A program made the position numbers and the translations under genes. Under the pieces are notes generated by a model. It was not told the origin of the DNA. It did no database searches and saw nothing but the letters and a program-made list of their open reading frames with translations. From assembly GCA_951812655.1 (NCBI GenBank), contig OX638319.1, forward strand, positions 868,001-932,000: a stretch of DNA of 64,000 nucleotides, given 5' to 3'. How positions within the stretch are numbered: position 1 is the first letter of the stretch; the number at the start of each line of letters is the position of its first letter. The DNA comes from an uncultured Candidatus Nitrosopumilus sp. GTDB taxonomy: Archaea > Thermoproteota > Nitrososphaeria > Nitrososphaerales > Nitrosopumilaceae. Shown in pieces: positions 1-64,000 of the stretch.

Positions 1-2
1 TA

Positions 3-1181
3 ATCACACTTGCATTTTTTAAAATTAAGCAGCCTTTGATCATCGGATATCTTTTTGCCGGCATGCTGATTGGTCCTCTTTCCCCGTTGTGGTCTTGGAT
101 TCTGCCAAAAGGTGGTCCATCTGTTGACGTCTTGGACGGTGTGGGGATACTCTCGGACATATCTGCATTGAATCTTTTTGCAGAAATAGGTGTGATATTA
201 CTTCTTTTTGTAATTGGTATAGAATTCCCTTATGCAAAAATCAAAAGCATTGGACGTGTAGCCGTTGGAGTAGGAAGTCTGGGGTTGTTTTCAACATTGG
301 GTGTTTTGTTTTATACTGCTAGTGCTTTGGGGTTGGAATTTATGGATGCGCTGTTTATCTCGGCTGCATTATCTGTATCCAGTACTGCGATAATTGTCAA
401 AATATTGGAGGAAATGGGTAGAATCAAAAAAGAATCCTCAATACTGATTCTTGGCATCTTGATTGTAGAGGATGTGATTGCGGTGATATTGATTTCTTCC
501 TTGCAGTCTATTGCATTAGTTGGAACCGTATCTGTAGAATCTGTAATCGTAATTGTGTTGGTTGCAGCTGCCCTGATTGTGGGAACGTTTACCGTCGGAA
601 CTCGTGTTATTCCTCCTTTGATTGACAGGGTTGCAGCCGCAGAACATCGAGAAATTTTACTGCTTAGTGTACTCGGACTGTGTTTTGGTTATTCTCTATT
701 TGCAAATATCGTTGGTTTGTCAGTGGCAATCGGAGCATTTCTTGCCGGAGTCCTTGTGGCAGAATCAAAATCTGCCGAGGTAGCAAAACTGCTTTCAAGC
801 CCTATCAAGGACATGTTCGTGGCAATATTCTTTGTTTCTGTCGGTGCATTGATGGACGTTTCACAATTGGGAGATTACATATTTGTGGCAATCGCCTTGA
901 TTGCAGTGGCAACAGGGATGAAATTTGGTGGAAACATGATTGGAAACATCATTTTTAGACAGAAACGAGGCAAGGCGTTACGTTCTGCATTCACATTGGC
1001 TGCACCGAGGGGGGAATTCTCCATTGTAATTGTAAAAGTCGGTGTTGATATAGGTGCGGTGAGCGCATTTATGTTCCCTCTGGTGGGTATTATTTCAATT
1101 GTTACTGCTTTTCTTTCTCCCTTTTTGGTAAAGGCAGGAGACAAAATTATCCCTTCTTTGGAAGAAAAAGAAAATGTCTGA
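3..1181 (+). CDS. Cation:proton antiporter, CPA2/Kef type (5' end outside window)
   Basis: Integral membrane monovalent cation/H+ exchanger of the Na_H_Exchanger family. The reading frame is open from base 3, and the residues before the first TTG (36) already match the family start (KQPLIIGYLFAG), so the true start lies left of the window. About eleven hydrophobic segments are visible, with family-like stretches LLLFVIGIEF and AIFFVSVGALMD. No C-terminal RCK/TrkA domain is present. Its stop overlaps the start of the next gene by 8 bases, so the two are probably co-transcribed. The exact ion (Na+ or K+) cannot be told. Confidence 0.85.
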   Translation: MTLAFFKIKQPLIIGYLFAGMLIGPLSPLWSWILPKGGPSVDVLDGVGILSDISALNLFAEIGVILLLFVIGIEFPYAKIKSIGRVAVGVGSLGLFSTLGVLFYTASALGLEFMDALFISAALSVSSTAIIVKILEEMGRIKKESSILILGILIVEDVIAVILISSLQSIALVGTVSVESVIVIVLVAAALIVGTFTVGTRVIPPLIDRVAAAEHREILLLSVLGLCFGYSLFANIVGLSVAIGAFLAGVLVAESKSAEVAKLLSSPIKDMFVAIFFVSVGALMDVSQLGDYIFVAIALIAVATGMKFGGNMIGNIIFRQKRGKALRSAFTLAAPRGEFSIVIVKVGVDIGAVSAFMFPLVGIISIVTAFLSPFLVKAGDKIIPSLEEKENV

Positions 1182-1605
1182 TGAGCTAAAGCGATTATTG
1201 GATAGGGTACATGATGGAATTACCACGTTTAATTTTGACGGGAAAGAGACTCCTTGCATTGAAGTTGATGAAAAAAAATATGATGAAATGTTATCAAAGG
1301 TAGCCGGACAGTCTTTTTCTATTAACACCGATCTGAACATTTTACAGGACGGATTGGGAAATGTTTTTGTTGAAATCCAATTGACATTTTCACGAGGAAA
1401 CATTAAAGAAAATTTTTTGGTTGATGCAAAAACAAATCTTAATTTCTTTGATTCTCTTGCAAAAACATCCATGCTTGCTCTTTCTTCCCCAAAATCCAAT
1501 TACGGAAAAGACAATGTGTTTATGATTCAATTGCCCCGACCAGAAAAAGCTCAAGACGCTCTTGATATAATTAAAAGTGCATTGATACCGAAGAATTTAG
1601 ATTAG
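1174..1605 (+). CDS. Conserved hypothetical protein, 143 aa
   Basis: I do not recognise the family. It is a soluble, mixed alpha/beta protein with no signal peptide, membrane segment or Cys cluster. It overlaps the antiporter stop codon by 8 bases, which points to translational coupling and perhaps a regulatory or accessory role for the transporter; that role is inference only. The stop is directly followed by the opposite-strand tRNA-Gly 3' end. Confidence 0.7.
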   Translation: MSDELKRLLDRVHDGITTFNFDGKETPCIEVDEKKYDEMLSKVAGQSFSINTDLNILQDGLGNVFVEIQLTFSRGNIKENFLVDAKTNLNFFDSLAKTSMLALSSPKSNYGKDNVFMIQLPRPEKAQDALDIIKSALIPKNLD

Positions 1606-1682
1606 TGGTGCAGTTACCGGGATTTGAACCCGGGTCACGTACTTGGCAAGCACGAGTACTAACCAGACTGTACTATAACTGC
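1606..1682 (-). tRNA. tRNA-Gly (GCC)
   Basis: On the minus strand the acceptor GCAGTTA pairs with TAACTGC. The anticodon stem CGTGC/GTACG encloses the loop TTGCCAA with anticodon GCC. The T arm is CCGGG-TTCAAAT-CCCGG, the discriminator is A, and CCA is encoded (1606-1608). No intron. The CCA abuts the stop codon of the preceding plus-strand gene. Confidence 0.96.
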
Positions 1683-1745
1683 AACTACCCTGAGAGTTGA
1701 ATTTGGATATTAAACTGTTTTTAACTATTTCATTCAAAATATTCC

Positions 1746-2009
1746 ATGGATGAGATTATTCTGAAAAAAATCGAACAAAAAATCCTGGATAGTGTTTCTG
1801 GAAAAGATGAAATCCATCAATTGATTGAGAAACTTTCTGATATTGATGATTCCTCTTCTTTTGCTTTGGGTGTGGTTGTGGGCAGAATTTACAACACGTT
1901 TTTCTATCAATCAAAAAGAATTCTGAATAGAAATCCAACAGAAAGTGAATTCAATGAGTTTCTGGAACTGGTTAAAATCAAAAAATCTAGTTTAGAAAAC
2001 TTATGGTGA
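1746..2009 (+). CDS. Hypothetical protein, 87 aa
   Basis: Small, acidic, mostly helical protein that I do not recognise. The central stretch SFALGVVVGRIYNTF could be an amphipathic helix. The reading frame starts at an ATG about 60 bases after the tRNA-Gly gene. Its last codons overlap the end of the convergent L10e gene by 9 bases. Confidence 0.6.
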   Translation: MDEIILKKIEQKILDSVSGKDEIHQLIEKLSDIDDSSSFALGVVVGRIYNTFFYQSKRILNRNPTESEFNEFLELVKIKKSSLENLW

Positions 2010-2510
2010 TGCTTTATTCCAGTCGAGAACCTTGATCAACGGGGTTCCTGGTAATTTCACACACGAACCATGAAGTGCTTTTTTTGCAGCCTGAAGATGA
2101 ACCTCCCCATTTACGTACAGTTCCATGATGCACTGACCCTGTTTGACCCTTGCACCTAGACTGGTTGCTTTACCCCATGATCTTCTCATTCCTTCTGAAA
2201 CTCTGTCTGCACCTGCCGTGGCAATCTGTTTGTTCTCTCTGAGGAGATTATGTGGGTATATTCTGAGTCTTGAATAATAGCCAGATTCCCCGGTAGTCTT
2301 TTCCAGTGTCTTATTTGCCGCTAGTCTTGTTGACTCGATAGCCATATGTCTAATCTGAATTTTTTCATTTATCAATAATTGAACACAGTACTCATATGTT
2401 CCTCTTTTACCTCCTTGGAACTTGGCAATTTTGATCTGTGGTTTTCCTTTGATGTATTCCTTTCTAGTGAAAACTTGACCTGTTCCATCTCTATAATTCG
2501 CACCATGCAT
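2001..2510 (-). CDS. rpl10e: 50S ribosomal protein L10e (uL16)
   Basis: Large-subunit protein near the peptidyl-transferase and A-site tRNA region, the counterpart of bacterial L16. The 169 residues carry recognisable family stretches (NYRDGTGQVFTRKEYI near the start, RLRIYPHNLLRENK, GMRRSWGKATSLGARVKQGQ). The ATG at 2510 fits the usual N-terminus. A TATA-like TTAAAATATG lies about 25-35 bases upstream on the minus strand, so it is probably its own transcription unit. It ends convergently with the 87-aa gene. Confidence 0.95.
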   Translation of the reverse strand: MHGANYRDGTGQVFTRKEYIKGKPQIKIAKFQGGKRGTYEYCVQLLINEKIQIRHMAIESTRLAANKTLEKTTGESGYYSRLRIYPHNLLRENKQIATAGADRVSEGMRRSWGKATSLGARVKQGQCIMELYVNGEVHLQAAKKALHGSCVKLPGTPLIKVLDWNKASP

Positions 2511-2782
2511 GATACAGTAAACCCAGAATGCCCATATTTTAACGGTTAGTCATACCTTCTTCATATTTTCCAATGTTTATATTGAAAATGACCTCCTCCT
2601 GATTTCACTCATCTCAATTTTCTGTTTTTTCCGGGCCCTCTGAACACTCGATTTATCTATTGTTCAGGTTTTGTGCCTTGCTTCGCGGCCATGGATTGAA
2701 AAAAGTAATGTTGCAACTGCAAAATGTCCTGGTTTGTGAATCTGAAGACTATCATTTGTGGATTATTCCCCTTCTCGTTGTT

Positions 2783-3433
2783 CTAGATTGCTGCTTTTGT
2801 ATTAATTCTTGAAATAATTGGTGAGATCTGTTTTCTGTTCAAAGTGATTCTGTAAAATATCAAAATACCCAATAATTCTAAGTATTCAACAAAGCCCACT
2901 GTGTAAAAATGCATTAACCATCCGTCAAGACTTTGATCAATCGATGCAATTATTGCACTCATTTGAGGAAATGCCGTAATAAACATCACAGGAGCCATTA
3001 AAAATCCAATGACCCAATCAGAAGAATCAAAGTCATTTGTGGATTCCAGAATCATTTCCGCAGAATTTGATGAAGTATCTGGACTGTTTTGTAATTTTAG
3101 ATCAGAATTAATCAAATTCCCTTGATCTATAGCAAAAATCATCGCCCCTAGTATTAAAAGAACAAATATGGATTTGCCATAAATAGCCCATCCTTGCTTG
3201 CCCTTTTGGAATTTGGACATTTGTCGCTCAAACATTGGACCAAAGAAACCTAATTTCTTTTTCTTGACAAGTATTATCACAGATAAGGAAACTGCCGAAA
3301 TTATTCCCAATGAGCCAAACCAATCATCTGAAATATATTCTACAAAAAGAAGTCGTGTTGGCAAAAGTAGTCCCGTCATCACTCCAAATACAATTAGAGA
3401 TTCAACTATGCCTCTCAAATTTTTATGCTCCAA
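2783..3433 (-). CDS. Multi-pass membrane protein, unknown function
   Basis: 216 residues with about five hydrophobic segments: residues 9-30, 40-55, 88-103, 140-160 and 180-195. Between the third and fourth lies an acidic, Ser/Asn-rich loop (about residues 105-135). A basic patch KKKK follows the second segment. No family recognised. It stands alone, flanked by non-coding DNA on both sides. Confidence 0.65.
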   Translation of the reverse strand: MEHKNLRGIVESLIVFGVMTGLLLPTRLLFVEYISDDWFGSLGIISAVSLSVIILVKKKKLGFFGPMFERQMSKFQKGKQGWAIYGKSIFVLLILGAMIFAIDQGNLINSDLKLQNSPDTSSNSAEMILESTNDFDSSDWVIGFLMAPVMFITAFPQMSAIIASIDQSLDGWLMHFYTVGFVEYLELLGILIFYRITLNRKQISPIISRINTKAAI

Positions 3434-3811
3434 ACAATATTTTCATGTTGGAATTAATTGACATTTGCTTTTAAGCAAGATAATCATTATCTTCTAGTGC
3501 CAACTTTGAGATTATTTTTTAACGTACTTGTCAACGATATGGAGTAATGCTGAACAAGTTTTTTGGAATGTGGCAGTTCAATAAGAAAACTGAAAATTCC
3601 ACGGTTCAGGATTTTCTGAAATGTTCTGTTCTGTTACTTTCATAGGATATGCAGACACGTGAACGTATTCTGAATGTTTACCGAACGGAACATTTCCTGA
3701 TTCTCTAGTTGTACAAAATCACAGTAAAATCCATAGAAATTGAGAAATAACGATGTGCGAATTAAACTTGTTAAAATTGATAAACAGAATTAAATTTAAT
3801 AAAATTCTAGA
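3434..3811. other. Gene-poor stretch with an inverted repeat and a stop-interrupted mini-ORF
   Basis: No full gene is visible in these 378 bases. On the plus strand a frame from ATG 3547 runs to TAG 3643-3645, continues in frame from ATG 3649 and ends at TAG 3706-3708; the pieces are 32 and 19 codons. An imperfect inverted repeat (3618-3631 against 3683-3696, 13 of 14 bases plus one G-U) overlaps it. This could be a decayed small gene or a structured RNA. Confidence 0.4.
3618..3696. repeat. Inverted repeat, 14-base arms around a 51-base loop
   Basis: The left arm GAAATGTTCTGTTC (3618-3631) and the right arm GAACGGAACATTTC (3683-3696) are reverse complements apart from one position that can form a G-U pair in RNA. 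It may be a transcript hairpin or a binding site. It does not sit next to a gene end, so terminator function is unlikely. Confidence 0.6.
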
Positions 3812-5191
3812 TCAGATTGGTTTCCCTTTGAACTGATAATCTATTATTTTATGAAACGTATTGTGTGATGCAATTACGGCCAGTGTGGATAATGCAGCCC
3901 AAATGAAATTTCTGATTGTAATCAACTCATTGGGTTTGTCGATAATCAGCGAAGTGTCGAATACAACATAAAAGTTGTCAAAGAGCCAAAATGCCAAAGT
4001 AATCCATGACAGTACTCCTCCAATTAGAAATCCCAACCTAGTTTTGCTTCTCACAAAAACTATTGCAGCTATTATTGCAATATACCAAAATATGCCCGCT
4101 AAAAGCCAAATGGGCTGGAACAGATCTGCTCTATCATCAAGCCAATAGTAGGTGGTTCCAACTACGGCCATTGCAATCAGTGATGCAAGTAACAGTTTTT
4201 GGTTAATCTTGAATCCTGTACGCTCTTCTCGTAATGGGGTATTTGGGGGATTTTCTCTAATTTCCTTTGTTGCAATATCAATTGCATCTCTAACTGATTT
4301 GAGCTGCAACGGGATAATTTTTGTAATGGCACTGTTAGTGACTATTGTATCGTGAACGAGACTGTCTATGAGTGGTCTTGCCAAGGACGCCTTTACTGGT
4401 GTGATTAGATCCACCCAGTATGATGAAAGACGCGTAGTGAGAAAGGGTATCTGAATCACAAACAGATTCTTGTTCAAATATTTGGCATACACTCTCATGA
4501 TTTGCTCGTAGGTCATCTTGTCTTTGCCTCCAATTTCATAGATATTTCCTGCAGTTTCTGAATTTTCCATACATCCAGCAAGATAATCTATCACATCATC
4601 AACTGCGATTGGCTGTGCAAGGGATTTGACCCAAGAAGGACATACCATGACAGGTAGTCTTTCAACCAGATACCTCAACATGGCATAAGAGCCACCCTGA
4701 GCACCAATGATTAGCGATGCACGTAGTTCAGTTACCGGAATATCTCCAGATGCAAGTATCTCTCCAACTTCTTTTCTGCTTTTCATATGCGGAGATAATT
4801 TCAGGCTATCGTTAACCAATCCTCCGAGATAGATTATTCTCTTAACTCCTGCCTCTGTTGCTGCCTTGAGAAAATTTTGGGCTTGGATTTTTTCACGCGA
4901 TGCAAATTCCTTCCAATGATCCTTGCTGCCTTCCATAGAATGAAGCAGATAATATGCAACCTCAACTCCTTTCAATCCCTTCTCTAATTGAATTACATCA
5001 AAGACATCCGCTTGAACATACTTTACATTTTTAGTGTCTGAAATATTTTTTCTCGTCATTCCCTTTACAGAATAACCAAGTTTGGAAAGATGTGATATTA
5101 GACGTGTCCCAATAAATCCAGTTGCTCCTGTAATCATGATGCTGTACGGTTTATCTTTTTTCTGGATATCTGTAGTTGATTCTTGAGACAT
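3812..5191 (-). CDS. NAD(P)-binding SDR-type epimerase/dehydratase with C-terminal membrane domain
   Basis: 459 residues. The N-terminal 300 residues form an atypical extended short-chain dehydrogenase/NmrA-like Rossmann domain with the nucleotide motif TGATGFIG at residues 21-28. The usual YxxxK pair is replaced by a HMKSRKEVGE stretch, as in NAD-binding members of uncertain catalysis. The C-terminal 120 residues hold four hydrophobic helices (about 336-352, 366-382, 392-408, 430-446). Such fusions are often annotated as nucleoside-diphosphate-sugar epimerase or NADH-ubiquinone-assembly-like; the substrate is unknown. It is a single gene on the minus strand. Confidence 0.8.
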   Translation of the reverse strand: MSQESTTDIQKKDKPYSIMITGATGFIGTRLISHLSKLGYSVKGMTRKNISDTKNVKYVQADVFDVIQLEKGLKGVEVAYYLLHSMEGSKDHWKEFASREKIQAQNFLKAATEAGVKRIIYLGGLVNDSLKLSPHMKSRKEVGEILASGDIPVTELRASLIIGAQGGSYAMLRYLVERLPVMVCPSWVKSLAQPIAVDDVIDYLAGCMENSETAGNIYEIGGKDKMTYEQIMRVYAKYLNKNLFVIQIPFLTTRLSSYWVDLITPVKASLARPLIDSLVHDTIVTNSAITKIIPLQLKSVRDAIDIATKEIRENPPNTPLREERTGFKINQKLLLASLIAMAVVGTTYYWLDDRADLFQPIWLLAGIFWYIAIIAAIVFVRSKTRLGFLIGGVLSWITLAFWLFDNFYVVFDTSLIIDKPNELITIRNFIWAALSTLAVIASHNTFHKIIDYQFKGKPI

Positions 5192-5395
5192 TTTTATTTT
5201 GATTCCTTTATTTGATCTTGCCCATTTTTCATATGTTTTTTGTTGACTTTATGGTATTTAATCTAGTGTTAACATATTGGACTAGTGCTAATATTGCACA
5301 TCAATAACTCGTACGATGTTTTTGATTTGTTGGCACTATTACTAAAAATTATCTCTATGTTATATAATTTAGAATCTAATTTGTATTGAGGAGAA

Positions 5396-5749
5396 ATGCA
5401 ACAAACAACAGACAAAAAAACACCGCAGCTAAAATTTGCCATAATTATAGCTGCTGCAGTTTCTGTAGCGTTAATTTTCACAATAACGCCTTGGAACATA
5501 GTTCCAACGCAGATAAGTGAAGATGTCGCAGTTATCCAGGTGACTGACTATGGCTGTGTAGGTGAATCAAGCATGGGACGTTCAGTTGTAGTTCCAAACT
5601 GTGATGCAGATGTAGGAGACATTGTTTCTGCAACCTATTACATTCCCTCCGGAGAAATAAACGGATACCTGGAAGAACTTGAAAGTAGACAGAATCCAAT
5701 GGTGGACGCATGGGACCGAAGCGTTAGCGGCATAGGTTTCTCACCATAG
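5396..5749 (+). CDS. Small membrane-anchored or exported protein, unknown
   Basis: 117 residues: a basic N-terminus, one hydrophobic helix (about residues 14-32), then an exposed acidic domain with two Cys (GCVGES and PNCDAD), possibly a disulfide. A GAGGAG purine stretch directly precedes the ATG, and a TATATAAT box lies about 30 bases upstream. A long T tract follows the stop. I do not recognise the family. The C-terminal domain is likely outside the membrane. Confidence 0.7.
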   Translation: MQQTTDKKTPQLKFAIIIAAAVSVALIFTITPWNIVPTQISEDVAVIQVTDYGCVGESSMGRSVVVPNCDADVGDIVSATYYIPSGEINGYLEELESRQNPMVDAWDRSVSGIGFSP

Positions 5750-5784
5750 TTTTTTTTATTTTTATTTTTTTTTTTTTTTTTTTT
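5750..5784 (+). terminator. Long poly-T tract, probable transcription terminator
   Basis: Directly after the stop codon at 5749 the plus strand is almost pure T for 35 bases, including an unbroken run of 19 T (5766-5784) interrupted before that only by A at two places. Archaeal RNA polymerase terminates on T-rich non-template strands without needing a hairpin. Confidence 0.75.
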
Positions 5785-5810
5785 GAATCTAATTATATGT
5801 GGCCATTAGA

Positions 5811-5981
5811 TCATATGCCTATATTTTCATCTTTGAAAAGATCAAGATAGACTTTATCCCTACAGAAACATTCATTCCCTCGCATTTGTGTATGTCAAGC
5901 TTTAGCATGTTCCTTTGCCCCTGGCATCATCTCACAAGTGCCCGAAAGCATCTTGTTTAGATCTTTTACGTTGAATGGCAT
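5811..5981 (-). pseudogene. Stop-interrupted small Cys-rich ORF (55 sense codons plus one internal TGA)
   Basis: On the minus strand, ATG at 5981 opens a frame of 28 codons ending at TGA (5895-5897). The same frame continues for 27 further codons to TGA at 5811-5813. The first part includes SGTCEMMPGAKEHAKA and the second MRGNECFCRDKVYLDLF. Cys and His residues occur on both sides of the internal stop (TC, then H, then ECFC), as in small metal-binding proteins, and TGA is one base from a Cys codon. I infer a recently inactivated small gene; two separate peptides are the alternative. Confidence 0.45.
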
Positions 5982-6136
5982 TGAGAATAAAAATTATCTA
6001 TTTGACAAAGATAGTCGTGATTTAGCAATTTGAAGACGTCGAGTATATTTTTCTTTAGAATCTAGATATTGGGAACAAGAAAAGCAATCTGTCTTAGTCA
6101 ACATAAATATGGAAATCATCTGATTTTCATTTTATC

Positions 6137-6700
6137 GTGGAAGATGCTACTATAGTAAATGGTGAAATGATTTCAGATCAAGCCTGTATATCTGATAAGA
6201 GTATGATTCATGAACTCATTGAAAAAGGATTTGGAGAAATGGAAAATGAAAAATTGGTTCTCAAATCGTTTGAATCTCTGTATCTGCTATACGTAAACAG
6301 GCTAGTGTTAACAAAGAGCAAGAAGCGAGTGGATTTCAATTCTTTTATGGGCATTTGCCAAAAAACTGATTCAGGAATTCTTACAAAGTTTCTGATTTTT
6401 CGTGACCTAAGAAACAGAGGATATGTTGTTAAGGATGGTTTTGGGTTCGGTTCTGATTTTAGAGTTTATGAGAGAGGCCATTATGGTGAAAAAGGTGCCA
6501 AGTTTCTCATTTTTGGTCTAAATGAGGGTCAACAAGAAAAGATGGGAGCCCTCCAAAAAAAGATAGACGAAATTACTCAGATGGGAAAAGAGCCAATCAT
6601 TGCGGTAATTGAACGTCGGGGAGAAGTGATCTATTACAAAATTAACAAAATGAATTTTTATGAAAACAAACCTGAATCTGATGCGACTTTCAACCTGTGA
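6137..6700 (+). CDS. endA: tRNA-splicing endonuclease subunit (EndA family)
   Basis: Cleaves bulge-helix-bulge introns out of pre-tRNAs and pre-rRNA. The 187 residues show the C-terminal EndA nuclease fold: KFLIFRDLRNRGYVVKDG (84-101), GFGFGSDFRVYERG (101-114), then a C-terminal strand PIIAVIERRGEVIYYK. The Tyr of the catalytic triad fits Y111. The expected His about ten residues later is not at the usual place (H115 is nearer and the aligned position looks like Gly), and K151 may be the Lys. It may therefore be a structural rather than catalytic subunit; Nitrososphaerota enzymes are thought to be heterotetrameric. The start is GTG at 6137. Confidence 0.8.
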   Translation: MEDATIVNGEMISDQACISDKSMIHELIEKGFGEMENEKLVLKSFESLYLLYVNRLVLTKSKKRVDFNSFMGICQKTDSGILTKFLIFRDLRNRGYVVKDGFGFGSDFRVYERGHYGEKGAKFLIFGLNEGQQEKMGALQKKIDEITQMGKEPIIAVIERRGEVIYYKINKMNFYENKPESDATFNL

Positions 6701-6701
6701 T

Positions 6702-7367
6702 TCAGTATATCCAGTCTGACGAATATTTTAAAAGGCTATTTTGCTCTGCATTGATAAAATCATACACGCGAACATATTTTGTTTTGTTTTCCCACAGATC
6801 CTCAAAATCTTTGATCTTTCTTTCCACTCTAGATTTGTCATTCCATGATGTGAAAACATCTACCGATTCAAAATCCCTAGTTTGAGTGGAAAACGATTCT
6901 TTGGATGTGCCTGTGAATGCAACTTTCTGATCTTGTGCATCTCTAAATATTCCAATCCTCTCTGAGAATGAATCTGCAACCTGCTCTGAAATTGGAATCG
7001 CAATTTTTAATTCTACTTGTCCATTGTCTACGATTCTCTGAAGCTGTTGAATCTTTGAGTCTTTTATCATATTGCCTCTAAACGAATTGGCATTCTTTTC
7101 TGAAAACAACTTTGTGAAAATATTGAGATCACTGGTTCTAAATCTGTGTCCTGTGATCATTCTCAATTTTGCTTTTCCCTCTGAGAAATTTTCGAATGCC
7201 ATGGAAATAGTTGCCAATGTCTGAATGGATAATAAATCCACGCATCTGCTATATTCTGTACAGTTACTTAGACAGGGAAAGAAAAACTCAGCAACAATGT
7301 CATCCCTGTCCGAGCGATATTCTTCTTTTAATTTGATATCCCTTAATCCCAATAGCACTAGGTCCAA
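6702..7367 (-). CDS. Stand-alone PLD-like N-terminal domain of a helicase-type protein (probably truncated)
   Basis: 221 residues that match the N-terminal phospholipase-D-like domain usually fused to an SNF2/DEAD helicase: YRSDRDDIVAEFFFPCLSNC (17-36), then SERIGIFRDAQDQKVAFTGT (135-154), FESVDVFTSW and KIKDFEDLWENKTK. The HKD signature is degenerate: SER replaces HxK and K replaces the Asn of GSxNES. The protein stops at SSDWIY, about where the helicase part would begin in the usual architecture. It starts at TTG 7367 and ends one base from the convergent endA stop. It may be a remnant of a defence helicase or a domesticated domain. Confidence 0.7.
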   Translation of the reverse strand: MDLVLLGLRDIKLKEEYRSDRDDIVAEFFFPCLSNCTEYSRCVDLLSIQTLATISMAFENFSEGKAKLRMITGHRFRTSDLNIFTKLFSEKNANSFRGNMIKDSKIQQLQRIVDNGQVELKIAIPISEQVADSFSERIGIFRDAQDQKVAFTGTSKESFSTQTRDFESVDVFTSWNDKSRVERKIKDFEDLWENKTKYVRVYDFINAEQNSLLKYSSDWIY

Positions 7368-7477
7368 ATTTTGTTATTTAAAGAAATAATTCCTCTCTTT
7401 TTCTATTTGACGTTTAATTCTTCGTCTATTTTTTTATTTTAAAAATTTGCAATTGATGTGTAAATTTAGAGTCAAAA

Positions 7478-7552
7478 TGCTCCCATCGGGATTTGAACCC
7501 GAGTCTTTGGCTTGAGAAGCCAAAATGCTTAACCGGACTACACTATAGGAGC
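7478..7552 (-). tRNA. tRNA-Glu (CTC)
   Basis: On the minus strand GCTCCTA pairs with TGGGAGC (one G-U). The anticodon stem TTGGC/GCCAA encloses TTCTCAA, anticodon CTC. The T arm is CTCGGGTTCAAATCCCGA and the discriminator A. CCA is not encoded and there is no intron. Confidence 0.95.
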
Positions 7553-7663
7553 CTGTTGAAAATCCAAACAAATCTCAATTTAAAGGAAATGCTTTGACTT
7601 TGTATGGTTTTGTAAAATTTTATGAGTTGATTTGTTTATAGAAAATTCTCTGTATTAGTTGAT

Positions 7664-8548
7664 ATGGATATTGAAAAATTTATTGAGGATAATGACCTGT
7701 CCGAATTTCCGGTAGGACTAGGAGGGTGTAGGGCGGATGATCTGAATTTTGTTTGTTGTGATTATGATGTCTTTGTCTTTGACGGCAAGTCAGAGCCCGT
7801 AAAAATTATCCGATCTGAAAATGATTTTGTCGTACTTCATCACGCCTCTGTTGACGAAAACCAGACTCGTAAACTTCTTCAATATTCAAATTTACAAATT
7901 ATACGTGACGATTCTTGGGATCTCCAAATGCTTCTTTCTAAAATCCAGAAAAAACAAGCTGCATTGTATTCTGATTTTGCAAAGAATTGTTTGATAGAAT
8001 CTCTGTTCTGCTGTCAAAAAACGACCGAATGTATTTCAAATTCAGATATCTTTGCGCATTGTTGGCAAAAATGTGCTATCTATAATTTAGCTGAGGCCAT
8101 TTCCTCAATAAATCATCAAAGAACCAGTCCCTCACACATGCTTGATTCCCTTCGAAAACTGGACAAGAGTCAGATTAACGAACATCTCTCTGTTGTAACA
8201 AGTGCTGTTGGAATTGAACGTGCTACACCTACCTTGCTTGAACGCATGACAAAATCGACAATCGGCTTTTCTGATTTTGTAGAAAAAAATAACCATTCTG
8301 CAATCATCCGAGAAAAGCATAATTTCTTCATTAAAAGTTCCATGCTTTCTGATTGCTATTTCTATTTGGGTTATTTGAACAAAGATAACTTTCTCAGAAT
8401 GAAGGATGTTCTAAACCAGAATCCTGACATTATTCATATTCTGAAAATTGCTTTTGACGTTGAATCTGATCTGAATCTTCTTGAACAACAATCGGATGCT
8501 ATTAAAAAATCGTCAAATGATATCCTTGGGATTCTTTCAAATTCATGA
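7664..8548 (+). CDS. Conserved hypothetical protein, possibly nucleotidyltransferase-like
   Basis: 294 residues of unrecognised family. The N-terminal segment FPVGLGGCRADDLNFVCCDY followed by DVFVFDG resembles the G-G/S...D-x-D turn of nucleotidyltransferase folds. That is a weak resemblance, and substrate cannot be inferred. The rest is helical and rich in Cys, Gln and Leu, with a C-terminal coiled-coil-like stretch (LNLLEQQSDAIKKSSNDILG). A TATA-like box TTTATAGAAAA lies about 30 bases before the ATG. It is the first gene of a small plus-strand pair with the metallothionein-like gene. Confidence 0.65.
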   Translation: MDIEKFIEDNDLSEFPVGLGGCRADDLNFVCCDYDVFVFDGKSEPVKIIRSENDFVVLHHASVDENQTRKLLQYSNLQIIRDDSWDLQMLLSKIQKKQAALYSDFAKNCLIESLFCCQKTTECISNSDIFAHCWQKCAIYNLAEAISSINHQRTSPSHMLDSLRKLDKSQINEHLSVVTSAVGIERATPTLLERMTKSTIGFSDFVEKNNHSAIIREKHNFFIKSSMLSDCYFYLGYLNKDNFLRMKDVLNQNPDIIHILKIAFDVESDLNLLEQQSDAIKKSSNDILGILSNS

Positions 8549-8601
8549 TATTTTATCTAAATGTACTAACCTTTTAAAACAAGTAGTATCAATGAATATT
8601 C

Positions 8602-8742
8602 ATGGTAGATCAAGCATGTGGATGCGAAGCCGCTAGTGGCGATCCAGATTATGAATGCGATTGTGCAATGCAAGGTCATTGCATCTGTAGTGAAGACTGT
8701 CAGTGTTCAACAGCTGTTTGCAAAGAAGCTACTGGTCGATAA
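8602..8742 (+). CDS. Metallothionein-like Cys-rich peptide, 46 aa
   Basis: The frame from ATG 8602 to TAA 8742 encodes 46 residues of which nine are Cys, arranged as four CxC pairs plus a single Cys: CGC (6-8), CDC (19-21), CIC (27-29), CQC (33-35) and C40, with one His (H26) and many acidic residues. Clustered CxC pairs in a tiny soluble protein are the hallmark of metallothioneins, which bind Zn, Cu or Cd. A TATA-like CTTTTAAAAC lies at 8571-8580, 22-31 bases before the start, which fits a leaderless transcript. Family membership is inferred from composition, not from a recognised motif. Confidence 0.7.
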   Translation: MVDQACGCEAASGDPDYECDCAMQGHCICSEDCQCSTAVCKEATGR

Positions 8743-8783
8743 AATCGACTTGCTAGTAACTTAAACCTATTTTTATTTTTTAA

Positions 8784-8951
8784 TTATTCTTCTTCTTCTT
8801 CAAAGCCCCATGACTTTACCAATTCCTTTTGAAACTTGTCGGATTGTTTTTCGTCAAGGGCAAATCCGCAGTTTTTATGGGTGGGTACTACGGACATGCC
8901 GTCAAGCTTGAATTCCACTTCAAACAAGTGAACTTTTGAGCATTCGCACAT
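8784..8951 (-). CDS. Small Cys/His protein, 55 aa
   Basis: The frame from ATG 8951 to TAA 8784 encodes 55 residues. It starts with MCECSKVHLFEVEF, has HKNCGFALDE in the middle and ends with an acidic GFEEEEE tail. The CxC...H...HxxC arrangement suggests a single zinc site, in a beta-strand-rich fold. No family recognised. It sits convergent to the metallothionein-like gene and divergent from the secreted protein at 9074. Confidence 0.7.
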   Translation of the reverse strand: MCECSKVHLFEVEFKLDGMSVVPTHKNCGFALDEKQSDKFQKELVKSWGFEEEEE

Positions 8952-9073
8952 TCTGGAATTTGTGTGAATTTTCCTCTATATTTGCTTATTTGATGTCCAA
9001 TCTTTGCATATTTTGCCCGTTTTTCGGATTCTGAATAAGGTTTAACTATCCGTTTTGATAATTTTGCTTAGAT

Positions 9074-10585
9074 TTGAATAAAATATTTCTAATTCTTCCC
9101 GTTGTCGCTGTCTTATTTCTGGGTTCATCCTTAATTTCGTCAGCATCTGCTCAGTTTCAATCTGGAGGTGTAGATGTTGAAGGTACCTGGTATTCTGGTG
9201 AAGGCCTCAAACAAGGTGACTTCTTTTCTTATTCCATGTGTCATGTTGATTACAAGGAGTGCTCTAACTTTGAATTGGATATGTGGATTAAAGGTGACAG
9301 GCAGATTGGAAGTGAACGTCAATGGGTGACTGAGGTCGTAGTATATGACGGCAACAAGCGTGTTGTTGGCGAACTTCTGTTGGGAAAAGTTGCAGCAGAG
9401 CCCACTGGCGGAAGTGAAGAATTGGGTCTCTATCGTGGGGCATTCAAGTCTTCTGTTGCCTGGCTAGCTGCATTTGCGACATCTGATGATAGCTCCGGCG
9501 GAAAAGGTCCTAAAGAGTTCAAAAGTATCTCTTGGGGTAAGATTGGAAATATTGGAGGCCAACAAGTAATTCCAACGGTTGCTGAAACCGTTACCGTTCC
9601 TGCAGGTACGTGGGAAACTGTTCAGGTCGGGTGGTACACTGGAGGAACTACAAATAGGGTTTGGGTTGTTGATGATTTTCCATTTCCAATAAAAGCTCAC
9701 ACTTACACACATGTCTCAGAAGGAATTCCTCCCACTGAATACGCCTTTGAATTATTAGACTATAAGGAAAATGTCCAAGAGAGTCCATTTTCTGATATTG
9801 TTTCCACTGATGATGAGTTTGCAGCTGCTGGATGTGATACAAATTTTGAAAAAGAAGCTAGTGTAAAGAAACCAACGGTCGGATATGACTATCAGGTTCA
9901 CGTGTTCTACGGTCCTGAAGATCCTGTTGAAGGATGCGAAATGCAATGGCTTATAAAATTTATCAGCAAATTTGATGATACTGAATTTCTAAATCAGGTG
10001 CAGTTTGATGTTTTGACTGTGGATGATAATTTGACTCCGCTCAGATCCATCGCGCAAGAAGAGGGTAGACCTTATCTCTATTCGCCTTCGGGGCAGAGCA
10101 TAATTGATATAATTGTCAAAGAAGAACCTGGCACAGCAAAATATGTGATCTGGATTTACGGCCTGTCTCCTGAGGGAATAGTGCCTTCCAGTGCTTCTGA
10201 CTATTTGGAGGTAGAAATTCCAATATATGCATCTAATGGAACCACTCCTGTTGAAAAAATCCCCGACTGGATTAAGACCAACGCCGGATGGTGGGCCGAT
10301 GGTGCCATAGATGATGCGTCTTTCGTTCAGGGAATACAGTTTCTGATAAAGGAGGGAATCATGAAAATTCCCAAGACCACCCAGGGATCTAGCAGTAATT
10401 CCGCTGATGGAATCCCCGACTGGATTAAGACCAACGCCGGATGGTGGGCCGATGGTGCCATAGATGATGCGTCTTTCGTTCAGGGAATACAGTTTCTGAT
10501 AAAGGAGGGAATCATGAAAGTCCCACAAGCAGTTGCAAAAAGCTCAACTTCCTCTGGTGCAGAGCCTGAAGCCTGGTACCAATAA
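9074..10585 (+). CDS. Secreted protein with two C-terminal WIKTNAGWWADG-type repeats
   Basis: 503 residues, exported: a hydrophobic signal peptide (about residues 3-25) ends near SASAQF. The middle (30-390) is beta-rich with several Cys and no recognised fold. The C-terminus has two copies of a 36-residue module beginning PDWIKTNAGWWADG and containing a VQGIQFLIKEGIMK stretch, a repeat often seen in surface proteins of ammonia-oxidising archaea. The copies are identical over 108 bases. The start codon is TTG. It may bind cell-surface components; that is inference. Confidence 0.8.
   Translation: MNKIFLILPVVAVLFLGSSLISSASAQFQSGGVDVEGTWYSGEGLKQGDFFSYSMCHVDYKECSNFELDMWIKGDRQIGSERQWVTEVVVYDGNKRVVGELLLGKVAAEPTGGSEELGLYRGAFKSSVAWLAAFATSDDSSGGKGPKEFKSISWGKIGNIGGQQVIPTVAETVTVPAGTWETVQVGWYTGGTTNRVWVVDDFPFPIKAHTYTHVSEGIPPTEYAFELLDYKENVQESPFSDIVSTDDEFAAAGCDTNFEKEASVKKPTVGYDYQVHVFYGPEDPVEGCEMQWLIKFISKFDDTEFLNQVQFDVLTVDDNLTPLRSIAQEEGRPYLYSPSGQSIIDIIVKEEPGTAKYVIWIYGLSPEGIVPSSASDYLEVEIPIYASNGTTPVEKIPDWIKTNAGWWADGAIDDASFVQGIQFLIKEGIMKIPKTTQGSSSNSADGIPDWIKTNAGWWADGAIDDASFVQGIQFLIKEGIMKVPQAVAKSSTSSGAEPEAWYQ
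10259..10366 (+). repeat. 108-bp direct repeat, copy 1
   Basis: Identical at the DNA level to 10412-10519, 153 bases downstream. It encodes one WIKTNAGWWADG module. Identity at silent sites shows recent duplication or gene conversion. Confidence 0.95.
10412..10519 (+). repeat. 108-bp direct repeat, copy 2
   Basis: Second identical copy of the module at 10259-10366. The 45 bases between them encode a linker. Beyond the repeat end the two copies diverge at once (ATTCCC against GTCCCA). Confidence 0.95.
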
Positions 10586-10644
10586 CATGAATCTTCATAT
10601 CCAACATTCAAATTGTTGAATGGCATTGAATATCTGATGAGAAC

Positions 10645-11004
10645 ATGGTAGGTCTTTTCAAAAAGCCAAAACGTCATCTGAAAAAGTTGCTTCGAGATGG
10701 TGAGTACAATGAGGCAGTGGCATTCGGCAAGAGTCGGGAATCCAAATATTCTGATGATGCAGACTTTATGTTCATTATGGGAAGCGTTTACTTTATTGTA
10801 GATGATGCAGAAAGGGCACTTCCGTATTTTGAAAAAGCCTTTCAACTAAACAAAAATGATGTGGAGCTGTTAACTTTGAAGACAAATGTGCATCTGGCTT
10901 TGCAGCAAAAAGACGAAGCACTAGACTGCTGCATTCGAATAACTGAACTTGAGCCTAAAAACATCGAAGCCAAACAGTTGCGTGAAGATCTTGAAAGCAT
11001 GTGA
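10645..11004 (+). CDS. TPR-repeat protein, 119 aa
   Basis: All-helical protein with about two and a half tetratricopeptide repeats: DADFMFIMGSVYFIVDDAER, then LPYFEKAFQLNKNDVELL and a third ending CIRITELEPKNIEAKQLRE. The N-terminus is strongly basic (FKKPKRHLKKLLR). TPRs mediate protein-protein contacts; the partner is unknown. ATG start, single gene. Confidence 0.75.
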   Translation: MVGLFKKPKRHLKKLLRDGEYNEAVAFGKSRESKYSDDADFMFIMGSVYFIVDDAERALPYFEKAFQLNKNDVELLTLKTNVHLALQQKDEALDCCIRITELEPKNIEAKQLREDLESM

Positions 11005-11012
11005 TCGTCTGT

Positions 11013-11492
11013 TCATTTTATCTTTTTCATCTGATACGCATTTTCCATTAACCAGTTGCAAAACGCTGTAACATTTTCATCAAATTCAGTCCAAATATGT
11101 ACAGAATGTGGTAGTATGTCTATCTTCCAATTGTCTGTAAATACTCTGACGCCTTCCTTGTTCTCATACATGTATGCATCTTCTGTTTTAATGTCTCCGA
11201 GAATCTCTCTGGCCTTCTCTTTGATTATCTCTCTGTCCATGGGGAATCTTTTTCTGTCATAATCCACTATGAGGCTGAGATCTCTTTTTCCGTACATTTC
11301 AAAATCCTCTATTCTTCCAGCTTTTGGAAAGTTCACGATTAACTTGATATCGTATCTTTTTCCGACTTCTTTTCCAATCTCTACAATCCTTGCATATCCT
11401 GCGCCTGGGTTTTTCTTTAGGAGAAATCTGATCTGTGCCAAGTCTTTTTTTAGCTGATCCTGTAAATCACAAACCAATTCTGAAAATATCAT
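11013..11492 (-). CDS. Conserved hypothetical protein, 159 aa
   Basis: Soluble alpha/beta protein of unknown family. The start chosen is ATG 11492 (MIFSELVCDL) rather than the longer frame from 11525, because a TTATAATA box at 11513-11520 lies 21-28 bases upstream, as expected for a leaderless message. Charged stretches such as EVGKRYDIKLIVNFPKAG and a C-terminal aromatic segment are visible. No catalytic motif recognised. Confidence 0.6.
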   Translation of the reverse strand: MIFSELVCDLQDQLKKDLAQIRFLLKKNPGAGYARIVEIGKEVGKRYDIKLIVNFPKAGRIEDFEMYGKRDLSLIVDYDRKRFPMDREIIKEKAREILGDIKTEDAYMYENKEGVRVFTDNWKIDILPHSVHIWTEFDENVTAFCNWLMENAYQMKKIK

Positions 11493-11573
11493 ACTGCATC
11501 TATGCAAAATTCCTATTATAACCATTAATTTTTTCCAAGATTGGTTTTTTTAGACCTTTGATCGATTACGAAT

Positions 11574-12218
11574 ATGGCAATGCCAATGGATTATGACGGA
11601 ATGAGAACCGATGATGAATCCGAAAGAACTGACAACGTAAACGAATATCAGCGAACTTGCATTGATTTCATTGAGGACATCTCTCACGATTATGAGGCCT
11701 GGGTTGATTATTACAAATTGCCTGAAGATGAAGATAAAAGGAGGCGTTCGGGTATTCGTGCTACAATTACAAGAACAAATGAATGGATTGCAAAAGTTGC
11801 TCAGTCGATTAAGGCAGTTGATGTTGTAATGAACGATGGAATTCAAAAGATGGCCGAATCAACAGCTGGAAAGCCTCTGGAAATAGGAGTCTTTGTAAAC
11901 CATAAGTCCGGATACACAGAAACCCGTCCTGGCATTATCGACGTAAATGTGAAAGGACATGGGAGAAAGGGTCGAAAAATGAAGCTTGGGTTTCATTTCA
12001 AGGATGACCGATTCAGAATAGAATCTACTTGTAAGGCTTATTTGGATGAAGATGATCTGCCTGTTCAGGAATTCGAAACGCTGGACATCCATCTAAAACT
12101 GCATGCTGAAAGTGGCAAGCCTCGTGATGTAATCTCTTTTACTGTTACAATATGTGAGATGGAGAATGATGTGGAATTCGATAAACGAGGTATTTCCACA
12201 GTTGTCCATTTGGTATAG
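11574..12218 (+). CDS. Conserved hypothetical protein, 214 aa
   Basis: Hydrophilic protein with a helical N-terminal half (CIDFIEDISHDYEAWVDYYK) and a beta-rich C-terminal half with a basic turn (KGHGRKGRKMKLG). No signal peptide or membrane segment. Family not recognised. Three in-frame Met codons near the start (11574, 11580, 11586) leave the true start open. It ends one base before the convergent beta-propeller gene. Confidence 0.65.
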   Translation: MAMPMDYDGMRTDDESERTDNVNEYQRTCIDFIEDISHDYEAWVDYYKLPEDEDKRRRSGIRATITRTNEWIAKVAQSIKAVDVVMNDGIQKMAESTAGKPLEIGVFVNHKSGYTETRPGIIDVNVKGHGRKGRKMKLGFHFKDDRFRIESTCKAYLDEDDLPVQEFETLDIHLKLHAESGKPRDVISFTVTICEMENDVEFDKRGISTVVHLV

Positions 12219-12219
12219 T

Positions 12220-14439
12220 CTAACGTAAGATGTCTTCCTCTAGATAGTTTAGAAATTTCCCTGTATTTTCAAGTTGCAGTGAATTTATTTCTTCCATGTT
12301 CTCGAGTGAATTCATTTTCAAATATTCCTGAGACACAGTGTAGAGTACATCTTCAATATGGAACGTTCTTGCATTGTTCATTCCATAGTATCTCGATTCT
12401 CCTTCTGAATGAGCGATCATCCCTTTGTTTTCAAATCCTTCGGATTCACTAACGTCAAACACGTAGAATCCTGCCCATCGCGAATACTCTGGGGCAAACT
12501 TTTTCGAATTGAACTCGAGACTTTCAATGTCGCTACTTATTGGAATTGATAATGTTCCACTAGTTTTGTCAAAGAAGAATGACTTGTGATTGTACAATGC
12601 TTCAGATTGTGTTGATCTGTCTCCGATGATCGTTTCGTCTGCAACTCTTGGGTTGGCAACATCTGCTACGTTAAACAATGCAATCTTAATTCCTAATTGC
12701 TGCACTCTTCCGTTTTCCATTTCTTTTGTATCTCTGCCGATTCCTATGACGTGTTCCTTATCGTATGGATGCAAATAATTGGAAAATCCTGGAATTTTTA
12801 ACTCTCCTAGGATTTTAGGCTTGTCTGATGTCAGATCAATCACAAAGAATGGGTCGATCTGCTGGAAAGTTACCAAATACAGTCTGTCTCCCATGAATCT
12901 GGCCGAATAGATGCTCTCCTCAGGAGCAATTTCCTCCAATTCTCCAACTGTGTTCATATTTTCATCCATGACATACACTGCGTTTGAGCGAATGGTTCCT
13001 TCGTATTGTGTATGGATTTCTGTGGTTGTGGCAACTCTGAATCTGTCTCCGTTTTCATCCATGGAAAACTGGTTTAGCAGTCTTCCTGGGACTGAGCCCT
13101 TTGCGACATACTCGATTTTGTCTTCATCAATTGATATTTTATGAATTATCGTCTTTCTGGAATCTTCTTGTATTCTAATGTCGTATGCATTCAATGATTC
13201 TTTGATCTTGTCAAATAACTGCTCTTTGGCATCTTTGTCCATGGAGTTGTATGACTTTTGCATCAGGTCTGATATCATTGACCACTTTGCAGAGGCATTT
13301 ATTGACAAGTCTTCGTGAATCTCCATGATTTCTTCTTGAACAATGTTTGGCAATAGTGGGACCATTGCGTCAAAAAATCTATCCTTTGACGAGTTTTCAT
13401 AAAATCCAAATGGCATGTTTTGTTGATATGTCAAGTAAAAATTATTTTTTGAGACGTAAAATGTTCCCGAATATCCCATGAGAAACGTTTCAGAATTTAT
13501 TTCGTCACCGAAAATGTTAATCGCAGTCAACGTGTTGAAGTTGGAGAACTGCTCAACGTTGTCAAAGTAGAACGCATCGGGAGTCATGATCCTGGTTGAA
13601 CCTTCCATGATTCCTGGAAGTTTAGGGTGCTGATAGTTTACATGGCTGTTGGTTACAAAGTATACATAATCTTCAATCATCCTGGCATCTCTAAAGTTTC
13701 CATCAATGGAATAGTCTTTGAGAATTTCTGGTTTTTCTTTGTCTGACACATCTACAACCAACGCATGGGTAACCGAGTCGTAAGATCGTCGTGGCATAAA
13801 GTCATACTGGGGGATTACCTCGTCGTGGCTTTGTCCGTTGTAAAATATCACCAATCTATCATCATTTAGAAACATGTTCTGAATGTACTGTGATTCAATG
13901 TCCAACGCAACTTTTAGAATCAATTTGGCAGAATCGGCTGGATAGGCATCGATAATTGTCAGTGTGTTGTGAGATACAATGTATACGTATTTTGAATCAT
14001 TTTTGAGATAGTCTGGCTCGTCAACATTCTCGACTTGTACGTTGGTTGTTGAATGGTCTGAACCTCCTGATTCTATTTTTGATGTGGCTGATGGCATTGG
14101 TGAAACTGAGGGCATAGTTGAATCAGATGATTCCATGCTGTCAAACATAACTGCTTCTTCTACTGCCATGGAATTGCGGAACATTCGGTCATCGTAGAAA
14201 TTCCCATCAGATGATCCTGATTCATTTAGTATGTCCTTTAGTTCTTCATCAGACTGAATTTGTTTAATGTCGTTAGTGCCTTCAAAATAATTCGTTGATG
14301 GTTTTTCGACATAGATTATTTCTGGTTCTGAAACTTGCACATCTTGTTTATTCAGATTAAAATCTACTGAGTACATAATCCCTGCAGTAACAATTACCGA
14401 AATGATTACTATGAGTGGAATTGTGATTTTTGTATTCAT
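12220..14439 (-). CDS. Secreted beta-propeller protein (COG4880 type)
   Basis: 739 residues with an N-terminal membrane anchor or signal (about 5-25) followed by a low-complexity Ser/Met linker and a large beta-propeller domain. The stretch VENVDEPDYLKND and the following YVYIVSHNTLTIID are typical of the COG4880 family of extracellular C-terminal beta-propeller proteins distantly related to WD40. The protein sits outside the membrane; its ligand is unknown. It is divergent from the membrane-anchored HTH gene at 14611, with an inverted repeat between them, which suggests the regulator may control it. Confidence 0.85.
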   Translation of the reverse strand: MNTKITIPLIVIISVIVTAGIMYSVDFNLNKQDVQVSEPEIIYVEKPSTNYFEGTNDIKQIQSDEELKDILNESGSSDGNFYDDRMFRNSMAVEEAVMFDSMESSDSTMPSVSPMPSATSKIESGGSDHSTTNVQVENVDEPDYLKNDSKYVYIVSHNTLTIIDAYPADSAKLILKVALDIESQYIQNMFLNDDRLVIFYNGQSHDEVIPQYDFMPRRSYDSVTHALVVDVSDKEKPEILKDYSIDGNFRDARMIEDYVYFVTNSHVNYQHPKLPGIMEGSTRIMTPDAFYFDNVEQFSNFNTLTAINIFGDEINSETFLMGYSGTFYVSKNNFYLTYQQNMPFGFYENSSKDRFFDAMVPLLPNIVQEEIMEIHEDLSINASAKWSMISDLMQKSYNSMDKDAKEQLFDKIKESLNAYDIRIQEDSRKTIIHKISIDEDKIEYVAKGSVPGRLLNQFSMDENGDRFRVATTTEIHTQYEGTIRSNAVYVMDENMNTVGELEEIAPEESIYSARFMGDRLYLVTFQQIDPFFVIDLTSDKPKILGELKIPGFSNYLHPYDKEHVIGIGRDTKEMENGRVQQLGIKIALFNVADVANPRVADETIIGDRSTQSEALYNHKSFFFDKTSGTLSIPISSDIESLEFNSKKFAPEYSRWAGFYVFDVSESEGFENKGMIAHSEGESRYYGMNNARTFHIEDVLYTVSQEYLKMNSLENMEEINSLQLENTGKFLNYLEEDILR

Positions 14440-14472
14440 TTTAATTTATTTTACTCCTTTCTTTTTTATCAA

Positions 14473-14512
14473 ATCTCAATTTCTTGATGTTTGTTATTCA
14501 TTAGATTGAGAT
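14473..14512. promoter_or_regulatory. Inverted repeat between beta-propeller gene and HTH gene
   Basis: ATCTCAAT (14473-14480) and ATTGAGAT (14505-14512) are perfect 8-base inverted arms with a 24-base gap. They lie 34-73 bases upstream of the beta-propeller start. The neighbouring divergent gene encodes a winged-helix regulator, so this is a candidate operator. That is inference from position only. Confidence 0.4.
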
Positions 14513-14610
14513 AAAAGGTTTAGTGAAACTCATTTTTCACCAATCAATTTATCTGTACTTGAAATTTTTCATAAACTCTAATATTTCTTGTTAGACTTTC
14601 AATCGATGAT

Positions 14611-15357
14611 TTGACTGAAAATTTCAAAATTCTTTCCACTGATGATGAAAAAATAAAATCTTTTGGTGAGATATTCACCAATGATTCCAGTCGTGAAATT
14701 CTTCAGCTATTGTTCAATGAAGAATTATCTGCAACACAGATTGCCCAAAAAAGCAAAATTTCTCTTCAACTTGTAAAGTACCATCTTGCAAAATTACAAT
14801 CACTTGATGTTGTCAAAATCTCAAAAATTGAGAAAAATTCTAAATCTCAAGACATGAAAATTTACACTGCACTAAAGTTTAGTCTTGTAATCGTACCTCC
14901 CACACTGTCTGAAAAAACCAGAGAAAGCAAATCTCTTGTTCGTTCTTTTAAATATATTTACAAAGTTATGGGACTCGGGCTGGCGACTGGACTCTCTGGG
15001 TTGCTTTCGTTGTCTGAAATGCCTCAAGACAATCAACCCAAAATTGATGTGAAATCCTCTGAAGATTTGAAGTCACCTGAACAATCTGATGAGATGTATG
15101 GTTCACCCGAATATTTTTCTGGCGAATCTGTGCAGTCAAAATCGGAAACTGCGCGTATTGCTGAATCTGAACATGTGATGGAAAATTCATTTTCTGAAGA
15201 TTTGAAATATGGGGTATTGGATGATGTTGATTCTACAATTGATCCTAGTGTCATAGTTGAAAATTCTTATGATCTTCATGTTATCTTTGCAATCATTTCT
15301 ATGATCTTGGGAGGGATAACAATTTACTATTTCTACAAGTTTTTTAAAAAATCTTAG
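14611..15357 (+). CDS. Membrane-anchored winged-helix (ArsR-like) regulator
   Basis: 248 residues. An N-terminal ArsR-like winged helix spans about residues 24-85: SREILQLLFNEELSATQIAQ, then a recognition segment SLQLVKYHLAKLQSLDVV. A second region (about 118-133) is hydrophobic, followed by an acidic Ser/Glu-rich linker, and the C-terminus has a transmembrane helix (about 222-243). This layout suggests a one-component regulator tethered to the membrane. TTG start. It is divergent from the beta-propeller gene. Confidence 0.75.
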   Translation: MTENFKILSTDDEKIKSFGEIFTNDSSREILQLLFNEELSATQIAQKSKISLQLVKYHLAKLQSLDVVKISKIEKNSKSQDMKIYTALKFSLVIVPPTLSEKTRESKSLVRSFKYIYKVMGLGLATGLSGLLSLSEMPQDNQPKIDVKSSEDLKSPEQSDEMYGSPEYFSGESVQSKSETARIAESEHVMENSFSEDLKYGVLDDVDSTIDPSVIVENSYDLHVIFAIISMILGGITIYYFYKFFKKS

Positions 15358-15361
15358 TCAA

Positions 15362-15685
15362 TTAATCTGAATCTATAGTTACTTGAATCGTTACTCTTTT
15401 TTCTTTTGCTCTGTCTTCTCCTGGATACTTTAGCATCGAAATTTTTTTGTCAAGTTCCTCATTGGCAACTAGTTCTGCTTTTCCTGTGAAAACTTCTTCA
15501 TTGTATTGTATTTTTACATCGGGATTCGCAATGGCGTTTTTGAACCAATCTCCATCTGGCCTGTGTCTTGAAAAATAGATTTTTCCATTATAGTTGACTG
15601 CTCTGAGCATGACAGAGTGTTCATTGCCTGATATTCGACCCTTTGTGGTGAGAATAGGTCTAAACAACTCTTCCTTAATTCTCAT
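15362..15685 (-). CDS. Flavin/deazaflavin split-barrel protein (PNPOx-like, DUF385-type)
   Basis: 107 residues from ATG 15685 (MRIKEELFRPILTTKGR). The sequence TTKGRISGNEHSVMLRAVNY followed by GKIYFSRHRPDGDWFKNAIA resembles the PNPOx-like split barrel of F420- or FMN-dependent oxidoreductases, where the TTKGR..G stretch contacts the cofactor phosphate. The open frame reaches 15877, but its first part overlaps the divergent PRC-barrel gene, so the shorter start is preferred; GTG 15697 is the other option. Substrate unknown. Confidence 0.7.
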   Translation of the reverse strand: MRIKEELFRPILTTKGRISGNEHSVMLRAVNYNGKIYFSRHRPDGDWFKNAIANPDVKIQYNEEVFTGKAELVANEELDKKISMLKYPGEDRAKEKRVTIQVTIDSD

Positions 15686-15773
15686 GCGTAATTCCACTCT
15701 GTCAAGTAATTTAACCCCATTGATGGAAATTTCTGATATTTGCTGTGATAAGTGAATCTGTACACCTGATGTT

Positions 15774-16226
15774 ATGTCTGTAAAGCTAGAAGGAATGCCT
15801 GCAAATATGGCCACCGCCGATTCATTTACTGGAAAAAAAGTAATTGATAGAGAGGGAATTGAATATGGCAAAGTCAAACATATTCACATTAACCAAGACA
15901 CCCTTGTCGTATGTGGTGTTACAATCCATAAGGGGTTCAGAAGGGACTATTTTCTAGCAGAGGATTTTATTGACAAATTCTCTAAGGAAACTTTACTTCT
16001 TAGCAGACCGCCGGTGAGATCTGGTATTCCTGTAATTGATTTAGATCGTCGAAAAATTGGCAAGGTGAAGAGATTAAACAAAAATTCTGAAACAAACGAA
16101 TTGGAATCCATTGAAATAAGTGATGGCATCTTACATTCAAAAATCTTGTCCAAATCTGAGATTTGGGGAGTAGGGGAAAAAGTCATTTTGAGAATGACTA
16201 AAGAAGAATTTAAGAAATTGGAATAA
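15774..16226 (+). CDS. PRC-barrel domain protein
   Basis: 150 residues with two PRC-barrel-like halves: SFTGKKVIDREGIEYGKVKH (about 17-36) and GIPVIDLDRRKIGKVKRL (about 84-101). PRC barrels bind protein or RNA partners and occur in photosynthetic reaction-centre H subunits and in RimM, and several small copies are typical of ammonia-oxidising archaea. No membrane segment. Its start region overlaps the longer frame of the opposite-strand split-barrel gene. Confidence 0.75.
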   Translation: MSVKLEGMPANMATADSFTGKKVIDREGIEYGKVKHIHINQDTLVVCGVTIHKGFRRDYFLAEDFIDKFSKETLLLSRPPVRSGIPVIDLDRRKIGKVKRLNKNSETNELESIEISDGILHSKILSKSEIWGVGEKVILRMTKEEFKKLE

Positions 16227-16253
16227 TCTTCTAATTTCAAAACAACGTCGGTG

Positions 16254-16364
16254 CTATTTTACCATCTTGGAACATTTTACACAAACAGGAGCCCCATCCT
16301 GAACTGTCACTTCCACATTAGACGAGTGACATTTCTGACATAATCCTTTCATGTGTATTTTCAT
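16254..16364 (-). CDS. Minimal zinc-ribbon protein, 36 aa
   Basis: The frame from ATG 16364 to TAG 16254 encodes 36 residues with two knuckles: CQKCHS (9-14) and CVKCSK (28-33). The spacing C-x2-C-x16-C-x2-C is a compact zinc ribbon. Such proteins may bind nucleic acid or transcription complexes; the role here is unknown. It is convergent to the PRC-barrel gene and divergent from the ABC operon. Confidence 0.7.
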   Translation of the reverse strand: MKIHMKGLCQKCHSSNVEVTVQDGAPVCVKCSKMVK

Positions 16365-16442
16365 TATTTGGTCTTTAAATTTTTTTAGAGGAACGAGTTT
16401 GAAATACTTAGCAATTTATAATTGCAAAATGCGTTTATTGTG

Positions 16443-17441
16443 TTGTATTCCATCGAAACAAATTCCCTTACAAAATCTTTCGGTGACGTTACTGCTGTAA
16501 ACGATATTTCTTTTTCAGTTGAAAAAGGAGAGATCTTTGGTTTTTTGGGACCTAATGGAGCAGGAAAAAGTACGACTATGATGATCTTTACTACTTTGTT
16601 AAAACCTACCTCTGGACAAGCTTTGATCTCTGGGTTTGATGTCAGCAAAAATGCAAAACATGTTAGGGAGAACATAGGATATGTCCAACAAGAATCCACA
16701 GTTGACGAGTACCTTACAGGAAGGGAAAATCTCTTGTTGCAGGCCAAACTTAACCATATACCAAAAAATGAAATTCGTTCAAGAATTGATGAGATTTTGG
16801 AGTTAATTGAGCTTGTTGACAAACAGAATGAGGCAGTTGTAACATATTCTGGAGGTATGAGGAAAAGACTGGATATAGCCGGCGGATTGCTGCATCGCCC
16901 AAAAGTATTGTTTCTTGATGAGCCGACAGTTGGATTGGACATTCAGACTCGTAGAAAAATTTGGGAATATATCAGGAAAATTCACGCCGAGTTTGACATG
17001 ACAATTTTTCTAACTACTCATTACATGGAAGAGGCTGATAATCTGTGTGATCGAATCGGAATCATGGATGATGGAAAAATCCAGGTAATTGACACTCCTC
17101 AAAATATGAAAAATGCATTGGGGAATGAAGTAATTTCAATTTCAATTGAAGAAAACTCTAACCATAACTCATTTCTGTCTGAACTTAGAGAAATTGAGTT
17201 TGTAAAAAAAATAAACGAAAATGATTCTAAAATCACCCTTTTTGCATCAAATGGTGCAGAAATCATTCCAATAATATTTCAAATTTCATCAAAGCTTGGC
17301 ATAGTTGTAAAATCAATTTCTTTAACTCAACCAACTCTTGATGATGTTTTCATATCTTATACTGGACATGAAATCCGATCTGACGATTCTGGATTCAACA
17401 GGAAACGTGAACACGCAAAAATGAAGAGGTTGCGTGCATGA
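16443..17441 (+). CDS. ABC transporter ATP-binding protein, DrrA/ABC-2 type
   Basis: ATPase subunit of an ABC-2 exporter. Walker A is GPNGAGKST, the Q-loop YVQQES, the signature YSGGMRKRLDIAGG, Walker B VLFLDEPTVGLD, and an H-loop TTHYMEEAD follows, so all catalytic motifs are present. A C-terminal extension after about residue 230 matches the DrrA family. The frame opens at TTG 16422, but TTG 16443 (MYSIETNSLTKSFG) is preferred because a TTTATA box at 16415-16420 lies about 25 bases before it. The stop overlaps the permease start by ATGA (17438-17441). Confidence 0.9.
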   Translation: MYSIETNSLTKSFGDVTAVNDISFSVEKGEIFGFLGPNGAGKSTTMMIFTTLLKPTSGQALISGFDVSKNAKHVRENIGYVQQESTVDEYLTGRENLLLQAKLNHIPKNEIRSRIDEILELIELVDKQNEAVVTYSGGMRKRLDIAGGLLHRPKVLFLDEPTVGLDIQTRRKIWEYIRKIHAEFDMTIFLTTHYMEEADNLCDRIGIMDDGKIQVIDTPQNMKNALGNEVISISIEENSNHNSFLSELREIEFVKKINENDSKITLFASNGAEIIPIIFQISSKLGIVVKSISLTQPTLDDVFISYTGHEIRSDDSGFNRKREHAKMKRLRA

Positions 17442-18223
17442 ATATTTTGTTTAATGACATTTATACAATTTTTTGGCGAGAGCTGAAAAGATACAAGAAA
17501 TCTAGAAGCGGAGTCCTGATAAGACTAATCCAACCTGCTATCTGGATTATTGTAATCGGAAATACCTTTTCGGGTACTCAGCCATTAATTCAATCGGTGG
17601 GATTTGAGGGAGAATACATTGAATTCATGGCTCCTGGCGTGATCATCCTGACAGCAATTTTTACCAGCATATTTGGTGGTGTCAACACGTTATGGGATAG
17701 GCGCTATGGTTTTATGAACAAGGCTTTGTCCTCTCCGGTATCTCGTTCATCTATAGCATTAGGAAAAATGGCTGCCATTTCCTTGATTGCTGCCCTGCAG
17801 GCAAGTCTGATTATTGGCATTGCTTTGGCTATTGGAGTCTCTTTCCCTAACCCCGTCATGATTGCCCCGATAATGGCAATCGTCATCTTGTTTTCTTTGG
17901 GATTTTCTGGAATCTCGGTCATAGTTGCTGCGACTGCAAAGTCTCAAGAAACCTTTTGGGGCGTGATAAACTTTCTTGGCATGCCATTGTTCATGCTGAG
18001 TCCTGCACTGTTTCCGTTAGAACTACTACCCGATTGGCTTGCAGTAATTGCAAAGCTTAATCCTGTGACGTACACAGTTTTGCTGGTTAGAGAATTGATG
18101 ACCGGGGTGTCTGAAGGTGGAATTCCTGTCTTGTTGAGCCTAGCTGTACTGGTTGGATTTGTATTTGCCATGGTTGCACTAGCTAGCTACGTGTTTACAC
18201 GTGAAGTCAACAAGCCATTTTGA
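17438..18223 (+). CDS. ABC-2 type transporter permease
   Basis: 261 residues with six predicted helices and the ABC2_membrane pattern, including RYGFMNKALSSPVSRSS, a coupling-helix-like segment. Together with the preceding ATPase it would export lipids, drugs or polysaccharide; the substrate cannot be told. Start ATG overlaps the stop of the ATPase gene, so they form one operon. The NHL-RTX exoprotein gene begins 68 bases further on and may be functionally linked, but it has its own likely promoter. Confidence 0.9.
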   Translation: MNILFNDIYTIFWRELKRYKKSRSGVLIRLIQPAIWIIVIGNTFSGTQPLIQSVGFEGEYIEFMAPGVIILTAIFTSIFGGVNTLWDRRYGFMNKALSSPVSRSSIALGKMAAISLIAALQASLIIGIALAIGVSFPNPVMIAPIMAIVILFSLGFSGISVIVAATAKSQETFWGVINFLGMPLFMLSPALFPLELLPDWLAVIAKLNPVTYTVLLVRELMTGVSEGGIPVLLSLAVLVGFVFAMVALASYVFTREVNKPF

Positions 18224-18291
18224 GATAAAGTTGACAATAACCGTAACATTAGCTAACTCTTGTTATCTTTCTTAAATTTTATAATCATATC

Positions 18292-19875
18292 TTGTTGAAA
18301 CTTCTTCTTCCTATCCTTGTTGCTTCTGTATTGCTATTGTCTGTCTCTCTTTCCCAAAGTTCCTCTGCATCTGGAGACTATGATCCGCTTTATCAGTGGG
18401 GATCTTTTGGAGTGATTGATTCAAGTGAATTTGCATATCCTAGATCCATCGTGGTAGGTGATGATGGTAGCATTTATGTCAATGATTTTGGAAATAAGCG
18501 CATTCAGAAATTTGCAAGTACTGGTGAATACGTAACGGATTGGGGCAAGGGCGGAAAAGCACTTGGTGAGTTTTCCACTCCGTCAGGAATTGCAGTGGAT
18601 GGAAATTTTGTTTATGTTGTGGATCGTGATGGAAATAGAGTTCAAAAGTTTTCAGTTGATGGAGAATTTATTACAACGTGGGGAAAGAGAGGCGTTAGCG
18701 AGGGCCAGTTTTACTTTCCAACAGCTATATCCGCCCACGATGGACTAGTATACGTGGTAGATGCAGGAAACAATAGAATTCAAACATTTTCGCCTAATGG
18801 AGACTTTGTTTCATCGTTTGGTTCAAGCGGATTGGGTCCTGGACAATTCCTCAATCCCGCAGGAATTGATATTGACAGTGATGGAAATATCTATGTCACT
18901 GACAAAGGAAATCAATCCATTGAAAAGTTCGCATCTGATGGGCAATACATAAAATCATTTCCGTTTTATTTTCCAAGCTATGTGTTTGCCCCCGAATCTA
19001 TAGCGGTTGATCCATTGGGTGGCATGTTTGTTGTAAATTCAAATGATGGAAAAATCCTACACTTATCTCAGGATATGGATTTGAGGATCAGTCAGTCTGA
19101 TCAAGCAGGAATCTTTCATAATTCATTCAAGTCTGTAGCTGGGTTGGCGATGGGAATTAACGGTGAATTATTGGTAGTTGACTCTCCAACACACAAAATA
19201 CAATCCTTTAAAACCGAATTTTATGAAGAACCCGAAACTTCATACTTTGTAGCTCCTAAAGTTCTAGTGCACGTTCCTCGTGATCAAATCAAACCTGTGG
19301 TTGTGGCTCCATCTTCCCTGGTAATTGAAGCCGAAGACTTGCTAACTCGCACAGACATCGGTAGTGCTACTGCCACTGACGATAGCGGGATCAAAGTCAT
19401 CATTAACAATTCCCCTGATGCGTTCCTTCCTGGCATTACCAACATCGTTTGGATAGCATTTGATAATAACGGACATAGCTCCAGCACATCTCAAAGAATC
19501 ACTGTTAACACATGTGGTAATAATTATTCTGATTACCACATGATCAAAGGAACCATTGGCGATGATGTAATTCAAGGAACTCATGGAAACGATTTGATAT
19601 TTGGTCTGGGTGGCGATGATGTCATTTCTGGTGGCGAAGGCAATGATTGTATCTTTGGTGGCGAAGGCAATGATGTCATTTCTGGAAATGATGGGGATGA
19701 CACCATCAGAGGTAATTCTGGAAACGATATTCTTAGAGGTGAATCTGGAACCGATGTGATTCATGCAAATTCTGGTTCTGATGTGATTGATGGTGGAGAA
19801 AATACTGACAGGTGCTATTTCTCAAATCCTGAAAATGATTCTCTCTTAAACTGCGAAGAACAGTCCTTTGATTAG
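18292..19875 (+). CDS. Exported NHL-repeat protein with C-terminal RTX calcium-binding repeats
   Basis: 527 residues. A signal peptide (about 1-26) is followed by an NHL-type six-bladed beta-propeller (about 30-310; recurring blocks like AVDGNFVYVVDRDGNRVQKF). A linker of about 80 residues with a HYR-like feel (ATDDSGIKVIINNS) leads to at least seven RTX nonapeptides (about 420-510; GGDDVISGGEGND type), which bind Ca2+ in repeats-in-toxin proteins. It is probably secreted or surface-displayed. TTG start. RTX tails usually need type I secretion in bacteria, and the upstream ABC-2 exporter is not that type. Confidence 0.85.
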   Translation: MLKLLLPILVASVLLLSVSLSQSSSASGDYDPLYQWGSFGVIDSSEFAYPRSIVVGDDGSIYVNDFGNKRIQKFASTGEYVTDWGKGGKALGEFSTPSGIAVDGNFVYVVDRDGNRVQKFSVDGEFITTWGKRGVSEGQFYFPTAISAHDGLVYVVDAGNNRIQTFSPNGDFVSSFGSSGLGPGQFLNPAGIDIDSDGNIYVTDKGNQSIEKFASDGQYIKSFPFYFPSYVFAPESIAVDPLGGMFVVNSNDGKILHLSQDMDLRISQSDQAGIFHNSFKSVAGLAMGINGELLVVDSPTHKIQSFKTEFYEEPETSYFVAPKVLVHVPRDQIKPVVVAPSSLVIEAEDLLTRTDIGSATATDDSGIKVIINNSPDAFLPGITNIVWIAFDNNGHSSSTSQRITVNTCGNNYSDYHMIKGTIGDDVIQGTHGNDLIFGLGGDDVISGGEGNDCIFGGEGNDVISGNDGDDTIRGNSGNDILRGESGTDVIHANSGSDVIDGGENTDRCYFSNPENDSLLNCEEQSFD

Positions 19876-20071
19876 ATTTTGCAACAATCATTAGTCATTG
19901 GATTTTTCTATGATGTCCTGTGTGAGCATTGATTAGATGCATTTCCTTTTTGTGCTTATGCGTCTGTGATTAACGATGTATGTAGATTGAATTTTTTTCT
20001 GATTTATCAGTCATTCAACTCTCAGTAATGTCTTGATTTTTATTTCAGCAAATTTCGTTTTGTAATAATCA

Positions 20072-21157
20072 ATGGATATATTGCAATTAATTCAGTCGAA
20101 TCTTCTTACTCCTATAATTCTGTTCTTTCTGTTTGGAATAATTGCAGCTAGGATAAAGTCTGATCTAAAAATTCCTGAGGCTGTTTCTGAATTTTTACCA
20201 ATCTATCTACTTGCGGCAATTGGACTTCATGGTGGAATAGAAATGAGAAACACCGGATTTGAAAACATGTTGATGCCTATGCTGGTTGCTATTGGACTGT
20301 CTTTATTGTTCACGCTAAATCACTATCAGATTTTGCGTAGATTAGGAAAGTTCAACATCTTTGATTCATATGCTCTAGCATCCACGTATGGGGCTGTTGG
20401 CGCAGTAACATTTTCAGTTGGACTGTCATTTCTTAAAAATCAGGGGGTCACATCTGAAGGATATCTTGCCGCTGTTTTGGCTGTTTTAGAGCCTGTGGCT
20501 TTCATCTTGGCAATATTTTTGACCAATATGGCGGTGTCAAAACAAATTCGCCAGAAAAAACAGTCGTTTACAAAAGATGATACATCTGAAATCGATGTTG
20601 GTTTACAAGAAACTAAAACTAATCTCTCTCAGGTATTGCGTGAATCCGTTACTGGTAAGGCTATTGTAATTCTTCTGGGCAGTATTGTGATTGGTTACAT
20701 AATAGGTAAGGAAGGGTTCAGTTCTATCCAAATTGTTTTTGATGAGATGTTTACTGGCGCAATAGTTATTTTTATGATCGAAATGGGAATAATTGCAGGC
20801 CAAAGATTAGAAGACATCAAAAAAGTTGGGCCTTTCTTGATAGCCTTTGCCATAATCATGCCAACATTTAACGGAATTGTGGGAGTTTTGGTGGCTACCG
20901 CTATGAATCTGAGTTTGGGAGGGGCGGTGATGTTTGGCTTATTGTTAGCTAGTGCCTCGTTTATTGCTGCACCCGCTGTATTGCGCTATGCCATTCCCCA
21001 GGCAAAACCAAGTCTTTATATCACGTCTGCTTTGGGGATAACTTTTCCTTACAACATAATTGTTTTACTTCCAATCATGTTTACCATTTCCACTCTTCTT
21101 CATGACGGAGAAGGATCGATAGACTTATTCAATTATGTCCTCGGAAACTGGATATGA
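20072..21157 (+). CDS. sbtA: SbtA-family sodium-dependent bicarbonate transporter
   Basis: 361 residues, ten-helix membrane protein. The start LQLIQSNLLTPIILFFLFGI, the block GIIAARIKSDLKIPEAVSEF and the segment IYLLAAIGLHGGIEM are typical of the DUF897/SbtA family, which imports HCO3- with Na+ in cyanobacteria. In an autotroph that fixes bicarbonate this would feed carbon fixation, a reasonable inference. A soluble cytoplasmic loop (about 155-185) interrupts the helices. The stop overlaps the next gene's ATG by four bases. Confidence 0.85.
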   Translation: MDILQLIQSNLLTPIILFFLFGIIAARIKSDLKIPEAVSEFLPIYLLAAIGLHGGIEMRNTGFENMLMPMLVAIGLSLLFTLNHYQILRRLGKFNIFDSYALASTYGAVGAVTFSVGLSFLKNQGVTSEGYLAAVLAVLEPVAFILAIFLTNMAVSKQIRQKKQSFTKDDTSEIDVGLQETKTNLSQVLRESVTGKAIVILLGSIVIGYIIGKEGFSSIQIVFDEMFTGAIVIFMIEMGIIAGQRLEDIKKVGPFLIAFAIIMPTFNGIVGVLVATAMNLSLGGAVMFGLLLASASFIAAPAVLRYAIPQAKPSLYITSALGITFPYNIIVLLPIMFTISTLLHDGEGSIDLFNYVLGNWI

Positions 21158-21456
21158 AACTTTATCCTGTTAAACTGCTTACTGTAACTTGTGAAATCCT
21201 TGCACAAAAAAACATCATTGAAATACTAAACAAGCATAATGTCACCGGATACACTAGCTATGAGGTAGATGGTAACGGTGCACGTGGAATTAGAGGACAG
21301 GGATTAAAAAATGAAAAAAATGTTAAAGTTGAAATCATTATGCGTGAGGAGAAGCTCCAAATTGTTGTAGAGGAGATTTCTAGAACTATGTTTGCAGATT
21401 TTGCAATTGTTCTATACGTAAGTGATGTTGAGGTAGTAAGAACAGAAAAATTCTAA
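21154..21456 (+). CDS. PII-like small regulatory protein (SbtB-like)
   Basis: 100 residues with a ferredoxin-like PII fold: a beta-strand MKLYPVKLLTVTCEILAQKN, then a long T-loop region GNGARGIRGQ and a C-terminal strand ADFAIVLYVSDVEVV. In cyanobacteria SbtB is a PII-like cAMP/AMP/ADP sensor that binds and modulates SbtA. The ATGA overlap with sbtA supports the same pairing here. The effector is unknown. It ends convergent with arsR, overlapping by 4 bases. Confidence 0.75.
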   Translation: MKLYPVKLLTVTCEILAQKNIIEILNKHNVTGYTSYEVDGNGARGIRGQGLKNEKNVKVEIIMREEKLQIVVEEISRTMFADFAIVLYVSDVEVVRTEKF

Positions 21457-21752
21457 CAGCACTTTTCCTCACTGCATAAAACTGGAATCTTTTTACTGGT
21501 TTTTGTAACGCTTGATATTAATTCTGACAGTTGACTGTTTGTAATGGCATACATTGATTTTTTCCCCTGAACTCTTGACTTGACAATTCCACATTTTTTT
21601 AATGTCTTAAGATGATGTGATACAAGAGGTTGATCTTTTTCTAACTCTTTCACCATGTCATTGACACACATTTCCTTGTTTTCCTGTAACAGTTCCAAAA
21701 TACCAAAACGTGTCTCATCGCAAATGCATTTTAGGAGACTAATGCCATTCAT
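21453..21752 (-). CDS. arsR: ArsR/SmtB-family repressor
   Basis: 99-residue winged helix: RFGILELLQENKEMCVNDMV then the recognition helix SHHLKTLKKCGIVKS and wing RVQGKKSMYAI. The metal-binding type includes Cys in ICDETRF (residue 11 region), MCVND and a C-terminal CSEEKCC, a possible arsenite thiol site. It is divergent from arsC and should repress it, releasing DNA on arsenite. A TATA-like CATAAATATT on the minus strand lies about 24 bases before its ATG. Confidence 0.88.
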   Translation of the reverse strand: MNGISLLKCICDETRFGILELLQENKEMCVNDMVKELEKDQPLVSHHLKTLKKCGIVKSRVQGKKSMYAITNSQLSELISSVTKTSKKIPVLCSEEKCC

Positions 21753-21798
21753 ATCAATTCAAATTTATATAAACCAATATTTATGTGATTGTGAAGAG
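21753..21798. promoter_or_regulatory. Divergent arsR/arsC promoter region
   Basis: Only 46 bases separate the two start codons. A palindromic TTTATATAAA (21764-21773) lies 26 bases before the arsC ATG, and CATAAATATT read on the minus strand (21777-21786) lies about 25 bases before the arsR ATG. Both boxes fit leaderless transcripts, and an ArsR dimer bound here would block both. Confidence 0.6.
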
Positions 21799-22206
21799 AT
21801 GTCTGACAATGTCTTGTTTGTGTGCGTAGAAAACGCTGGTAGGAGCCAAATGGCCGAGGCATTTTTCAGAAAGTATGCTCCCGACTCCTTTAGTGCTATT
21901 AGTGCTGGAACCACTCCTTCGTCTCAAGTAAACCCGCTTGTTGTTCAAGTTATGGATGAAGTTGGGATTGATGTGACAAAGCAGATACCTAAGATTTTAT
22001 CTGACTACATGATCCGTGATTCTGTCAAAGTAATCAACATGGGGTGCATGGATAAGGAATCATGCCCATCATTGTTTGTAGATGACGTTGTAGATTGGAA
22101 CGTCTCTGATCCAAAGGGAAAATCTGTTGACGAGATACGAAAAATTCGAGATTCTATCAAATCACAAGTAATGGATCTTGTTTGCTCCATTGAGGAAAAT
22201 AATTGA
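21799..22206 (+). CDS. arsC: Arsenate reductase / low-molecular-weight phosphatase (ArsC)
   Basis: 135 residues. The P-loop CVENAGRSQMAEAF (residues 9-22) is the C-x5-R-S signature of thioredoxin-coupled ArsC and LMW tyrosine phosphatases, and further Cys occur at GCMDKESC (residues 81-88). Reduces arsenate to arsenite for export. ATG 21799 is used; an in-frame longer frame from 21655 overlaps arsR on the other strand and is rejected. The stop TGA shares its A with the ATG of the aquaporin gene. Confidence 0.85.
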   Translation: MSDNVLFVCVENAGRSQMAEAFFRKYAPDSFSAISAGTTPSSQVNPLVVQVMDEVGIDVTKQIPKILSDYMIRDSVKVINMGCMDKESCPSLFVDDVVDWNVSDPKGKSVDEIRKIRDSIKSQVMDLVCSIEENN

Positions 22207-22889
22207 TGACGTATTCTAATTTGCATATTTTTACGGTTGAATTAGTGGGGACCTTCATCCTTGTGATTTTTGCTACAGGATCACTTGTGTATGATGCTGA
22301 ATTTTTTGATGGACAATTGGGTATTCCATTTGCAGCTCTGGCTCCTTTCATTGCATTGCTGATCGGTGTGTATTCTTTTGGAAAGATATCCCTGGCCCAT
22401 TTCAACCCTGCAGTGACCCTGGGATATTACATAACCGGCCACATATCAAAAATCCAGATTGTGTATTATTTTGTTGCGGAAATAATTGGGGCTTTACTGG
22501 GCTCTCTTTTTGTTTTAACTTTCATAGGTGACAAAGTAAACCTTGGTGCAAATTCCCCCAATCCTGATTTTTCAATATTTGTAATATTTCCTGTCGAGGT
22601 ATTAGCTTCTGCAATGTTAATGGGCGTGATTTTCTATGTCGTATACACAAAAGGTTTGAAAGGATTCAGTGGAGTTGCAATCGGAGGTATGGTTGCTTTG
22701 GATATTTTATTCTTGGCTTTTATTTCTGGTGCGTCCATGAATCCCGCTAGAGCACTGGCTCCTGCATTGCTGTCTGGAACCTTTGATCATCTTTGGCTAT
22801 ATTGGACTGCACCATTTGTTGGGACAACTGCTGTCGCTATCCTGTTTAGAGGGAAATTTCGAGCACAAAGAACAGTAAATTACGAATAA
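22206..22889 (+). CDS. MIP-family aquaglyceroporin
   Basis: 227 residues with six helices and both NPA boxes (HFNPAVTLG and SMNPARALAP). In some bacterial ars operons an aquaglyceroporin (AqpS) passes arsenite made by ArsC out of the cell in place of an ArsB pump; the same order is seen here, so I infer that role. The start is ATG 22206 (MTYSNLHIF), which overlaps the arsC stop. It may also carry water or other small neutral solutes. Confidence 0.85.
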   Translation: MTYSNLHIFTVELVGTFILVIFATGSLVYDAEFFDGQLGIPFAALAPFIALLIGVYSFGKISLAHFNPAVTLGYYITGHISKIQIVYYFVAEIIGALLGSLFVLTFIGDKVNLGANSPNPDFSIFVIFPVEVLASAMLMGVIFYVVYTKGLKGFSGVAIGGMVALDILFLAFISGASMNPARALAPALLSGTFDHLWLYWTAPFVGTTAVAILFRGKFRAQRTVNYE

Positions 22890-22913
22890 TAATGACTAAA
22901 AATAACCCTGTTT

Positions 22914-24191
22914 ATGTCTAAATCTGGAAAACTATTCAATATCTCTAAAAAAGTGATTCCCTCTGGCGTAAATAGTCCTGTTCGATATTTTGAGCCTTAT
23001 CCTTTCTTCACGAAAAAAGCAAATGGGTCGCATATTTGGGATGTGGATGATAACCGATACATTGATTTTTGCAATGGTTATGGGGCATTGCTCTTAGGGC
23101 ATAGGCGAAAGGAGATTCTGAAGTCTGTTTCTAGTCAACTCTCCAAAGGAACTCTTTACTGCACTCCTACTGAATCCGAGATAGAGCTTTCAAAATTAAT
23201 TATTGGAAATTTTCCATCTGTGGACAAAGTCAGATTGATGAACACTGGTGGCGAAGCTACGATGACTGCCATTCGTTTGGCACGTGGATTCACTAAAAAG
23301 AAGAAAATAATCAAATTCGAAGGATGCTATCATGGTGCACATGATTCTGTTTTGGTAAAGGCCGGATCAGGTTCCGCACATAATGGAATCTCCGTGTCTG
23401 ATGGAGGATTAGATGAGGTTTCAAAAAATACGCTGGTTGTAGAATATAATGACATAGAAGATTTACAAAAAACCATTCAAAAAAATAAAGACATCGCAGG
23501 TGTAATCGTGGAACCTGTACTTGCTAACATGGGTCTGATTTTGCCTGAAAAGAATTTCCTTTCTGATCTACGAAAAATCACAAAAGAAAACAATATTCCA
23601 TTGATCTTTGATGAAGTTGTTACGGGTTTCAGGATTGCACCTGGGGGAGCTCAGGAATATTTTGGAATCAAACCCGATATTACGACAATGGCAAAGGCTC
23701 TCAGTAACGGATTCACCATATCTGCAGTTGGTGGCAAAAAGCAAATAATGGATTTGCTATCTCCAGGTGGCAAGGTATATCAGGCAAGTACATTTGCGGG
23801 CAATCCTATTTCTGTAAGCGCTGCCATAAGTTCGATCAAAACTATCAACAAAATGAAAAATAAGCTCTATTCAAAACTTGAAAGATACAACTTGTTGCTT
23901 TCCACCGCATTGGATGACATGGCTACTGATATGAGAATTCCACATCAAATTAATTTCACAGCATCAATGCTGCAGATTTTCTTTACTGACAAACCCGTTG
24001 TAAATTATCAGACATCCAAGAATGCAAATGCAAAGAAATTCCAAAAGTTGTTCAGAACGCTCTTGAAAAATGGAGTTTTCATCGCTCCGTCTCAGTTTGA
24101 AGTAGTCTTCTTATCTGACGCCCATACCAAAACTGATCTAAATAGAACACTTGATGCGTATCATTCTGCTTTAAAATCGGTGAAAAAATGA
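22914..24191 (+). CDS. hemL: Glutamate-1-semialdehyde 2,1-aminomutase
   Basis: 425 residues, PLP class-III aminotransferase that makes 5-aminolevulinate from glutamate-1-semialdehyde (C5 pathway). Signs are FCNGYGALLLGH, RLMNTGGEATMTAIRLARG, and DEVVTGFRIAPGG leading to the active-site Lys in MAKALSNG. The N-terminal SGVNSPVRYF matches the family. First gene of a four-gene hem operon with overlapping ATGA at the 3' end (24188). Its partner hemA lies at 38005. Confidence 0.93.
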   Translation: MSKSGKLFNISKKVIPSGVNSPVRYFEPYPFFTKKANGSHIWDVDDNRYIDFCNGYGALLLGHRRKEILKSVSSQLSKGTLYCTPTESEIELSKLIIGNFPSVDKVRLMNTGGEATMTAIRLARGFTKKKKIIKFEGCYHGAHDSVLVKAGSGSAHNGISVSDGGLDEVSKNTLVVEYNDIEDLQKTIQKNKDIAGVIVEPVLANMGLILPEKNFLSDLRKITKENNIPLIFDEVVTGFRIAPGGAQEYFGIKPDITTMAKALSNGFTISAVGGKKQIMDLLSPGGKVYQASTFAGNPISVSAAISSIKTINKMKNKLYSKLERYNLLLSTALDDMATDMRIPHQINFTASMLQIFFTDKPVVNYQTSKNANAKKFQKLFRTLLKNGVFIAPSQFEVVFLSDAHTKTDLNRTLDAYHSALKSVKK

Positions 24192-25123
24192 AGTATGTTG
24201 TAGGGGCTAGGGGAAGTCAACTATCAGTCGCACAGACAAGATGGGTAATTGCTGAATTAAAACAGGCAAACTCTGACTGTAAATACGAAATTAAACCTAT
24301 CACCACAAAGGGGGATACCGACACGCGACCTCTGTTCACCATTGATCAAAAGGGAATCTTTGAAAAAGAGATTGACCGGGCTGTTGCTCAAAAAGAAGTT
24401 GATTTTGCAGTACACAGTCTCAAAGACGTTCCTTCAGAATTGGATGCAAAACTGACGCTTGCATCTATTCCAAAACGTGAAGCTGTTAACGATGTGTTCA
24501 TTTCTTCGGATGGGTCTACACTGGATGAAATCAAAGAGGGTTCTGTAGTTGGAACTAGCTCCTTACGGCGTGCCGTTCAGATATCGAGAAAAAGGCCTGA
24601 CATCACTGTGAAGCCTATTCGCGGGAATATTGAAACCCGAATCAAAAAAATCTCTGGTGATGAATACGATGCCATCGTTCTTGCCCAAGCCGGAATATCT
24701 AGATTGAACGTAGACGTAAAATATTCTCCGTTATCCGTTGACGATTTTTCACCTTCTCCTGGACAGGGTGCGATAGCAATTGTTGCAAGGATTGACGATG
24801 ATGAAACCCTCTCAATGTTAAAAAAAATAGAAGACAGAAATACGCGTCTGGAAATAGAAGCTGAGCGCTCACTTTCAGATTATGTGGATTCTGGATGTAG
24901 ATTCCCATTGGGTGCATATGCCAAATCCGACGACTCTGACATGGATTTGACTGTTTTTGCATTTTCTGTAGATGGAAAAAAGTCTCTAAAAGTACACAAA
25001 ACAGGAAAAAAACAGGATCCAAAGAATCTTGGAAAAGATGTAGGCGAAGAATTGCGCAGACAAGGCGTAAATGATCTTGCATTAAATTGGAGGGAAAAAG
25101 TAGAGGAATGGAATAAAACATGA
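24188..25123 (+). CDS. hemC: Porphobilinogen deaminase (hydroxymethylbilane synthase)
   Basis: 311 residues. Polymerises four porphobilinogens. Motifs: ARGSQLSVAQTRWV at the start, HSLKDVPSE, GTSSLRRAVQ and the dipyrromethane-cofactor Cys in YVDSGCRFPLGAYA. Overlaps hemL by ATGA and the following cobA by ATGA, so translation is likely coupled. Confidence 0.95.
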   Translation: MKYVVGARGSQLSVAQTRWVIAELKQANSDCKYEIKPITTKGDTDTRPLFTIDQKGIFEKEIDRAVAQKEVDFAVHSLKDVPSELDAKLTLASIPKREAVNDVFISSDGSTLDEIKEGSVVGTSSLRRAVQISRKRPDITVKPIRGNIETRIKKISGDEYDAIVLAQAGISRLNVDVKYSPLSVDDFSPSPGQGAIAIVARIDDDETLSMLKKIEDRNTRLEIEAERSLSDYVDSGCRFPLGAYAKSDDSDMDLTVFAFSVDGKKSLKVHKTGKKQDPKNLGKDVGEELRRQGVNDLALNWREKVEEWNKT

Positions 25124-25860
25124 GTGGAAAAGTGTTTCTTGTTGGTGCTGGTCCTGGAGACAGTAAACTAATCACATTACGCGCGATTGAATTACTTGAA
25201 AAAGCCGATGTCGTTTTGTATGATAGATTGGTGAGCAAGAAAATAATTTCAATGATTCCAAAAAGGGCTGAAAAAGTCTACGTTGGTCGTGCTGTGGGTG
25301 ATGACACCACTCACCAAAATACAACGAATGATCTGATGGTCCAATATGCAAAATCCAAAAAAAATGTAGTTAGGCTAAAGGGCGGTGATCCAATAATCTT
25401 TGGACGTGGCGGTGAAGAAGCAGAATTTCTAAAAGAAAACAATGTAAAATATGAGATTGTTCCTGGAATTACTTCTGGGATTGGCTCTGCAACGTATGCT
25501 GGAATTCCATTGACTCATAGAAAGCATGCATCCTCTGTAGTCTTTGTAACGGGACATGAGGATCCAGAAAAGAAAAAGGAGATTGTAAAATGGAAAAATC
25601 TTGCCAAGTCCGTTGACACCATTGTGATCATGATGGGTCTTTCGCGCATAGATGTCATATGCAAGCAATTGATTGCTGGAGGTATGAATAAAAAAACACC
25701 TGTCGCAGTAATTCAAAACGGAACCACTCCTAAACAAATAATGATAAAGGGAAATGTCACAAACATTGCAAAAAAAGTCAAAGAAAACAAAATCATCCCT
25801 CCGACAAATATCATAATTGGCAACGTGGTAAATCTTTCAGAAACCATAGGGTGGAAATAA
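25120..25860 (+). CDS. cobA: Uroporphyrinogen-III C-methyltransferase (SUMT)
   Basis: 246-residue SAM-dependent methyltransferase giving precorrin-2, the branch point to siroheme, heme and cobalamin. Family features are VFLVGAGPGDSKLITLRA at the N-terminus, VVRLKGGDPIIFGRGGEE with the GGDP loop, and VPGITSGIGSATYAGIPLTH. Overlaps hemC start-stop and its TAA shares an A with the hemD ATG. Confidence 0.93.
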   Translation: MSGKVFLVGAGPGDSKLITLRAIELLEKADVVLYDRLVSKKIISMIPKRAEKVYVGRAVGDDTTHQNTTNDLMVQYAKSKKNVVRLKGGDPIIFGRGGEEAEFLKENNVKYEIVPGITSGIGSATYAGIPLTHRKHASSVVFVTGHEDPEKKKEIVKWKNLAKSVDTIVIMMGLSRIDVICKQLIAGGMNKKTPVAVIQNGTTPKQIMIKGNVTNIAKKVKENKIIPPTNIIIGNVVNLSETIGWK

Positions 25861-26657
25861 TGCTTGACGGAAAAACCATTGCAATAACTCGCTCCAGAGA
25901 TGACGCTTCGGAGTTTATATCGTTAGCCAATGAAAGTAATGCGATACCTGTCCCATTGCCCACAATTGAGCTTGTCAGCAAGGGAGAAAAAATTGTAGAT
26001 GAGTTTTTGGAATCCGTTGCAAAATACGATCCCGACTATTCCGTTTTTATGAGCTCAAAAGCAGTTAAACTATTGTTTGACACTGCAAAGAAAATTGGAA
26101 AATTGGAAAAACTGCAGCTTGCAGTTGCTAACACCACTGTAATGTCCGTAGGACCGAAAACCACTATCGCACTCGAATCTCAAGGAATTAAAGTAAATCA
26201 TCAGCCTACCACGTATTCTTCTGTAGGTGTGGGGGAAGAATTTACAAAAATCCACGCTGTAGGGAAAAAAGTAATTGTTCCTCGTAGTGGTGCATCAACC
26301 CCGTTTCTCAAAGAACTGTTGAACAAGATTGGAATTGACGTATTGGAAATTCATCTTTATGACGTCTGTGCATTTAGGGATACAGCACAGTGGAATGAAT
26401 TTCGTGAGCTATTTTCTCAAAACAAAGTGGATGGCGTTGTATTTACTAGCGCATCATCCGTACGTGGCTTTTTTGAGATAATGTCAAAAGATCATGAAAT
26501 GAAAATGCTGTTAGACAACCTTGAAAAATTATCCGTGGTATCGATTGGACCTTTTACCTCTGACGAGCTGAAAAAATTCAAAGTCAAGAATACTGTGGCA
26601 GAGGTTCATACTGTTGCAGGATCTTTTGATGCAATGAAAAATTCATTAACTGTATGA
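25860..26657 (+). CDS. hemD: Uroporphyrinogen-III synthase
   Basis: 265 residues, two-lobed HemD fold. Cyclises hydroxymethylbilane. The start is ATG 25860 (MLDGKTIAITRSRDDASEF), overlapping the cobA stop; GTG 25851 lies nine bases upstream in frame. Conserved segments are VFMSSKAVKLLF and VVFTSASSVRGFFEIM. HemD is divergent in sequence, so operon context supports the call. Last gene of the hem operon. Confidence 0.88.
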   Translation: MLDGKTIAITRSRDDASEFISLANESNAIPVPLPTIELVSKGEKIVDEFLESVAKYDPDYSVFMSSKAVKLLFDTAKKIGKLEKLQLAVANTTVMSVGPKTTIALESQGIKVNHQPTTYSSVGVGEEFTKIHAVGKKVIVPRSGASTPFLKELLNKIGIDVLEIHLYDVCAFRDTAQWNEFRELFSQNKVDGVVFTSASSVRGFFEIMSKDHEMKMLLDNLEKLSVVSIGPFTSDELKKFKVKNTVAEVHTVAGSFDAMKNSLTV

Positions 26658-26751
26658 TGACTTATTGCTCTTCGGCAAATTATTTTCTGTTATTGATGAA
26701 AATTTGATGTATTTTTAAATCTCAAAACGTTCTGTTTGCTCTAATTCTGAT

Positions 26752-26804
26752 CTTTAGCTAAAGCTATTTAGCTATGCCTATTTTTCCTCATGTATTTATA
26801 ATAT
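26752..26804 (+). promoter_or_regulatory. Upstream region of the suf operon: palindrome and TATA box
   Basis: A perfect 12-base palindrome CTTTAGCTAAAG (26752-26763) overlaps a direct repeat of TTTAGCTA (26753-26760 and 26767-26774, 14-base spacing). The TATA-like TATTTATAATAT (26793-26804) lies about 20-30 bases before the sufB ATG, so sufB is probably leaderless. The palindrome sits about 30 bases upstream of the TATA box, a place where an activator or repressor could bind. Confidence 0.5.
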
Positions 26805-26822
26805 AACGGGGTTATCCCAGCT

Positions 26823-28223
26823 ATGACTGCTGAAAATCTAGATATGGATTATTCAAAATATGATTTTAAGGACTCTACAGAGATGTATGTCCACCTTAGC
26901 AAGAAAGGCCTGTCTAAGGAAACTGTGATTAGCATTAGTAAAATGAAGAATGAGCCTCAATGGATGCTTGATTTTAGATTACGTTCTTTCGAAATTTTCA
27001 TGAAAAAACCAATGCCAACATGGGGTGGAGATCTGAGCGTAATTGATTTCCAGAATATCTACTATTATGCAAAGGCATCTGACAAGGTGGAGAAAAACTG
27101 GGACGATGTACCTGATAACGTAAAAAATACTTTTGACAAACTTGGAATTCCAGAAGCTGAAAAGAAATTCTTGGCCGGTGTGGGTGCCCAGTACGAATCT
27201 GAAGTGGTATATCACAGTCTAAGGGAAGATTTGGCAAAACAAGGTGTTTTGTTTTTGGATACTGATGCAGCTTTGCATGAGCATCCTGAATTATTCAAGA
27301 AATACTTTGGTAAGATTATCCCTCCAGAGGATAACAAATTTGCTGCATTAAACAGTGCAGTTTGGAGTGGTGGTTCTTTCATCTATGTCCCACCAGGTGT
27401 CCATATTGACATGCCCTTGCAAGCATACTTCAGAATTAATGCAGAAAACATTGGTCAGTTTGAAAGAACTTTGATCATCGTTGATGAAGGTGCAGAAGTG
27501 CATTACATTGAAGGATGCACGGCACCTGTCTATTCGTCTGAATCTCTTCATTCTGCTGTTGTAGAGCTTGTTGCTCTCAAAGATGCAAAACTTAGATACA
27601 CAACAATTCAAAATTGGAGTGCTGACGTTTACAATCTTGTAACAAAGCGTGCTTATGCACATGAAGGTGCAACTGTTGAATGGATTGACGGAAACATCGG
27701 TAGCAAGCTGACTATGAAGTATCCTGGAGTATATCTAATGGGGGAGAGAGCTTATGGTGAGACACTTTCCATCGCGTTTGCAGGAAAGGGGCAGCATCAG
27801 GATACCGGTGCCAAAATGGTTCATCTTGCACCAAACACCACTTCCAAAGTTACGTCAAAGTCCGTAAGCAGAATGGATGGACGTTCTACGTATAGAGGAA
27901 TGCTGAATGTGGCAAAAGGTGCTACTGGTGTAAAATCCACCGTAAGATGTGATGCGCTACTCTTAGACGATACATCCAAGACTGACACATATCCATATAT
28001 GGAAATTAATCAGGAAGATGCAACAATTACTCACGAAGCCACAGTCGGAAAAATTGGCGATGATCAAATCTTCTATCTTATGAGTAGGGGATTCGATGAG
28101 GAAGAGGCATTGTCTCTAATCGTAAATGGTTTCATGGAGCCATTCACAAAAGAATTGCCAATGGAGTATGCCGTTGAACTAAACAGGCTCATCAAACTGG
28201 AAATGGATGACTCGGTGGGATAA
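26823..28223 (+). CDS. sufB: Fe-S cluster assembly protein SufB
   Basis: 466 residues, scaffold subunit of the SufBCD complex with a right-handed beta-helix core. Typical parts are [15 protein letters not shown] near the start, [24 protein letters not shown]-like IEGCTAP and the C-terminal [20 protein letters not shown]. First gene of the suf operon. A 30-base gap precedes sufD. SufC, the ATPase partner, is 15 kb away at 43414. Confidence 0.96.
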
Positions 28224-28253
28224 TCTCACCAACACATTTAATTTTGATTAATC

Positions 28254-29654
28254 ATGTCTCAAGAAACTCTTTCAAAACTCAACACAACCCTCGTGGACGA
28301 GATCTCCTCATCAAGGAATGAGCCTGAATGGCTAAAGGATTACCGAAAAAATTCATTGTCTGTATACGACAGTCTGCCCCTTGAACTTTCTCCTCTTTAC
28401 AACAAGTATACTGATGCAAAAAAGATGGATCCTGAAAAAGTATCTCTTTCAACATCTACTGCAGAAACAATTCCTGGTTTTTTGACAAAACGATTGGGTG
28501 AACTGGAAAATGAAATCTGCGTTATTCAAATAGGAACCAATATTCTAAAAATCAATCTACCTGATGAACTAAAATCAAAAGGTTTGGTGATCTCTTCTAT
28601 TTCTGATGCAATAAAAAACAATTCTGAATTGGTAAAAAAGGCTCTAGATGCTTCAAAATCTGAAGAAGACAAATTCACCGCACTAAATAATGCTGCTTTT
28701 AATTCAGGCATATTCATTCACATTCCACGTAATTTGATTGTGGATAAACCGATCTATTTCATGACTTGTTTATCTGAAGATGGTCATTCTACAATTTCAA
28801 GAAATATAATTTTTGCAGACGAAAGTAGCAAGGCTAGCATAGTTCAAGAATTATACTCACCAAGTATTCAAACTCAACAAGCGTATTTGGAATTGATGAA
28901 TACTAGTGCTGGTGCAAATGCTCAGTTGGATATTACAACTTTACAAATGATTGATCAGCATGCGGTAGCCTTTTCAACAAAAAGAACAGACTTGGCTCAG
29001 GATGCTAAAGTAAATTGGTATTCTGGATTATTTGGTTCCATGCTATCGAGATACAAAATAGAATATTTCCTTAACGGAACGGGTGCTTCATGTAATGATT
29101 CTGAGGTAATCTTTGGAAACAATGAGCAGTCCTTTGACATTCAAACTAACGTAAATCATGAAAGTCCGGCAACTGAAGGCAGGGTTGTCGAAAAATCTAT
29201 TCTTCGAAACAAGTCAAAATCCCTTTTCAAGGGAATGATCAGAATTAAAGAAAACGCTCCCAAGTCAAACTCATTTTTGTCAGGCCGTTCAATTTTATTG
29301 GATAAGGATGCTAAGTCTGATGCTATACCTGGATTAGAAATTTTTACAAATGATGTAAAGGCCACTCACTCTGCGTCAGTTGCACAAATTGATGAGGAGC
29401 AAGTTTTCTATTTGAAAAGTAGATGTCTTACTCATGAGGAAGCTGAGAGAATAATAGTTGAAGGATTCTTAGAACCTCTTTCAAGAAAAATGTCAATCCA
29501 AGTCCGAGCATGGATTGCTTATCTTATAGAGTCTAAATGGGAAAATCGTGAACTTACAATTAACACTGACGAAGAACTGGCCAAGTTTGTCGAAATTGAG
29601 GAAACTCGTTATAACGAAGACTCTGAAATAGAGCAGCATTACAAGTATCGGTGA
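28254..29654 (+). CDS. sufD: Fe-S cluster assembly protein SufD
   Basis: 466 residues, paralogue of SufB that completes the SufBCD scaffold. It starts with an EPEWLKDYRKNSLSVYDS-type N-terminal helix, and has FIHIPRNLIVDKPIYF, then the SufBD C-terminal block LKSRCLTHEEAERIIVEGFL. The key Cys ligands of SufB are absent as expected. Overlap or close spacing continues with the Rieske gene four bases after the stop. Confidence 0.93.
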   Translation: MSQETLSKLNTTLVDEISSSRNEPEWLKDYRKNSLSVYDSLPLELSPLYNKYTDAKKMDPEKVSLSTSTAETIPGFLTKRLGELENEICVIQIGTNILKINLPDELKSKGLVISSISDAIKNNSELVKKALDASKSEEDKFTALNNAAFNSGIFIHIPRNLIVDKPIYFMTCLSEDGHSTISRNIIFADESSKASIVQELYSPSIQTQQAYLELMNTSAGANAQLDITTLQMIDQHAVAFSTKRTDLAQDAKVNWYSGLFGSMLSRYKIEYFLNGTGASCNDSEVIFGNNEQSFDIQTNVNHESPATEGRVVEKSILRNKSKSLFKGMIRIKENAPKSNSFLSGRSILLDKDAKSDAIPGLEIFTNDVKATHSASVAQIDEEQVFYLKSRCLTHEEAERIIVEGFLEPLSRKMSIQVRAWIAYLIESKWENRELTINTDEELAKFVEIEETRYNEDSEIEQHYKYR

Positions 29655-29658
29655 TATT

Positions 29659-29967
29659 TTGTCTGAATGGATTAAGGCTTGCAGTATGGAGCAGGTAAAA
29701 GAAGGTCAACTTTTTGGATTCGTACATGATGATAAGAAACTCTTGATAGCCAATCTCAAGGGGAAAATACACGCAACTGACTTGATCTGTACACATGCTG
29801 ATGCAGATTTGTCCACCGGATTTCTCAGTGAAGAGGGTGTAAGATGCCCGTTGCATCTTTCTGTATTTAATCTGGTAAATGGTAAACCTCAAAATCTTCC
29901 AGCTGAAGATCCACTCAACGTATACAATGTTAAAATAGATGCTGACGAAATTTTTGTGGAGGTATAG
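29659..29967 (+). CDS. Rieske [2Fe-2S] ferredoxin
   Basis: 102 residues, a NirD-like or dioxygenase-type Rieske ferredoxin. The two cluster-binding boxes are complete: CTHADADL (C-x-H at residues 44-46) and CPLHLSVFN (C-x2-H near residue 63). No membrane anchor. It lies four bases after sufD and three before sufS, so it belongs to the suf operon; it may supply electrons for assembly or be a client. Start is TTG 29659. Confidence 0.88.
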   Translation: MSEWIKACSMEQVKEGQLFGFVHDDKKLLIANLKGKIHATDLICTHADADLSTGFLSEEGVRCPLHLSVFNLVNGKPQNLPAEDPLNVYNVKIDADEIFVEV

Positions 29968-29970
29968 GAG

Positions 29971-31215
29971 TTGCAAAGCACAGAATCCCAATTTGAAAAC
30001 ATACGTGATGACTTTCCCATTCTAAAAAGAACTGTTAGGGATAACAAGCCGCTCGTCTATTTGGACAATGCTTCTACCACCCAAAAACCTAATCAGGTTA
30101 TTGATTCTATTACTGATTACTATAGAAACCATAATGCAAATATTCACAGGGCAGTTTATGCACTGGCTGAGGAATCTACTGAGGCTTATGAGGCATCACG
30201 GGATAAAATTGCAAATTTTGTCAACATAGAGAATCGACAGGAGATTATCTTTGTTCGGGGTACCACTGAGGCAATCAATTTGATTGCGTATGCATGGGGC
30301 AGACCCCATATCGATGAGGGAGATATTGTTGTTACAACTGAGTATGAACATCACAGTAACATTGTGCCATGGCAACTCGTAACTCAAGATAAGCGTGCAA
30401 AATTGGAATACATTGGAATGGATGATAATGGCGAATTGATTTTGGATGATCTTGACAAGTATCTTGCAACTGGCAAAGTCAAACTTGTCACTTTTAGTTT
30501 AATGTCTAATGTTCTTGGAACAATCACCAATGCTGAAAAAATCATTGAAAAATGTAAAGCTGCTGGTGTTCTTACGCTAATTGATGGTGCTCAGGCGGTT
30601 CCTCACATGAAAGTTGATATTGAAAAATTAGGCTGTGACTTTTTTGCATTCTCGGGACATAAAATGCTGGGGCCTACTGGAATTGGAGTTTTATGGGTTA
30701 GAAAATCTGTTCTACAGACCATGAGTCCTTTTCATGGCGGTGGTGACATGATTCGAGAAGTTCACAAATATGAAACTACGTGGAATGATTTGCCTTACAA
30801 ATTTGAAGCAGGTACCCCAAATATTGCGGATGTGATAGGGTTGGGTTCCGCAATAGACTATCTTTCCAAAATCGGAATGGAGAATATTAGAAAACATGAG
30901 ATAGAACTAACAAAATACGCCATTGAAAAACTGTCTGCTGTCAAGGGACTTCACATCTATGGCACCAAGGATATTTCAAAACGTGGAGGTGTAATATCCT
31001 TTAATTTTGCAGATGTTCATCCTCATGATGTTGCTCAAATAATAGATGAAGAGGGAATTGCAGTTCGTTCTGGTCATCATTGTGCACAAGTTCTTATGGA
31101 AAGGCTGGATGTAGCTGCAACATCCCGGGCCAGTTTTTATATCTATAACACCAAACACGACATTGATATTCTGGTAAATTCACTTAATACTGTGGCAAAG
31201 GTGTTCAAATTATGA
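29971..31215 (+). CDS. sufS: Cysteine desulfurase (SufS class II)
   Basis: 414 residues, PLP enzyme that frees sulfur from cysteine. Active-site Lys is in FSGHKMLGPTGIGVLW and the persulfide Cys in RSGHHCAQVLMERL; the HxH-type EYEHHSNIVPW loop is present. TTG start directly after the Rieske gene. The stop overlaps the sufU ATG by four bases. Confidence 0.95.
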   Translation: MQSTESQFENIRDDFPILKRTVRDNKPLVYLDNASTTQKPNQVIDSITDYYRNHNANIHRAVYALAEESTEAYEASRDKIANFVNIENRQEIIFVRGTTEAINLIAYAWGRPHIDEGDIVVTTEYEHHSNIVPWQLVTQDKRAKLEYIGMDDNGELILDDLDKYLATGKVKLVTFSLMSNVLGTITNAEKIIEKCKAAGVLTLIDGAQAVPHMKVDIEKLGCDFFAFSGHKMLGPTGIGVLWVRKSVLQTMSPFHGGGDMIREVHKYETTWNDLPYKFEAGTPNIADVIGLGSAIDYLSKIGMENIRKHEIELTKYAIEKLSAVKGLHIYGTKDISKRGGVISFNFADVHPHDVAQIIDEEGIAVRSGHHCAQVLMERLDVAATSRASFYIYNTKHDIDILVNSLNTVAKVFKL

Positions 31216-31655
31216 GTAGTAACGCAGACATTTACCATGAGATGATAGTTGATTATTCAAGGAATCCTGTCAATTATGGGGAAATTGAGAATCATGATGT
31301 TACGTTTCACGATTCAAATCCGCTTTGCGGGGACAGTATTGACATTGATATGAAAATTGACGATAATCATGTATCTGATATTAAATTTCATGGAAAAGGA
31401 TGTGCAATCTGTATGGCGTGCTCATCAGTTTTGACTGAAATTACAAAAGGCAAGAGTATCGATGAGGCAAGAGCAATTGAGAAAAATGATGTTTTGGGAG
31501 AACTGGGTCTAGAACATCTGCAGGCTGTAAGAATCAAATGCGCTTTACTTTCTCTAAAAGTATTAAAATCTGCTCTTTACACATACATGGGAAATCATCT
31601 AAAAGATAATGAAGATCTTGACAAACTAAAAGAAGAGGCAGCCAATCTGTACTAG
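31212..31655 (+). CDS. sufU: SufU/IscU-like Fe-S scaffold or sulfur-transfer protein
   Basis: 147 residues. The three conserved Cys and Asp are visible: NPLCGDSIDID, GKGCAICMACSSVL and KCALLSLKVLK, as in SufU, where a zinc site helps transfer sulfur from SufS to the scaffold. Overlaps sufS by ATGA, consistent with direct partnership. Confidence 0.93.
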   Translation: MSSNADIYHEMIVDYSRNPVNYGEIENHDVTFHDSNPLCGDSIDIDMKIDDNHVSDIKFHGKGCAICMACSSVLTEITKGKSIDEARAIEKNDVLGELGLEHLQAVRIKCALLSLKVLKSALYTYMGNHLKDNEDLDKLKEEAANLY

Positions 31656-31656
31656 C

Positions 31657-32004
31657 ATGAGTGATTTTTCTCCTAAGATTCCGATTTCCCTACAAATAAG
31701 AAAAATAATTTTTGACAAATTTAACGATGTTGATAGAAAATTCACAAATGATGACATTTTTGAACTGATGAAAGAAAATGGGGACATGGATCCCTCATGG
31801 ATAATTGATGACGTTGAATCGTATTTTAATGACCTTTGTGACTCTGGGCTTGCCAGGAACATCGCCCAGAATTTCACCACGATGTGGATGAAGCTATTTG
31901 ATCCTGTGGAAAAACTCCATTGCAACAAGTGTGATAACGATATTCACCTTGGCATCTCTGAAGAAAAGATTTGTCCTAATCCTTCTTGCAAATCTCCTGT
32001 CTGA
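31657..32004 (+). CDS. Winged-helix and zinc-ribbon protein, unknown
   Basis: 115 residues. The N-terminal about 75 residues look like a winged helix (KFTNDDIFELMKENGDMDPS and a following ESYFNDLCDSGLARN). The C-terminus is a zinc ribbon with CNKCDN and CPNPSCKS (C-x2-C...C-x4-C). It follows sufU by one base, so it is likely the last gene of the suf operon, possibly a transcription factor for it. That role is inferred from position. Confidence 0.65.
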   Translation: MSDFSPKIPISLQIRKIIFDKFNDVDRKFTNDDIFELMKENGDMDPSWIIDDVESYFNDLCDSGLARNIAQNFTTMWMKLFDPVEKLHCNKCDNDIHLGISEEKICPNPSCKSPV

Positions 32005-32178
32005 TTCCAGACTCTTAAAATTTAATGTGATTAAACTCCGTGGTTTTTAGATATGTTGACTTTCAATTGTTTGTTTTTAGACTTTCACATTCCATGATCT
32101 ATGTATCAAATTGTTCTTTATGCTTGTAAATCTGACCATTGACAAAAATTAAAAGACACATGCTTGAGTTCCAATTAA

Positions 32179-32847
32179 TTGCAAAATTGGATTTTTAATC
32201 TTAGATCACGTTCTTTTGTTTTACTTACGATCTCTTTTCTAATCCTCACGGCCATTGTTTTTTCTGGTCTGACTGAAAGCTTTGATCAGAGTGTTGTTGT
32301 ATTTTTCTCTGAAAATGTGGGAAATCCCACGTTGGATGTAATTGTTCAATCCATCAATGAATCCGGTGATGCGTTTACCATGTTGATGTTTGGAATTTTA
32401 ATTTTAATAATTCCAAAAACTCGAAGAATGGGAATTACTCTGATGATATTGATTGTGATTTCTACACTGCTTACCGGATACATAAAATGTGGTGTTGACC
32501 GTGACAGGCCGGATTTCGAATATGATGGTACTCCATTTCCTTTATCCATAAGTCAGGATACATACGCATTATTCTGTGAAGGTGGAAACAATGCATCATA
32601 TCCATCAGGTCATGCCGCAAGATCTATGATATTTGCGATAATATTTGGATATGCCCTATCTAATAGATTTCCGCGTGGTGCTTACCTGGTCCTGCTATAT
32701 CCTGTAATGATGTCTTTGAGTAGAATCTATGTGATGCAGCATTATCCTATGGATGTGATTGGAGGTGCTATTATTGGAATGATGCTTGCAGGAGTTCTGG
32801 CAAAGAGAACTAAACTTTACAAGATGTTTGACCGTTCAAAAACCTAA
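32179..32847 (+). CDS. PAP2-family membrane phosphatase
   Basis: 222 residues with about five helices. The three catalytic boxes are visible: KCGVDRDRPDF (KxxxxxxRP type), YPSGHAARS (PSGH) and SRIYVMQHYPMDVIGG (SRxxxxxHxxxD). Enzymes of this family dephosphorylate undecaprenyl- or polyprenyl-pyrophosphate and phosphatidate; in archaea they may act in lipid-carrier recycling. TTG start. It overlaps the convergent 103-aa gene by 12 bases. Confidence 0.88.
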   Translation: MQNWIFNLRSRSFVLLTISFLILTAIVFSGLTESFDQSVVVFFSENVGNPTLDVIVQSINESGDAFTMLMFGILILIIPKTRRMGITLMILIVISTLLTGYIKCGVDRDRPDFEYDGTPFPLSISQDTYALFCEGGNNASYPSGHAARSMIFAIIFGYALSNRFPRGAYLVLLYPVMMSLSRIYVMQHYPMDVIGGAIIGMMLAGVLAKRTKLYKMFDRSKT

Positions 32848-33147
32848 TTCGGTTAGTGCGCTGTTGCTTATCAGAACTATCGCATAATGTTCATCATCAT
32901 GGTGATATGTCCAATATTTGATATCTCTATTCTCCTTCTTTTGTTTCAGTCCTGCTGTCACTCCCGTCGTTACGGTGTATCCTATTCTTTTTGCAGTCCT
33001 TGTTATTTTTGGCATTAGTACCTTGAACCCTTCTTTGTTTTCTTGAAATCCTATGTTCACCATGTCCTCTACTGCTTCTATTGCGGCTTTCTCATCTTTT
33101 AGATCATATGTCTTAAGAATCGGCAAATCTTTCGGATGAAATTCCAT
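32836..33147 (-). CDS. Conserved hypothetical protein, 103 aa
   Basis: Soluble, mixed alpha/beta. A segment EGFKVLMPKITRTAKRIGYT and a DIKYWTYHHDDEHYAIVLIS strand are visible. Rich in Lys and Glu and no Cys. I do not recognise the family. Ends inside the last codons of the PAP2 gene. Start ATG 33147. Confidence 0.6.
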   Translation of the reverse strand: MEFHPKDLPILKTYDLKDEKAAIEAVEDMVNIGFQENKEGFKVLMPKITRTAKRIGYTVTTGVTAGLKQKKENRDIKYWTYHHDDEHYAIVLISNSALTELGF

Positions 33148-33282
33148 ATCTGTTATGAAATCTCTTAACTAATATTTTTTAAAAATCCTTTTTGCTTCCA
33201 AATTAAGTTAATTTTCTTTACTGGAAAGTCAATTCATGATCATATTCACTACTTAACCGATTCTTTTACTCTGATTAGACTA

Positions 33283-34257
33283 TTGACATCACTAGAAAAC
33301 TTGATAGTTAAATTACACAAAGAAAAACAAGAAGCAAAAAAACTCAAAAAACAGGCTGAAACTCAGATGAATGAGTCTCTTTCTGTGGAAAAACGCTCAT
33401 CTTCAGGTCTTCGCTCGGTTGAAAAAAAGATTCAATCTGAACGTGAAGAATCATCTGGTATTTCTGAGGTACTTGCTAGGAAAACATCTCAATTAGAAAG
33501 TATTGAAAGACTGATAGCTATGGCCGAAGAAAAATTGAAACGTGAAAAGGAGATGGTAGATGAAACCGAGCAAGAAATTGAATTCGCTGAAAGTTCAAGT
33601 GAAAAAGAGTCTGCTGAGGAAAAATTACGTTCATTAAACGCTCATCTTCAAGAACTTCTTTCTGAAATCAAGAGTAGACAGAAAACTGCAAAAAAGATTT
33701 TTGACGATGTGGAAAACTATTCAAAGATTCAATCAAAACTAAGCTTACAAATTCAAAAACAAATTCAATCCAAATCCTCCTTGAGAAATACAATGATTGA
33801 CAGTCGTAGATCTGCAAAAAGTCTTTTGGGAGAATTGGAAAAACAAACCAAAGCTGAGGAATTTGCAAAAAAATCTTTGGATGATGTATTTTTAAGATTG
33901 AAAAAAATCTCTAAGAGGAAGCCTGCAGCGAAGAAGGCCGCAGCTAAGAGGAAGCCTGCAGCGAAGAAGGCCGCAGCTAAGAGGAAGCCTGCAGCGAAGA
34001 AGGCCGCAGCTAAGAGGAAGCCTGCAGCGAAGAAGGCCGCAGCTAAGAGGAAGCCTGCAGCGAAGAAGGCCGCAGCTAAGAGGAAGCCTGCAGCGAAGAA
34101 GGCCGCAGCTAAGAGGAAGCCTGCAGCGAAGAAGGCCGCAGCTAAGAGGAAGCCTGCAGCGAAGAAGGCCGCAGCTAAGAGGAAGCCTGCAGCGAAGAAG
34201 GCCGCAGCTAAGAGGAAGCCTGCAGCGAAGAAGGCCGCAGCTAAGAGGAAAAACTGA
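33283..34257 (+). CDS. Coiled-coil protein with Lys/Ala/Pro repeat tail (H1-like)
   Basis: 324 residues. The N-terminal about 210 residues are a long charged coiled coil (heptads rich in E, K, Q and [21 protein letters not shown] onward). The C-terminal tail is [11 protein letters not shown] repeated ten times, then KRKN. Such strongly basic tails resemble eukaryotic H1 and bacterial HU-like tails that bind DNA or RNA without sequence specificity. TTG start. The tail corresponds to a perfect DNA minisatellite. Confidence 0.85.
33913..34242 (+). repeat. Minisatellite: ten perfect 33-bp units
   Basis: Ten tandem identical copies of a 33-base unit starting AAGAGGAAGCCTGCAGCG, coding [11 protein letters not shown], followed by a partial unit AAGAGGAAA. 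No base differs between units by eye, and the unit is GC-rich against an AT-rich background. Confidence 0.95.
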
Positions 34258-34435
34258 TTAAATTTTTTATTTTGTATGGGGCTATGTGTTGATTCTTTTT
34301 TGAATCTTAGAAGTTCTGAATTTCATTTTTTTGATCTACTCGATATGTTTTGTTTTCAATGGTTTTTTTAGATTCAATTTTGACATTGGTGATATTCAAT
34401 GTTGAAAATATGAAAAATATTCGAGTTAAAAAATA

Positions 34436-34750
34436 TTAAGGATTGACATCCATTTTACCAAATTTGCCTTTGGTTAGTGACACTTCTCCTTTGAACTCGT
34501 TTGTATACCCATTAGTTATGACGATTTTATCTCCTACGTTGACTGCTTTGATATCATCACCCCATAATGTGAGTTTCATTTGGTTGTCATCAGTTCCGTC
34601 AGCATTGGAAATGACTGCATCACATACATCCACGGTTCCTCCGCTTTTGAGATTCACCGTTCTTGGCTCTCCTTTGCTCGTCACTTCGGCTTCAACATTG
34701 ACACCGCTGCGCATTTTTTTCGCGTCTGAAATTGGTATGAATTCTGACAT
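34436..34750 (-). CDS. ssb: OB-fold single-stranded DNA-binding protein
   Basis: 104 residues of a single OB-fold like the crenarchaeal SSB N-terminal domain. The strand KLTLWGDDIKAVNVGDKIVI and the strand GVNVEAEVTSKGEPRTVNLK match the RPA-type SSB pattern. The acidic C-tail of bacterial SSB is lacking. Single gene, ATG start at 34750. Confidence 0.75.
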   Translation of the reverse strand: MSEFIPISDAKKMRSGVNVEAEVTSKGEPRTVNLKSGGTVDVCDAVISNADGTDDNQMKLTLWGDDIKAVNVGDKIVITNGYTNEFKGEVSLTKGKFGKMDVNP

Positions 34751-34872
34751 GTGACTACGTGTGTAGTTTTCACGATTATAAGCTTTGTTAACAAAACTTA
34801 CGAAACGAAGGATCTGATTTTCAGTTTATTGCAATAGTAATTGAGAAATATCGGTGAATATGACGTTCTAAT

Positions 34873-34976
34873 GCAGAGGTATCGAAGCCCGGTCAACCGA
34901 GAGGGACTCAAGATCCATAATATAGGAAATCCCTTCTCTCAGGAGTTCGTGGGTTCGAATCCCACCCTCTGCACCA
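34873..34976 (+). tRNA. tRNA-Leu (CAA) with a 16-base intron
   Basis: GCAGAGG pairs with CCTCTGC, discriminator A and CCA encoded (34974-34976). Anticodon stem AGGGA/TCCCT and loop CTCAAG...A give anticodon CAA. A type II variable arm (TCTCTCAGGAGTTC) marks a class II tRNA. Sixteen extra bases lie at position 37/38 (about 34913-34928), flanked by ATCC direct repeats so the exact edge is ambiguous. Intron removal would need the EndA-type endonuclease. Confidence 0.93.
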
Positions 34977-35017
34977 AATTCTAATTCAAATGATGAATGA
35001 CGTTGAAATTTTTTTAG

Positions 35018-35140
35018 TTATGCAACAATAGATTTTATTTTGGTTATGGAATGTTCTGAAATCTCTGTATGCATTTTAGCAAGTTCCTGATCTTTAAATG
35101 ACAAATTACATCTGAAACATTTCCAAATAATTTCTGACAT
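35018..35140 (-). CDS. Small C2H2-type zinc-finger protein, 40 aa
   Basis: The frame from ATG 35140 to TAA 35018 encodes MSEIIWKCFRCNLSFKDQEL then AKMHTEISEH, ending KIKSIVA. C8 and C11 with H24 and H30 (C-x2-C-x12-H-x5-H) form a classical zinc-finger pattern. A TATA-like GCTTATAAAG (35161-35170) lies 21-30 bases upstream. A longer start 13 codons upstream is possible, but it would lie on the TATA box. Confidence 0.7.
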   Translation of the reverse strand: MSEIIWKCFRCNLSFKDQELAKMHTEISEHSITKIKSIVA

Positions 35141-35324
35141 TCCAATAATAGGCAGAAATTGCTTATAAAGATATTGCATGATCGTTCCAATTTTTTACAA
35201 TACATGATCTTTGTTCTTACAAAATTGCAATTTTTGCAATTTTTACAACTTTAATCTACATAATTTCCTGACTGGGATTAGATACAAGGGTTTAGAAGCA
35301 AAAAACTGGTATGGTTTTTGAAAG

Positions 35325-35945
35325 ATGTTTGACATATTTGAAATATTTGGAGAATTATCGTATTTTGGAATCTTTCTTGTACTGATTGGAGTAAATGCGT
35401 CTCCAATACTTATGCCTCCAAGCTGGATTGTTTTGACTTCATTTTACTTGCTAGATCCAAGCTTGAATGTGGTGCTACTGGCTATGGTGGGAGCTACAGG
35501 TGCAACGATTGGACGATTTGCACTCAAAAAAATCAGTGGACTGTTTAGAAAATTTGTTTCTGATGAACAAAAATCTAATCTTGATACAATTGGAGATTAT
35601 CTAAACCAAAAACGATACGGATATGTCGTTGCTTCTTTTCTGTTTGGTGCAACACCCCTTCCCAGTAACATGCTATTCATTACGTATGGGTTGATGCGTG
35701 CTAAAAGTATTGGAATTTATGTTGGATTTTGGTTTGGCAGGACAATTTCTTACATAGTGATGATTTATTTTGGCAATGCTGTTTTGACTCCTTTCTTAGA
35801 AATGTTTGAAGATCGTCTTACCGGAATTTTACTTATTGATGGTGCTGGAATTTTATTGATTGTTCTATTTGCATCTGTAAACTGGACTATGTTGATTACC
35901 CAACGAAAATTAAAGTTTGTTAGGCCAAAAATCTGGAGATTCTAA
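35325..35945 (+). CDS. DedA/VTT-like membrane protein
   Basis: 206 residues with about six hydrophobic stretches and the VTT-domain-like features of SNARE-associated/DedA proteins: the VGATGATIGRFALKKISG loop and the LPSNMLFITYGLMRAK loop. In bacteria such proteins flip polyprenyl phosphate or phospholipid; the substrate here is unknown. The stop codon directly abuts the ATG of the HD-hydrolase gene, so they form an operon. Confidence 0.75.
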   Translation: MFDIFEIFGELSYFGIFLVLIGVNASPILMPPSWIVLTSFYLLDPSLNVVLLAMVGATGATIGRFALKKISGLFRKFVSDEQKSNLDTIGDYLNQKRYGYVVASFLFGATPLPSNMLFITYGLMRAKSIGIYVGFWFGRTISYIVMIYFGNAVLTPFLEMFEDRLTGILLIDGAGILLIVLFASVNWTMLITQRKLKFVRPKIWRF

Positions 35946-36566
35946 ATGAGCAATCTTGAACTGTTAAAAAATGAAGTTTTCTCCATAATGAAAAATGATC
36001 CTGCTCATGATTTTGAACATATAATGAGAGTATACAAAAATGCAAGGATAATTTGTAAAGAAGAGCAAGTTCATGAAAAATTGGTCCTTGCCGCGGTGTT
36101 ATTGCATGATGTTGTTTCGTATCCTAAGTCTGATCAACGTTCAAAATTATCCTCACATGAGAGTTCGGAAAAATCTAAACAGATTTTGAAAAAACATGCT
36201 TTTTCTGTAGAAGAAATAACTATAATTTCAGATGCAATTCGTGATCATAGTTTTTCACAAGGCAAAATTCCTAAGACAATTGAGGGAAAAATTGTTCAAG
36301 ATGCTGATAGGCTTGATGCACTTGGTGCGATTGGAATCGCAAGGGTCTTTGCTACTGGAGGCCAGATGGGTAGACCTTTTTATGACTCAGATGATCCTTT
36401 TTGTAAAAATAGGGTTCCGGATGATAAAATCTGGACAGTTGACCATTTTTTTCAAAAACTTCTCAGGTTAGAATCTAAGATGAATACAAAGTCTGGTAAA
36501 ATTGAAGCAGAGGCGAGAACCAACGTGTTAAAGAAATTTCTAAATGACTTGAAAAACGAAATTTAG
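35946..36566 (+). CDS. HD-domain phosphohydrolase
   Basis: 206 residues. The HD metal motifs are intact: HDFEHIMRVYK near residue 20, LAAVLLHDVVSY with the HD pair, and IVQDADRLDALGAIGIAR. This belongs to the YedJ/YpgQ group of HD proteins, phosphatases for nucleotides or similar; substrate unknown. Co-transcribed with the DedA-like gene (no gap). Confidence 0.85.
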   Translation: MSNLELLKNEVFSIMKNDPAHDFEHIMRVYKNARIICKEEQVHEKLVLAAVLLHDVVSYPKSDQRSKLSSHESSEKSKQILKKHAFSVEEITIISDAIRDHSFSQGKIPKTIEGKIVQDADRLDALGAIGIARVFATGGQMGRPFYDSDDPFCKNRVPDDKIWTVDHFFQKLLRLESKMNTKSGKIEAEARTNVLKKFLNDLKNEI

Positions 36567-36685
36567 TGTTTGTTTTTTTGATATAGGGTGTTAGACGTGT
36601 GTGCTGTTTTAATAACAAAGCCTATGGGGAAAAAAGTGCCTGAATTTCTACTTTATCTGAATGTTTTTTCTGATTTCAAATGTAT

Positions 36686-36997
36686 TTAGCCATAATCTAG
36701 ATATCTGTCAATTCTAACTTCGATTTCTTTGCTCTCTCCAGATTTGATTTTCCTATATTCTTCTTTTTTTCTAAATTCTATGTATTTGCAGATTTCTGAA
36801 AATTCTTCTTCTTGTGGATATGAATTAAAAACTGGTTCTGCAAGCTGTAGGTACTCTATCGTCTTTTCTCTGAATTCTTCTCTTGATGGTTTTTTTATTC
36901 CCTTCATTCTAAACCAAACAGCTGTCCAGCTTGCGCCTATGACGTGAGGCAATAGGTCAAAGGCCCTTTGTATTTCAAAACGTTCATCGTTTCTCAT
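36686..36997 (-). CDS. Conserved hypothetical protein, 103 aa, downstream of hemB
   Basis: Charged, helical protein. Motif-like stretch VIGASWTAVWFRMKGIKKPS and an EEEFSEICKYIEFRKKEEYR helix are visible; family not recognised. Its ATG overlaps the hemB stop by four bases, so it is part of the hemB operon. Confidence 0.65.
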   Translation of the reverse strand: MRNDERFEIQRAFDLLPHVIGASWTAVWFRMKGIKKPSREEFREKTIEYLQLAEPVFNSYPQEEEFSEICKYIEFRKKEEYRKIKSGESKEIEVRIDRYLDYG

Positions 36998-37974
36998 GAT
37001 TTCTGTAAGAACTTTGAAGCTGATTTTGCAAAATACGTCACAATCATGTCCGCACCTGCTCTTTTGATAGAGTGTAATATTTCTAATGTGATGTCCTCCT
37101 CATTTACATATCCAAGCTGAGATGCAGCTTTCACTAAAGCATATTCCCCTGATACGCTGTATGCTGAAACTGGGACATTAAATTTTCTTCTGGTTTCTGC
37201 AATCAAATCCAAATACGATAGTGCAGGTTTTATCATCACGATGTCCACACCTTCTTCGATATCGGATTCTACTTCCATCATTGCCTCTCTTGCATTGGTA
37301 TATGGAACCTGGTATGTTTTTCTGTCTCCAAATTTTGGTGCACATTCTGCAGCGTCTCTAAATGGTGAGTAGAAATTTGAACGATGTTTTGCAGAATGCG
37401 ACATTATCGAAACATCTGTAAATCCTTCATCATCTAATGCTTCCCTTATTGCCAAGACTTGGCCATCCATCATCGCTGATGGTGATACTGTGTCTACTCC
37501 TGCTCTAGCTTGACTAACTGCAATTTTTGCCAGTGTTTCTAAACTGACATCGTTATCAATTTTGTTTCCATTAATAATTCCGCAATGCCCTGTGGATGTA
37601 AATTGACAAAGACAAACATCTGCCATGATGACTATTTTGTCTCCAAATTTTTCTCTAATCTGGGAAATTGCTTTTTGAACTATTCCGTTTTCATCAAATG
37701 CCGAACTGCCTGATTCATCTTTTTTAGATGGTATGCCAAAAATCATTATAGCCGGAATTCCTAAATCTATGATTTTTCCAACTTCTTCATTTACGTCTTT
37801 TAATGGCAATCTCTCTATTTCTGACATTGACTGTACCCGAATTCTGTCTTCAATGTCTTCCTGTACAAATACGGGACAAATGAAATCTTTTGGAGAAAGG
37901 GTTGTTTCTTGAACCAATTCTCTCATTTTATCTGATATTCTTAGTCTGCGAAGACGTCTAGTCGGAAATGACAT
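36994..37974 (-). CDS. hemB: Porphobilinogen synthase (delta-aminolevulinate dehydratase)
   Basis: 326 residues, condenses two 5-aminolevulinate molecules to porphobilinogen. The active-site zinc ligand stretch DVCLCQFTSTGHCG (119-132; Cys 121, 123, 131) marks the zinc-dependent type. Schiff-base Lys regions are SHSAKHRSNFYSPFRDA and MIKPALSYLDLI. Thirty bases follow hemA, so both are likely in one minus-strand operon. Confidence 0.95.
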   Translation of the reverse strand: MSFPTRRLRRLRISDKMRELVQETTLSPKDFICPVFVQEDIEDRIRVQSMSEIERLPLKDVNEEVGKIIDLGIPAIMIFGIPSKKDESGSSAFDENGIVQKAISQIREKFGDKIVIMADVCLCQFTSTGHCGIINGNKIDNDVSLETLAKIAVSQARAGVDTVSPSAMMDGQVLAIREALDDEGFTDVSIMSHSAKHRSNFYSPFRDAAECAPKFGDRKTYQVPYTNAREAMMEVESDIEEGVDIVMIKPALSYLDLIAETRRKFNVPVSAYSVSGEYALVKAASQLGYVNEEDITLEILHSIKRAGADMIVTYFAKSASKFLQKS

Positions 37975-38004
37975 GTTAAAATCTCTTCAATCTAAAATAT
38001 AATT

Positions 38005-39276
38005 CTAGTCTGTTTGTTTTGGTTTTTTATAGTCAAACAGTTTGGTAGCAAGATCTATGACATCTGGGTTACCTTGCTCGGACGCTTTTCTGATGTTATT
38101 CATTGGTGTTGACACGATGCTTTCCACTACCGCTTTTGTAAGTGCGTCGATAATCTTTATTTTTCTCTCATCTTTCTCATCGAGCATCTGAAGTGCTTTT
38201 TGCAACTCTTTTTCTCTAAGATTCTCTATATTTTTGAAGACGTCTTTTACAAGTGGTTCTGCATCTAGTCTTTTCATTGAGGCTTCTAATACAGAAACTT
38301 CCTCATTAATTATATTTTCAACGATCTTCACCTTGTTTAATCTGGCATTCATGTTCTTTTCCACCATCTCTGCAATCTGATCAAGATTCATAAGTTTCAC
38401 GCCTCCTATGGTCGCAACTTTTTCATCCACTGTTCTGGGGTTGGATAAATCTAGAATCATCATGCCTTTATCTTTATTTCTCATGGCCTGAGTAATTTTT
38501 TCATTGGTAACAAGAAAGTAAGGTGCGGTTGTTGCCACAAAAATTACATCATAGTTGTCAAATCCTGAAAGAACCTCTTCGAATTTCACAGCACTGCCTC
38601 CCATTGCTTCACAAAATGTTTCTGATCTTCCGATGGTTCTGCTTGTAACGTCAAATCTATATCCTCTTCTTTGTAATGATTTTGCAACTAGAGTTGACAC
38701 TTCTCCTGTTCCTATTAGTAGAACCTGTTTTGTTTTAAGATCATCTATGTTTTCTTCAGCCAATTTAACTGCCATTGATCCCACTGAAATTCCCCCTGCC
38801 CCTATGCCGCTGGAATTCCTGATTCTGGTTCCAATTCTTATGGCCTTATCAAACAAAGTATTGAGGTGCTGACCTGATGCTTTGACTTCTCTGGCTGACG
38901 TGATTGAATTTTTAATTTGGCCGAGAATTTGCTCCTCTCCCAATACCATGGAATCTAATCCAGAAGTTAATTTTAGTAAATGATGCAGAGCATCTTGATT
39001 TTCTACAAATTCAATATTTTTTTTAAATTCTTCCTCTTCAATACCTGTAATCGCTGCCCATATTTTCTGAATTTTATTTGCATCGGAAATTTTAGATTTT
39101 CCAAACAATTCTATCCTGTTGCAAGTTTGTATAATCACGCATTCATCTAGTCCTGAGTGTTTTCTGAATTGGTCATATGCATTATTCATATCTTTGATTG
39201 TAAATTGCTCTAGAATGTGAATTGGTGAGTTACGAAATGTAATACGTGCATTGATGATTTTTTGATTCATTTCCAA
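38005..39276 (-). CDS. hemA: Glutamyl-tRNA reductase
   Basis: 423 residues. Reduces glutamyl-tRNA(Glu) to glutamate-1-semialdehyde, the substrate of HemL. The catalytic Cys is in ECVIIQTCNRIELFG (about residue 51). The NADP domain follows as VLLIGTGEVSTLVAKSLQRR and the C-terminal dimerisation helices run to the end. Overlaps the end of the precorrin-2 dehydrogenase gene by ten bases. Confidence 0.95.
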   Translation of the reverse strand: MEMNQKIINARITFRNSPIHILEQFTIKDMNNAYDQFRKHSGLDECVIIQTCNRIELFGKSKISDANKIQKIWAAITGIEEEEFKKNIEFVENQDALHHLLKLTSGLDSMVLGEEQILGQIKNSITSAREVKASGQHLNTLFDKAIRIGTRIRNSSGIGAGGISVGSMAVKLAEENIDDLKTKQVLLIGTGEVSTLVAKSLQRRGYRFDVTSRTIGRSETFCEAMGGSAVKFEEVLSGFDNYDVIFVATTAPYFLVTNEKITQAMRNKDKGMMILDLSNPRTVDEKVATIGGVKLMNLDQIAEMVEKNMNARLNKVKIVENIINEEVSVLEASMKRLDAEPLVKDVFKNIENLREKELQKALQMLDEKDERKIKIIDALTKAVVESIVSTPMNNIRKASEQGNPDVIDLATKLFDYKKPKQTD

Positions 39277-39920
39277 TTCCTCAGTATTGTGGTGGCTCTC
39301 TCTTCAGCTTTTTTTGTTTGACCGTGTTTAATTAACTGATCAATCTGATTATCATTCATGATACTGCGCAAACACTGTTTTCTTTGTTTCTGATCTGAAA
39401 TGCATTCTTTTGCCATGGATCTAGCCATATCCTGAATTTTAACTTGAATAATGTCCTCTTTTGTAATTATTTTTTTCAATGCTGATGATGCTTTTTCTTT
39501 GATCTTTTTTGTCATTGCGGGGCTTTTTCCTCCTGTAAAAATTGCTATTTGAACTGTGTTCTCAATATTTATTATTGCAGGATTTGAAAAATCACTCTTC
39601 TCAGGATCATCTGAACTGTAGGCTGTGATTTTCTTCTTTTTGGCAAAATTCAATATTTTTTGATTCATTTTTTTATCATCTGTTGATATGATGATAAGAT
39701 CTGGTTGCATCTCTGAAATAAATTTCGTATTTGTAATTTTCTGTTCTTTTAATGTAATTTTCTTTGTTTTAGATATTTTTTTAATTTGTGCATTTATTGA
39801 CTCACTGATCACTGTGATATGGCATTCTTGATTTAATGCCGAATTGATTCTTTTTTCTGCCTCATTACCTCCTCCGATGACGATGATTTTTTTACCTTTG
39901 ATATTTAGATCGACTATCAT
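39267..39920 (-). CDS. Precorrin-2 dehydrogenase / siroheme synthase N-terminal domain
   Basis: 217 residues of the Met8/SirC family: NAD-binding IKGKKIIVIGGGNEAEKRIN (residues 7-26), then the dimerisation region TGGKSPAMTKKIKEKASSAL. Oxidises precorrin-2 to sirohydrochlorin; whether it also inserts iron (ferrochelatase) is unclear. First gene of the minus-strand hem operon. This provides siroheme for the decarboxylase at 40014. Confidence 0.88.
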   Translation of the reverse strand: MIVDLNIKGKKIIVIGGGNEAEKRINSALNQECHITVISESINAQIKKISKTKKITLKEQKITNTKFISEMQPDLIIISTDDKKMNQKILNFAKKKKITAYSSDDPEKSDFSNPAIINIENTVQIAIFTGGKSPAMTKKIKEKASSALKKIITKEDIIQVKIQDMARSMAKECISDQKQRKQCLRSIMNDNQIDQLIKHGQTKKAEERATTILRNWK

Positions 39921-40013
39921 CGATCCAAAGCACTTCGTTTTCTATTTATGTATTATAAAATAATGATGAGAACGTAAGCTACATTTTTAATTGAATGTCA
40001 GAATGTTTACTCA

Positions 40014-41039
40014 TTGTCTTCTTTGGGCGAATCTGATAAAGAATTGCTGAATGAAATTCAGTGGACTTTTCCATTGGTGACAAGACCTTTTGACGCCATT
40101 GCTAAAAAGTTTGATACCACTCCTGAAAATATTAAGAAACAGCTTAATGAATTAAAGAAGATAGGCGTTTTGAGACAACTAAGTGCAATTTTTGATACTA
40201 GAAAACTTGGCTACACTAGCTCTTTGGTGGCTATGGAGATTAAATCTGATCAGCTTGAAAACGTAGCCAACCAAATAAATCGACATCCTGGTGTAAGTCA
40301 TAACTATGAGCGAGATCATCAGTTTAATCTCTGGTTTACCTTGGCTGTTCCTCCTGGTGCTGATTTGAAAGAAGAACTTGAGAAATTCAACGTTCTAAAA
40401 GGAATTAAAACAGTTAGAATGCTTCCAACTTTACAATTATTCAAAATTGGTGTTAAACTTGACATGGTCGATGAGAAGAAACACGATGTAGCTCCAACTG
40501 AAGAGAAAAAAGAAATTAAAAATGTTAAGTTTGTTCCTACTGAAGAAGACAAAGATTTCATCCGTGAGTTACAAAAAGACATGGATATCCTTGATGAGCC
40601 CTTTGTAAATGCCGCAAAAAATCTTGGAATTACTGAAGATGAATTATTTGCAAAAATGAAACATTATGAAGATATTGGTGTTATGCGAAGATTTGCAGCT
40701 ATCTTAAGACACAGACAAGTTGGATTTACCGCCAATGGTATGATTGTATGGAAGGTACCTGAAGATAGAATTGCCAAAGTTGGAGAAACTTTGGGTTCGT
40801 TTCCTCAAGTAAGTCATTGTTATGAGAGACCCACATATGCTGATTGGCCTTACAATGTGTTTTCAATGATTCACTGTAAAACTCATGAGGAGGCAAATGA
40901 AATGGCAAGAACTATTCAAGATCAAATTAATGTTGATGAATACAAAATTCTCTTTAGTACGAGAGAATTCAAAAAAACTCGTGTGGAATACTTCGTGGAA
41001 AATTCTTTTAGTTTAGAAGAATCTGTTCCTGCATCTTAG
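40014..41039 (+). CDS. Siroheme decarboxylase, fused AhbB-AhbA-like
   Basis: 341 residues. Two Lrp/AsnC-like halves: residues 1-150 with HTH-like start and GVSHNYERDHQFNLWFTL (93-110), and residues 178-330 with VSHCYERPTYADWPYNVFSM (266-285), joined by a charged linker (152-177). These motifs are those of AhbB and AhbA/NirDLGH, which remove two acetate carboxyls from siroheme on the way to heme. Tools often mislabel it as an AsnC regulator. It is divergent from the hemA operon, which makes siroheme precursors. Confidence 0.87.
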   Translation: MSSLGESDKELLNEIQWTFPLVTRPFDAIAKKFDTTPENIKKQLNELKKIGVLRQLSAIFDTRKLGYTSSLVAMEIKSDQLENVANQINRHPGVSHNYERDHQFNLWFTLAVPPGADLKEELEKFNVLKGIKTVRMLPTLQLFKIGVKLDMVDEKKHDVAPTEEKKEIKNVKFVPTEEDKDFIRELQKDMDILDEPFVNAAKNLGITEDELFAKMKHYEDIGVMRRFAAILRHRQVGFTANGMIVWKVPEDRIAKVGETLGSFPQVSHCYERPTYADWPYNVFSMIHCKTHEEANEMARTIQDQINVDEYKILFSTREFKKTRVEYFVENSFSLEESVPAS

Positions 41040-41374
41040 AATTCATTTTCATCATGTCCTACGATATGAATTGTACAAAAATACTGATCATTCATATTGC
41101 AATAGTATTGTGAGTCTTCTCTGCATTCTTTACATGGTGGTTTTTCATCTAGTTCTGAAAGTTTAGTGTGGTATACCTTGCTTCTAGACGTAACTCCTGA
41201 TTCTTTATAGATTCTAGTAATGTTTGAATAATATTCTAATTCTTCAGGACTAAGTTTTTGATAGTTTTTAATTTTCTTTATCATGTATTCCCATTTTTTG
41301 TATTTGCCTATCTTGGCAATCTTCATTCTTTCAATAACTTCTAAGGTTTTTTCTACATCTATTGGATTGCTCAT
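41036..41374 (-). CDS. Small protein with C-terminal B-box-like zinc finger
   Basis: 112 residues. The N-terminal helical part is rich in Lys and Glu. The C-terminal segment CKECREDSQYYCNMNDQYFC then THIVGHDEN holds the C-x2-C...C...C-x2-H...H pattern of a B-box-type zinc finger. Function unknown. Overlaps the convergent siroheme-decarboxylase stop by 4 bases. Confidence 0.6.
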   Translation of the reverse strand: MSNPIDVEKTLEVIERMKIAKIGKYKKWEYMIKKIKNYQKLSPEELEYYSNITRIYKESGVTSRSKVYHTKLSELDEKPPCKECREDSQYYCNMNDQYFCTIHIVGHDENEF

Positions 41375-41381
41375 TTACAAA

Positions 41382-42380
41382 TTAATTTGCTTGAGGTGTT
41401 ACTTTTAATTCGTATGGAGGCCAAGTATTGTACAAATCCTCGACTTCTTTCATATCTGAATCTGAAATGTATTTCCCATCAGACATTTGGGCATAATTGA
41501 CAATTTCTTCTTCACTGATCATTGTGGGAAGCACAGTTGCAAATCCCTTTTTTGTCATCATATACTTCATTGCAAATTCTGTGATGTTCAATCCGTTTCT
41601 ATCTGCAATTGGTTTAAACTGCTCAACTTTTTCTAATGATGCTTTGAGCCATTCTCTCTTTCTTACTGATCTATGATCATTATCATCAAATTTTGTATCT
41701 GCATTGACCTTTCCTGTTAAAATTCCTGATGCCTCTGGCACTCTAACTAGAATTCCTACCTCTTTCTCTTCGGCTTTTTTCATTAATTCGTTTCCTGGTG
41801 TTTGTTCTAAAATGTTGTAAACTGTTTGAACTGCACTGAGGTTTGGTTTGTCCATCGCTTCCATGCCTTCTTGAGTCCATCCAATTGCAGGGCCTAGGGC
41901 AATTTGATATGTTTTGATAGAACCATCTTTGATGAAACTATCTAATACGTTGAAAATAGAATTGTTTCTTACGTCTTTTAATTTTGGATTATGTACCCCG
42001 TACATGTCCACATAATCTGTTTGTAATCGTTCCAAACTATTTCTTAATGCCATTCTAGTATAATCTTCGTCAAATCTTTGCGGAAGTTCCTTATGTCCAA
42101 TCTGTTCAACTCCGCTAAAATCATAACCATATTTTGTAGAAATAACAATCTCGTCTCTCATATCTTTGAAAACTTCACCAATTAGTTTTTCACTTAATCC
42201 TTTTCCATACAAATCCCCCGTCTCAAAGAAATTAATCCCTACGTCATATGCTTTTTTGAGCATTCGTTTTGCTTCATCTTCTTCAATTTTTTTGCCCCAC
42301 CAATCTAGAGCAATTGCCCATGCCCCAAATCCTATCTCTGAGATTTTGATATCTGTTTTTCCCAGTTTATTGTATTTCAA
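41382..42380 (-). CDS. Aldo/keto reductase
   Basis: 332-residue NADPH-dependent TIM-barrel reductase. Catalytic tetrad: D and Y in TGDLYGKGLSE, K in ISTKYGYDFSG and H in YGVHNPKL. N-terminal MKYNKLGKTDIKISEIGFGA matches the family start. The substrate (aldehyde or ketone) is unknown. It is close to the B-box gene (8 bases) on the same strand, so perhaps one operon. Confidence 0.92.
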   Translation of the reverse strand: MKYNKLGKTDIKISEIGFGAWAIALDWWGKKIEEDEAKRMLKKAYDVGINFFETGDLYGKGLSEKLIGEVFKDMRDEIVISTKYGYDFSGVEQIGHKELPQRFDEDYTRMALRNSLERLQTDYVDMYGVHNPKLKDVRNNSIFNVLDSFIKDGSIKTYQIALGPAIGWTQEGMEAMDKPNLSAVQTVYNILEQTPGNELMKKAEEKEVGILVRVPEASGILTGKVNADTKFDDNDHRSVRKREWLKASLEKVEQFKPIADRNGLNITEFAMKYMMTKKGFATVLPTMISEEEIVNYAQMSDGKYISDSDMKEVEDLYNTWPPYELKVTPQAN

Positions 42381-42464
42381 AACTATTTTTTATTTGAAAT
42401 TTCATCATTTATGTTTATCCGAGATTTGCAATTTTGATATTTGATTTTTAAATAATCTGAAGGT

Positions 42465-43139
42465 TCATCCTAAACTAGAAATCATTGGAATGATGTCTTT
42501 TTTCACACATACGATCATCGGTATGTCATTTTTGACGTATGTTGAAACTTGAGTTTCTCTCAAATCCATGATTAAATTCTGAAAATCTCTGATATCATCT
42601 ACTTCAAATGCGAGCATGAAATCCTCGTCATGTATTCCGAATGAGTATGTGGTATTGAGTACCACTTGAGGGTATTTTTTACTAATTTCTATGTGCTCAT
42701 CCATTATCTCTTGACGTTTTTCTTTTGGAAGGAGATACCATTCTCTTGTTTTTGTAAATGGATACACTATGACGTGTTTTTTTGGATGATTTCCGGTTAC
42801 AAATCCGTGAGCCTTTTGTTCTTGAACGTATAGTGATGGTCTTGTACATGACAAGTACGTCATTGACGGAATTATGTATTTTCCAAATACTGTTTTGTAT
42901 ATTTTCTCAATCACTTTTTGTATTTCTTCAACTGATTTTGCTGCGAACCAAAACAAAAAATCTGTATCGTCTCTTAACCCTAAATTTGAATACGATCTAA
43001 ACATAATTCCTGAATTATTAACCACGTTCTCTACTTCTTTTGCAGATTCTTCTTTAGCCAGATCTGCCATCCATCTCCATTTTGGATCTACTTTGAAAAA
43101 TGAGAAATTAAAATAATATTGATCATTTTCTTCAGACAT
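42465..43139 (-). CDS. Chlorite dismutase-like / coproheme decarboxylase (ChdC/HemQ family)
   Basis: 224 residues with the two-lobed Cld fold. IVYPFTKTREWYLLP (124-138) carries the catalytic Tyr-Lys pair (Y126, K130), and NTTYSFGIHDEDFMLAFE holds a His (H170) in the place of the proximal heme ligand. Members remove two carboxyls from coproheme to give heme b. In siroheme-pathway organisms this could complete heme synthesis in place of AhbD. A true chlorite dismutase would be an alternative, but heme genes nearby favour ChdC. Confidence 0.82.
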   Translation of the reverse strand: MSEENDQYYFNFSFFKVDPKWRWMADLAKEESAKEVENVVNNSGIMFRSYSNLGLRDDTDFLFWFAAKSVEEIQKVIEKIYKTVFGKYIIPSMTYLSCTRPSLYVQEQKAHGFVTGNHPKKHVIVYPFTKTREWYLLPKEKRQEIMDEHIEISKKYPQVVLNTTYSFGIHDEDFMLAFEVDDIRDFQNLIMDLRETQVSTYVKNDIPMIVCVKKDIIPMISSLG

Positions 43140-43413
43140 GCCATTTCTCTTCTTGAAACCCTATTTAAACAAAAACTAGATTCGCTGTTATGGAATCTCA
43201 AAAATTTCCCTTGATGAGATATGTCCTGATTTTTTTTGAACCAAGGGATTGATATTTAGAAATGTTTTGTAACTTTTTTGATAATCTCTTTATTTGATTC
43301 CCTTTGTTTGGCTTTGATTATTCTTCTCGCATTGCTTTCATCATTGCAAATTTCTTAAAATTCTATACAAAATTGCTAAAGATTTTTTTGGAAAAGGTTC
43401 TGTTCAAAATCGA

Positions 43414-44184
43414 TTAGGCTGATTGTTCTAAAGCCCACTCGTAACCTTCTGCTTCCAATTTATCTGCAAGACTTGCATCGCCTGTTTTTAATACTTGACC
43501 TTTAGCGAATACGTGAACGAAATCTAATTTGTCCAAGAATTTCAAAATTCTTGCATAATGGGTGATGATGATGACTGTCGCATCTTTTCCTGATACTTTG
43601 CTAATTGCTTGTGCTACTGCTTGAACAGCATCAATATCTAATCCTGAATCTGGCTCATCTAAAATTGAAATTTTGGGCTTCAATACTGCCATCTGTAATA
43701 CTTCTGCACGTTTTTTCTCTCCTCCTGAAAATCCCTCGTTGAGATACCTTGAAAGAAATTCTTCTCTTAATCCTACTTTTTCCAAGTTTTCTTTGAGGTA
43801 TTTCTGAAACTCTCTTACTGTGATGAACACCTCTCTGTCGTCTCCTTCCAATGCTTTACTTAATGAATTATATGCTGTTCTGAGAAAATGTGAGAATCCT
43901 ACTCCTGAAACTTCAGTCGGATATTGAAATCCGAGAAATAATCCCTTTTTAGCTCTTTCATCGGCTGATAAATCTAATATGCTTTCACCATCTAGTAAAA
44001 TGTCTCCTTTCGTAACCTCGTATTTCGGATGTGCTAGTAAAGTGTAGGCTAATGTGCTTTTTCCAGAACCGTTCGGTCCCATGATTGCATGCACTTCTCC
44101 TGGACCCGTTTTCAAATTGACGCCTTTGAGAATTTCTTTTCCTTCTCTTGTCACGTGCAGATCTTTAATTTCTAATATCGCCAT
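43414..44184 (-). CDS. sufC: Fe-S cluster assembly ATPase SufC
   Basis: 256-residue ABC ATPase of the SufBCD scaffold: Walker A GPNGSGKSTL, signature FSGGEKKRAEVLQMAVL, Walker B ISILDEPDSGLD and H-loop IITHYARIL. It lies 15 kb from sufBD rather than in the operon. Single gene on the minus strand with 94 bases to the TFB gene. Confidence 0.95.
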   Translation of the reverse strand: MAILEIKDLHVTREGKEILKGVNLKTGPGEVHAIMGPNGSGKSTLAYTLLAHPKYEVTKGDILLDGESILDLSADERAKKGLFLGFQYPTEVSGVGFSHFLRTAYNSLSKALEGDDREVFITVREFQKYLKENLEKVGLREEFLSRYLNEGFSGGEKKRAEVLQMAVLKPKISILDEPDSGLDIDAVQAVAQAISKVSGKDATVIIITHYARILKFLDKLDFVHVFAKGQVLKTGDASLADKLEAEGYEWALEQSA

Positions 44185-44264
44185 GATGCGATTGATTTGT
44201 TTCTCTATATAATACCGACGAAATTTAGCTAATCCTAACGAGATTTTAAAATAATAAAATGAAG

Positions 44265-44274
44265 GGGGGGGGGG
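44265..44274 (+). repeat. Run of ten G (C10 on the coding strand)
   Basis: Ten uninterrupted G on the plus strand lie three bases beyond the TFB stop codon, in the 3' region of the TFB transcript (C10 there). It is very long for so AT-rich a sequence and may vary by slippage. Confidence 0.9.
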
Positions 44275-44277
44275 TTG

Positions 44278-45231
44278 TTAGTTGGCCAGAGATGGTCTTA
44301 AAGTAATTTTGAGCTTGTATGATGTTAGAATTTCTTTACATCTGTTTCTGATGGTCACTTCTGTGACTCCTGCTACATTAGATACATCTCTTTGGAGTAC
44401 GTTTTGTCCGAGAAGCACTGATGCCACATACAAATATGCTGCAGCAATGCCGTTTGGTGCTTTTCCGTCACCTATGTTGCTGTCTTTAGTTTTTTCTGCA
44501 ATTTCTAAGGCAAGTCTTTCAACTCTAACCTCAGTTTGTGTCACATTTGCAATTTTCGAGATGTATTTGTCCATGGTTACGATGGGTGCGTGTGTTTGAC
44601 CCATTTCCATTACCATGGTTCTGTAGTATCTTGCTGCAAGCTTTGTTTTTGTTTTCACATCTTTCGCCGGACAAATTCCTCGACAAATTTCTTCTAATGA
44701 TCTTACAACATCACATTGTTTGCATGCCATGTAAATTGTGGCTGCTGTAATGCTGACAACTGATTTTCCCTTTACGTCAACATGTTCGTCCAAGTTTCTA
44801 TATATCATAGAAGCAGTTTCTAACACGTTCTTTGAAAGACTGAGACCATCACATGTTTCTCCCATTTTCGTTAAAACATTTGCTAGTCTTCTTTCTCTTG
44901 GTGATGAAACTCGTACTCTTTGTTGCCATTTTCTGAGATTGTGCATCTGATTTGCGACCTCGTGATTGATTGTTTTTCCACTGAAGTCTTTTGCACTAAT
45001 TGAAATCTCTGTCGTTATTCCCAAATCATGTTGTGAATAAGTTGTTTGTCCGGTTGCTCTTGCAAGCTTCATTTTGTCTTCAAAATTTGAGCTTACTGTT
45101 TCTGGACCACAATTTGCAATCTGATCATCGACGACAACGCCGCAACCAGAGCAAATTATTTCACCGTTCTGTATGTCATCCACCAGTGTGGATTTACATT
45201 CAGGACAGTTTTGTTTTTCTAGTACATTCAT
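44278..45231 (-). CDS. tfb: Transcription initiation factor IIB (TFB)
   Basis: 317 residues. The N-terminal zinc ribbon has CPECKSTLVDDIQNGEIICS (Cys 9, 12, 28 and 31), followed by the B-finger/linker and two cyclin repeats (SVVSITAATIYMACKQCDVV; TEVRVERLALEIAEKTK). It recruits RNA polymerase to TBP-DNA. The ATGA overlap with gar1 is an arrangement common in archaea. Confidence 0.95.
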   Translation of the reverse strand: MNVLEKQNCPECKSTLVDDIQNGEIICSGCGVVVDDQIANCGPETVSSNFEDKMKLARATGQTTYSQHDLGITTEISISAKDFSGKTINHEVANQMHNLRKWQQRVRVSSPRERRLANVLTKMGETCDGLSLSKNVLETASMIYRNLDEHVDVKGKSVVSITAATIYMACKQCDVVRSLEEICRGICPAKDVKTKTKLAARYYRTMVMEMGQTHAPIVTMDKYISKIANVTQTEVRVERLALEIAEKTKDSNIGDGKAPNGIAAAYLYVASVLLGQNVLQRDVSNVAGVTEVTIRNRCKEILTSYKLKITLRPSLAN

Positions 45232-45497
45232 TGTTTTTTTCTCCTAAATTTTTTTGGTTTATTGTTAGAGGTTTCTTCTGAAGCGAAAACACTTTTGCCA
45301 ATGTATTTTTTAATGCTGTTTGTTAATGGCGTTGCTGATGCAAACGGTCTGTTTATTGGACCTATCATTTCGTTTACTTTAGCAACTCTAGTTCCCTTAG
45401 TGTCACAGAGTATCTGTCCTTCAACCAATTCTTTTGACAGTTGAATGATTACCCTTCCGCTACCGGCTAGGTGCATTATTTCGCCTACCTCCTGCAA
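45228..45497 (-). CDS. gar1: H/ACA RNP protein Gar1
   Basis: 89 residues. Gar1-type beta barrel: AGSGRVIIQLSKELVEGQIL, then TKGTRVAKVNEMIGPINRPF. The basic C-terminal tail KPKKFRRKKQ is typical. Part of the pseudouridylation complex with Cbf5. Start TTG 45497. Overlaps TFB by 4 bases. Confidence 0.88.
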   Translation of the reverse strand: MQEVGEIMHLAGSGRVIIQLSKELVEGQILCDTKGTRVAKVNEMIGPINRPFASATPLTNSIKKYIGKSVFASEETSNNKPKKFRRKKQ

Positions 45498-45570
45498 TTA
45501 TTATGCTATGGATAGCATTCTTTTCATTATCTCCTGTCAACTTTACTTTAGCTATCAGCTAGATTTGATT

Positions 45571-45870
45571 TTATTTTGTTTGCTTGGATCTTTTTAACAC
45601 TAGTTTTTCAGAAATTTTGTTAAGAATTTTTGTCTTGGGGGATCCTTTTGGAACAATTACGTATCCAGATCTGACAAATGGCCTTTTTGGAAATCTTACC
45701 TTGTCATCTGATTCTGTAATTTCAAATCCCGCAGTTTTTGTAGCCTCGATTAATTCCTTTAATGATGGATCAAAAACACTTTTTTGTAATCCTAATTTCC
45801 TACCCTTAGATTTTTTTAGATTTTTGTTAAAATAATCCAGCCAGACTACGATATGCTCGTAATCCTTCAT
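45571..45870 (-). CDS. srp19: Signal recognition particle 19 kDa protein
   Basis: 99 residues that bind SRP RNA: the start DYEHIVVWLDYFNKNLKKSK and the KLGLQKSVFDPSLKELIEAT block are characteristic. Its ATG lies one base after the S8e stop on the minus strand. SRP54 is also in this window at 52685. Confidence 0.9.
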   Translation of the reverse strand: MKDYEHIVVWLDYFNKNLKKSKGRKLGLQKSVFDPSLKELIEATKTAGFEITESDDKVRFPKRPFVRSGYVIVPKGSPKTKILNKISEKLVLKRSKQTK

Positions 45871-45871
45871 T

Positions 45872-46273
45872 TTATTCCTTAAGTAAAACCGCGTTAACTA
45901 TTCCGTTTTGCCCTGGTTTTGAAACAACTTTGCACTTGCCTTCTTGCGTCTCTAGAATTGCCCCTTTGGTGATGATGCCTCGTCTTTTGTAATCGTTGTT
46001 AGTGGCATTTTCCAATACTTTGATAATTTTTGATTTCTTGACTTTACTTTCACCTGTTGCCAAATTGACAAAATCAATTGATTTTAGGGCAGTTTTGAAA
46101 TTATTTCCACGAACTCTTCTGGTAATGGTGATTTGAGAACCGTTTGTTGGCTCATTTGGATATCTGTCATTTTCGTATTTTCTTCTGGTTCTGAGCGGAG
46201 ATCTTCTTCCTCCGGTAATTTTACTTGTTGCTAAGTTCTCTACTGATTTTCTCACAAAATTGTTTCTAAACAC
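45872..46273 (-). CDS. rps8e: 30S ribosomal protein S8e
   Basis: 133 residues with the S8e stretch ITGGRRSPLRTRRKYENDRY (about 19-38) and the C-terminal block GIITKGAILETQEGKCKVVS. GTG start. Downstream of scpB by 52 bases, upstream of SRP19 by one base. Confidence 0.92.
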   Translation of the reverse strand: MFRNNFVRKSVENLATSKITGGRRSPLRTRRKYENDRYPNEPTNGSQITITRRVRGNNFKTALKSIDFVNLATGESKVKKSKIIKVLENATNNDYKRRGIITKGAILETQEGKCKVVSKPGQNGIVNAVLLKE

Positions 46274-46325
46274 TCTAATTTATACAAAACGCAGAAAACA
46301 GTCAAGGCAAGCATCCGTTTGTTAT

Positions 46326-46898
46326 TTAGTTCTGTAATATTTTACTGGGCTGTGTGGTTTGTTTGGCACTGGCAGTTTTTCTAACTTTTGAGAATAATCT
46401 CTGTTTTAGATCTTCTACATCTCCTTGTATGCCGAAATATTTTTGAAATTTTTCTGTAGTGGTGTATATTTTCATCCTTCCTACATTTTGATGACTGATA
46501 TAGTCTAGCTGTCTCAATTCTTTTAGATGTGAATAGACTCCTGAGCCTCTTGTTTCGACAAGCTGTTTAGATGAGATGGGTTGCATGTATGCGATGTATG
46601 ACAATGTTTTCAAAGTGGCGTTTGGAAGGACTGGCTTTGATGCATATCGTTTAATTGTAGAGCTATATTCTGGTTTCAATTGCATTACGTATGACTCATC
46701 TGGAAGTTTGACAATTTCCAATGCCTTGAATGTGCCTTTAGTCTTTTTCATAATTTTTTCTAACAGTTCTAATGTTTTTGTCCTGGATTCAGTTCCAGAT
46801 GCCCTTACTATGCTCTCTATTCTTAATGGTCTGCCTGATGAGTACAGTGCTGCCTCGATTCTTGCTGTTGCCTCATCCGGATTGTTTATTTTAGCCAA
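46326..46898 (-). CDS. scpB: Segregation and condensation protein B
   Basis: 190 residues, two winged-helix domains that bind the kleisin ScpA in the SMC-kleisin complex. Seen: ATARIEAALYSSGRPLRIES at the start and LKTLSYIAYMQPISSKQLVE then RGSGVYSHLKELRQLDYI in the second wing. TTG start. It lies 52 bases after scpA. Confidence 0.85.
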   Translation of the reverse strand: MAKINNPDEATARIEAALYSSGRPLRIESIVRASGTESRTKTLELLEKIMKKTKGTFKALEIVKLPDESYVMQLKPEYSSTIKRYASKPVLPNATLKTLSYIAYMQPISSKQLVETRGSGVYSHLKELRQLDYISHQNVGRMKIYTTTEKFQKYFGIQGDVEDLKQRLFSKVRKTASAKQTTQPSKILQN

Positions 46899-46950
46899 AT
46901 GTACAATTTCCTCTGTGTTGTTGATAAAGAAGAGTTTTGCTCATTTTTGT

Positions 46951-47691
46951 TCAATTTGACATCTTTGGGCTCATTGATATTATTTTGATGTCTTCTTCAA
47001 CTTGTTCTAGGTCCACTTTTTGATCTCTAGCTAAAAACAACGCTGCAAAGAAACATCTGATAGAATCCACTTGATCAAGTTCCGATATGATGTCTTGCAA
47101 TAGTCCAAATCCTGTAATTGCAATTTTTTTCATAATCAAATCTTCATATTTGCCAATAATACTTTCTAGCGAAATAAAAAATTCTTGAAAATCTGGTGCT
47201 TCAATTGGTTCTATCTGTAATTGTTTATTTCGTCTAGATTGAGGGTTTGCAATTGTACCGATAAGGTTTTGTAATAATCCTAACAAATCATCTAGAGAAA
47301 CTGGATATGTTGACTCATGTCTGTATGGAATATCTATGACCTCTATGTCGACATTGGTTTTTTGGCGCAATGGCTTTTTTTCCATAGCTGCTTTCTGTAA
47401 TGCAAAAATGCTCTCTACTTTCATCCTGTAGATTAATGAAGATGACAACGCTGCCATTCCTGCAACTTTGAGATCTTTCTTTCCTGTTTTTTCAAGAATT
47501 TTTATCAGCAAATTCAAAATCTGGATAAGGTCAATATCCCAAACATCTTTTTTGATTACTGATGATGGGCTAAATAGGATGTTGACTGGTTCTTGAGAAA
47601 TACTATCTGGAGTTTCGGCTTCACTCACGTCATGATTCTCTATCTGTATAATAATATCTAATGGCTCTATTTTTTTCTCATTTCCAGTCAA
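46951..47691 (-). CDS. scpA: Segregation and condensation protein A (kleisin)
   Basis: 246 residues. The N-terminal kleisin segment includes VWDIDLIQILNLLIKILEKT and the helical ALSSSLIYRMKVESIFALQK; the C-terminal winged helix ends with QVDSIRCFFAALFLARDQKV. The central region (about 105-185) is poorly conserved. It heads a run scpA-scpB-S8e-SRP19-gar1-tfb on the minus strand. Confidence 0.85.
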   Translation of the reverse strand: MTGNEKKIEPLDIIIQIENHDVSEAETPDSISQEPVNILFSPSSVIKKDVWDIDLIQILNLLIKILEKTGKKDLKVAGMAALSSSLIYRMKVESIFALQKAAMEKKPLRQKTNVDIEVIDIPYRHESTYPVSLDDLLGLLQNLIGTIANPQSRRNKQLQIEPIEAPDFQEFFISLESIIGKYEDLIMKKIAITGFGLLQDIISELDQVDSIRCFFAALFLARDQKVDLEQVEEDIKIISMSPKMSN

Positions 47692-47722
47692 CTCTTATAT
47701 TGTTTATTTGAAAAACTAGATT

Positions 47723-48775
47723 ATGAAATCATCCCGTATTACAGCTCCAAACGAACCTCTTAAGGTATCTGAATCTGAGAACCCCGTACCTAAAGGCCCA
47801 CAGGTTCTAGTCAAAGTGAAATCTGTTGGTGTTTGTCACAGTGATTTACATCTGTGGGAGGGTGGATATGACTTGGGTGATGGGAAATTTATGAAAGTCA
47901 CTGATAGGGGAGTCAAGTATCCTGTAACTCCTGGACATGAAATTGTCGGAACTGTTGAAAATATTGGAGATGTAGCTACTGATGTTTCTAAAGGTGACGA
48001 TGTTTTGGTTTTTCCCTGGATTGGATGTGGAGAATGTCCAGCATGTAAAGTAAAAAATGAAAATTTATGTGATGCTCCTAGATCTATGGGTGTTTTTCAA
48101 GACGGCGGATATTCTGATTATGCATTGATACCTAATTCAAAGTATTTGGCAAAACTTGACGGTGTTGATCCTGATGTTGCAACTTCTCTTGCTTGCTCTG
48201 GACTTACTGCTTATACTGCTATCAAAAAGGCAAATCAAAATTCTCCTGAATTTCTTGTGATTGTTGGAGCTGGTGGATTGGGATTGATGGGAGTTCAAAT
48301 TGCACATGCTATCACAGACGCGAAGATAATCTGTGTTGATCTTGATGATAAAAAATTAGAAATTGCCAAGGAAATGGGTGCTGATTATACGATTAATTCC
48401 AGGGATCCTGAAACAATCCAAAAAATCATGTCTGTCTGTAATGATAAAGGTGCTGATAGCGTAGTGGATTTTGTTAATGCTCCTCCTACAGCAAAACTTG
48501 ATTTTGCAGTGCTTAGAAAGAGAGGAAATTTGGTTCTTGTCGGTTTGTTTGGTGGTTCTTTTGAACTGTCTCTTGTAACGGTTCCGTTAAAATCCATTGT
48601 CATTCAAGGCGCATACACCGGGAATTATGATGATATGGTTGAGTTACTTGATCTCGCTAGAAAGGGAGTGATCAATCCTGTAATTTCTAAAAGATATTCA
48701 CTTGATGAAGCGAATTCTGCACTTGAAGACCTTAAAGAGCGTAAAATTATTGGTCGTGCCGTAATCAATCCTTAA
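47723..48775 (+). CDS. Zinc-dependent alcohol dehydrogenase (MDR family)
   Basis: 350 residues. Catalytic zinc ligands C in VGVCHSDLH and H in TPGHEIVG; structural zinc from GCGECPACKVKNENLC (four Cys). The Rossmann motif is VGAGGLGLMG. An alcohol or semialdehyde dehydrogenase; a semialdehyde reductase step of carbon fixation is possible but not shown by sequence. It is divergent from scpA, start ATG. Confidence 0.9.
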   Translation: MKSSRITAPNEPLKVSESENPVPKGPQVLVKVKSVGVCHSDLHLWEGGYDLGDGKFMKVTDRGVKYPVTPGHEIVGTVENIGDVATDVSKGDDVLVFPWIGCGECPACKVKNENLCDAPRSMGVFQDGGYSDYALIPNSKYLAKLDGVDPDVATSLACSGLTAYTAIKKANQNSPEFLVIVGAGGLGLMGVQIAHAITDAKIICVDLDDKKLEIAKEMGADYTINSRDPETIQKIMSVCNDKGADSVVDFVNAPPTAKLDFAVLRKRGNLVLVGLFGGSFELSLVTVPLKSIVIQGAYTGNYDDMVELLDLARKGVINPVISKRYSLDEANSALEDLKERKIIGRAVINP

Positions 48776-49087
48776 GTATTATTTTCAAAACAAATGTGTC
48801 GAATTTGCTGGTTATTATTTTTTAAAAATTTTTTCTGAGTAGTAAACCAAAATCAATTATTTTCATGAATGCAAAAATTATACGTATCTCAAGTTCATTT
48901 GTTTGAAAATTGCATCTTCGAGATCTGTTTCCTTTTTTTGGCATTCTATTAATGTATAGTGAGAAAAATTAGATGTTTGATCATCGTATCATCTGAATTT
49001 TAAAAATACGAAAAACATCTGCTTTTAATAAAATTGACCTGAATATCGTAAAAACAAATATTTTATTTTATGCAGGTGAGTTCAAGA
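48776..49087. other. Gene-poor stretch between ADH and YkgJ gene
   Basis: 312 bases, very AT-rich. I see no tRNA-like or repeat structure. A 40-codon frame on the minus strand (48822-48944, starting MPKKGNRSRRCNFQ) is open but has no motif, so it is not called. Confidence 0.4.
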
Positions 49088-49669
49088 TCAACTTACATCT
49101 TCTAAAATCCAGCCATGTTTCATAATCTTTTCATCTTCCGGTTCTCCCACATTTGTGGCAAACCTCCAAATGCTTGATTCATCCGGCATCATCTGTTCTT
49201 TAATTTTTAGAAGTGATTCCATTTCGGAATTTATATTCTGATCTGTGTTCCCGTGTTCTTTGCAGAATTTACATTTTTGATCAAGTGTGACGGGGTTTGA
49301 TTCAATGAGGGGATAAGCACTGCACGCTAATGGTCTTTCCTTGTAAATTTTGCATGGGAATCCACCATGTGGGGATTTATCTGTTCCATTTGTATCTAGA
49401 AATGGACATGTGTTTCCATTCTTTTCAGTTCCCATTAATTGATATGCCAAAATTTTTTCGGGCTTTGAATTTTTTAGTTTTGACGTGCCAATTCGTGGCA
49501 AAATTTTAATTTTTAATCCCTTTTTTTCTGCCAATTTTTCCATTCTTTCTTTTTCTTCTGGAAGTATTAGCACTCCTATTTTACCAAATTCTTTACTTGG
49601 ATAGTACTCTCTTTCTATACAGCACTGGGAACACTCTTCTATGCACTCAAAATCTATATTTTTTTCCAT
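49088..49669 (-). CDS. YkgJ-family cysteine-cluster protein
   Basis: 193 residues. Conserved Cys groups: ECIEECSQCCIE at the start, NTCPFLDTNG, CKIYKERPLACSAYPLIESN and KCKFCKEHG. This pattern is a YkgJ-type zinc or Fe-S binding domain of unknown reaction. ATG start at 49669. Single gene. Confidence 0.88.
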   Translation of the reverse strand: MEKNIDFECIEECSQCCIEREYYPSKEFGKIGVLILPEEKERMEKLAEKKGLKIKILPRIGTSKLKNSKPEKILAYQLMGTEKNGNTCPFLDTNGTDKSPHGGFPCKIYKERPLACSAYPLIESNPVTLDQKCKFCKEHGNTDQNINSEMESLLKIKEQMMPDESSIWRFATNVGEPEDEKIMKHGWILEDVS

Positions 49670-49763
49670 GTTTTCATACTAAACCATTCACGTATGAGAT
49701 TTCCTATTTGTCCCGTTTTTGAAAAACCCTACCAGTTATATGCTCATTATTGCAAAAAGCGCT

Positions 49764-50075
49764 ATGGGAAAGCGTCAGGTAAAAAATGAAAGTGCTCTCA
49801 AAGAAATTCGATTGCCTGAGGAGGGTGAGCTGTTTGGCCGCGTTTTGAAGATGATGGGTGGTGAGAATGTGATGATTAAATGTGCTGATAATGTAACTAG
49901 ACGAGGAAGAATAAGGGGAAAACTGAAGAGAAGAGTTTGGATTAGGGATAATGACATCGTAATTATTGCTCCTTGGGACTTTAACGATAAAGAACGCGGT
50001 GATATTGTTTGGCGATTCACACTTCCTCAAGTGCAATGGTTAAAAGATAATAACCACATTACTAGGGATTTCTAA
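49764..50075 (+). CDS. eif1a: Translation initiation factor aIF1A
   Basis: 103 residues of the S1-like OB fold with basic N-terminus: MGKRQVKNESALKEIRLPEE then LFGRVLKMMGGENVMIKCAD and RGRIRGKLKRRVWIRDNDIV. Helps the small subunit select the start codon. ATG 49764 is used; the 15 residues further upstream (from 49719) are not in the family and unlikely. Confidence 0.93.
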   Translation: MGKRQVKNESALKEIRLPEEGELFGRVLKMMGGENVMIKCADNVTRRGRIRGKLKRRVWIRDNDIVIIAPWDFNDKERGDIVWRFTLPQVQWLKDNNHITRDF

Positions 50076-50144
50076 TATTGTTTTCTGGAATTCATTTTAC
50101 TGATTGCTTTAGTTAATATAGCGAGTGGTTAGTTTGAAATTGAA

Positions 50145-50336
50145 ATGGAACAAGGCACCGTAAAATGGTTTAACCGTACCAAGGGCTTTGGTTTTATCGA
50201 GAGAGAAGGTGGAGACGATCTGTTTGTTCATAAATCAGACGTTGACGGATTCATCAACGAAGGCGATAAAGTCGAGTTTGAAGTAGGCGAAGGTCAAAAA
50301 GGACCAGCAGCTCAAAAAGTTAAAAAATCAGCATAG
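50145..50336 (+). CDS. Cold-shock protein, CspA type
   Basis: 63 residues, single cold-shock OB-fold: [16 protein letters not shown] (RNP1 KGFGFIE) and [10 protein letters not shown] (RNP2). Bacterial-type CSPs bind RNA or ssDNA, and their occurrence in Archaea suggests an old transfer from bacteria. A TTAATATA box is about 25-30 bases upstream. It is a single gene. Confidence 0.93.
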
Positions 50337-50425
50337 GCACTAATTTCTTATTTAAGATTTCATTTGTGTTTTCTTAAACCAGTCTATCTTTTTATTATTT
50401 TTAAGTAATTTATAGTAAAATTTTG

Positions 50426-50551
50426 TGGTCCCAAGCGACGGAATTGAACCATCGACAACCCGGTTTCTGTATGCCTGATTTGCTGTTTTTCGTCAGCCAT
50501 CTAAAGCCAACAACTACAGCCGGGAGCTCTACCAGGCTGAGCTAGCTTGGG
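50426..50551 (-). tRNA. tRNA-Tyr (GTA) with a 49-base intron
   Basis: The minus strand has CCCAAGC pairing with GCTTGGG, the C1-G72 pair typical of archaeal tRNA-Tyr. CCA (50426-50428) and discriminator A (50429) are encoded. The anticodon stem CCCGG/CCGGG holds CTGTAG...A, anticodon GTA. The intron (50465-50513 on the plus strand) is 49 bases at position 37/38. D arm and T arm fit (mature length 74 without CCA). Confidence 0.95.
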
Positions 50552-50651
50552 ACAAAAAAACACAGTTTTTTGCTATTAAAAAACCATCGTAGATGATCGT
50601 ATTGTTGGAAATCCATTTTTAATGCATAAATAGTCTGAATATTCTTGATTC

Positions 50652-51266
50652 TTGTTGTCTGAACTGTCTTTGTCTTATTCTGGATATGTTTGTGTTCCAT
50701 ATTTGCATAATGATGATTCTGCAAAACTCCGGGAATATCTTGTCCAATCTGATAACATAAAAAAGATGTATTTTGTTACTGGGACATTTTCCAATGAAAG
50801 TATTCCATATTTTTCTGATTCTACAAACCACTATCTTTTGGCAAAGTTCAAGGATGATGCACAAATGTCAAAAGATCTAGTTACTTTTAATCAGGACAAA
50901 ACTGCCTTTATGTTTAATGTAAATGATGATCTTTTTCAACGAGAGGTCCAGGGTGAAACAAATTTTGTTTCCGTGTATTATTTAGAAGATGTTGACGAAG
51001 GTGAAGATTTACAACAAATTGCAAATCTTTTGCTAAAAAGAGATAAAATTGAAATTGCTTGGATGGGTAACATGGATACCTTCTGTTTGAATCCTGCAAA
51101 ATTCACATTTCCTTATTCTGCTAACATAGTGGTTATTGAGGTTGCTAGTCAGAAGAGTTATCAAAGTCTCAAAAAATACTGTGATCAAACTAGACGTGAT
51201 ATTAATCGAAAAGGGTTGGTAATGACCAATCTGATGAATTTATCTGTTTTAGATCAAATAAAATAA
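50652..51266 (+). CDS. Conserved hypothetical protein, 204 aa
   Basis: Soluble, mixed alpha/beta. Motif-like blocks are VQSDNIKKMYFVTGTF and SVYYLEDVDEGEDLQQIANL. No family recognised; no signal peptide. It starts at TTG 50652, about 100 bases after tRNA-Tyr and on the opposite strand to it. It ends well before the aIF5A promoter. Confidence 0.6.
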   Translation: MLSELSLSYSGYVCVPYLHNDDSAKLREYLVQSDNIKKMYFVTGTFSNESIPYFSDSTNHYLLAKFKDDAQMSKDLVTFNQDKTAFMFNVNDDLFQREVQGETNFVSVYYLEDVDEGEDLQQIANLLLKRDKIEIAWMGNMDTFCLNPAKFTFPYSANIVVIEVASQKSYQSLKKYCDQTRRDINRKGLVMTNLMNLSVLDQIK

Positions 51267-51471
51267 GTCTTTTTGAAATTTTATTGTTCATCGTCCTTGT
51301 GAGTATGTTCGATATTTTGATAAATCTTGATCTTCTTTTTAATTATTTTCGTGCTTGAAAAAATCTTTAATCTTTCTTATGGAAATTATTTGAAAAAAAC
51401 ATTTTACGTCAAAAATATTTTCTGAATTCTCGGTGTGTAAACGTTAAATATTCGAGCAAAAATGATTTTTT

Positions 51472-51882
51472 ATGAGTAAACCATCTGATCTCGGTTCTTT
51501 AAAAATAGGATCGTACATTTTGCTACCTCACTCTGATCAACCTAGCGGTGAGCCCTGTAGAATTGTAGAATATGATACATCGAAGCCTGGAAAACACGGT
51601 GCTGCCAAAGCAAGAATTGTTGGTGAAGGCATTTTTGATGGTCAAAAGAGACCTCATGTGGGGCCGGTCAGTATGCAAATTCACATCCCGATGATCAACA
51701 AGAAAGTTGGCCAAATCATTTCAATAAATGGTGATGTAGTCCAAATCATGGATTCCGAAACGTTTGAAACTTTAGATGTTAACATGATTGATGATGAGGT
51801 AAAGGGTAAGTTGGAAAATGGACAAAATGTTGAGTATTGGGTTGTAATGGACAAAACTAAAATCATGCGTGTTAAGAACTAA
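51472..51882 (+). CDS. eif5a: Translation initiation/elongation factor aIF5A
   Basis: 136 residues, SH3-like domain plus OB fold. The lysine hypusinated (or deoxyhypusinated) is in YDTSKPGKHGAAKARI. It helps ribosomes pass stalling sequences. Last bases of the gene precede a candidate C/D-box guide RNA by a few bases. Confidence 0.95.
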   Translation: MSKPSDLGSLKIGSYILLPHSDQPSGEPCRIVEYDTSKPGKHGAAKARIVGEGIFDGQKRPHVGPVSMQIHIPMINKKVGQIISINGDVVQIMDSETFETLDVNMIDDEVKGKLENGQNVEYWVVMDKTKIMRVKN

Positions 51883-51886
51883 CACC

Positions 51887-51952
51887 GATGCTGATGATGA
51901 TGAGCGGAAAAGCCATCTGATTTGTGATGATGATTATGAGTATTGAGGCATC
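51887..51952 (+). ncRNA. Candidate C/D-box guide sRNA
   Basis: A 5-base terminal stem GATGC (51887-51891)/GCATC (51948-51952) frames a C box ATGATGA (51897-51903), a D' box CTGA (51917-51920), a C' box GTGATGA (51924-51930) and a D box TTGA (51943-51946, CTGA consensus with one change). Guide spacers are 13 and 12 bases and the D'-C' spacer is 3, typical of archaeal 2'-O-methylation guides. The weak D box and the TG-rich repeat keep confidence moderate. Confidence 0.45.
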
Positions 51953-52002
51953 ATTATCTAGATTATTTATTAAAATCTGTTAGATTACTTATTGTAAAGA
52001 AA

Positions 52003-52692
52003 ATGAATCTTGTATCACTTTTTTCAGGGGGAAAAGATAGTGCTTATTCTATCTATGATATACAAAGTAAAGGCCATGAAGTTGTCTGTCTTTTGAGTGT
52101 ATTTCCAAAATCAGATGATAGTCATTTGCTACATCATCCAAACATGCAATGGACCAAACTTCAATCTGAGTCGATGAATATTCCACAATTGTCTATTTTT
52201 TCTGAATCTGATGATGTCGATGTAGAGATGTGTGTGTTGGAAAAATTGTTGAAGAAAGCAAAAAAACAATTTTCTTTCGAGGGAATTGTTCACGGTGGAA
52301 TTCAAAGCGTTTTTCAAAAAGAAAAATTTGAAACAATCTGTTCAAATTTTGACCTGATCCCTTTTGCTCCTCTTTGGGGGGCTGATCCACACTCATACAT
52401 GAGAAATCTGATTGATTCCAATTTTGAATTTGTCATGACCACTGTTTCTTCTGCAGGATTGGATGATTCTTGGCTTGGAAAACAGATCTCAAGGTCTGAT
52501 ATTTCTGTTTTACATAAGTTGTCTCAGAAATTTGGATTCAATTTAAATTTTGAAGGTGGAGAGGCTGAAACATTTGTAGTTGATTGCCCGCTTTTTACAA
52601 CGCCAATCCAAATTGTTCAGTCAGACAAAAGTTGGGATGGCTATAGAGGAAGGTTTGAAATAGTGGATGCGAAGTTAAATTGTAATGCTTGA
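52003..52692 (+). CDS. dph6: Diphthine-ammonia ligase (Dph6)
   Basis: 229 residues, ATP-pyrophosphatase family; adds the amide in diphthamide synthesis on EF2. Signature SLFSGGKDSAYSIYD (residues 5-19) is the ATP-binding PP-loop. Downstream is IPFAPLWGADPHSYMRNLID and GGEAETFVVDCPLFTTPI. ATG 52003 is used; the frame upstream (from 51943) includes the candidate sRNA. Overlaps the srp54 ATG by 8 bases. Confidence 0.88.
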   Translation: MNLVSLFSGGKDSAYSIYDIQSKGHEVVCLLSVFPKSDDSHLLHHPNMQWTKLQSESMNIPQLSIFSESDDVDVEMCVLEKLLKKAKKQFSFEGIVHGGIQSVFQKEKFETICSNFDLIPFAPLWGADPHSYMRNLIDSNFEFVMTTVSSAGLDDSWLGKQISRSDISVLHKLSQKFGFNLNFEGGEAETFVVDCPLFTTPIQIVQSDKSWDGYRGRFEIVDAKLNCNA

Positions 52693-54010
52693 TGGTCTTA
52701 AGACTAGTCTTGGTGATGCAATAAAAAAGATTGTCAAATCCTCTGGTGTGGATGAAGAACTAATCAAAGAACTGTCTAAAAATGTTCAAAGAGCATTGTT
52801 ACAATCAGATGTTAATGTGAGATTGGTTCTTGAAATTACTAAACATCTGGAAGAACGTGCATTAAATGAAACTCCTCCTCCTGGTCTTTCACGTAAGGAC
52901 CACGTTGTTAAGATCTTGTATGATGAGCTCTCAAAGTTACTTGGAAATGAATCTGATTTTGACTTTAAACCTGGAAAACAAAATAAAATTATTCTGCTTG
53001 GAATCCAAGGTAGTGGAAAAACAACTGTTGCCTCAAAACTTGCCAAGTTTTTGACTCGTCAAGGGTACAAAGTGGGTGTTGTTGGTGCTGACACTTACAG
53101 ACCTGGGGCCTTAGTCCAGCTAAGGACAATGTGTGAAAAATCCAACGTTGAAGTTTATGGTGAGGAAAATAACAAAGATTCCCCAAACATTGTAAAAAAT
53201 GGATTAAAACACTTTGCAGGCCAACCTTTGGATGTAATCTTGATAGACACTGCTGGTCGACATAAAGAAGAACAAGACTTGCTAGAGGAAATGGCAAGGA
53301 TTAACAAAACTGCTGAACCTGATTTGGCACTACTTGTAATTGATGGTACGATCGGCCAACAATGTTTCAACCAGGCAGAAGCTTTTCACAAAACAATTCC
53401 CGTTGGTGGCGTGATTATTACAAAATTAGACAGTTCTGCAAAGGGTGGAGGTGCTCTTGCCGCGTCTGCAGCTACTGGTGCACAAATCATGTACATTGGT
53501 ACTGGTGAACGCATTGATGATTTAGAAAAATTCTCTCCTACTAGATTTGTTGGACGATTACTGGGAATGGGTGATATTCAAGCTGTATTGGATTTGGCTA
53601 AGAGATTAGAAAATGAGGGAGATGATGTACGAATGAAAAGGATTTCCAGTGGAAAAATGAACATGGATGATTTCTTTTATCAGTTGGAGGAAATGACAAA
53701 AGTTGGATCTCTGCAGGGACTTCTAGACAGTATGCCTGGTCTTTCTGGAATGGTAAAAAATGATCAAGTTGATCAAATGGAAGGCAGGGTCTCAAAATGG
53801 AGATATATAATTCAAAGTATGACTAAAGGTGAGAAAGAAGATCCGGACTTGTTAAATTCTTCTAGAATTAAAAGAATATCTCGTGGTTCTGGGTGGCCAG
53901 AAGGTGAAGTCAAAGAGCTTGTAAAGAATTACAAAAACTCTAAGAATATGATGAAGGCGTCTAAGGGACGTCAAATGCAGGGTACTCTTAGAAAAATGGG
54001 ATTAGGATAG
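52685..54010 (+). CDS. srp54: Signal recognition particle GTPase SRP54
   Basis: 441 residues: N domain (1-90), GTPase G domain with GIQGSGKTTVASKLAKFL (about 98-115), DTAGRHKEEQ and TKLDSSAKGGGALA, then a Met-rich M domain (about 300-441) binding SRP RNA and signal sequences. Overlaps dph6. A close partner of SRP19 in the other cluster. Confidence 0.97.
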   Translation: MLDGLKTSLGDAIKKIVKSSGVDEELIKELSKNVQRALLQSDVNVRLVLEITKHLEERALNETPPPGLSRKDHVVKILYDELSKLLGNESDFDFKPGKQNKIILLGIQGSGKTTVASKLAKFLTRQGYKVGVVGADTYRPGALVQLRTMCEKSNVEVYGEENNKDSPNIVKNGLKHFAGQPLDVILIDTAGRHKEEQDLLEEMARINKTAEPDLALLVIDGTIGQQCFNQAEAFHKTIPVGGVIITKLDSSAKGGGALAASAATGAQIMYIGTGERIDDLEKFSPTRFVGRLLGMGDIQAVLDLAKRLENEGDDVRMKRISSGKMNMDDFFYQLEEMTKVGSLQGLLDSMPGLSGMVKNDQVDQMEGRVSKWRYIIQSMTKGEKEDPDLLNSSRIKRISRGSGWPEGEVKELVKNYKNSKNMMKASKGRQMQGTLRKMGLG

Positions 54011-54033
54011 TTTTAGCAATACGATTTTCAACT

Positions 54034-55188
54034 ATGTCTAACTATGAGCAAATTGTACCTGTTGCAAATGAAATAATGAAAAAATATGGTCTGTGTGATC
54101 ATTGCATGGGGAGGCTATTTTCAAAACAAATGGGACTGTCATCAAATAAACTTCTGGGAAAAAAATTAAATAAAAATCAAGACTTGTCTGTCAAATGCTA
54201 TATCTGTAAAAACCTGTTCGTTCATCTGAAGCGTTTTTTGAAGTTGATGATTAACTCCTCATCTAACTACCAATTTTCTTCATTTAGTGTAGGCGCCATG
54301 ATAAAACCTTCTATTGTTGATAGGGATGATCAAATTCGTTCTAAATACAAATTGAGGGGTATTGATGGCATAAAGACTGATGTCACGAAAGAATTGGCTA
54401 AGTTATTTTCTAGAAAAACCCATAAAATCATTGACCATTTGGATTCTGAAATTACATTCACAATTAACTTGAAAGATGAATTGTGTGATATACGTTCAAA
54501 GTCAGTGACTTATTCGGGCAGATATGTCAAAACTTTAAGGGGATTTCCACAAAAGCAGAAATCTTGTCAGAATTGCTTTGGAAAGGGATGCCGAACTTGT
54601 AGTTTTCATGGGATCTCGGAATTTGATAGTGTTGAAGGCATGATCTCTAAATTCTTTTTTTCAAAAATTGGTGGAACGGTAGCTAAATTCACTTGGATTG
54701 GAGGTGAGGATAAATCTAGTCTGGTACTTGGAAGTGGTAGGCCTTTTTTTGTAAAAATACACAATCCTAATAAGCGAAATATAAGATCATCCAAAATTGA
54801 TCTTAATTCTTTAAAATTGCATAATGTTCATCTTGTAGATGAATCTCCAAAAAAACCCGTCAAATTCAATTCTTCTATATCTGTAAAAATTTCTACCTCG
54901 TCAGAAATCAACAAAGTGAATTTGAAAAAATTAAAAAATCTTAAAAATAACCATGTGGTAGTTTATGATAATTCTGGAAAACGTTCTGAGAAGAAAGTTT
55001 TTGATATAAAATATAGGAGAAATTCTAAAAATTTGCTAACTTTGATGATGAAAGTTGAAGGTGGTTTACCTGTAAAGAAATTTGTAAGCGGTGATGATGT
55101 GGTGCCCGGAATTTCTACGATTGTTGATGATGTGTGCACCTGTAGAGAATTTGACTTTTTAGGTATTGATATAGATGATAACAATTAA
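54034..55188 (+). CDS. pus10: tRNA pseudouridine synthase Pus10
   Basis: 384 residues. Makes pseudouridine 54/55 in archaeal tRNA. An N-terminal cysteine cluster (CDHCMGRLF; CYICKNLF; CQNCFGKGCRTC) is followed by the catalytic domain, with the GGEDKSSLVLGSGRPFF stretch carrying the catalytic Asp. The C-terminal part includes GGLPVKKFVSGDDVVPG. It lies 24 bases after srp54, probably co-transcribed. Confidence 0.9.
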   Translation: MSNYEQIVPVANEIMKKYGLCDHCMGRLFSKQMGLSSNKLLGKKLNKNQDLSVKCYICKNLFVHLKRFLKLMINSSSNYQFSSFSVGAMIKPSIVDRDDQIRSKYKLRGIDGIKTDVTKELAKLFSRKTHKIIDHLDSEITFTINLKDELCDIRSKSVTYSGRYVKTLRGFPQKQKSCQNCFGKGCRTCSFHGISEFDSVEGMISKFFFSKIGGTVAKFTWIGGEDKSSLVLGSGRPFFVKIHNPNKRNIRSSKIDLNSLKLHNVHLVDESPKKPVKFNSSISVKISTSSEINKVNLKKLKNLKNNHVVVYDNSGKRSEKKVFDIKYRRNSKNLLTLMMKVEGGLPVKKFVSGDDVVPGISTIVDDVCTCREFDFLGIDIDDNN

Positions 55189-55213
55189 CTATCACTAAAT
55201 ACTGAAATTGCTT

Positions 55214-55306
55214 ATGCCGATGAGAAAAAATGGTAAACACATGAGACATGCTGATCAAAGGGCTGATACTCGCAGAAAGAAGAAAGCTGGTAAACCCCGT
55301 TCCTGA
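55214..55306 (+). CDS. Very small basic peptide, 30 aa
   Basis: The frame from ATG 55214 to TGA 55306 encodes MPMRKNGKHMRHADQRADTR then a KKKAGKPRS-type tail, 10 Lys/Arg and 3 His of 30. It lies 25 bases after pus10 and in the same direction. No homology recognised, but the composition (very basic) is like small ribosome-associated proteins. Coding status is inferred. Confidence 0.5.
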   Translation: MPMRKNGKHMRHADQRADTRRKKKAGKPRS

Positions 55307-55345
55307 TCTAATCAACCTTTTTACATTAAGAATTGTCGAAGGGTA

Positions 55346-56056
55346 GTGTTGGATCCGTTAGTACGTTTCAAAGATGCACATTCAAAAGGTGTCATTCCTG
55401 ATGATGTTTTTGAATTGACAACGAGTCGTTTTCCGATTACTATTGCTGGTATTAATAGAATCGAAAAGGCTTCGGGGATTAGATATCCCGTAGCTTATGT
55501 GGAGCCCTCCTTGGTATTGACGTCTCCAAGTCAAAACTCATACGAGTTTGGAATTTTATTTGCTAGGACTATCCCAGTGCTATTTGAGGAAACATTTCAA
55601 GTGGTGATTCAAATTTCTGCTCCTTTGGTTGCTTATGGGTTAAAAGGTACAATTCATGCAATTTTGGCTCATGAGTTTTTACATTTTTTAGATTTGATGA
55701 GAAAAATCTCTAAAATGGAGTTGTTGTCTGATGAACTTTCTGGAAACTTGTTTGAAAATGTTTACAGTGATGAAACTAGGTTGTTTGAACCTCGTGCCGT
55801 GTTCAAGGACAGAACTCTGATTAATCATATAACAAAAAAATTCCCTGCGGGTTTTCGTGATTTTAAGCTTGAAGATAAAGTCATGAAGTTTTGGGCCGAC
55901 AGAAATCTCCCAAAATCAAACATATCCTTAGATTCAAACAATGTGAAATTATCTGCAGAATCTATTTCCAAAATAAATCTTGATCCTGCTTTTGTTTCCA
56001 AAATGAAACATCTCGAAGAAAAAAGTTCTAAAATTAATAAAAAAAGACTTTATTGA
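55346..56056 (+). CDS. Putative small zinc metalloprotease (HExxH)
   Basis: 236 residues. The sequence AILAHEFLHFLDLMRK (about 108-123) contains HEFLH, the HExxH zinc motif of zincin peptidases. The N-terminal 100 residues are beta-rich, with no signal peptide. A downstream Glu that could be the third ligand is not certain. GTG start. Family not recognised, so peptidase activity is a hypothesis. Confidence 0.6.
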   Translation: MLDPLVRFKDAHSKGVIPDDVFELTTSRFPITIAGINRIEKASGIRYPVAYVEPSLVLTSPSQNSYEFGILFARTIPVLFEETFQVVIQISAPLVAYGLKGTIHAILAHEFLHFLDLMRKISKMELLSDELSGNLFENVYSDETRLFEPRAVFKDRTLINHITKKFPAGFRDFKLEDKVMKFWADRNLPKSNISLDSNNVKLSAESISKINLDPAFVSKMKHLEEKSSKINKKRLY

Positions 56057-56225
56057 AACATGTATTCTAAATTTTGCTTGTTTGTCGTTCATTTTCGTAA
56101 TGTTCATAATTTGCGGGTTGGTTTTTGAAATGAATTGCTAAAAACATCTTTTTTTAATGATTTGATGCTGTATGGAGAAAGTAGAAATCTAAATCTTGTC
56201 TATGTAATTTGAGAATAGTTTGATG

Positions 56226-56411
56226 CTATTGGATGAATTCTGTTAAACCGCACCTGCCACAAGTGTGTCTATCTTTGTGCTCTGCCATGAATGTGCCCTT
56301 GCCACATCTTGAACATACTTTTCTAGTTCTTGATGCTTTATCCCCATCCACCTTGTAATATGATGACACATTTGGACTGGAGCCTTTCTTGCCTTTCTTT
56401 TCTACAGGCAT
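56226..56411 (-). CDS. rps27ae: 30S ribosomal protein S27ae
   Basis: 61 residues with a zinc ribbon: [20 protein letters not shown] then CGRCGLTEF. The N-terminus is basic and lacks a ubiquitin fusion, as expected in Archaea. Overlaps the S24e stop by one base. Confidence 0.93.
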
Positions 56412-56797
56412 TATTCTGTTTTCTCCTCTTCCTTATTTTCTTCTACGGGTGCCTCTGCGCCCTCTTCATTTTTGGATGCTTCTTCTTCTGCATCTTTTGC
56501 CTCTGCAATTTTTGCTTTTGACTTGTCTAATCTTGAAAAGATCGTTGGATTGACATGTTTTCTTGCCAATTCTTCATCGTCATAAATGTAAAATGTGCCC
56601 GTAACTAGAGATTTTCCAACATGTGTTTTTAATCTCATTGGAATCACAAATTTACTATCTAATTTGAATTCGTTTTTAATCATGTCTGCTGCTTCGAGAC
56701 TCTTTAGCTTGCCTCCCAGCCCTGCAAAATTACAAGTTAGTTCTCTTCTTGACAGAAAGCTGTTATCGATGTCTGCAAGTGTCTCTATGATGGACAT
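56411..56797 (-). CDS. rps24e: 30S ribosomal protein S24e
   Basis: 128 residues. Family block [20 protein letters not shown] then [15 protein letters not shown] is clear. An unusual acidic C-terminal tail (about 100-128, repeated E and A) follows. Start ATG 56797. Co-transcribed with S27ae. Confidence 0.9.
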
Positions 56798-56879
56798 GTA
56801 TCAAAAATCTCTGGATATTTCATATAAATCTTGATTGTTTATGCAGAAGAAATTTAAGAAATTCCATTTGATTTGTTAT

Positions 56880-57443
56880 ATGGAAAGATATCTGCTACAT
56901 TTTAAAAACGAGGGGTATTTGCCAGAGAACTGCAGGGAACTTGCCCATAAGGCTAGAGATCTGGTGTTTGATATGAAGAATGTATCTGTTAGACTTGCAA
57001 GGGTGGCAACTAAATTCACAGAATTTGATGTAGCTGCAGAAAAAGAGGATCTCGATAAATTACTTGAAAAACTGTCTCCGATTGGTGATGTCGATAACGT
57101 TCGACATGTTTTTGAGGAACATATTGAAAAAGAGAAAGGGATCGCCGATGGTATCTTTTTCTACAATGCCGAGAGGTTCTGGGAGTGTCATGAGGCATTT
57201 GAAGGTGTTTGGAATCAATGCTATGGCCGGGAAAAAGAACTTGTTCAAGGGATAATTCTCGTAGCTGTAGCTTTTGCACATCAGCAGGCAAATGAGGAAA
57301 GCATTGGTGTTGGGATGCTGAGAAGGGCATTGGAAAAATTAGGCACTTCGCCTTCTATGTATCACTCAATTGATGTTGATAGGATAAGGGCAAAGGCGGT
57401 TGAGATGCAACAAGAAAAAAAACTCACTAGATTTGAGATTTGA
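56880..57443 (+). CDS. DUF309 domain protein
   Basis: 187 residues. DUF309 signature: FFYNAERFWECHEAFEGVWN with ELVQGIILVAVAFAHQQANE. The N-terminal half is an all-helical HEPN-like part. The reaction is unknown. ATG 56880 (MERYLLHF) is used; the longer frame (56835) starts upstream of the S24e gene end. It overlaps the convergent phosphoglycerate mutase by 17 bases. Confidence 0.78.
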   Translation: MERYLLHFKNEGYLPENCRELAHKARDLVFDMKNVSVRLARVATKFTEFDVAAEKEDLDKLLEKLSPIGDVDNVRHVFEEHIEKEKGIADGIFFYNAERFWECHEAFEGVWNQCYGREKELVQGIILVAVAFAHQQANEESIGVGMLRRALEKLGTSPSMYHSIDVDRIRAKAVEMQQEKKLTRFEI

Positions 57444-58713
57444 TCAATTCAATGGATTTTGAAACTACTTCGGCGCCTTGAATTAAACCGATACTGCCTT
57501 TTTTTGCTTGCGTTTCAGTCATTCTTGTGGTTCCATCATTTTTAATAAAATCTGCTGAAACCACCACTGGTACAGGATCATCGCTGTGTCCTTTATTGAT
57601 GCATGGTGTCGAATGATCAGCTGATATCATTATTGCGACTTTGCTTGAGTCAATATTCTCTACAAGAGTTTTGAAAAATCTTTGATCAATCTCTTCGATG
57701 TTCTTCATTTTGCCTATCGCATCGCCGTCATGACCGAATTCATCCGGTCCTTTCAAATGAACATAAATTGCATTTTGAGAATCCATTGCCTTTGCAGCCA
57801 CTCTTGCTTTTTCTTCATAATCTGTCAACCCGCCTGCCTCAAATGCTTTCATTTTGAGCACATCTGAAATTCCAAGCTCTACTGGCATGTCAACTATGCA
57901 TGAAAATTGCATTGCGTGTTTTTCATTAATGGGGGGCACGTCTGGATACTTGTTTCCTGCATCTCTGAGCAAAATACAGCTCAGTTCTTTTTTGTCTTGT
58001 TCTTTACGTTTTTTATTGATTTGGCTATCTTTCATTATCTTTGTAGACTGTTCTGAAAATTCATTTACAACATTTGCAGTAAACTTCGAGTCATCGGTAT
58101 CTTCTATCGGCAAACATTTTTCAATCTTCAAATCCTCGCCTACATTCTTTGCAACTCCCATTCCTCCCACATTACTATATGCCGGGTCTGTATTGGTGAT
58201 CTTTGATGATAGTTTTTGAGACTCTGTCCTAATCCTAATTGTGACTCTGTGGCCAATTGTGGGTGAAATTGCTACAGAAGTATCTGGATCTGAGAATTTT
58301 ATTTTAGTTTCAATTTCTCTGGCAATTCCGTCTGCGTCTTCTTTTGCAATTTGCCTACCGGCCCTTCTATCTATTATAGAGTCATTTTCATCTAGGGTTG
58401 AAAAATTGCCTCTTAATGCCAAATCCCCGTCTTTAAAATCCGTTCCTACTCCAATCGCTTCGATCACTCCTCTGCCTGCGTAGTCTGCATGATCAAATTT
58501 GTATCCTAACATGTTGAAAACGGCAATATCTGATTCTGGTGCTATTCCTTTTCCGACAGAAATTACCTCTCCAATTACTCCATTACTTGCAATTTTATCT
58601 AATGTGGGTGTATTGGCAGCCTCTAGTGGTGTCTTTCCATCCAAATCTGGATGTGGTAGGTCTCCTACACCATCCAAAAGCACATAGATGACATGAATAT
58701 TTGAATTATCCAA
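57427..58713 (-). CDS. apgM: 2,3-bisphosphoglycerate-independent phosphoglycerate mutase
   Basis: 428 residues, archaeal ApgM of the alkaline-phosphatase superfamily; interconverts 3- and 2-phosphoglycerate. VIYVLLDGVGDLPHPDLDGK contains the metal-binding Asp. GKGIAPESDIAVFNMLGYKF has the catalytic Ser. MISADHSTPCINKGHSDDPV carries the second metal site. TTG start at 58713. Confidence 0.93.
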   Translation of the reverse strand: MDNSNIHVIYVLLDGVGDLPHPDLDGKTPLEAANTPTLDKIASNGVIGEVISVGKGIAPESDIAVFNMLGYKFDHADYAGRGVIEAIGVGTDFKDGDLALRGNFSTLDENDSIIDRRAGRQIAKEDADGIAREIETKIKFSDPDTSVAISPTIGHRVTIRIRTESQKLSSKITNTDPAYSNVGGMGVAKNVGEDLKIEKCLPIEDTDDSKFTANVVNEFSEQSTKIMKDSQINKKRKEQDKKELSCILLRDAGNKYPDVPPINEKHAMQFSCIVDMPVELGISDVLKMKAFEAGGLTDYEEKARVAAKAMDSQNAIYVHLKGPDEFGHDGDAIGKMKNIEEIDQRFFKTLVENIDSSKVAIMISADHSTPCINKGHSDDPVPVVVSADFIKNDGTTRMTETQAKKGSIGLIQGAEVVSKSIELIKSQI

Positions 58714-58922
58714 AATAATCCCTGTTTAATCCAGGTTAGATGCTCTGTTTTAAGTCTTACAATGATGAGGACTTAGTAAAAGAAATTCTAACAAATTATT
58801 TGTAATGTTTTTTTCATGACGTGCATTTTTATTTATTTTGTAATTTTTTAAAATATTTTTCAATTTTCCTCTATGTTGTTTTTAGTAAACATTTTAACAG
58901 ACATTTGCATCTACTAACCATT

Positions 58923-59942
58923 ATGGGTGATATGCGCAAAGATTACGTCTCTGAGCGTTTTATGATTGTCTCTAAAAAAGACGATAAAGTGGTTGATCCT
59001 AAAAAATCTCCGTTTGCACCTGGTAATGAAACTATGACCAATCCTTCTGTACTTTCACTTGTAGCTAAAGATGGAATGTTACAACGTCTTCAGGATAATG
59101 AGGGTGAGGACTTTGTCAAAGACTGGGCCATACGTGTTTTTGAAAGTAAAAATCCTATAGTCTCCATAGATGCTGAAAATTCTTACAGCGACAAACCTTT
59201 CTACAGTGAACCCACGTATGGATACCATTACATTGTTGTTGCATCGCCTAATGAAAAAGATACTTTTGCAACCATAGACACTGAACAGTGGTCAAACGTG
59301 TTGGTGGTTGTTCAGGATAGACTGCGATGGTTGTATACGCAAAAAGGTGTAACATATGTTTCAATATATGCTGATCATGGAGAATTAGCTGGAAATACGA
59401 ATCCTCATCCGCATCTTAATCTTTTGACCTTTTCTACTATTCCTCCCGTAATTGAAAACGAAGCTGAATCCTCTCATAAAATTTTAAACGAAAAAGGTGT
59501 TTGTCCCATTTGCCAAACTGTGAATGAAGAAGTTGGTGGTCCTAGACAGATTCTTCAAACAGAAGGTTTTATTGCGTATTGTCCTTGGGCCCCTTCTTAC
59601 CCTTATGAATTTTGGATTTCTCCCAAAAAGCACGTGACTCGTTTCTCTAAAATCACTCAAAAAGAAATCAATGACTTGTCTTTAATCCTTAGGGCTACAT
59701 TGGGAGGTTTGTCAAAAACCATCAAAAATGTTTCATATAATTTGGTTTTTCACCTTTCTCCTGAAAAGAAAAATAGTCGACAAATCCACTGGCATATAGA
59801 AGTATATCCAGTAACCAAATCTTGGTCAGGGTTAGAACGTGGATATGGCATTTTCTTAAATGATGTGTCTCCTGAACAGGCTGCCGAGAAACTTGGTGCT
59901 GCGTCTAGGAAAGAACTGGCAAATCTGGTCGGTATCTTGTGA
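58923..59942 (+). CDS. galT: Galactose-1-phosphate uridylyltransferase-like
   Basis: 339 residues. HIT-superfamily nucleotidyltransferase: GNTNPHPHLNLLTFST with the HPH signature and RQIHWHIEVYPV with the HxH zinc pair; the CPIC knuckle is also present. Transfers UMP between hexose-1-phosphates. ATG 58923 is used (a TATA-like stretch is upstream); the 35 residues of the frame before it have no family match. Single gene. Confidence 0.85.
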   Translation: MGDMRKDYVSERFMIVSKKDDKVVDPKKSPFAPGNETMTNPSVLSLVAKDGMLQRLQDNEGEDFVKDWAIRVFESKNPIVSIDAENSYSDKPFYSEPTYGYHYIVVASPNEKDTFATIDTEQWSNVLVVVQDRLRWLYTQKGVTYVSIYADHGELAGNTNPHPHLNLLTFSTIPPVIENEAESSHKILNEKGVCPICQTVNEEVGGPRQILQTEGFIAYCPWAPSYPYEFWISPKKHVTRFSKITQKEINDLSLILRATLGGLSKTIKNVSYNLVFHLSPEKKNSRQIHWHIEVYPVTKSWSGLERGYGIFLNDVSPEQAAEKLGAASRKELANLVGIL

Positions 59943-59985
59943 TTTTTTTGAATGATTTATTTATCAACTGAATTCTGCTAAAATC

Positions 59986-60426
59986 ATGGCAATTGAGAAG
60001 TGGCTTGCAGTTACTAGTGTGGCATTGTTTGCAATGTTTGCGGGGGAATTGATCTCTGTTTACAACTTTATGCTTAATGTTGAAGATGATTTTGGATTTG
60101 CACGATCATTTGACGCTGATGCTAAAATACTCCAGTTCATCTCAATTGGCGTTGCACCTGCTGGAATTTTGGCTGCTGTGGCATTCATCATGTCTAGACA
60201 ATATGGTTCTAGACAAATAGGCGGTCTGATAATAATTGGTGGTGTAATATTGTTTGTAGGTATGTTGGTTTGCTACTTTATGATTGAAAAAATTGATGAA
60301 ATTTACCTTACGGATGCTGTCAAATCCATACCAATTTTGTTTATGGCGCTATCCCCTGTAGTAATTGTTGTTGGTGCCCATTTGTCAAAACAAAAAAAGA
60401 GACGTCCAAAAAAAGAATACTTCTAA
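59986..60426 (+). CDS. Small four-helix membrane protein
   Basis: 146 residues with hydrophobic segments at about 7-28, 48-66, 77-95 and 112-130, and a basic tail KQKKRRPKKEYF. No family recognised. It overlaps the convergent GNAT gene by 4 bases. Confidence 0.6.
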   Translation: MAIEKWLAVTSVALFAMFAGELISVYNFMLNVEDDFGFARSFDADAKILQFISIGVAPAGILAAVAFIMSRQYGSRQIGGLIIIGGVILFVGMLVCYFMIEKIDEIYLTDAVKSIPILFMALSPVVIVVGAHLSKQKKRRPKKEYF

Positions 60427-60860
60427 ACGTTGTCAATTCGTAGTTCATTAGCTACTTGTCTGAAGCCTAGCTTTTCATAAAATGGTTTTACATCTTCTGT
60501 ACAATTCAAAATTGTTTTGTAGCATCCTCTTTTCTTTGATACTTCAAGTAGATATTCCATGATCTTTTGTCCAATTTTATGTCCATGAAAATCCTTGTCT
60601 ACGGATACATCTTCTATATGGCCCACAAAACCTCCTTCGTGAATAAATTTAGATTCTATGAACAGGGTGGTGGTTCCTACGATTTTTCCATCTAATTCTG
60701 CAACTGCTATTACATAATCTGGGTTTGAATTTATTTTTTTAAACACCTCCTTGGCTTTGTCTTTGTCGATGTTGCTGGCAATTGTTAGCGAATCAAGTGA
60801 TTTCAGAAACCCATTCCATATGTCATCAATTTTTAATTCTCTTATTATTGGCTCGTTCAT
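60423..60860 (-). CDS. GNAT N-acetyltransferase (GNA1-like)
   Basis: 145 residues. Motif A DVSVDKDFHGHKIGQKIMEY with GHKIGQ as the acetyl-CoA pyrophosphate loop, and the C-terminal FYEKLGFRQVANELRID. The arrangement resembles glucosamine-6-phosphate N-acetyltransferase. The substrate is not proven. Confidence 0.85.
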   Translation of the reverse strand: MNEPIIRELKIDDIWNGFLKSLDSLTIASNIDKDKAKEVFKKINSNPDYVIAVAELDGKIVGTTTLFIESKFIHEGGFVGHIEDVSVDKDFHGHKIGQKIMEYLLEVSKKRGCYKTILNCTEDVKPFYEKLGFRQVANELRIDNV

Positions 60861-60929
60861 TTTGATTTACAGTTCTCATTGAATGTCCTGACATGTTATT
60901 GATAAATTTTCTTATGTGCTTTGAGCAAT

Positions 60930-62249
60930 TCATAAAATTCTTGACAATTTGTTTAAAATTTCTTTAGGGGTTTTGCCAAAAAGCAAGATCATTGGTTCTT
61001 TTCCAAAATCCCCCTTGTGGAAAATTATGTCGGGTGAATGTTCGATATCTTTTATTGCTTTGTTAATGCCCCATTGTATGGATGACCCTTTGATTTTTAC
61101 ATTTTTGGGTTCATCCATCCTGTCATAGCTACAAATTTGCATTTGGGCCCTTTCAATTCTTGATAATGTCTTCTCTTGATATTTTAGATTTAATGCAGAA
61201 TTAATTTCTGGAAATTTTCTATTGATTGTCAGTAGTGCAGTAGCAACGTGTTTTGAACCTCCATACTCAAGGTTTCCTGCAACAATTGCCTCTTTCCCAG
61301 CTTTGACGATTCTTCCAGATACCCCTATTACATCTTTTATTGATTTTGGTTTAGGTTTGGAATATACAAAATTACTTTGGCATTCTGGGATGTTTTTGTA
61401 AATGTCCTTCATATCGACAAATTTCTTTATTGCGTTAGAGAGTTCTTTTTTGGTATTGTCTTGTTTGGCAATTTCAGTAATCATGATTCCTTTTCCTATT
61501 TTTCTTGCATTTTTAACCGAATTGTATGTGAATTTTTTTGCAAACAACGCTGATTCCTTTATTGTTTTTCCATCTGACATTGAGTAAATCATTGCAGCAG
61601 AATAATTGCATCCACTGCCATGATTAACACTTTTGATTTTTTTTCCTGTTATGTTGTATGTCGAATTCTTTTCTATTATGAAATCTGATATGTGGTTTTC
61701 TTTATCTTCTATTCCTGTAATTATCACATTTTTTGCTCCCATCCGTTGAATCGTCTTTGCACTTTTTTGCATGGTGTTTTTAGAATTGATTTTAATTTTT
61801 GACAATATTTCGGCTTCAAATCTGTTCGGTGTGATTACAGTAGCTAGAGGAATCATGTACTTTTGAAAATCAGACATTGCTGATTTCTCAATTAACATCC
61901 CTCCTGTGGTTGATTTGATAACGGGGTCTATGACAATGGGAACTTTAATTTTTTTTAATTTACTGTATATTGTTTTTATGGATTGGGAATTGAAAACCAT
62001 TCCAATCTTTATTCCATCAATTTTAAAATCTGATATGACTGACTCTAATTGATCTTTTAAAATTTTCTGTGATACTGGTTCAACCATTCCAAAATCTGAT
62101 GTGCTCTGGCTGGTAATTGCAGTAATCACTGTTAATCCATAAGCGTTGAATTCTGAGAAAGTTTTAACATCACTTTGAATTCCTGCTCCTGAGGATGGAT
62201 CAGATCCGCCTATGGATAGCAGGTTCATATTTTCTGTCATTTTCAGCAC
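60930..62249 (-). CDS. thiDN: ThiD-ThiN bifunctional thiamine biosynthesis protein
   Basis: 439 residues. The N-terminal ThiD HMP/HMP-P kinase has LSIGGSDPSSGAGIQSDVKT, VIDPVIKSTTGGML and SVNHGSGCNYSAAMIYSM. From about 270 a ThiN thiamine-phosphate synthase domain follows (NLEYGGSKHVATALLTINRK; SIQWGINKAIKDI). ThiN replaces ThiE in archaea. Start Met is uncertain (residues 1, 4 or 8). It is near thiC. Confidence 0.9.
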   Translation of the reverse strand: MLKMTENMNLLSIGGSDPSSGAGIQSDVKTFSEFNAYGLTVITAITSQSTSDFGMVEPVSQKILKDQLESVISDFKIDGIKIGMVFNSQSIKTIYSKLKKIKVPIVIDPVIKSTTGGMLIEKSAMSDFQKYMIPLATVITPNRFEAEILSKIKINSKNTMQKSAKTIQRMGAKNVIITGIEDKENHISDFIIEKNSTYNITGKKIKSVNHGSGCNYSAAMIYSMSDGKTIKESALFAKKFTYNSVKNARKIGKGIMITEIAKQDNTKKELSNAIKKFVDMKDIYKNIPECQSNFVYSKPKPKSIKDVIGVSGRIVKAGKEAIVAGNLEYGGSKHVATALLTINRKFPEINSALNLKYQEKTLSRIERAQMQICSYDRMDEPKNVKIKGSSIQWGINKAIKDIEHSPDIIFHKGDFGKEPMILLFGKTPKEILNKLSRIL

Positions 62250-62334
62250 TAATCTATTTTTCTTTTAAATTTAATTTTTTACGTGTTGATTTTTTATGAT
62301 ATCTGTTTTATACTTGGGCGTTTTTTTCCCTGTA

Positions 62335-62529
62335 ATGGCAAAAATACCTATTGTAAATGACGTAGTGCCTAAAGTTTTACAGTGTACAAATTGCCTGTTA
62401 CCGATGCAATATCAAACTGTCAAAAACGAAAAATTTCTCTGGCAGTGTTTTAAGTGTGGAAAGCAGTATCATATATCCAAAAATATGGGGAATGATTCAA
62501 TGGAAGAGACTTGGAGTCCTCCGAGATAA
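62335..62529 (+). CDS. Small zinc-ribbon protein, 64 aa
   Basis: Residues from ATG 62335 (MAKIPIVNDVVPKVLQCTNC). Two knuckles, CTNC and CFKC separated by about 20 residues, form a zinc ribbon. A longer frame begins at 62296, but its hydrophobic 13-residue extension is not needed. Divergent from thiDN. Function unknown. Confidence 0.7.
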   Translation: MAKIPIVNDVVPKVLQCTNCLLPMQYQTVKNEKFLWQCFKCGKQYHISKNMGNDSMEETWSPPR

Positions 62530-62538
62530 TCATTTATC

Positions 62539-62769
62539 TTGTCCGATATCGAATCTCTCAAGCTTGAAAATTTGAAACTTCGTAATTATATTTCACTGGT
62601 CTTTGTTGAATTGCAATTGGAACAACGGATAACAGAAATTAAACAAAATTTTCCAAATCCTGACGACTCTAATCGTATAATCATTCCAATTGCTGATAGG
62701 CTCGATAAGATTAAGTCTGAAAAACAGATTTTTGAATGTGAGTTAAACCTAACTCCTCCAAAGTGTTAG
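62539..62769 (+). CDS. Short coiled-coil protein, 76 aa
   Basis: Charged helical peptide starting at TTG 62539 with heptad-like SLKLENLKLRNYISLVFVEL, ending in CELNLTPPKC. It follows the zinc-ribbon gene by 9 bases, so it is probably co-transcribed. No family recognised. Confidence 0.55.
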   Translation: MSDIESLKLENLKLRNYISLVFVELQLEQRITEIKQNFPNPDDSNRIIIPIADRLDKIKSEKQIFECELNLTPPKC

Positions 62770-62864
62770 GTTGATGTTTGAATAACACATTCAAAAGAAC
62801 AAAATTCATCTTTAATGCTGTTAAATTCTCTGCCACAATGTCTGCATTCCTTGTTTGTTCTCAT
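62766..62864 (-). CDS. Minimal Cys-rich zinc peptide, 32 aa
   Basis: The frame from ATG 62864 to TAA 62766 encodes MRTNKECRHCGREFNSIKDE then a FCSFECVIQ stretch: two knuckles CRHC (7-10) and CSFEC (22-26), a treble-clef-like zinc site. It overlaps the stop of the convergent 76-aa gene by two bases. The short length and clean Cys spacing suggest a real gene. Confidence 0.65.
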   Translation of the reverse strand: MRTNKECRHCGREFNSIKDEFCSFECVIQTST

Positions 62865-62991
62865 ACGTATCCTATGTGTTTTTAGCATAAAAGAAAGATG
62901 ATATTTGTTAATATAGTGTTAAAAGATTTCCGAAATTTGAGATTTTTTCATTTTCACTATTGTTTAAATCAGGTAAAAGTTACAAAATGTC

Positions 62992-64000
62992 ATGGCGACT
63001 CAAATGACTTCTGCAAGACGTGGTGTTGTAACTGATGAAATGAAACAAGTTGCCAAAGATGAAGATGTTTCACTAGAATGGCTGGTCCCAAAAATTGCAC
63101 GTGGTTCAATAATTATCCCAAATAACAATGTCCGGCCCCAAAAGATTCACAATGTTGGAATTGGTAAAGGTTTGAAGACTAAAGTTAATGTCAATATTGG
63201 AACATCAACTCTAAATGTGAACATAGATGAAGAAATTGAAAAAGCCAAGGTTGCAATAAAATATCATGCAGATACAATCATGGATTTAAGTGATGGTGGA
63301 GATGTTAAGAAAATCCGACAAACTCTGATGGACTACGCACCTATCACTTTTGGAACTGTTCCGATATATGAGGCGTATAACTACGGCGTGGAGGTTCACA
63401 AAAACCCTCTTAATCTAACTGAGGATGATTATTTGAAGGCATTTGAGAACAATGCAAAGGACGGTGTTGACTATACAACAATTCATTGCGGAATTACCAA
63501 AGACATAGCGAAAAGAATTCTTAAAGTTCAAAGACATGGTGGTGTTGTAAGTAAAGGGGGAACAATCACTGCTGCGTGGATGTTAAAGCATGATAAGGAA
63601 AATCCCTATTTGACTCATTATGATTACATGATGGAAATTGCAAAAAAATATGATGTTACTTTTAGTCTTGGTGATGCGCTCAGACCTGGGTCTATTTTGG
63701 ATTCTCATGATGAATTGCAAGTTCAAGAAATGATCAATATTTCTCAACTGACAAAGCGTGCGCATGAAAACGATGTTCAGGTTATGGTTGAGGGTCCTGG
63801 ACATGTCCCATTAAATGAAGTTGCCGCAAATGTGAGGTTGGCAAAATCTCTCATTGGAGATGTTCCATATTATGTACTTGGTCCATTGGTAACTGACATT
63901 GCTTCTGGACATGATCACATCGCAAGTGCTATTGGAGCTGCAGTATCCGCAAGTGAGGGAGTGGATCTGCTGTGCTATCTTACTCCTTCTGAACATTTGG
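62992..64000 (+). CDS. thiC: Phosphomethylpyrimidine synthase ThiC (3' end outside window)
   Basis: 336 codons are seen before the right edge. Radical-SAM enzyme converting AIR to HMP-P. Start ATG 62992 (MATQMTSARRGVVTDEM) fits. Blocks DTIMDLSDGGDVKKIR, TVPIYEAYNYG, GVDYTTIHCGITKD, RPGSILDSHDE and MVEGPGHVPLNE are highly typical; the C-terminal Fe-S Cys cluster lies beyond the window. Confidence 0.95.
   Translation, partial: MATQMTSARRGVVTDEMKQVAKDEDVSLEWLVPKIARGSIIIPNNNVRPQKIHNVGIGKGLKTKVNVNIGTSTLNVNIDEEIEKAKVAIKYHADTIMDLSDGGDVKKIRQTLMDYAPITFGTVPIYEAYNYGVEVHKNPLNLTEDDYLKAFENNAKDGVDYTTIHCGITKDIAKRILKVQRHGGVVSKGGTITAAWMLKHDKENPYLTHYDYMMEIAKKYDVTFSLGDALRPGSILDSHDELQVQEMINISQLTKRAHENDVQVMVEGPGHVPLNEVAANVRLAKSLIGDVPYYVLGPLVTDIASGHDHIASAIGAAVSASEGVDLLCYLTPSEHL

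Follow-up and report, generated by a model that had tools for sequence, protein, structure and literature searches.

A nine-cysteine, metallothionein-like peptide conserved across the Nitrosopumilaceae, with a membrane-protein tail version

The locus, its neighbours and its promoter

The stretch of DNA analysed here (the window, 64,000 nucleotides from an uncultured Candidatus Nitrosopumilus sp.) carries a short ORF whose translated product is MVDQACGCEAASGDPDYECDCAMQGHCICSEDCQCSTAVCKEATGR*. Its cysteines lie at residues 6, 8, 19, 21, 27, 29, 33, 35 and 40, and its histidine at residue 26. Translation thus bore out what the initial annotation had listed: nine Cys in 46 residues, four CxC pairs, C40 and H26. 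Cysteine makes up 19.6% of the product, which has nine acidic and two basic residues and one Tyr. Among the 272 ATG-started ORFs of 30 to 120 aa in the window, it ranks first for Cys fraction, and no other has four CxC pairs, a number reached by 1 of 14,286 ORFs across 40 Markov-simulated windows. Coordinates of all features are collected in Table 1.

Table 1. Features of the locus and related nine-Cys genes
Feature	Position	Strand	Description
Nine-Cys metallothionein-like peptide, 46 aa	8602..8742	+	C-x-C-x10-C-x-C-x5-C-x-C-x3-C-x-C-x4-C; translation and conservation
TATA element TTTTAAAA	8572..8579	+	Inside TACTAACCTTTTAAAACAAGTA (8564-8585)
Promoter block TGTACTAACC-TTTTAAAA-CAAGTA	8562..8585	+	Imperfect inverted repeat TACT...AGTA flanking the TATA box
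c1, upstream neighbour, 294 aa	7664..8548	+	Immediately 5' of the peptide gene in 15+ genera (synteny, alignment)
c4, downstream neighbour, 55 aa	8784..8951	-	Starts MCxC, invariant C28; conserved neighbour (synteny)
Tail-protein homologue in own genome	G000:C1:1015691-1016908 (L052:1501-3018), outside window		Exchangeable tail
Short nine-Cys paralogue MACGCSPNNDNCIDANCNCQKTGVCTCGPNCNCAANKK	L031:1507-1620 = G000:C1:1476743-1476856		Own genome
Two free nine-Cys genes	L035:4001-4159, L035:8571-8714		Genus g9; flank a tail-protein homologue

The order of genes around the peptide gene, comprising c0 (exported), a TPR protein, c1, c2, c3 and c4, is conserved in more than 15 genera. No Pfam match and no PDB relative were found for c1; our impression is that its N-terminal GLGGC...DYDVxVFD faintly resembles a nucleotidyltransferase motif. 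The c4 gene adjoins the peptide gene in most genera, with 69 to 93% identity to the window copy across genera, and belongs to no known family. In four genomes without the common form of the peptide, a diverged free form (MSDAACGCAA...CDCAMQGECYCDATCDC...) occupies the same locus, which therefore keeps a nine-Cys peptide despite sequence drift. No copper gene was a conserved neighbour of the peptide gene, a point against the role proposed below, and a link to defence was rejected, as PADLOC gave no match.

Two other ORFs of the window are recorded here in passing. An exported protein is encoded at 9074-10585 (+), where PDWIKTNAGWWADGAIDDASFVQGIQFLIKEGIMK occurs twice, exactly, at 10262-10366 and 10415-10519. 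A 36-aa ORF at 16257-16364 (-), with two CxxC pairs (MKIHMKGLCQKCHSSNVEVTVQDGAPVCVKCSKMVK), resembles a tiny zinc ribbon.

Upstream of the peptide ORF, the first T of a TTTAAA hexamer lies 29 nt 5' of the ATG. Across 109 distinct homologous upstream regions, the hexamer starts 28 to 31 nt before the ATG in 106, so that the TATA box with leaderless spacing, proposed initially for this one sequence, turned out to be a conserved feature. This fixed distance supports leaderless transcription. A longer conserved block, TGTACTAACCTTTTAAAAyAAGTA, is seen chiefly within the window's genus and in genera close to it. Exceptional conservation of the promoter was rejected by a control on a genus-diverse set, where the upstream regions of c1 and c4 had as many columns at least 90% conserved, or more; since the neighbours' upstream regions are equally conserved, the block does not by itself demonstrate that the gene is specially regulated. 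A regulon sharing the operator was likewise rejected: at three mismatches or fewer the full block is a single site in its genome, and relaxed operator patterns matched the own genome no more frequently than reversed controls. A likeness of TGTACTAACC (8562-8572, +), adjoining the TATA box, to part of TTCSGSMTTTGWACYANT, the copper-limitation motif of N. viennensis (PMC7785015), or of TTTGTACTAAC to this motif, was post hoc and weak, and was left out of the evidence.

Conservation and distribution of the peptide

Of 200 genomes of the same family, 180 gave a match to the peptide in a tblastn-type search, and each of the 22 sampled genera was represented; when the count was restricted to near-complete genomes, the gene was matched in 115 of 119. 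Named relatives carrying it include records of Nitrosopumilus, Nitrosotenuis, Nitrosopelagicus, Nitrosomarinus, Nitrosarchaeum and Cenarchaeum. A search for close homologues with conserved Cys, suggested by the initial annotation as a check, thus found them, and the refutation named there for want of such homologues falls away. All nine Cys proved invariant, with zero exceptions, in 113 of 113 distinct homologous segments, a set picked by similarity alone and unconditioned on Cys.

In the same set, position 26 is occupied by His (70 segments), Ala (17), Ser (14), Glu (7) or Thr (5). The histidine that had been placed beside the Cys pattern is present in the window copy; it is not conserved, hence it is predicted to be no general ligand. 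No other His is near-invariant either, and Met23 is kept in 111 of the 113 segments. Several further non-Cys residues (G7, E9, A10, S12, G13, D20, Q24 and K41) are, like M23, almost as conserved as the cysteines. At the Cys positions, TGT and TGC interchange freely, and the pooled dN/dS over 94 distinct free copies was about 0.11, slightly biased by the choice of these copies with a pattern requiring Cys.

Judged by this conservation, the ORF is a true, deeply conserved gene under purifying selection. The opposite explanation, a chance ORF or a leftover without product, might be prompted by its small size and the lack of an annotated family; it is already refuted by the presence of matches in nine-tenths of the family genomes, by the low dN/dS and by the conserved promoter and gene order, and its probability is negligible. 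The description 'metallothionein-like, probably expressed' is accordingly supported by the invariant Cys of the homologues, the dominance of synonymous changes and the conserved promoter.

Beyond the window's family, 300 genomes from the class and 300 from the phylum were searched with profiles and gave no convincing relative (best E 0.03). Viral contigs contained none, and a viral origin was rejected on this ground. Matches are confined to the Nitrosopumilaceae; the peptide is therefore either a family invention or an acquisition that has diverged beyond recognition. None of the curated Pfam and NCBIfam models claims it, and a full-text search of one literature library returned no description of an archaeal metallothionein; Thermococcus gammatolerans is stated to encode no metallothionein orthologue (PMC3407056). 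From its sequence features, the most fitting label for the peptide is a metallothionein-like family that the libraries searched do not contain, with an unusual membrane-tail version.

The module as a membrane-protein tail

The initial annotation was too narrow in treating a single peptide, since the module is a Nitrosopumilaceae-wide gene together with the tail of a membrane protein. Its overall interpretation thus stands in part: the metallothionein-like character was upheld and the role of H26 as ligand was not. In many relatives, the nine-Cys module forms the C-terminus of a protein of about 460 aa specific to ammonia-oxidizing archaea (AOA), predicted to be exported with a single transmembrane (TM) segment. 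Its layout is a signal peptide, an ectodomain, one TM segment, basic residues, a Pro/Gln-rich linker and the tail. The basic residues after the TM segment place the tail inward by the positive-inside rule, from which a cytosolic tail is predicted. Within the order, families f1, f2, f3 and f5 have the ectodomain; it was absent from families f4 and f6 to f10 and from the other class members listed. No PDB relative of the tail protein was found at E<=0.001, and its predicted structure is of low confidence (pLDDT 53.7).

The commonest Cys tail among Cys-tailed relatives is CGCAASAEMGSECDCAMQGSCLCDATC... Some tails are nearly identical to the free peptide and retain its start Met (TPTMIDQACGCEAD), which suggests that the free ORF was captured; the module tree, built on 42 columns, is poorly resolved. 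In several other genera the protein ends in GSMPKGW instead, and in g18 and the window's own genome the tail is an unrelated non-Cys domain. By these comparisons, the tail is a module exchangeable by genus, being nine-Cys, an unrelated domain or a GSMPKGW ending. The nine-Cys tail has been replaced in the own genome, where its decayed remnant, EDSCVHSTCA*LTSECDCMMP, lies just 3' of the new tail. As this tail has decayed, the intact copies in the own genome are the free peptide and the short nine-Cys paralogue. The latter is sporadic: at E<=0.1, 37 of the 200 family genomes gave a match, and the weaker of these matches are cross-matches. In genus g9, the tail-protein homologue between the two free genes (L035), which is 25% identical to the reference, ends in a C2C2 zinc-ribbon-like motif.

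Proposed function and comparison with known systems

In sequence, the peptide has what defines metallothioneins as a functional class, being small and Cys-rich, with CxC pairs, few aromatics and Cys conserved across homologues; this makes it a candidate metal binder. We propose that the free peptide is small and cytosolic and would have no ordered fold until metal is bound. Its nine thiolates would then wrap a small cluster of a soft d10 metal, about three Zn or Cd or four to six Cu(I), and the loaded peptide would buffer intracellular metal. Many relatives carry the module a second time, as the tail of the exported single-TM protein, and this copy would be tethered to the inner face of the membrane. 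AlphaFold gave no confident fold for the peptide (pLDDT 61.5, pTM 0.35); this is what one expects if metal orders the chain, and equally of any short peptide whose alignment is shallow. The Cys order agrees with a metallothionein-type cluster, as does a match to PF00131 (Metallothio) that is sub-threshold, at 15.9 bits and E 0.015 against a curated cut-off of 23 bits. Taken together, the sequence data suggest that the peptide is probably a metal-thiolate cluster peptide, a cytosolic metal buffer like a metallothionein beta domain, which the profiles searched assign to no known metallothionein family.

The conserved non-Cys residues tell against a buffer, since they appear to be more than a mere metal sponge needs, and they keep alive a different explanation, that of a structural, zinc-finger-like docking module holding one or two Zn, free or as a membrane tail. 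It would account for the strong conservation around the Cys (CGCEA.SGDP.Y.CDCxMQG) and for the use of the module as a membrane-protein tail, the g9 relative even having its zinc-ribbon-like tail. A search of solved structures also gave a UBR box, as its only match, but this likeness (E 0.017) is at chance level and was rejected as a structural relative. An array of nine Cys with four CxC pairs and no conserved His is, however, unlike the usual zinc fingers or ribbons, no Pfam zinc finger was matched in any of 27 members, and a structural domain sits poorly with the lack of a confident AlphaFold fold. We therefore consider the zinc module unlikely.

The CxC motifs can also form disulfides, and ammonia-oxidizing cells produce reactive nitrogen intermediates, so that the peptide could be a redox-active thiol peptide acting against oxidative or nitrosative stress and no metal binder. 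With an odd number of Cys, all of them invariant, a thiolate cluster is a better match than disulfide pairs, though, and no thioredoxin-like or other redox domain was matched; this role seems very improbable.

For the preferred metal-thiolate cluster, copper comes close to an even call as the physiological metal. It is the likelier metal given the dependence of these cells on copper enzymes, and a soft metal such as Cu(I) would suit a peptide in which Met23 is nearly invariant and no His is conserved. That the free peptide and the tethered tail form a two-part copper system of the Nitrosopumilaceae, the tail catching Cu(I) at the inner face of the membrane and exchanging it with the free peptide, is a speculation that we regard as rather improbable. 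We know of no described metal system that resembles a membrane-tethered metallothionein.

The closest likeness is to the animal metallothionein beta domain (PF00131), which has the same nine-Cys order, four CxC and then C, and is likewise small, disordered-looking and Cys-rich, without an aromatic core. PF00131 was matched at E<=1 in 9 of 27 members (best E 0.0078). The spacers are longer in the peptide, 1,10,1,5,1,3,1,4 against 1,5,1,3,1,2,1,2 in the nine-Cys beta domain of mammalian metallothionein (human MT2). The peptide also differs from animal metallothioneins in being acidic rather than Lys-rich, single-domain and archaeal, and in its invariant non-Cys residues with a nearly invariant Met23. 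Bacterial metallothioneins of the SmtA type (PF02069) are also short, prokaryotic, cytosolic and Cys-rich; in contrast to them, the peptide has no conserved His ligands (position 26 being H, A, S, E or T) and no zinc-finger fold part, and PF02069 was matched at E<=1 in none of 27 members. Like the peptide, the mycobacterial copper metallothionein MymT (4.9 kDa, up to six Cu(I); PMC7558416) is a tiny Cys-rich ORF that easily goes unannotated; the peptide has no curated NCBIfam match.

The copper storage protein Csp (PF03860) of the Nitrososphaerales has been proposed as a cytosolic copper store of AOA, as we propose for the peptide. Unlike the peptide, it is about 120 aa long and already folded, as a four-helix bundle, and neither the peptide nor its own genome matched PF03860. 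This model, 21 positions long, was matched in nine genomes of family f3 against one genome of the window's family. The gain of Csp has been placed in the Nitrososphaerales ancestor (PMC7554672), and it is induced under Cu limitation in N. viennensis (PMC7785015). The nine-Cys peptide is complementary to Csp in distribution, which favours copper, the complementarity amounting to one phylogenetic split confounded by ancestry. Marine AOA are among the most abundant cells of the sea and heavily copper-dependent, and their internal copper buffering matters. Soil relatives have Csp and the Nitrosopumilaceae are mostly without it; for these, the nine-Cys peptide is a concrete candidate.

Follow-up and report, generated by a model that had tools for sequence, protein, structure and literature searches.

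Few cells in the ocean are as numerous as ammonia-oxidising archaea, whose complex III depends on heme for its cytochrome b. The locus described here lies in a window of 64,000 nucleotides (the whole stretch of DNA analysed) from an uncultured Candidatus Nitrosopumilus sp., and raises the question of how heme can be completed from siroheme when AhbC is missing. This gap in the heme synthesis of ammonia-oxidising archaea was already remarked on in 2010 and 2014, in passages of PMC3004389 and PMC4010524.

Heme genes of the window

Family models assign two groups of heme genes, hemL/hemC/cobA/hemD at 22914-26657 and hemA/hemB/sirC at 36994-39920, in addition to three genes at 40014-43139.

22914..24191, + strand: hemL (TIGR00713, 541 bits, cut-off 527)
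24188..25123, + strand: hemC (TIGR00212, over cut-off)
25120..25860, + strand: cobA/SUMT, uroporphyrinogen-III C-methyltransferase (TIGR01469 and NF004790, over cut-off)
25851..26657, + strand: hemD, uroporphyrinogen-III synthase (PF02602, 169 bits)
36994..37974, - strand: hemB, porphobilinogen synthase (NF006762, over cut-off)
38005..39276, - strand: hemA, glutamyl-tRNA reductase (TIGR01035, over cut-off)
39267..39920, - strand: sirC-type precorrin-2 dehydrogenase (TIGR01470, 86 bits, cut-off 62)
40014..41039, + strand: ahbA-ahbB fusion, siroheme decarboxylase (NF040708 and NF040707, over cut-off; PF17805 twice, PF22451 twice)
41382..42380, - strand: aldo/keto reductase (AKR) of a distinct clade linked to AhbAB and ChdC, candidate for the AhbC step (PF00248)
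42465..43139, - strand: chdC, predicted coproheme decarboxylase of the chlorite-dismutase family (PF06778)

CobA, SirC and AhbAB, the siroheme part of the Ahb pathway, are all present in the window, and the inventory of hemA/B/L/C/D, cobA and a precorrin-2 dehydrogenase given in an earlier note on this DNA is matched throughout by family models. HemA/L/B/C/D, SUMT, precorrin-2 dehydrogenase and AhbAB are held in common with the Ahb pathway of Methanosarcina and Desulfovibrio, whereas the radical-SAM enzymes AhbC and AhbD of that pathway are absent here and ChdC and AKR are present. The coproporphyrin-dependent pathway (HemE, CgoX, CpfC, ChdC) also has ChdC last, but AhbAB and SirC are encoded here, and neither HemE nor CpfC/HemH was found among the window proteins scanned.

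The first half of the fusion protein matches AhbA (NF040708, 275.9 bits, cut-off 140, best stretch residues 8-151) and the second half AhbB (NF040707, 260.1 bits, cut-off 125, residues 183-326). The fused siroheme decarboxylase of the earlier note is therefore confirmed, with the order of its halves reversed from AhbB-AhbA to AhbA-AhbB. With both subunit models over their cut-offs, the protein is predicted to convert siroheme to 12,18-didecarboxysiroheme. For N. maritimus, a fused ahbAB had been listed as early as 2010 (PMC3004389). AhbAB occurs in 82 of the 83 genomes of the order; the sole exception (G095) has, in place of AhbAB, an operon of the coproporphyrin pathway that includes HemE and HemH, and its only AKR is a distant one with 28% identity.

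The ChdC homologue matches PF06778 with 203 bits, and its best NCBIfam model is HemQ_actino, whose 148 bits lie below a cut-off of 235 set on a model trained on actinobacteria. The family is found in all 83 genomes of the order. As had been proposed, Y126 and K130 are those of coproheme decarboxylases, both being invariant among 19 aligned ChdC proteins. The third residue named with them, H170, did not hold up, since histidine occupies that position in 3 of the 19; the invariant histidine is H149, which we take to be the proximal ligand and which aligns with a histidine in the coproheme decarboxylase structures solved from Corynebacterium and Streptomyces, the number 170 having presumably been borrowed from the residue numbering of a chlorite dismutase. 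Inspection of the sequence found no Arg in residues 150-181, presumably the stretch in which a chlorite dismutase would carry its catalytic Arg, so that the protein combines the catalytic Tyr (Y126) and proximal His (H149) of ChdC with the lack of the distal Arg that would mark a true chlorite dismutase. That it is a chlorite dismutase or peroxidase and not ChdC appears extremely improbable: seven genomes of ammonia-oxidising archaea are tabulated with a 'chlorite dismutase-like enzyme' in a part of PMC5817080, but true chlorite dismutases have Ile in place of the Tyr, plus the distal Arg, according to a passage of PMC7611857. Furthermore, the closest solved structures are coproheme decarboxylases, and relatives are located in HemE/HemH operons, which supports the earlier placement of the protein as a family member of ChdC type.

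Absence of AhbC and AhbD

The earlier note had found no AhbC in the window and had named a whole-genome search for AhbC and AhbD as a check. In that search, none of the 15 radical-SAM proteins of the genome matched AhbC or AhbD; 11 of them match other families, L005 matches PhpK/HpnJ-type models best, and weakly, and L012, L013 and L015 match no family at E<=1e-20. The best E value of the AhbC model TIGR04546 was 1.6e-7 in the genome itself and 4.4e-18 across the 83 genomes of the order, and 7.6e-40 to 5.1e-78 in all nine other AhbAB-bearing genomes of the class, so that a real AhbC match with this model was obtained in 0 of the 83. The absence noted for the window thus extends to the genome and the order. 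AhbD should also have been detected if present, because TIGR04546 scores an AhbD-like protein with 5.8e-49.

Since no AhbD is detectable, ChdC is likely to carry out the last heme step in its place, as judged from gene content. The proposal of a route finishing with ChdC is to this extent upheld by AhbAB and ChdC occurring without AhbD, and the outline drawn from it is incomplete, as AhbC is absent. A hybrid of AhbABC with a ChdC-type enzyme is already in print for Haloferax volcanii, where passages of PMC5746218 describe AhbABC with PitA, a fusion of ChdC and an ABM domain, under aerobic conditions and AhbD under anaerobic conditions. Both are aerobic archaea in which a siroheme decarboxylase would feed a ChdC-type last enzyme, whereas Haloferax, according to the same passages, keeps AhbC and AhbD, and the organism here lacks both, has a ChdC without the ABM domain, and has the linked AKR. 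Another haloarchaeon, Haloquadratum, is reported to lack AhbC.

Because AhbC is missing from both genome and order, the simple AhbABC plus ChdC hybrid does not fit. The same hybrid with a strongly diverged AhbC overlooked by the model has the working precedent of Haloferax volcanii (PMC5746218, in part), but is very improbable given that no SPASM-type AhbC-like protein is found among the 15 radical-SAM proteins and that the order-wide count is zero.

The aldo/keto reductase between ahbAB and chdC

The AKR gene, on which the earlier note was silent, lies between ahbAB and chdC. Its presence was tested in 80 genomes, namely 57 genomes of the order with AhbAB, the exceptional G095, 6 AhbAB-bearing genomes outside the order, 3 of family f8, 10 of family f27, and 3 others. 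All 57 genomes of the order with AhbAB and ChdC contain it, with 51-100% identity, and in each of the 57 at most 3 kb separate it from chdC, ahbAB or both (both in 49, chdC only in 6, ahbAB only in 2). Where ahbAB and chdC stand apart on one contig (G046, G072, G081, G088), AKR remains beside one of them. The ahbAB-AKR-chdC neighbourhood is conserved across the order and is not due to chance, shared descent being in part responsible for the conservation within the order.

The AKR matches PF00248, and its AF2 model is a barrel with a pLDDT of 88. The nearest solved relatives belong to the AKR11 family (IolS 1pyf, AKR11B 1pz1, AKR11C1 1ynp), with which it shares the fold and the tetrad positions (VIA-align Z 33-36) at about 25% identity. 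Of the sites we take to form the catalytic tetrad Asp-Tyr-Lys-His, Y58, K83 and H130 are invariant, and the first is Asp in most sequences, Glu in the window and some ammonia-oxidising archaea, and Asn in L077. The structure searches returned no feature predictive of a tetrapyrrole substrate. In a tree of 66 rows, the second calculated, which excludes the long rows L120_bact and L081_G095, these AKRs form a separate clade with support of 100/99 (bootstrap 100); in the first tree L120 had joined them with a branch length of 2.7. The clade has the motifs ALGP, HN, RVPxA and DHR, which take the place of the GVSN-type and SPLA-type motifs usual in generic AKRs. The AKRs of genomes with AhbAB only (G008, G018, G021, G030) and of genomes with the coproporphyrin pathway (G020, G172) fall outside it, which suggests that, among the genomes tested, the clade tracks AhbAB and ChdC together and neither alone.

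Genome contigs were searched with an alignment of two AKRs, and from the best 80 of 582 relatives 34 loci were taken into the trees and 15 into genome checks, L084 being omitted because it nearly duplicates L083. These best 80 of 582 are mostly generic AKRs, the top rows alone being useful, and among them clade members occur in Chloroflexota/SAR202, Poribacteria and Methylacidiphilaceae. Such bacteria have AhbAB in 8/8, ChdC in 7/8 and AhbC in 0/8, in a sample biased by the choice of genomes via AKR. In Poribacteria, AKR, ChdC (4 bp overlap), AhbAB and HemA are contiguous on one strand. The lack of AhbC and AhbD in ammonia-oxidising archaea, together with the retention of AKR beside pathway genes there and also in unrelated bacteria, makes AKR a concrete candidate for the unsolved step of heme synthesis.

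DUF1802 (PF08819) is a second linked gene, situated between chdC and AKR in many ammonia-oxidising archaea and lost from the genus of the window. As a substitute for AhbC it was rejected as essential, being found in 42 of 120 genomes of the class and not in that of the window. DUF1802 also accompanies AhbAB and a chlorite-dismutase family protein in Deinobacterium, which gave no AhbC match.

The linkage also bears on whether heme in these archaea derives from siroheme at all. AhbAB could be used otherwise, with coproheme reaching ChdC from another, unrecognised branch, as the absence of AhbC and the feeding of ChdC by HemE and HemH elsewhere in the class might suggest. We regard this as improbable, because ahbAB adjoins chdC or AKR in nearly all genomes and was lost in the sole genome of the order with HemE/HemH; moreover, hemE, hemF/N and hemH are reported absent from archaea including N. 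maritimus, except Thermoplasmatales, in a passage of PMC3004389.

Proposed route and the role of the AKR

On balance, we lean towards a siroheme route in which AKR and ChdC replace the radical-SAM enzymes AhbC and AhbD, with AKR as the candidate for the AhbC step. AhbAB would decarboxylate siroheme to didecarboxysiroheme, AKR, alone or with ChdC, would remove the acetate chains of rings A and B to give coproheme, and ChdC would then convert coproheme to heme b using peroxide. The assignment of the AhbC step to AKR itself is suggested by linkage and distribution. AKR and ChdC would form an oxygen-compatible module in place of the anaerobic pair AhbC and AhbD, and this putative module appears in ammonia-oxidising archaea, SAR202, Poribacteria and Methylacidiphilaceae.

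The chemistry calls for caution. Characterised AKRs are NAD(P)H-dependent carbonyl or alcohol oxidoreductases, and cleaving an acetate chain off a quaternary ring carbon lies, to our knowledge, outside their chemistry. An aromatase-like version would be chemically plausible: ChdC would use peroxide to decarboxylate each acetate oxidatively, so that the quaternary carbon keeps a one-carbon group, either an alcohol or an aldehyde; AKR would convert these two into each other with NAD(P), and the aromatic porphyrin would form as formate is lost. We put forward an oxygen-adapted route of this kind, AhbAB followed by AKR with ChdC, for archaea and bacteria tentatively, with slightly more doubt than belief.

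The poor fit of AKR chemistry to acetate removal also favours a role as a pathway helper outside the AhbC step, coproheme being made by ChdC or by an unlinked enzyme such as a radical-SAM protein; L005, L012 and L015, which have no family assignment, are possible unrelated substitutes. Redox balance, the handling of carbonyl or peroxide by-products and the reduction of off-pathway macrocycles would be conceivable helper roles. Clade AKRs also occur in AhbC-bearing genomes, namely G010 (beside ChdC), G205 (beside AhbAB), most Sulfolobaceae-like genomes and two Planctomycetota, so AKR and AhbC do not simply alternate between genomes, and in G010, G205, L101 and L104 it accompanies ChdC and AhbAB despite AhbC. 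Against this, no clade AKR was found where HemE/HemH feed ChdC (G004, G020, G026, G095, G172), which argues that AKR is no general ChdC helper, and it is absent where AhbAB occurs alone. Within the class, the coproporphyrin operon was found in families f4 and f8, and the genomes that carry it have neither AhbAB nor a clade AKR. We therefore consider a helper role unlikely, although it carries appreciable weight. In the Sulfolobaceae-like genomes AKR lies away from the heme genes, and its reading as a gene of the Sulfolobaceae heme cluster was rejected. Sulfolobus acidocaldarius, included as a named control, has AhbAB and the ChdC family but gave no AhbC match.

In the open-licence PMC literature, we found no link between an AKR and heme formation by the siroheme route and no named substitute for AhbC. 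The new lead is the AKR linked to AhbAB and ChdC, the AhbABC plus ChdC hybrid and the gap in ammonia-oxidising archaea being already known. The linked AKR narrows the question of heme synthesis in these archaea to a few assays. If the route is true, AKR would be the first didecarboxysiroheme deacetylase outside the radical-SAM enzymes; its action on didecarboxysiroheme would be unexpected chemistry in tetrapyrrole biosynthesis and would explain how aerobes manage without two oxygen-sensitive radical enzymes.

Heme genes of the window and radical-SAM proteins of its genome

The genes discussed here are listed below; iron-sulfur assembly genes are interspersed with the heme genes and adjoin them.

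22914-26657: hemL, hemC, cobA, hemD
26823-31655: iron-sulfur assembly genes
33283-34257: protein with a long tail repeat of [11 protein letters not shown] type, resembling a histone-tail or DNA-binding tail
36994-43139: hemB, hemA, sirC (-); ahbAB (+); a 112-aa ORF without family; AKR, chdC (-); then sufC
40014-41039 (+): ahbAB, siroheme decarboxylase fusion
41382-42380 (-): AKR, aldo/keto reductase
42465-43139 (-): chdC, coproheme decarboxylase
43414-44184: iron-sulfur assembly genes

The AhbA/AhbB-type fusion proposed in the earlier note scored above threshold for both siroheme-decarboxylase subunit models, and hemA/B/L/C/D, cobA and the precorrin-2 dehydrogenase (sirC), which the note had named, were all located within the window. 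The fusion is already known, including in Nitrosopumilus maritimus, from Storbeck et al. (2010, PMC3004389) and PMC11237513. Compared by sequence or by fold, ChdC has coproheme decarboxylases as its nearest solved relatives. From the residues Y126/K130/H170 previously assigned to it, Tyr126 and Lys130 stood, being invariant among the 19 relatives compared, whereas H170 is not conserved and the invariant histidine is His149; there is no Arg in residues 150-181.

The earlier note had called for a whole-genome search for AhbC and AhbD, the radical-SAM enzymes of the siroheme-dependent route, and neither was found among the 15 radical-SAM proteins of the complete, 1.67-Mb genome, which its gene content and a comparison with the literature place with Nitrosopumilus-like ammonia oxidisers. 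Eleven match other curated families or subfamilies, some below the model's cut-off: CofG, CofH, MqnC, MqnE-like, BioB, Tes, Elp3, MiaB-like methylthiotransferase, RlmN, TYW1 and KamA-like. The orphan at L005:1162-2058 (298 aa) gave weak matches alone, and the proteins of L012, L013 and L015 had no family match at E ≤ 1e-20. L013 resembles QueE by eye, and L005, L012:1129-2709 (526 aa) and L015:679-2412 (577 aa) are without a confident family. With the AhbC model, the lowest E was 1.6e-7 for this genome and 4.4e-18 across the 83 sampled genomes of its order, Nitrososphaerales; elsewhere in the class, each of the nine genomes that carry AhbAB gave a match (7.6e-40 to 5.1e-78). In the phylum sample, none of 49 genomes of the order was listed with a match at E ≤ 1e-30. 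Judged by these models, AhbC and AhbD are both missing from the genome. This agrees with Storbeck et al. (2010, PMC3004389), where Sulfolobus acidocaldarius, Haloquadratum walsbyi and N. maritimus are without nirJ1 and nirJ2, and with Park et al. (2014, PMC4010524), where both are absent in ammonia-oxidising archaea (AOA) and further screening is needed for heme synthesis.

Three heme gene states in the class

The class sample of 120 genomes was searched for AhbAB, AhbC and ChdC. In state (a), outside Nitrososphaerales, AhbAB occurs in nine genomes, all with an AhbC-like match; ChdC is absent in eight, and the ninth, G010, has both. In state (b), ChdC occurs without AhbAB in G004, G020 and G026 (family f8) and in G095 (family f4, Nitrososphaerales), where chdC shares an operon with hemA, hemC, hemD, hemB and hemL, followed by two genes that match HemE and HemH over cut-off in G095 and G004, a gene set like that of the coproporphyrin pathway (HemE, HemH, ChdC). 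In state (c), AhbAB and ChdC are present without AhbC in 82 of 83 genomes of the order, and this is the state that needs explanation.

Such coproporphyrin operons were read at L032:5761-13513, L038:5072-12913, L039:1789-9697, L040:5317-13086 and L061:4791-11828 (families f4, f8 and f23), in the order hemA, hemC, hemD, hemB, chdC, hemL, HemE, HemH (HemH is not in the part of L061 read); the genes around them included no recognisable coproporphyrinogen oxidase. They are a third heme solution within one archaeal phylum.

Aldo/keto reductase linked to ahbAB and chdC

One ortholog of the window AKR was found in each of the 57 state (c) genomes tested (51-100% identity). It lies <3 kb from both chdC and ahbAB in 49, from chdC only in 6, from ahbAB only in 2 and from neither in 0. 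ahbAB was relocated on the same contig in G046, G072 and G081, where AKR remains by chdC; chdC was relocated in G088, where AKR remains by ahbAB; the four other separations are contig breaks. The best AKR match in G095, with its coproporphyrin operon, is just 28%. A relative immediately adjoins chdC in G010 (38% identity), and another adjoins AhbAB in G205. A 202-aa protein without Pfam match adjoins ahbAB in G010 (L041:15132-15740) and lies between AKR and AhbAB in G205 (L079:8717-9325); the two resemble each other and may be an unrecognised chelatase.

In family f27, which we take to be Sulfolobaceae, relatives with 34-39% identity occur in 10 of 10 genomes tested, not near heme genes. In the phylum sample, 14 genomes of f27 carry the chlorite-dismutase family; 11 of these gave an AhbC-like match, and G170, G180 and G292 gave none. 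AhbAB was found in S. acidocaldarius, a named control and the one member of Sulfolobaceae searched for it; for the other members its presence is taken from a table in Storbeck et al. (PMC3004389).

In the maximum likelihood tree of 66 AKR rows, the clade of the window AKR comprises 28 rows (bootstrap 100, SH-aLRT 99), from AOA, f27, G010 and G205, Chloroflexota/SAR202, Poribacteria, Methylacidiphilaceae, two Planctomycetota and one Omnitrophota MAG. Outside it fall the closest AKRs of the AhbAB-only genomes G008, G018, G021 and G030, those of the coproporphyrin-operon genomes G020 and G172, that of G278, the additional copies carried by the AOA genomes G096 and G099, and AKRs of generic bacterial type. 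ALGP and RVPxA-type motifs are common to members, HN and DHR occur in most, and the combination is absent from most outsiders. The tetrad positions are retained, with Y58, K83 and H130 invariant, so that from its residues the AKR looks like a working oxidoreductase; its AF2 model (pLDDT 88) is a standard AKR barrel, closest to AKR11.

Eight bacterial genomes with a full-length clade AKR were checked (five Chloroflexota/SAR202, one Poribacteria, two Methylacidiphilaceae), a biased sample picked via the AKR and including incomplete MAGs. AhbAB was found in all eight, weakly (E about 1e-8) in both Methylacidiphilaceae; ChdC in seven, being absent from the L082 MAG, with some genomes incomplete; and AhbC in none (best E 5.4e-24). 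In the two Planctomycetota, AhbC (E 1e-124 and 1e-129) accompanies AhbAB and ChdC, and the 0.9-Mb Omnitrophota MAG matched ChdC partially and AhbAB not at all. In four genomes with an AKR outside the clade (L092, L093, L102, L128), ChdC is present and AhbAB absent. The clade AKR accompanies AhbAB and ChdC together, neither one alone.

In the Poribacteria contig, AKR, ChdC, AhbAB and HemA, families confirmed, are consecutive on the same strand, and AKR and ChdC overlap by 4 bp. Because AhbAB of AOA is 43-46% identical to that of SAR202 and Poribacteria versus 27% to that of same-class G010, and because G010 groups with G205 in the AhbAB and ChdC trees as in the AKR tree, exchange of the AhbAB/AKR/ChdC module between archaea and bacteria is suggested. 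PF17805, the chlorite-dismutase family and DUF1802 all occur in the control genome Deinobacterium chartae, which gave no AhbC match at 1e-30 and may be another lineage with this gap.

As for neighbouring genes, chdC adjoins sufC in most of the AOA loci inspected, and SAR202 loci have sufB/sufC-like genes close to AKR. DUF1802 (PF08819) was not found in the window's genome; many AOA carry it between chdC and AKR, and SAR202 and Methylacidiphilaceae have it a short distance from AKR (L035:7345-7902, L044:9863-10396, L082:1884-2489, L085:4780-5538, L088:11157-11762). In one AOA genome (G112:C1:52131-52633), the gene adjoins chdC and is interrupted by stop codons, consistent with its being dispensable.

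Possible role of the aldo/keto reductase

The heme-synthesis gap of AOA is already in print; for the AKR link, no mention in connection with siroheme-route heme synthesis was found in the open-licence PMC literature. A siroheme route terminating in ChdC is already known in Haloferax, which retains AhbC according to PMC5746218 and PMC8305020, whereas the state (c) genomes have ChdC without AhbC. In these genomes ChdC probably does the job of AhbD. Since AhbC and AhbD are missing and AKR and ChdC are present instead, the economical reading of gene content and neighbourhood is that AKR, alone or with ChdC, would do the job of AhbC. Acetate removal is, to our knowledge, not AKR chemistry; the mechanism of the AhbC reaction is itself described as unsolved in PMC7242693. 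In an aromatase-like scheme, which is our own proposal, ChdC would oxidise the acetate chain, AKR would act at the alcohol/aldehyde stage, and formate would then depart. If this scheme is true, the products would be formate and CO2 rather than acetate.
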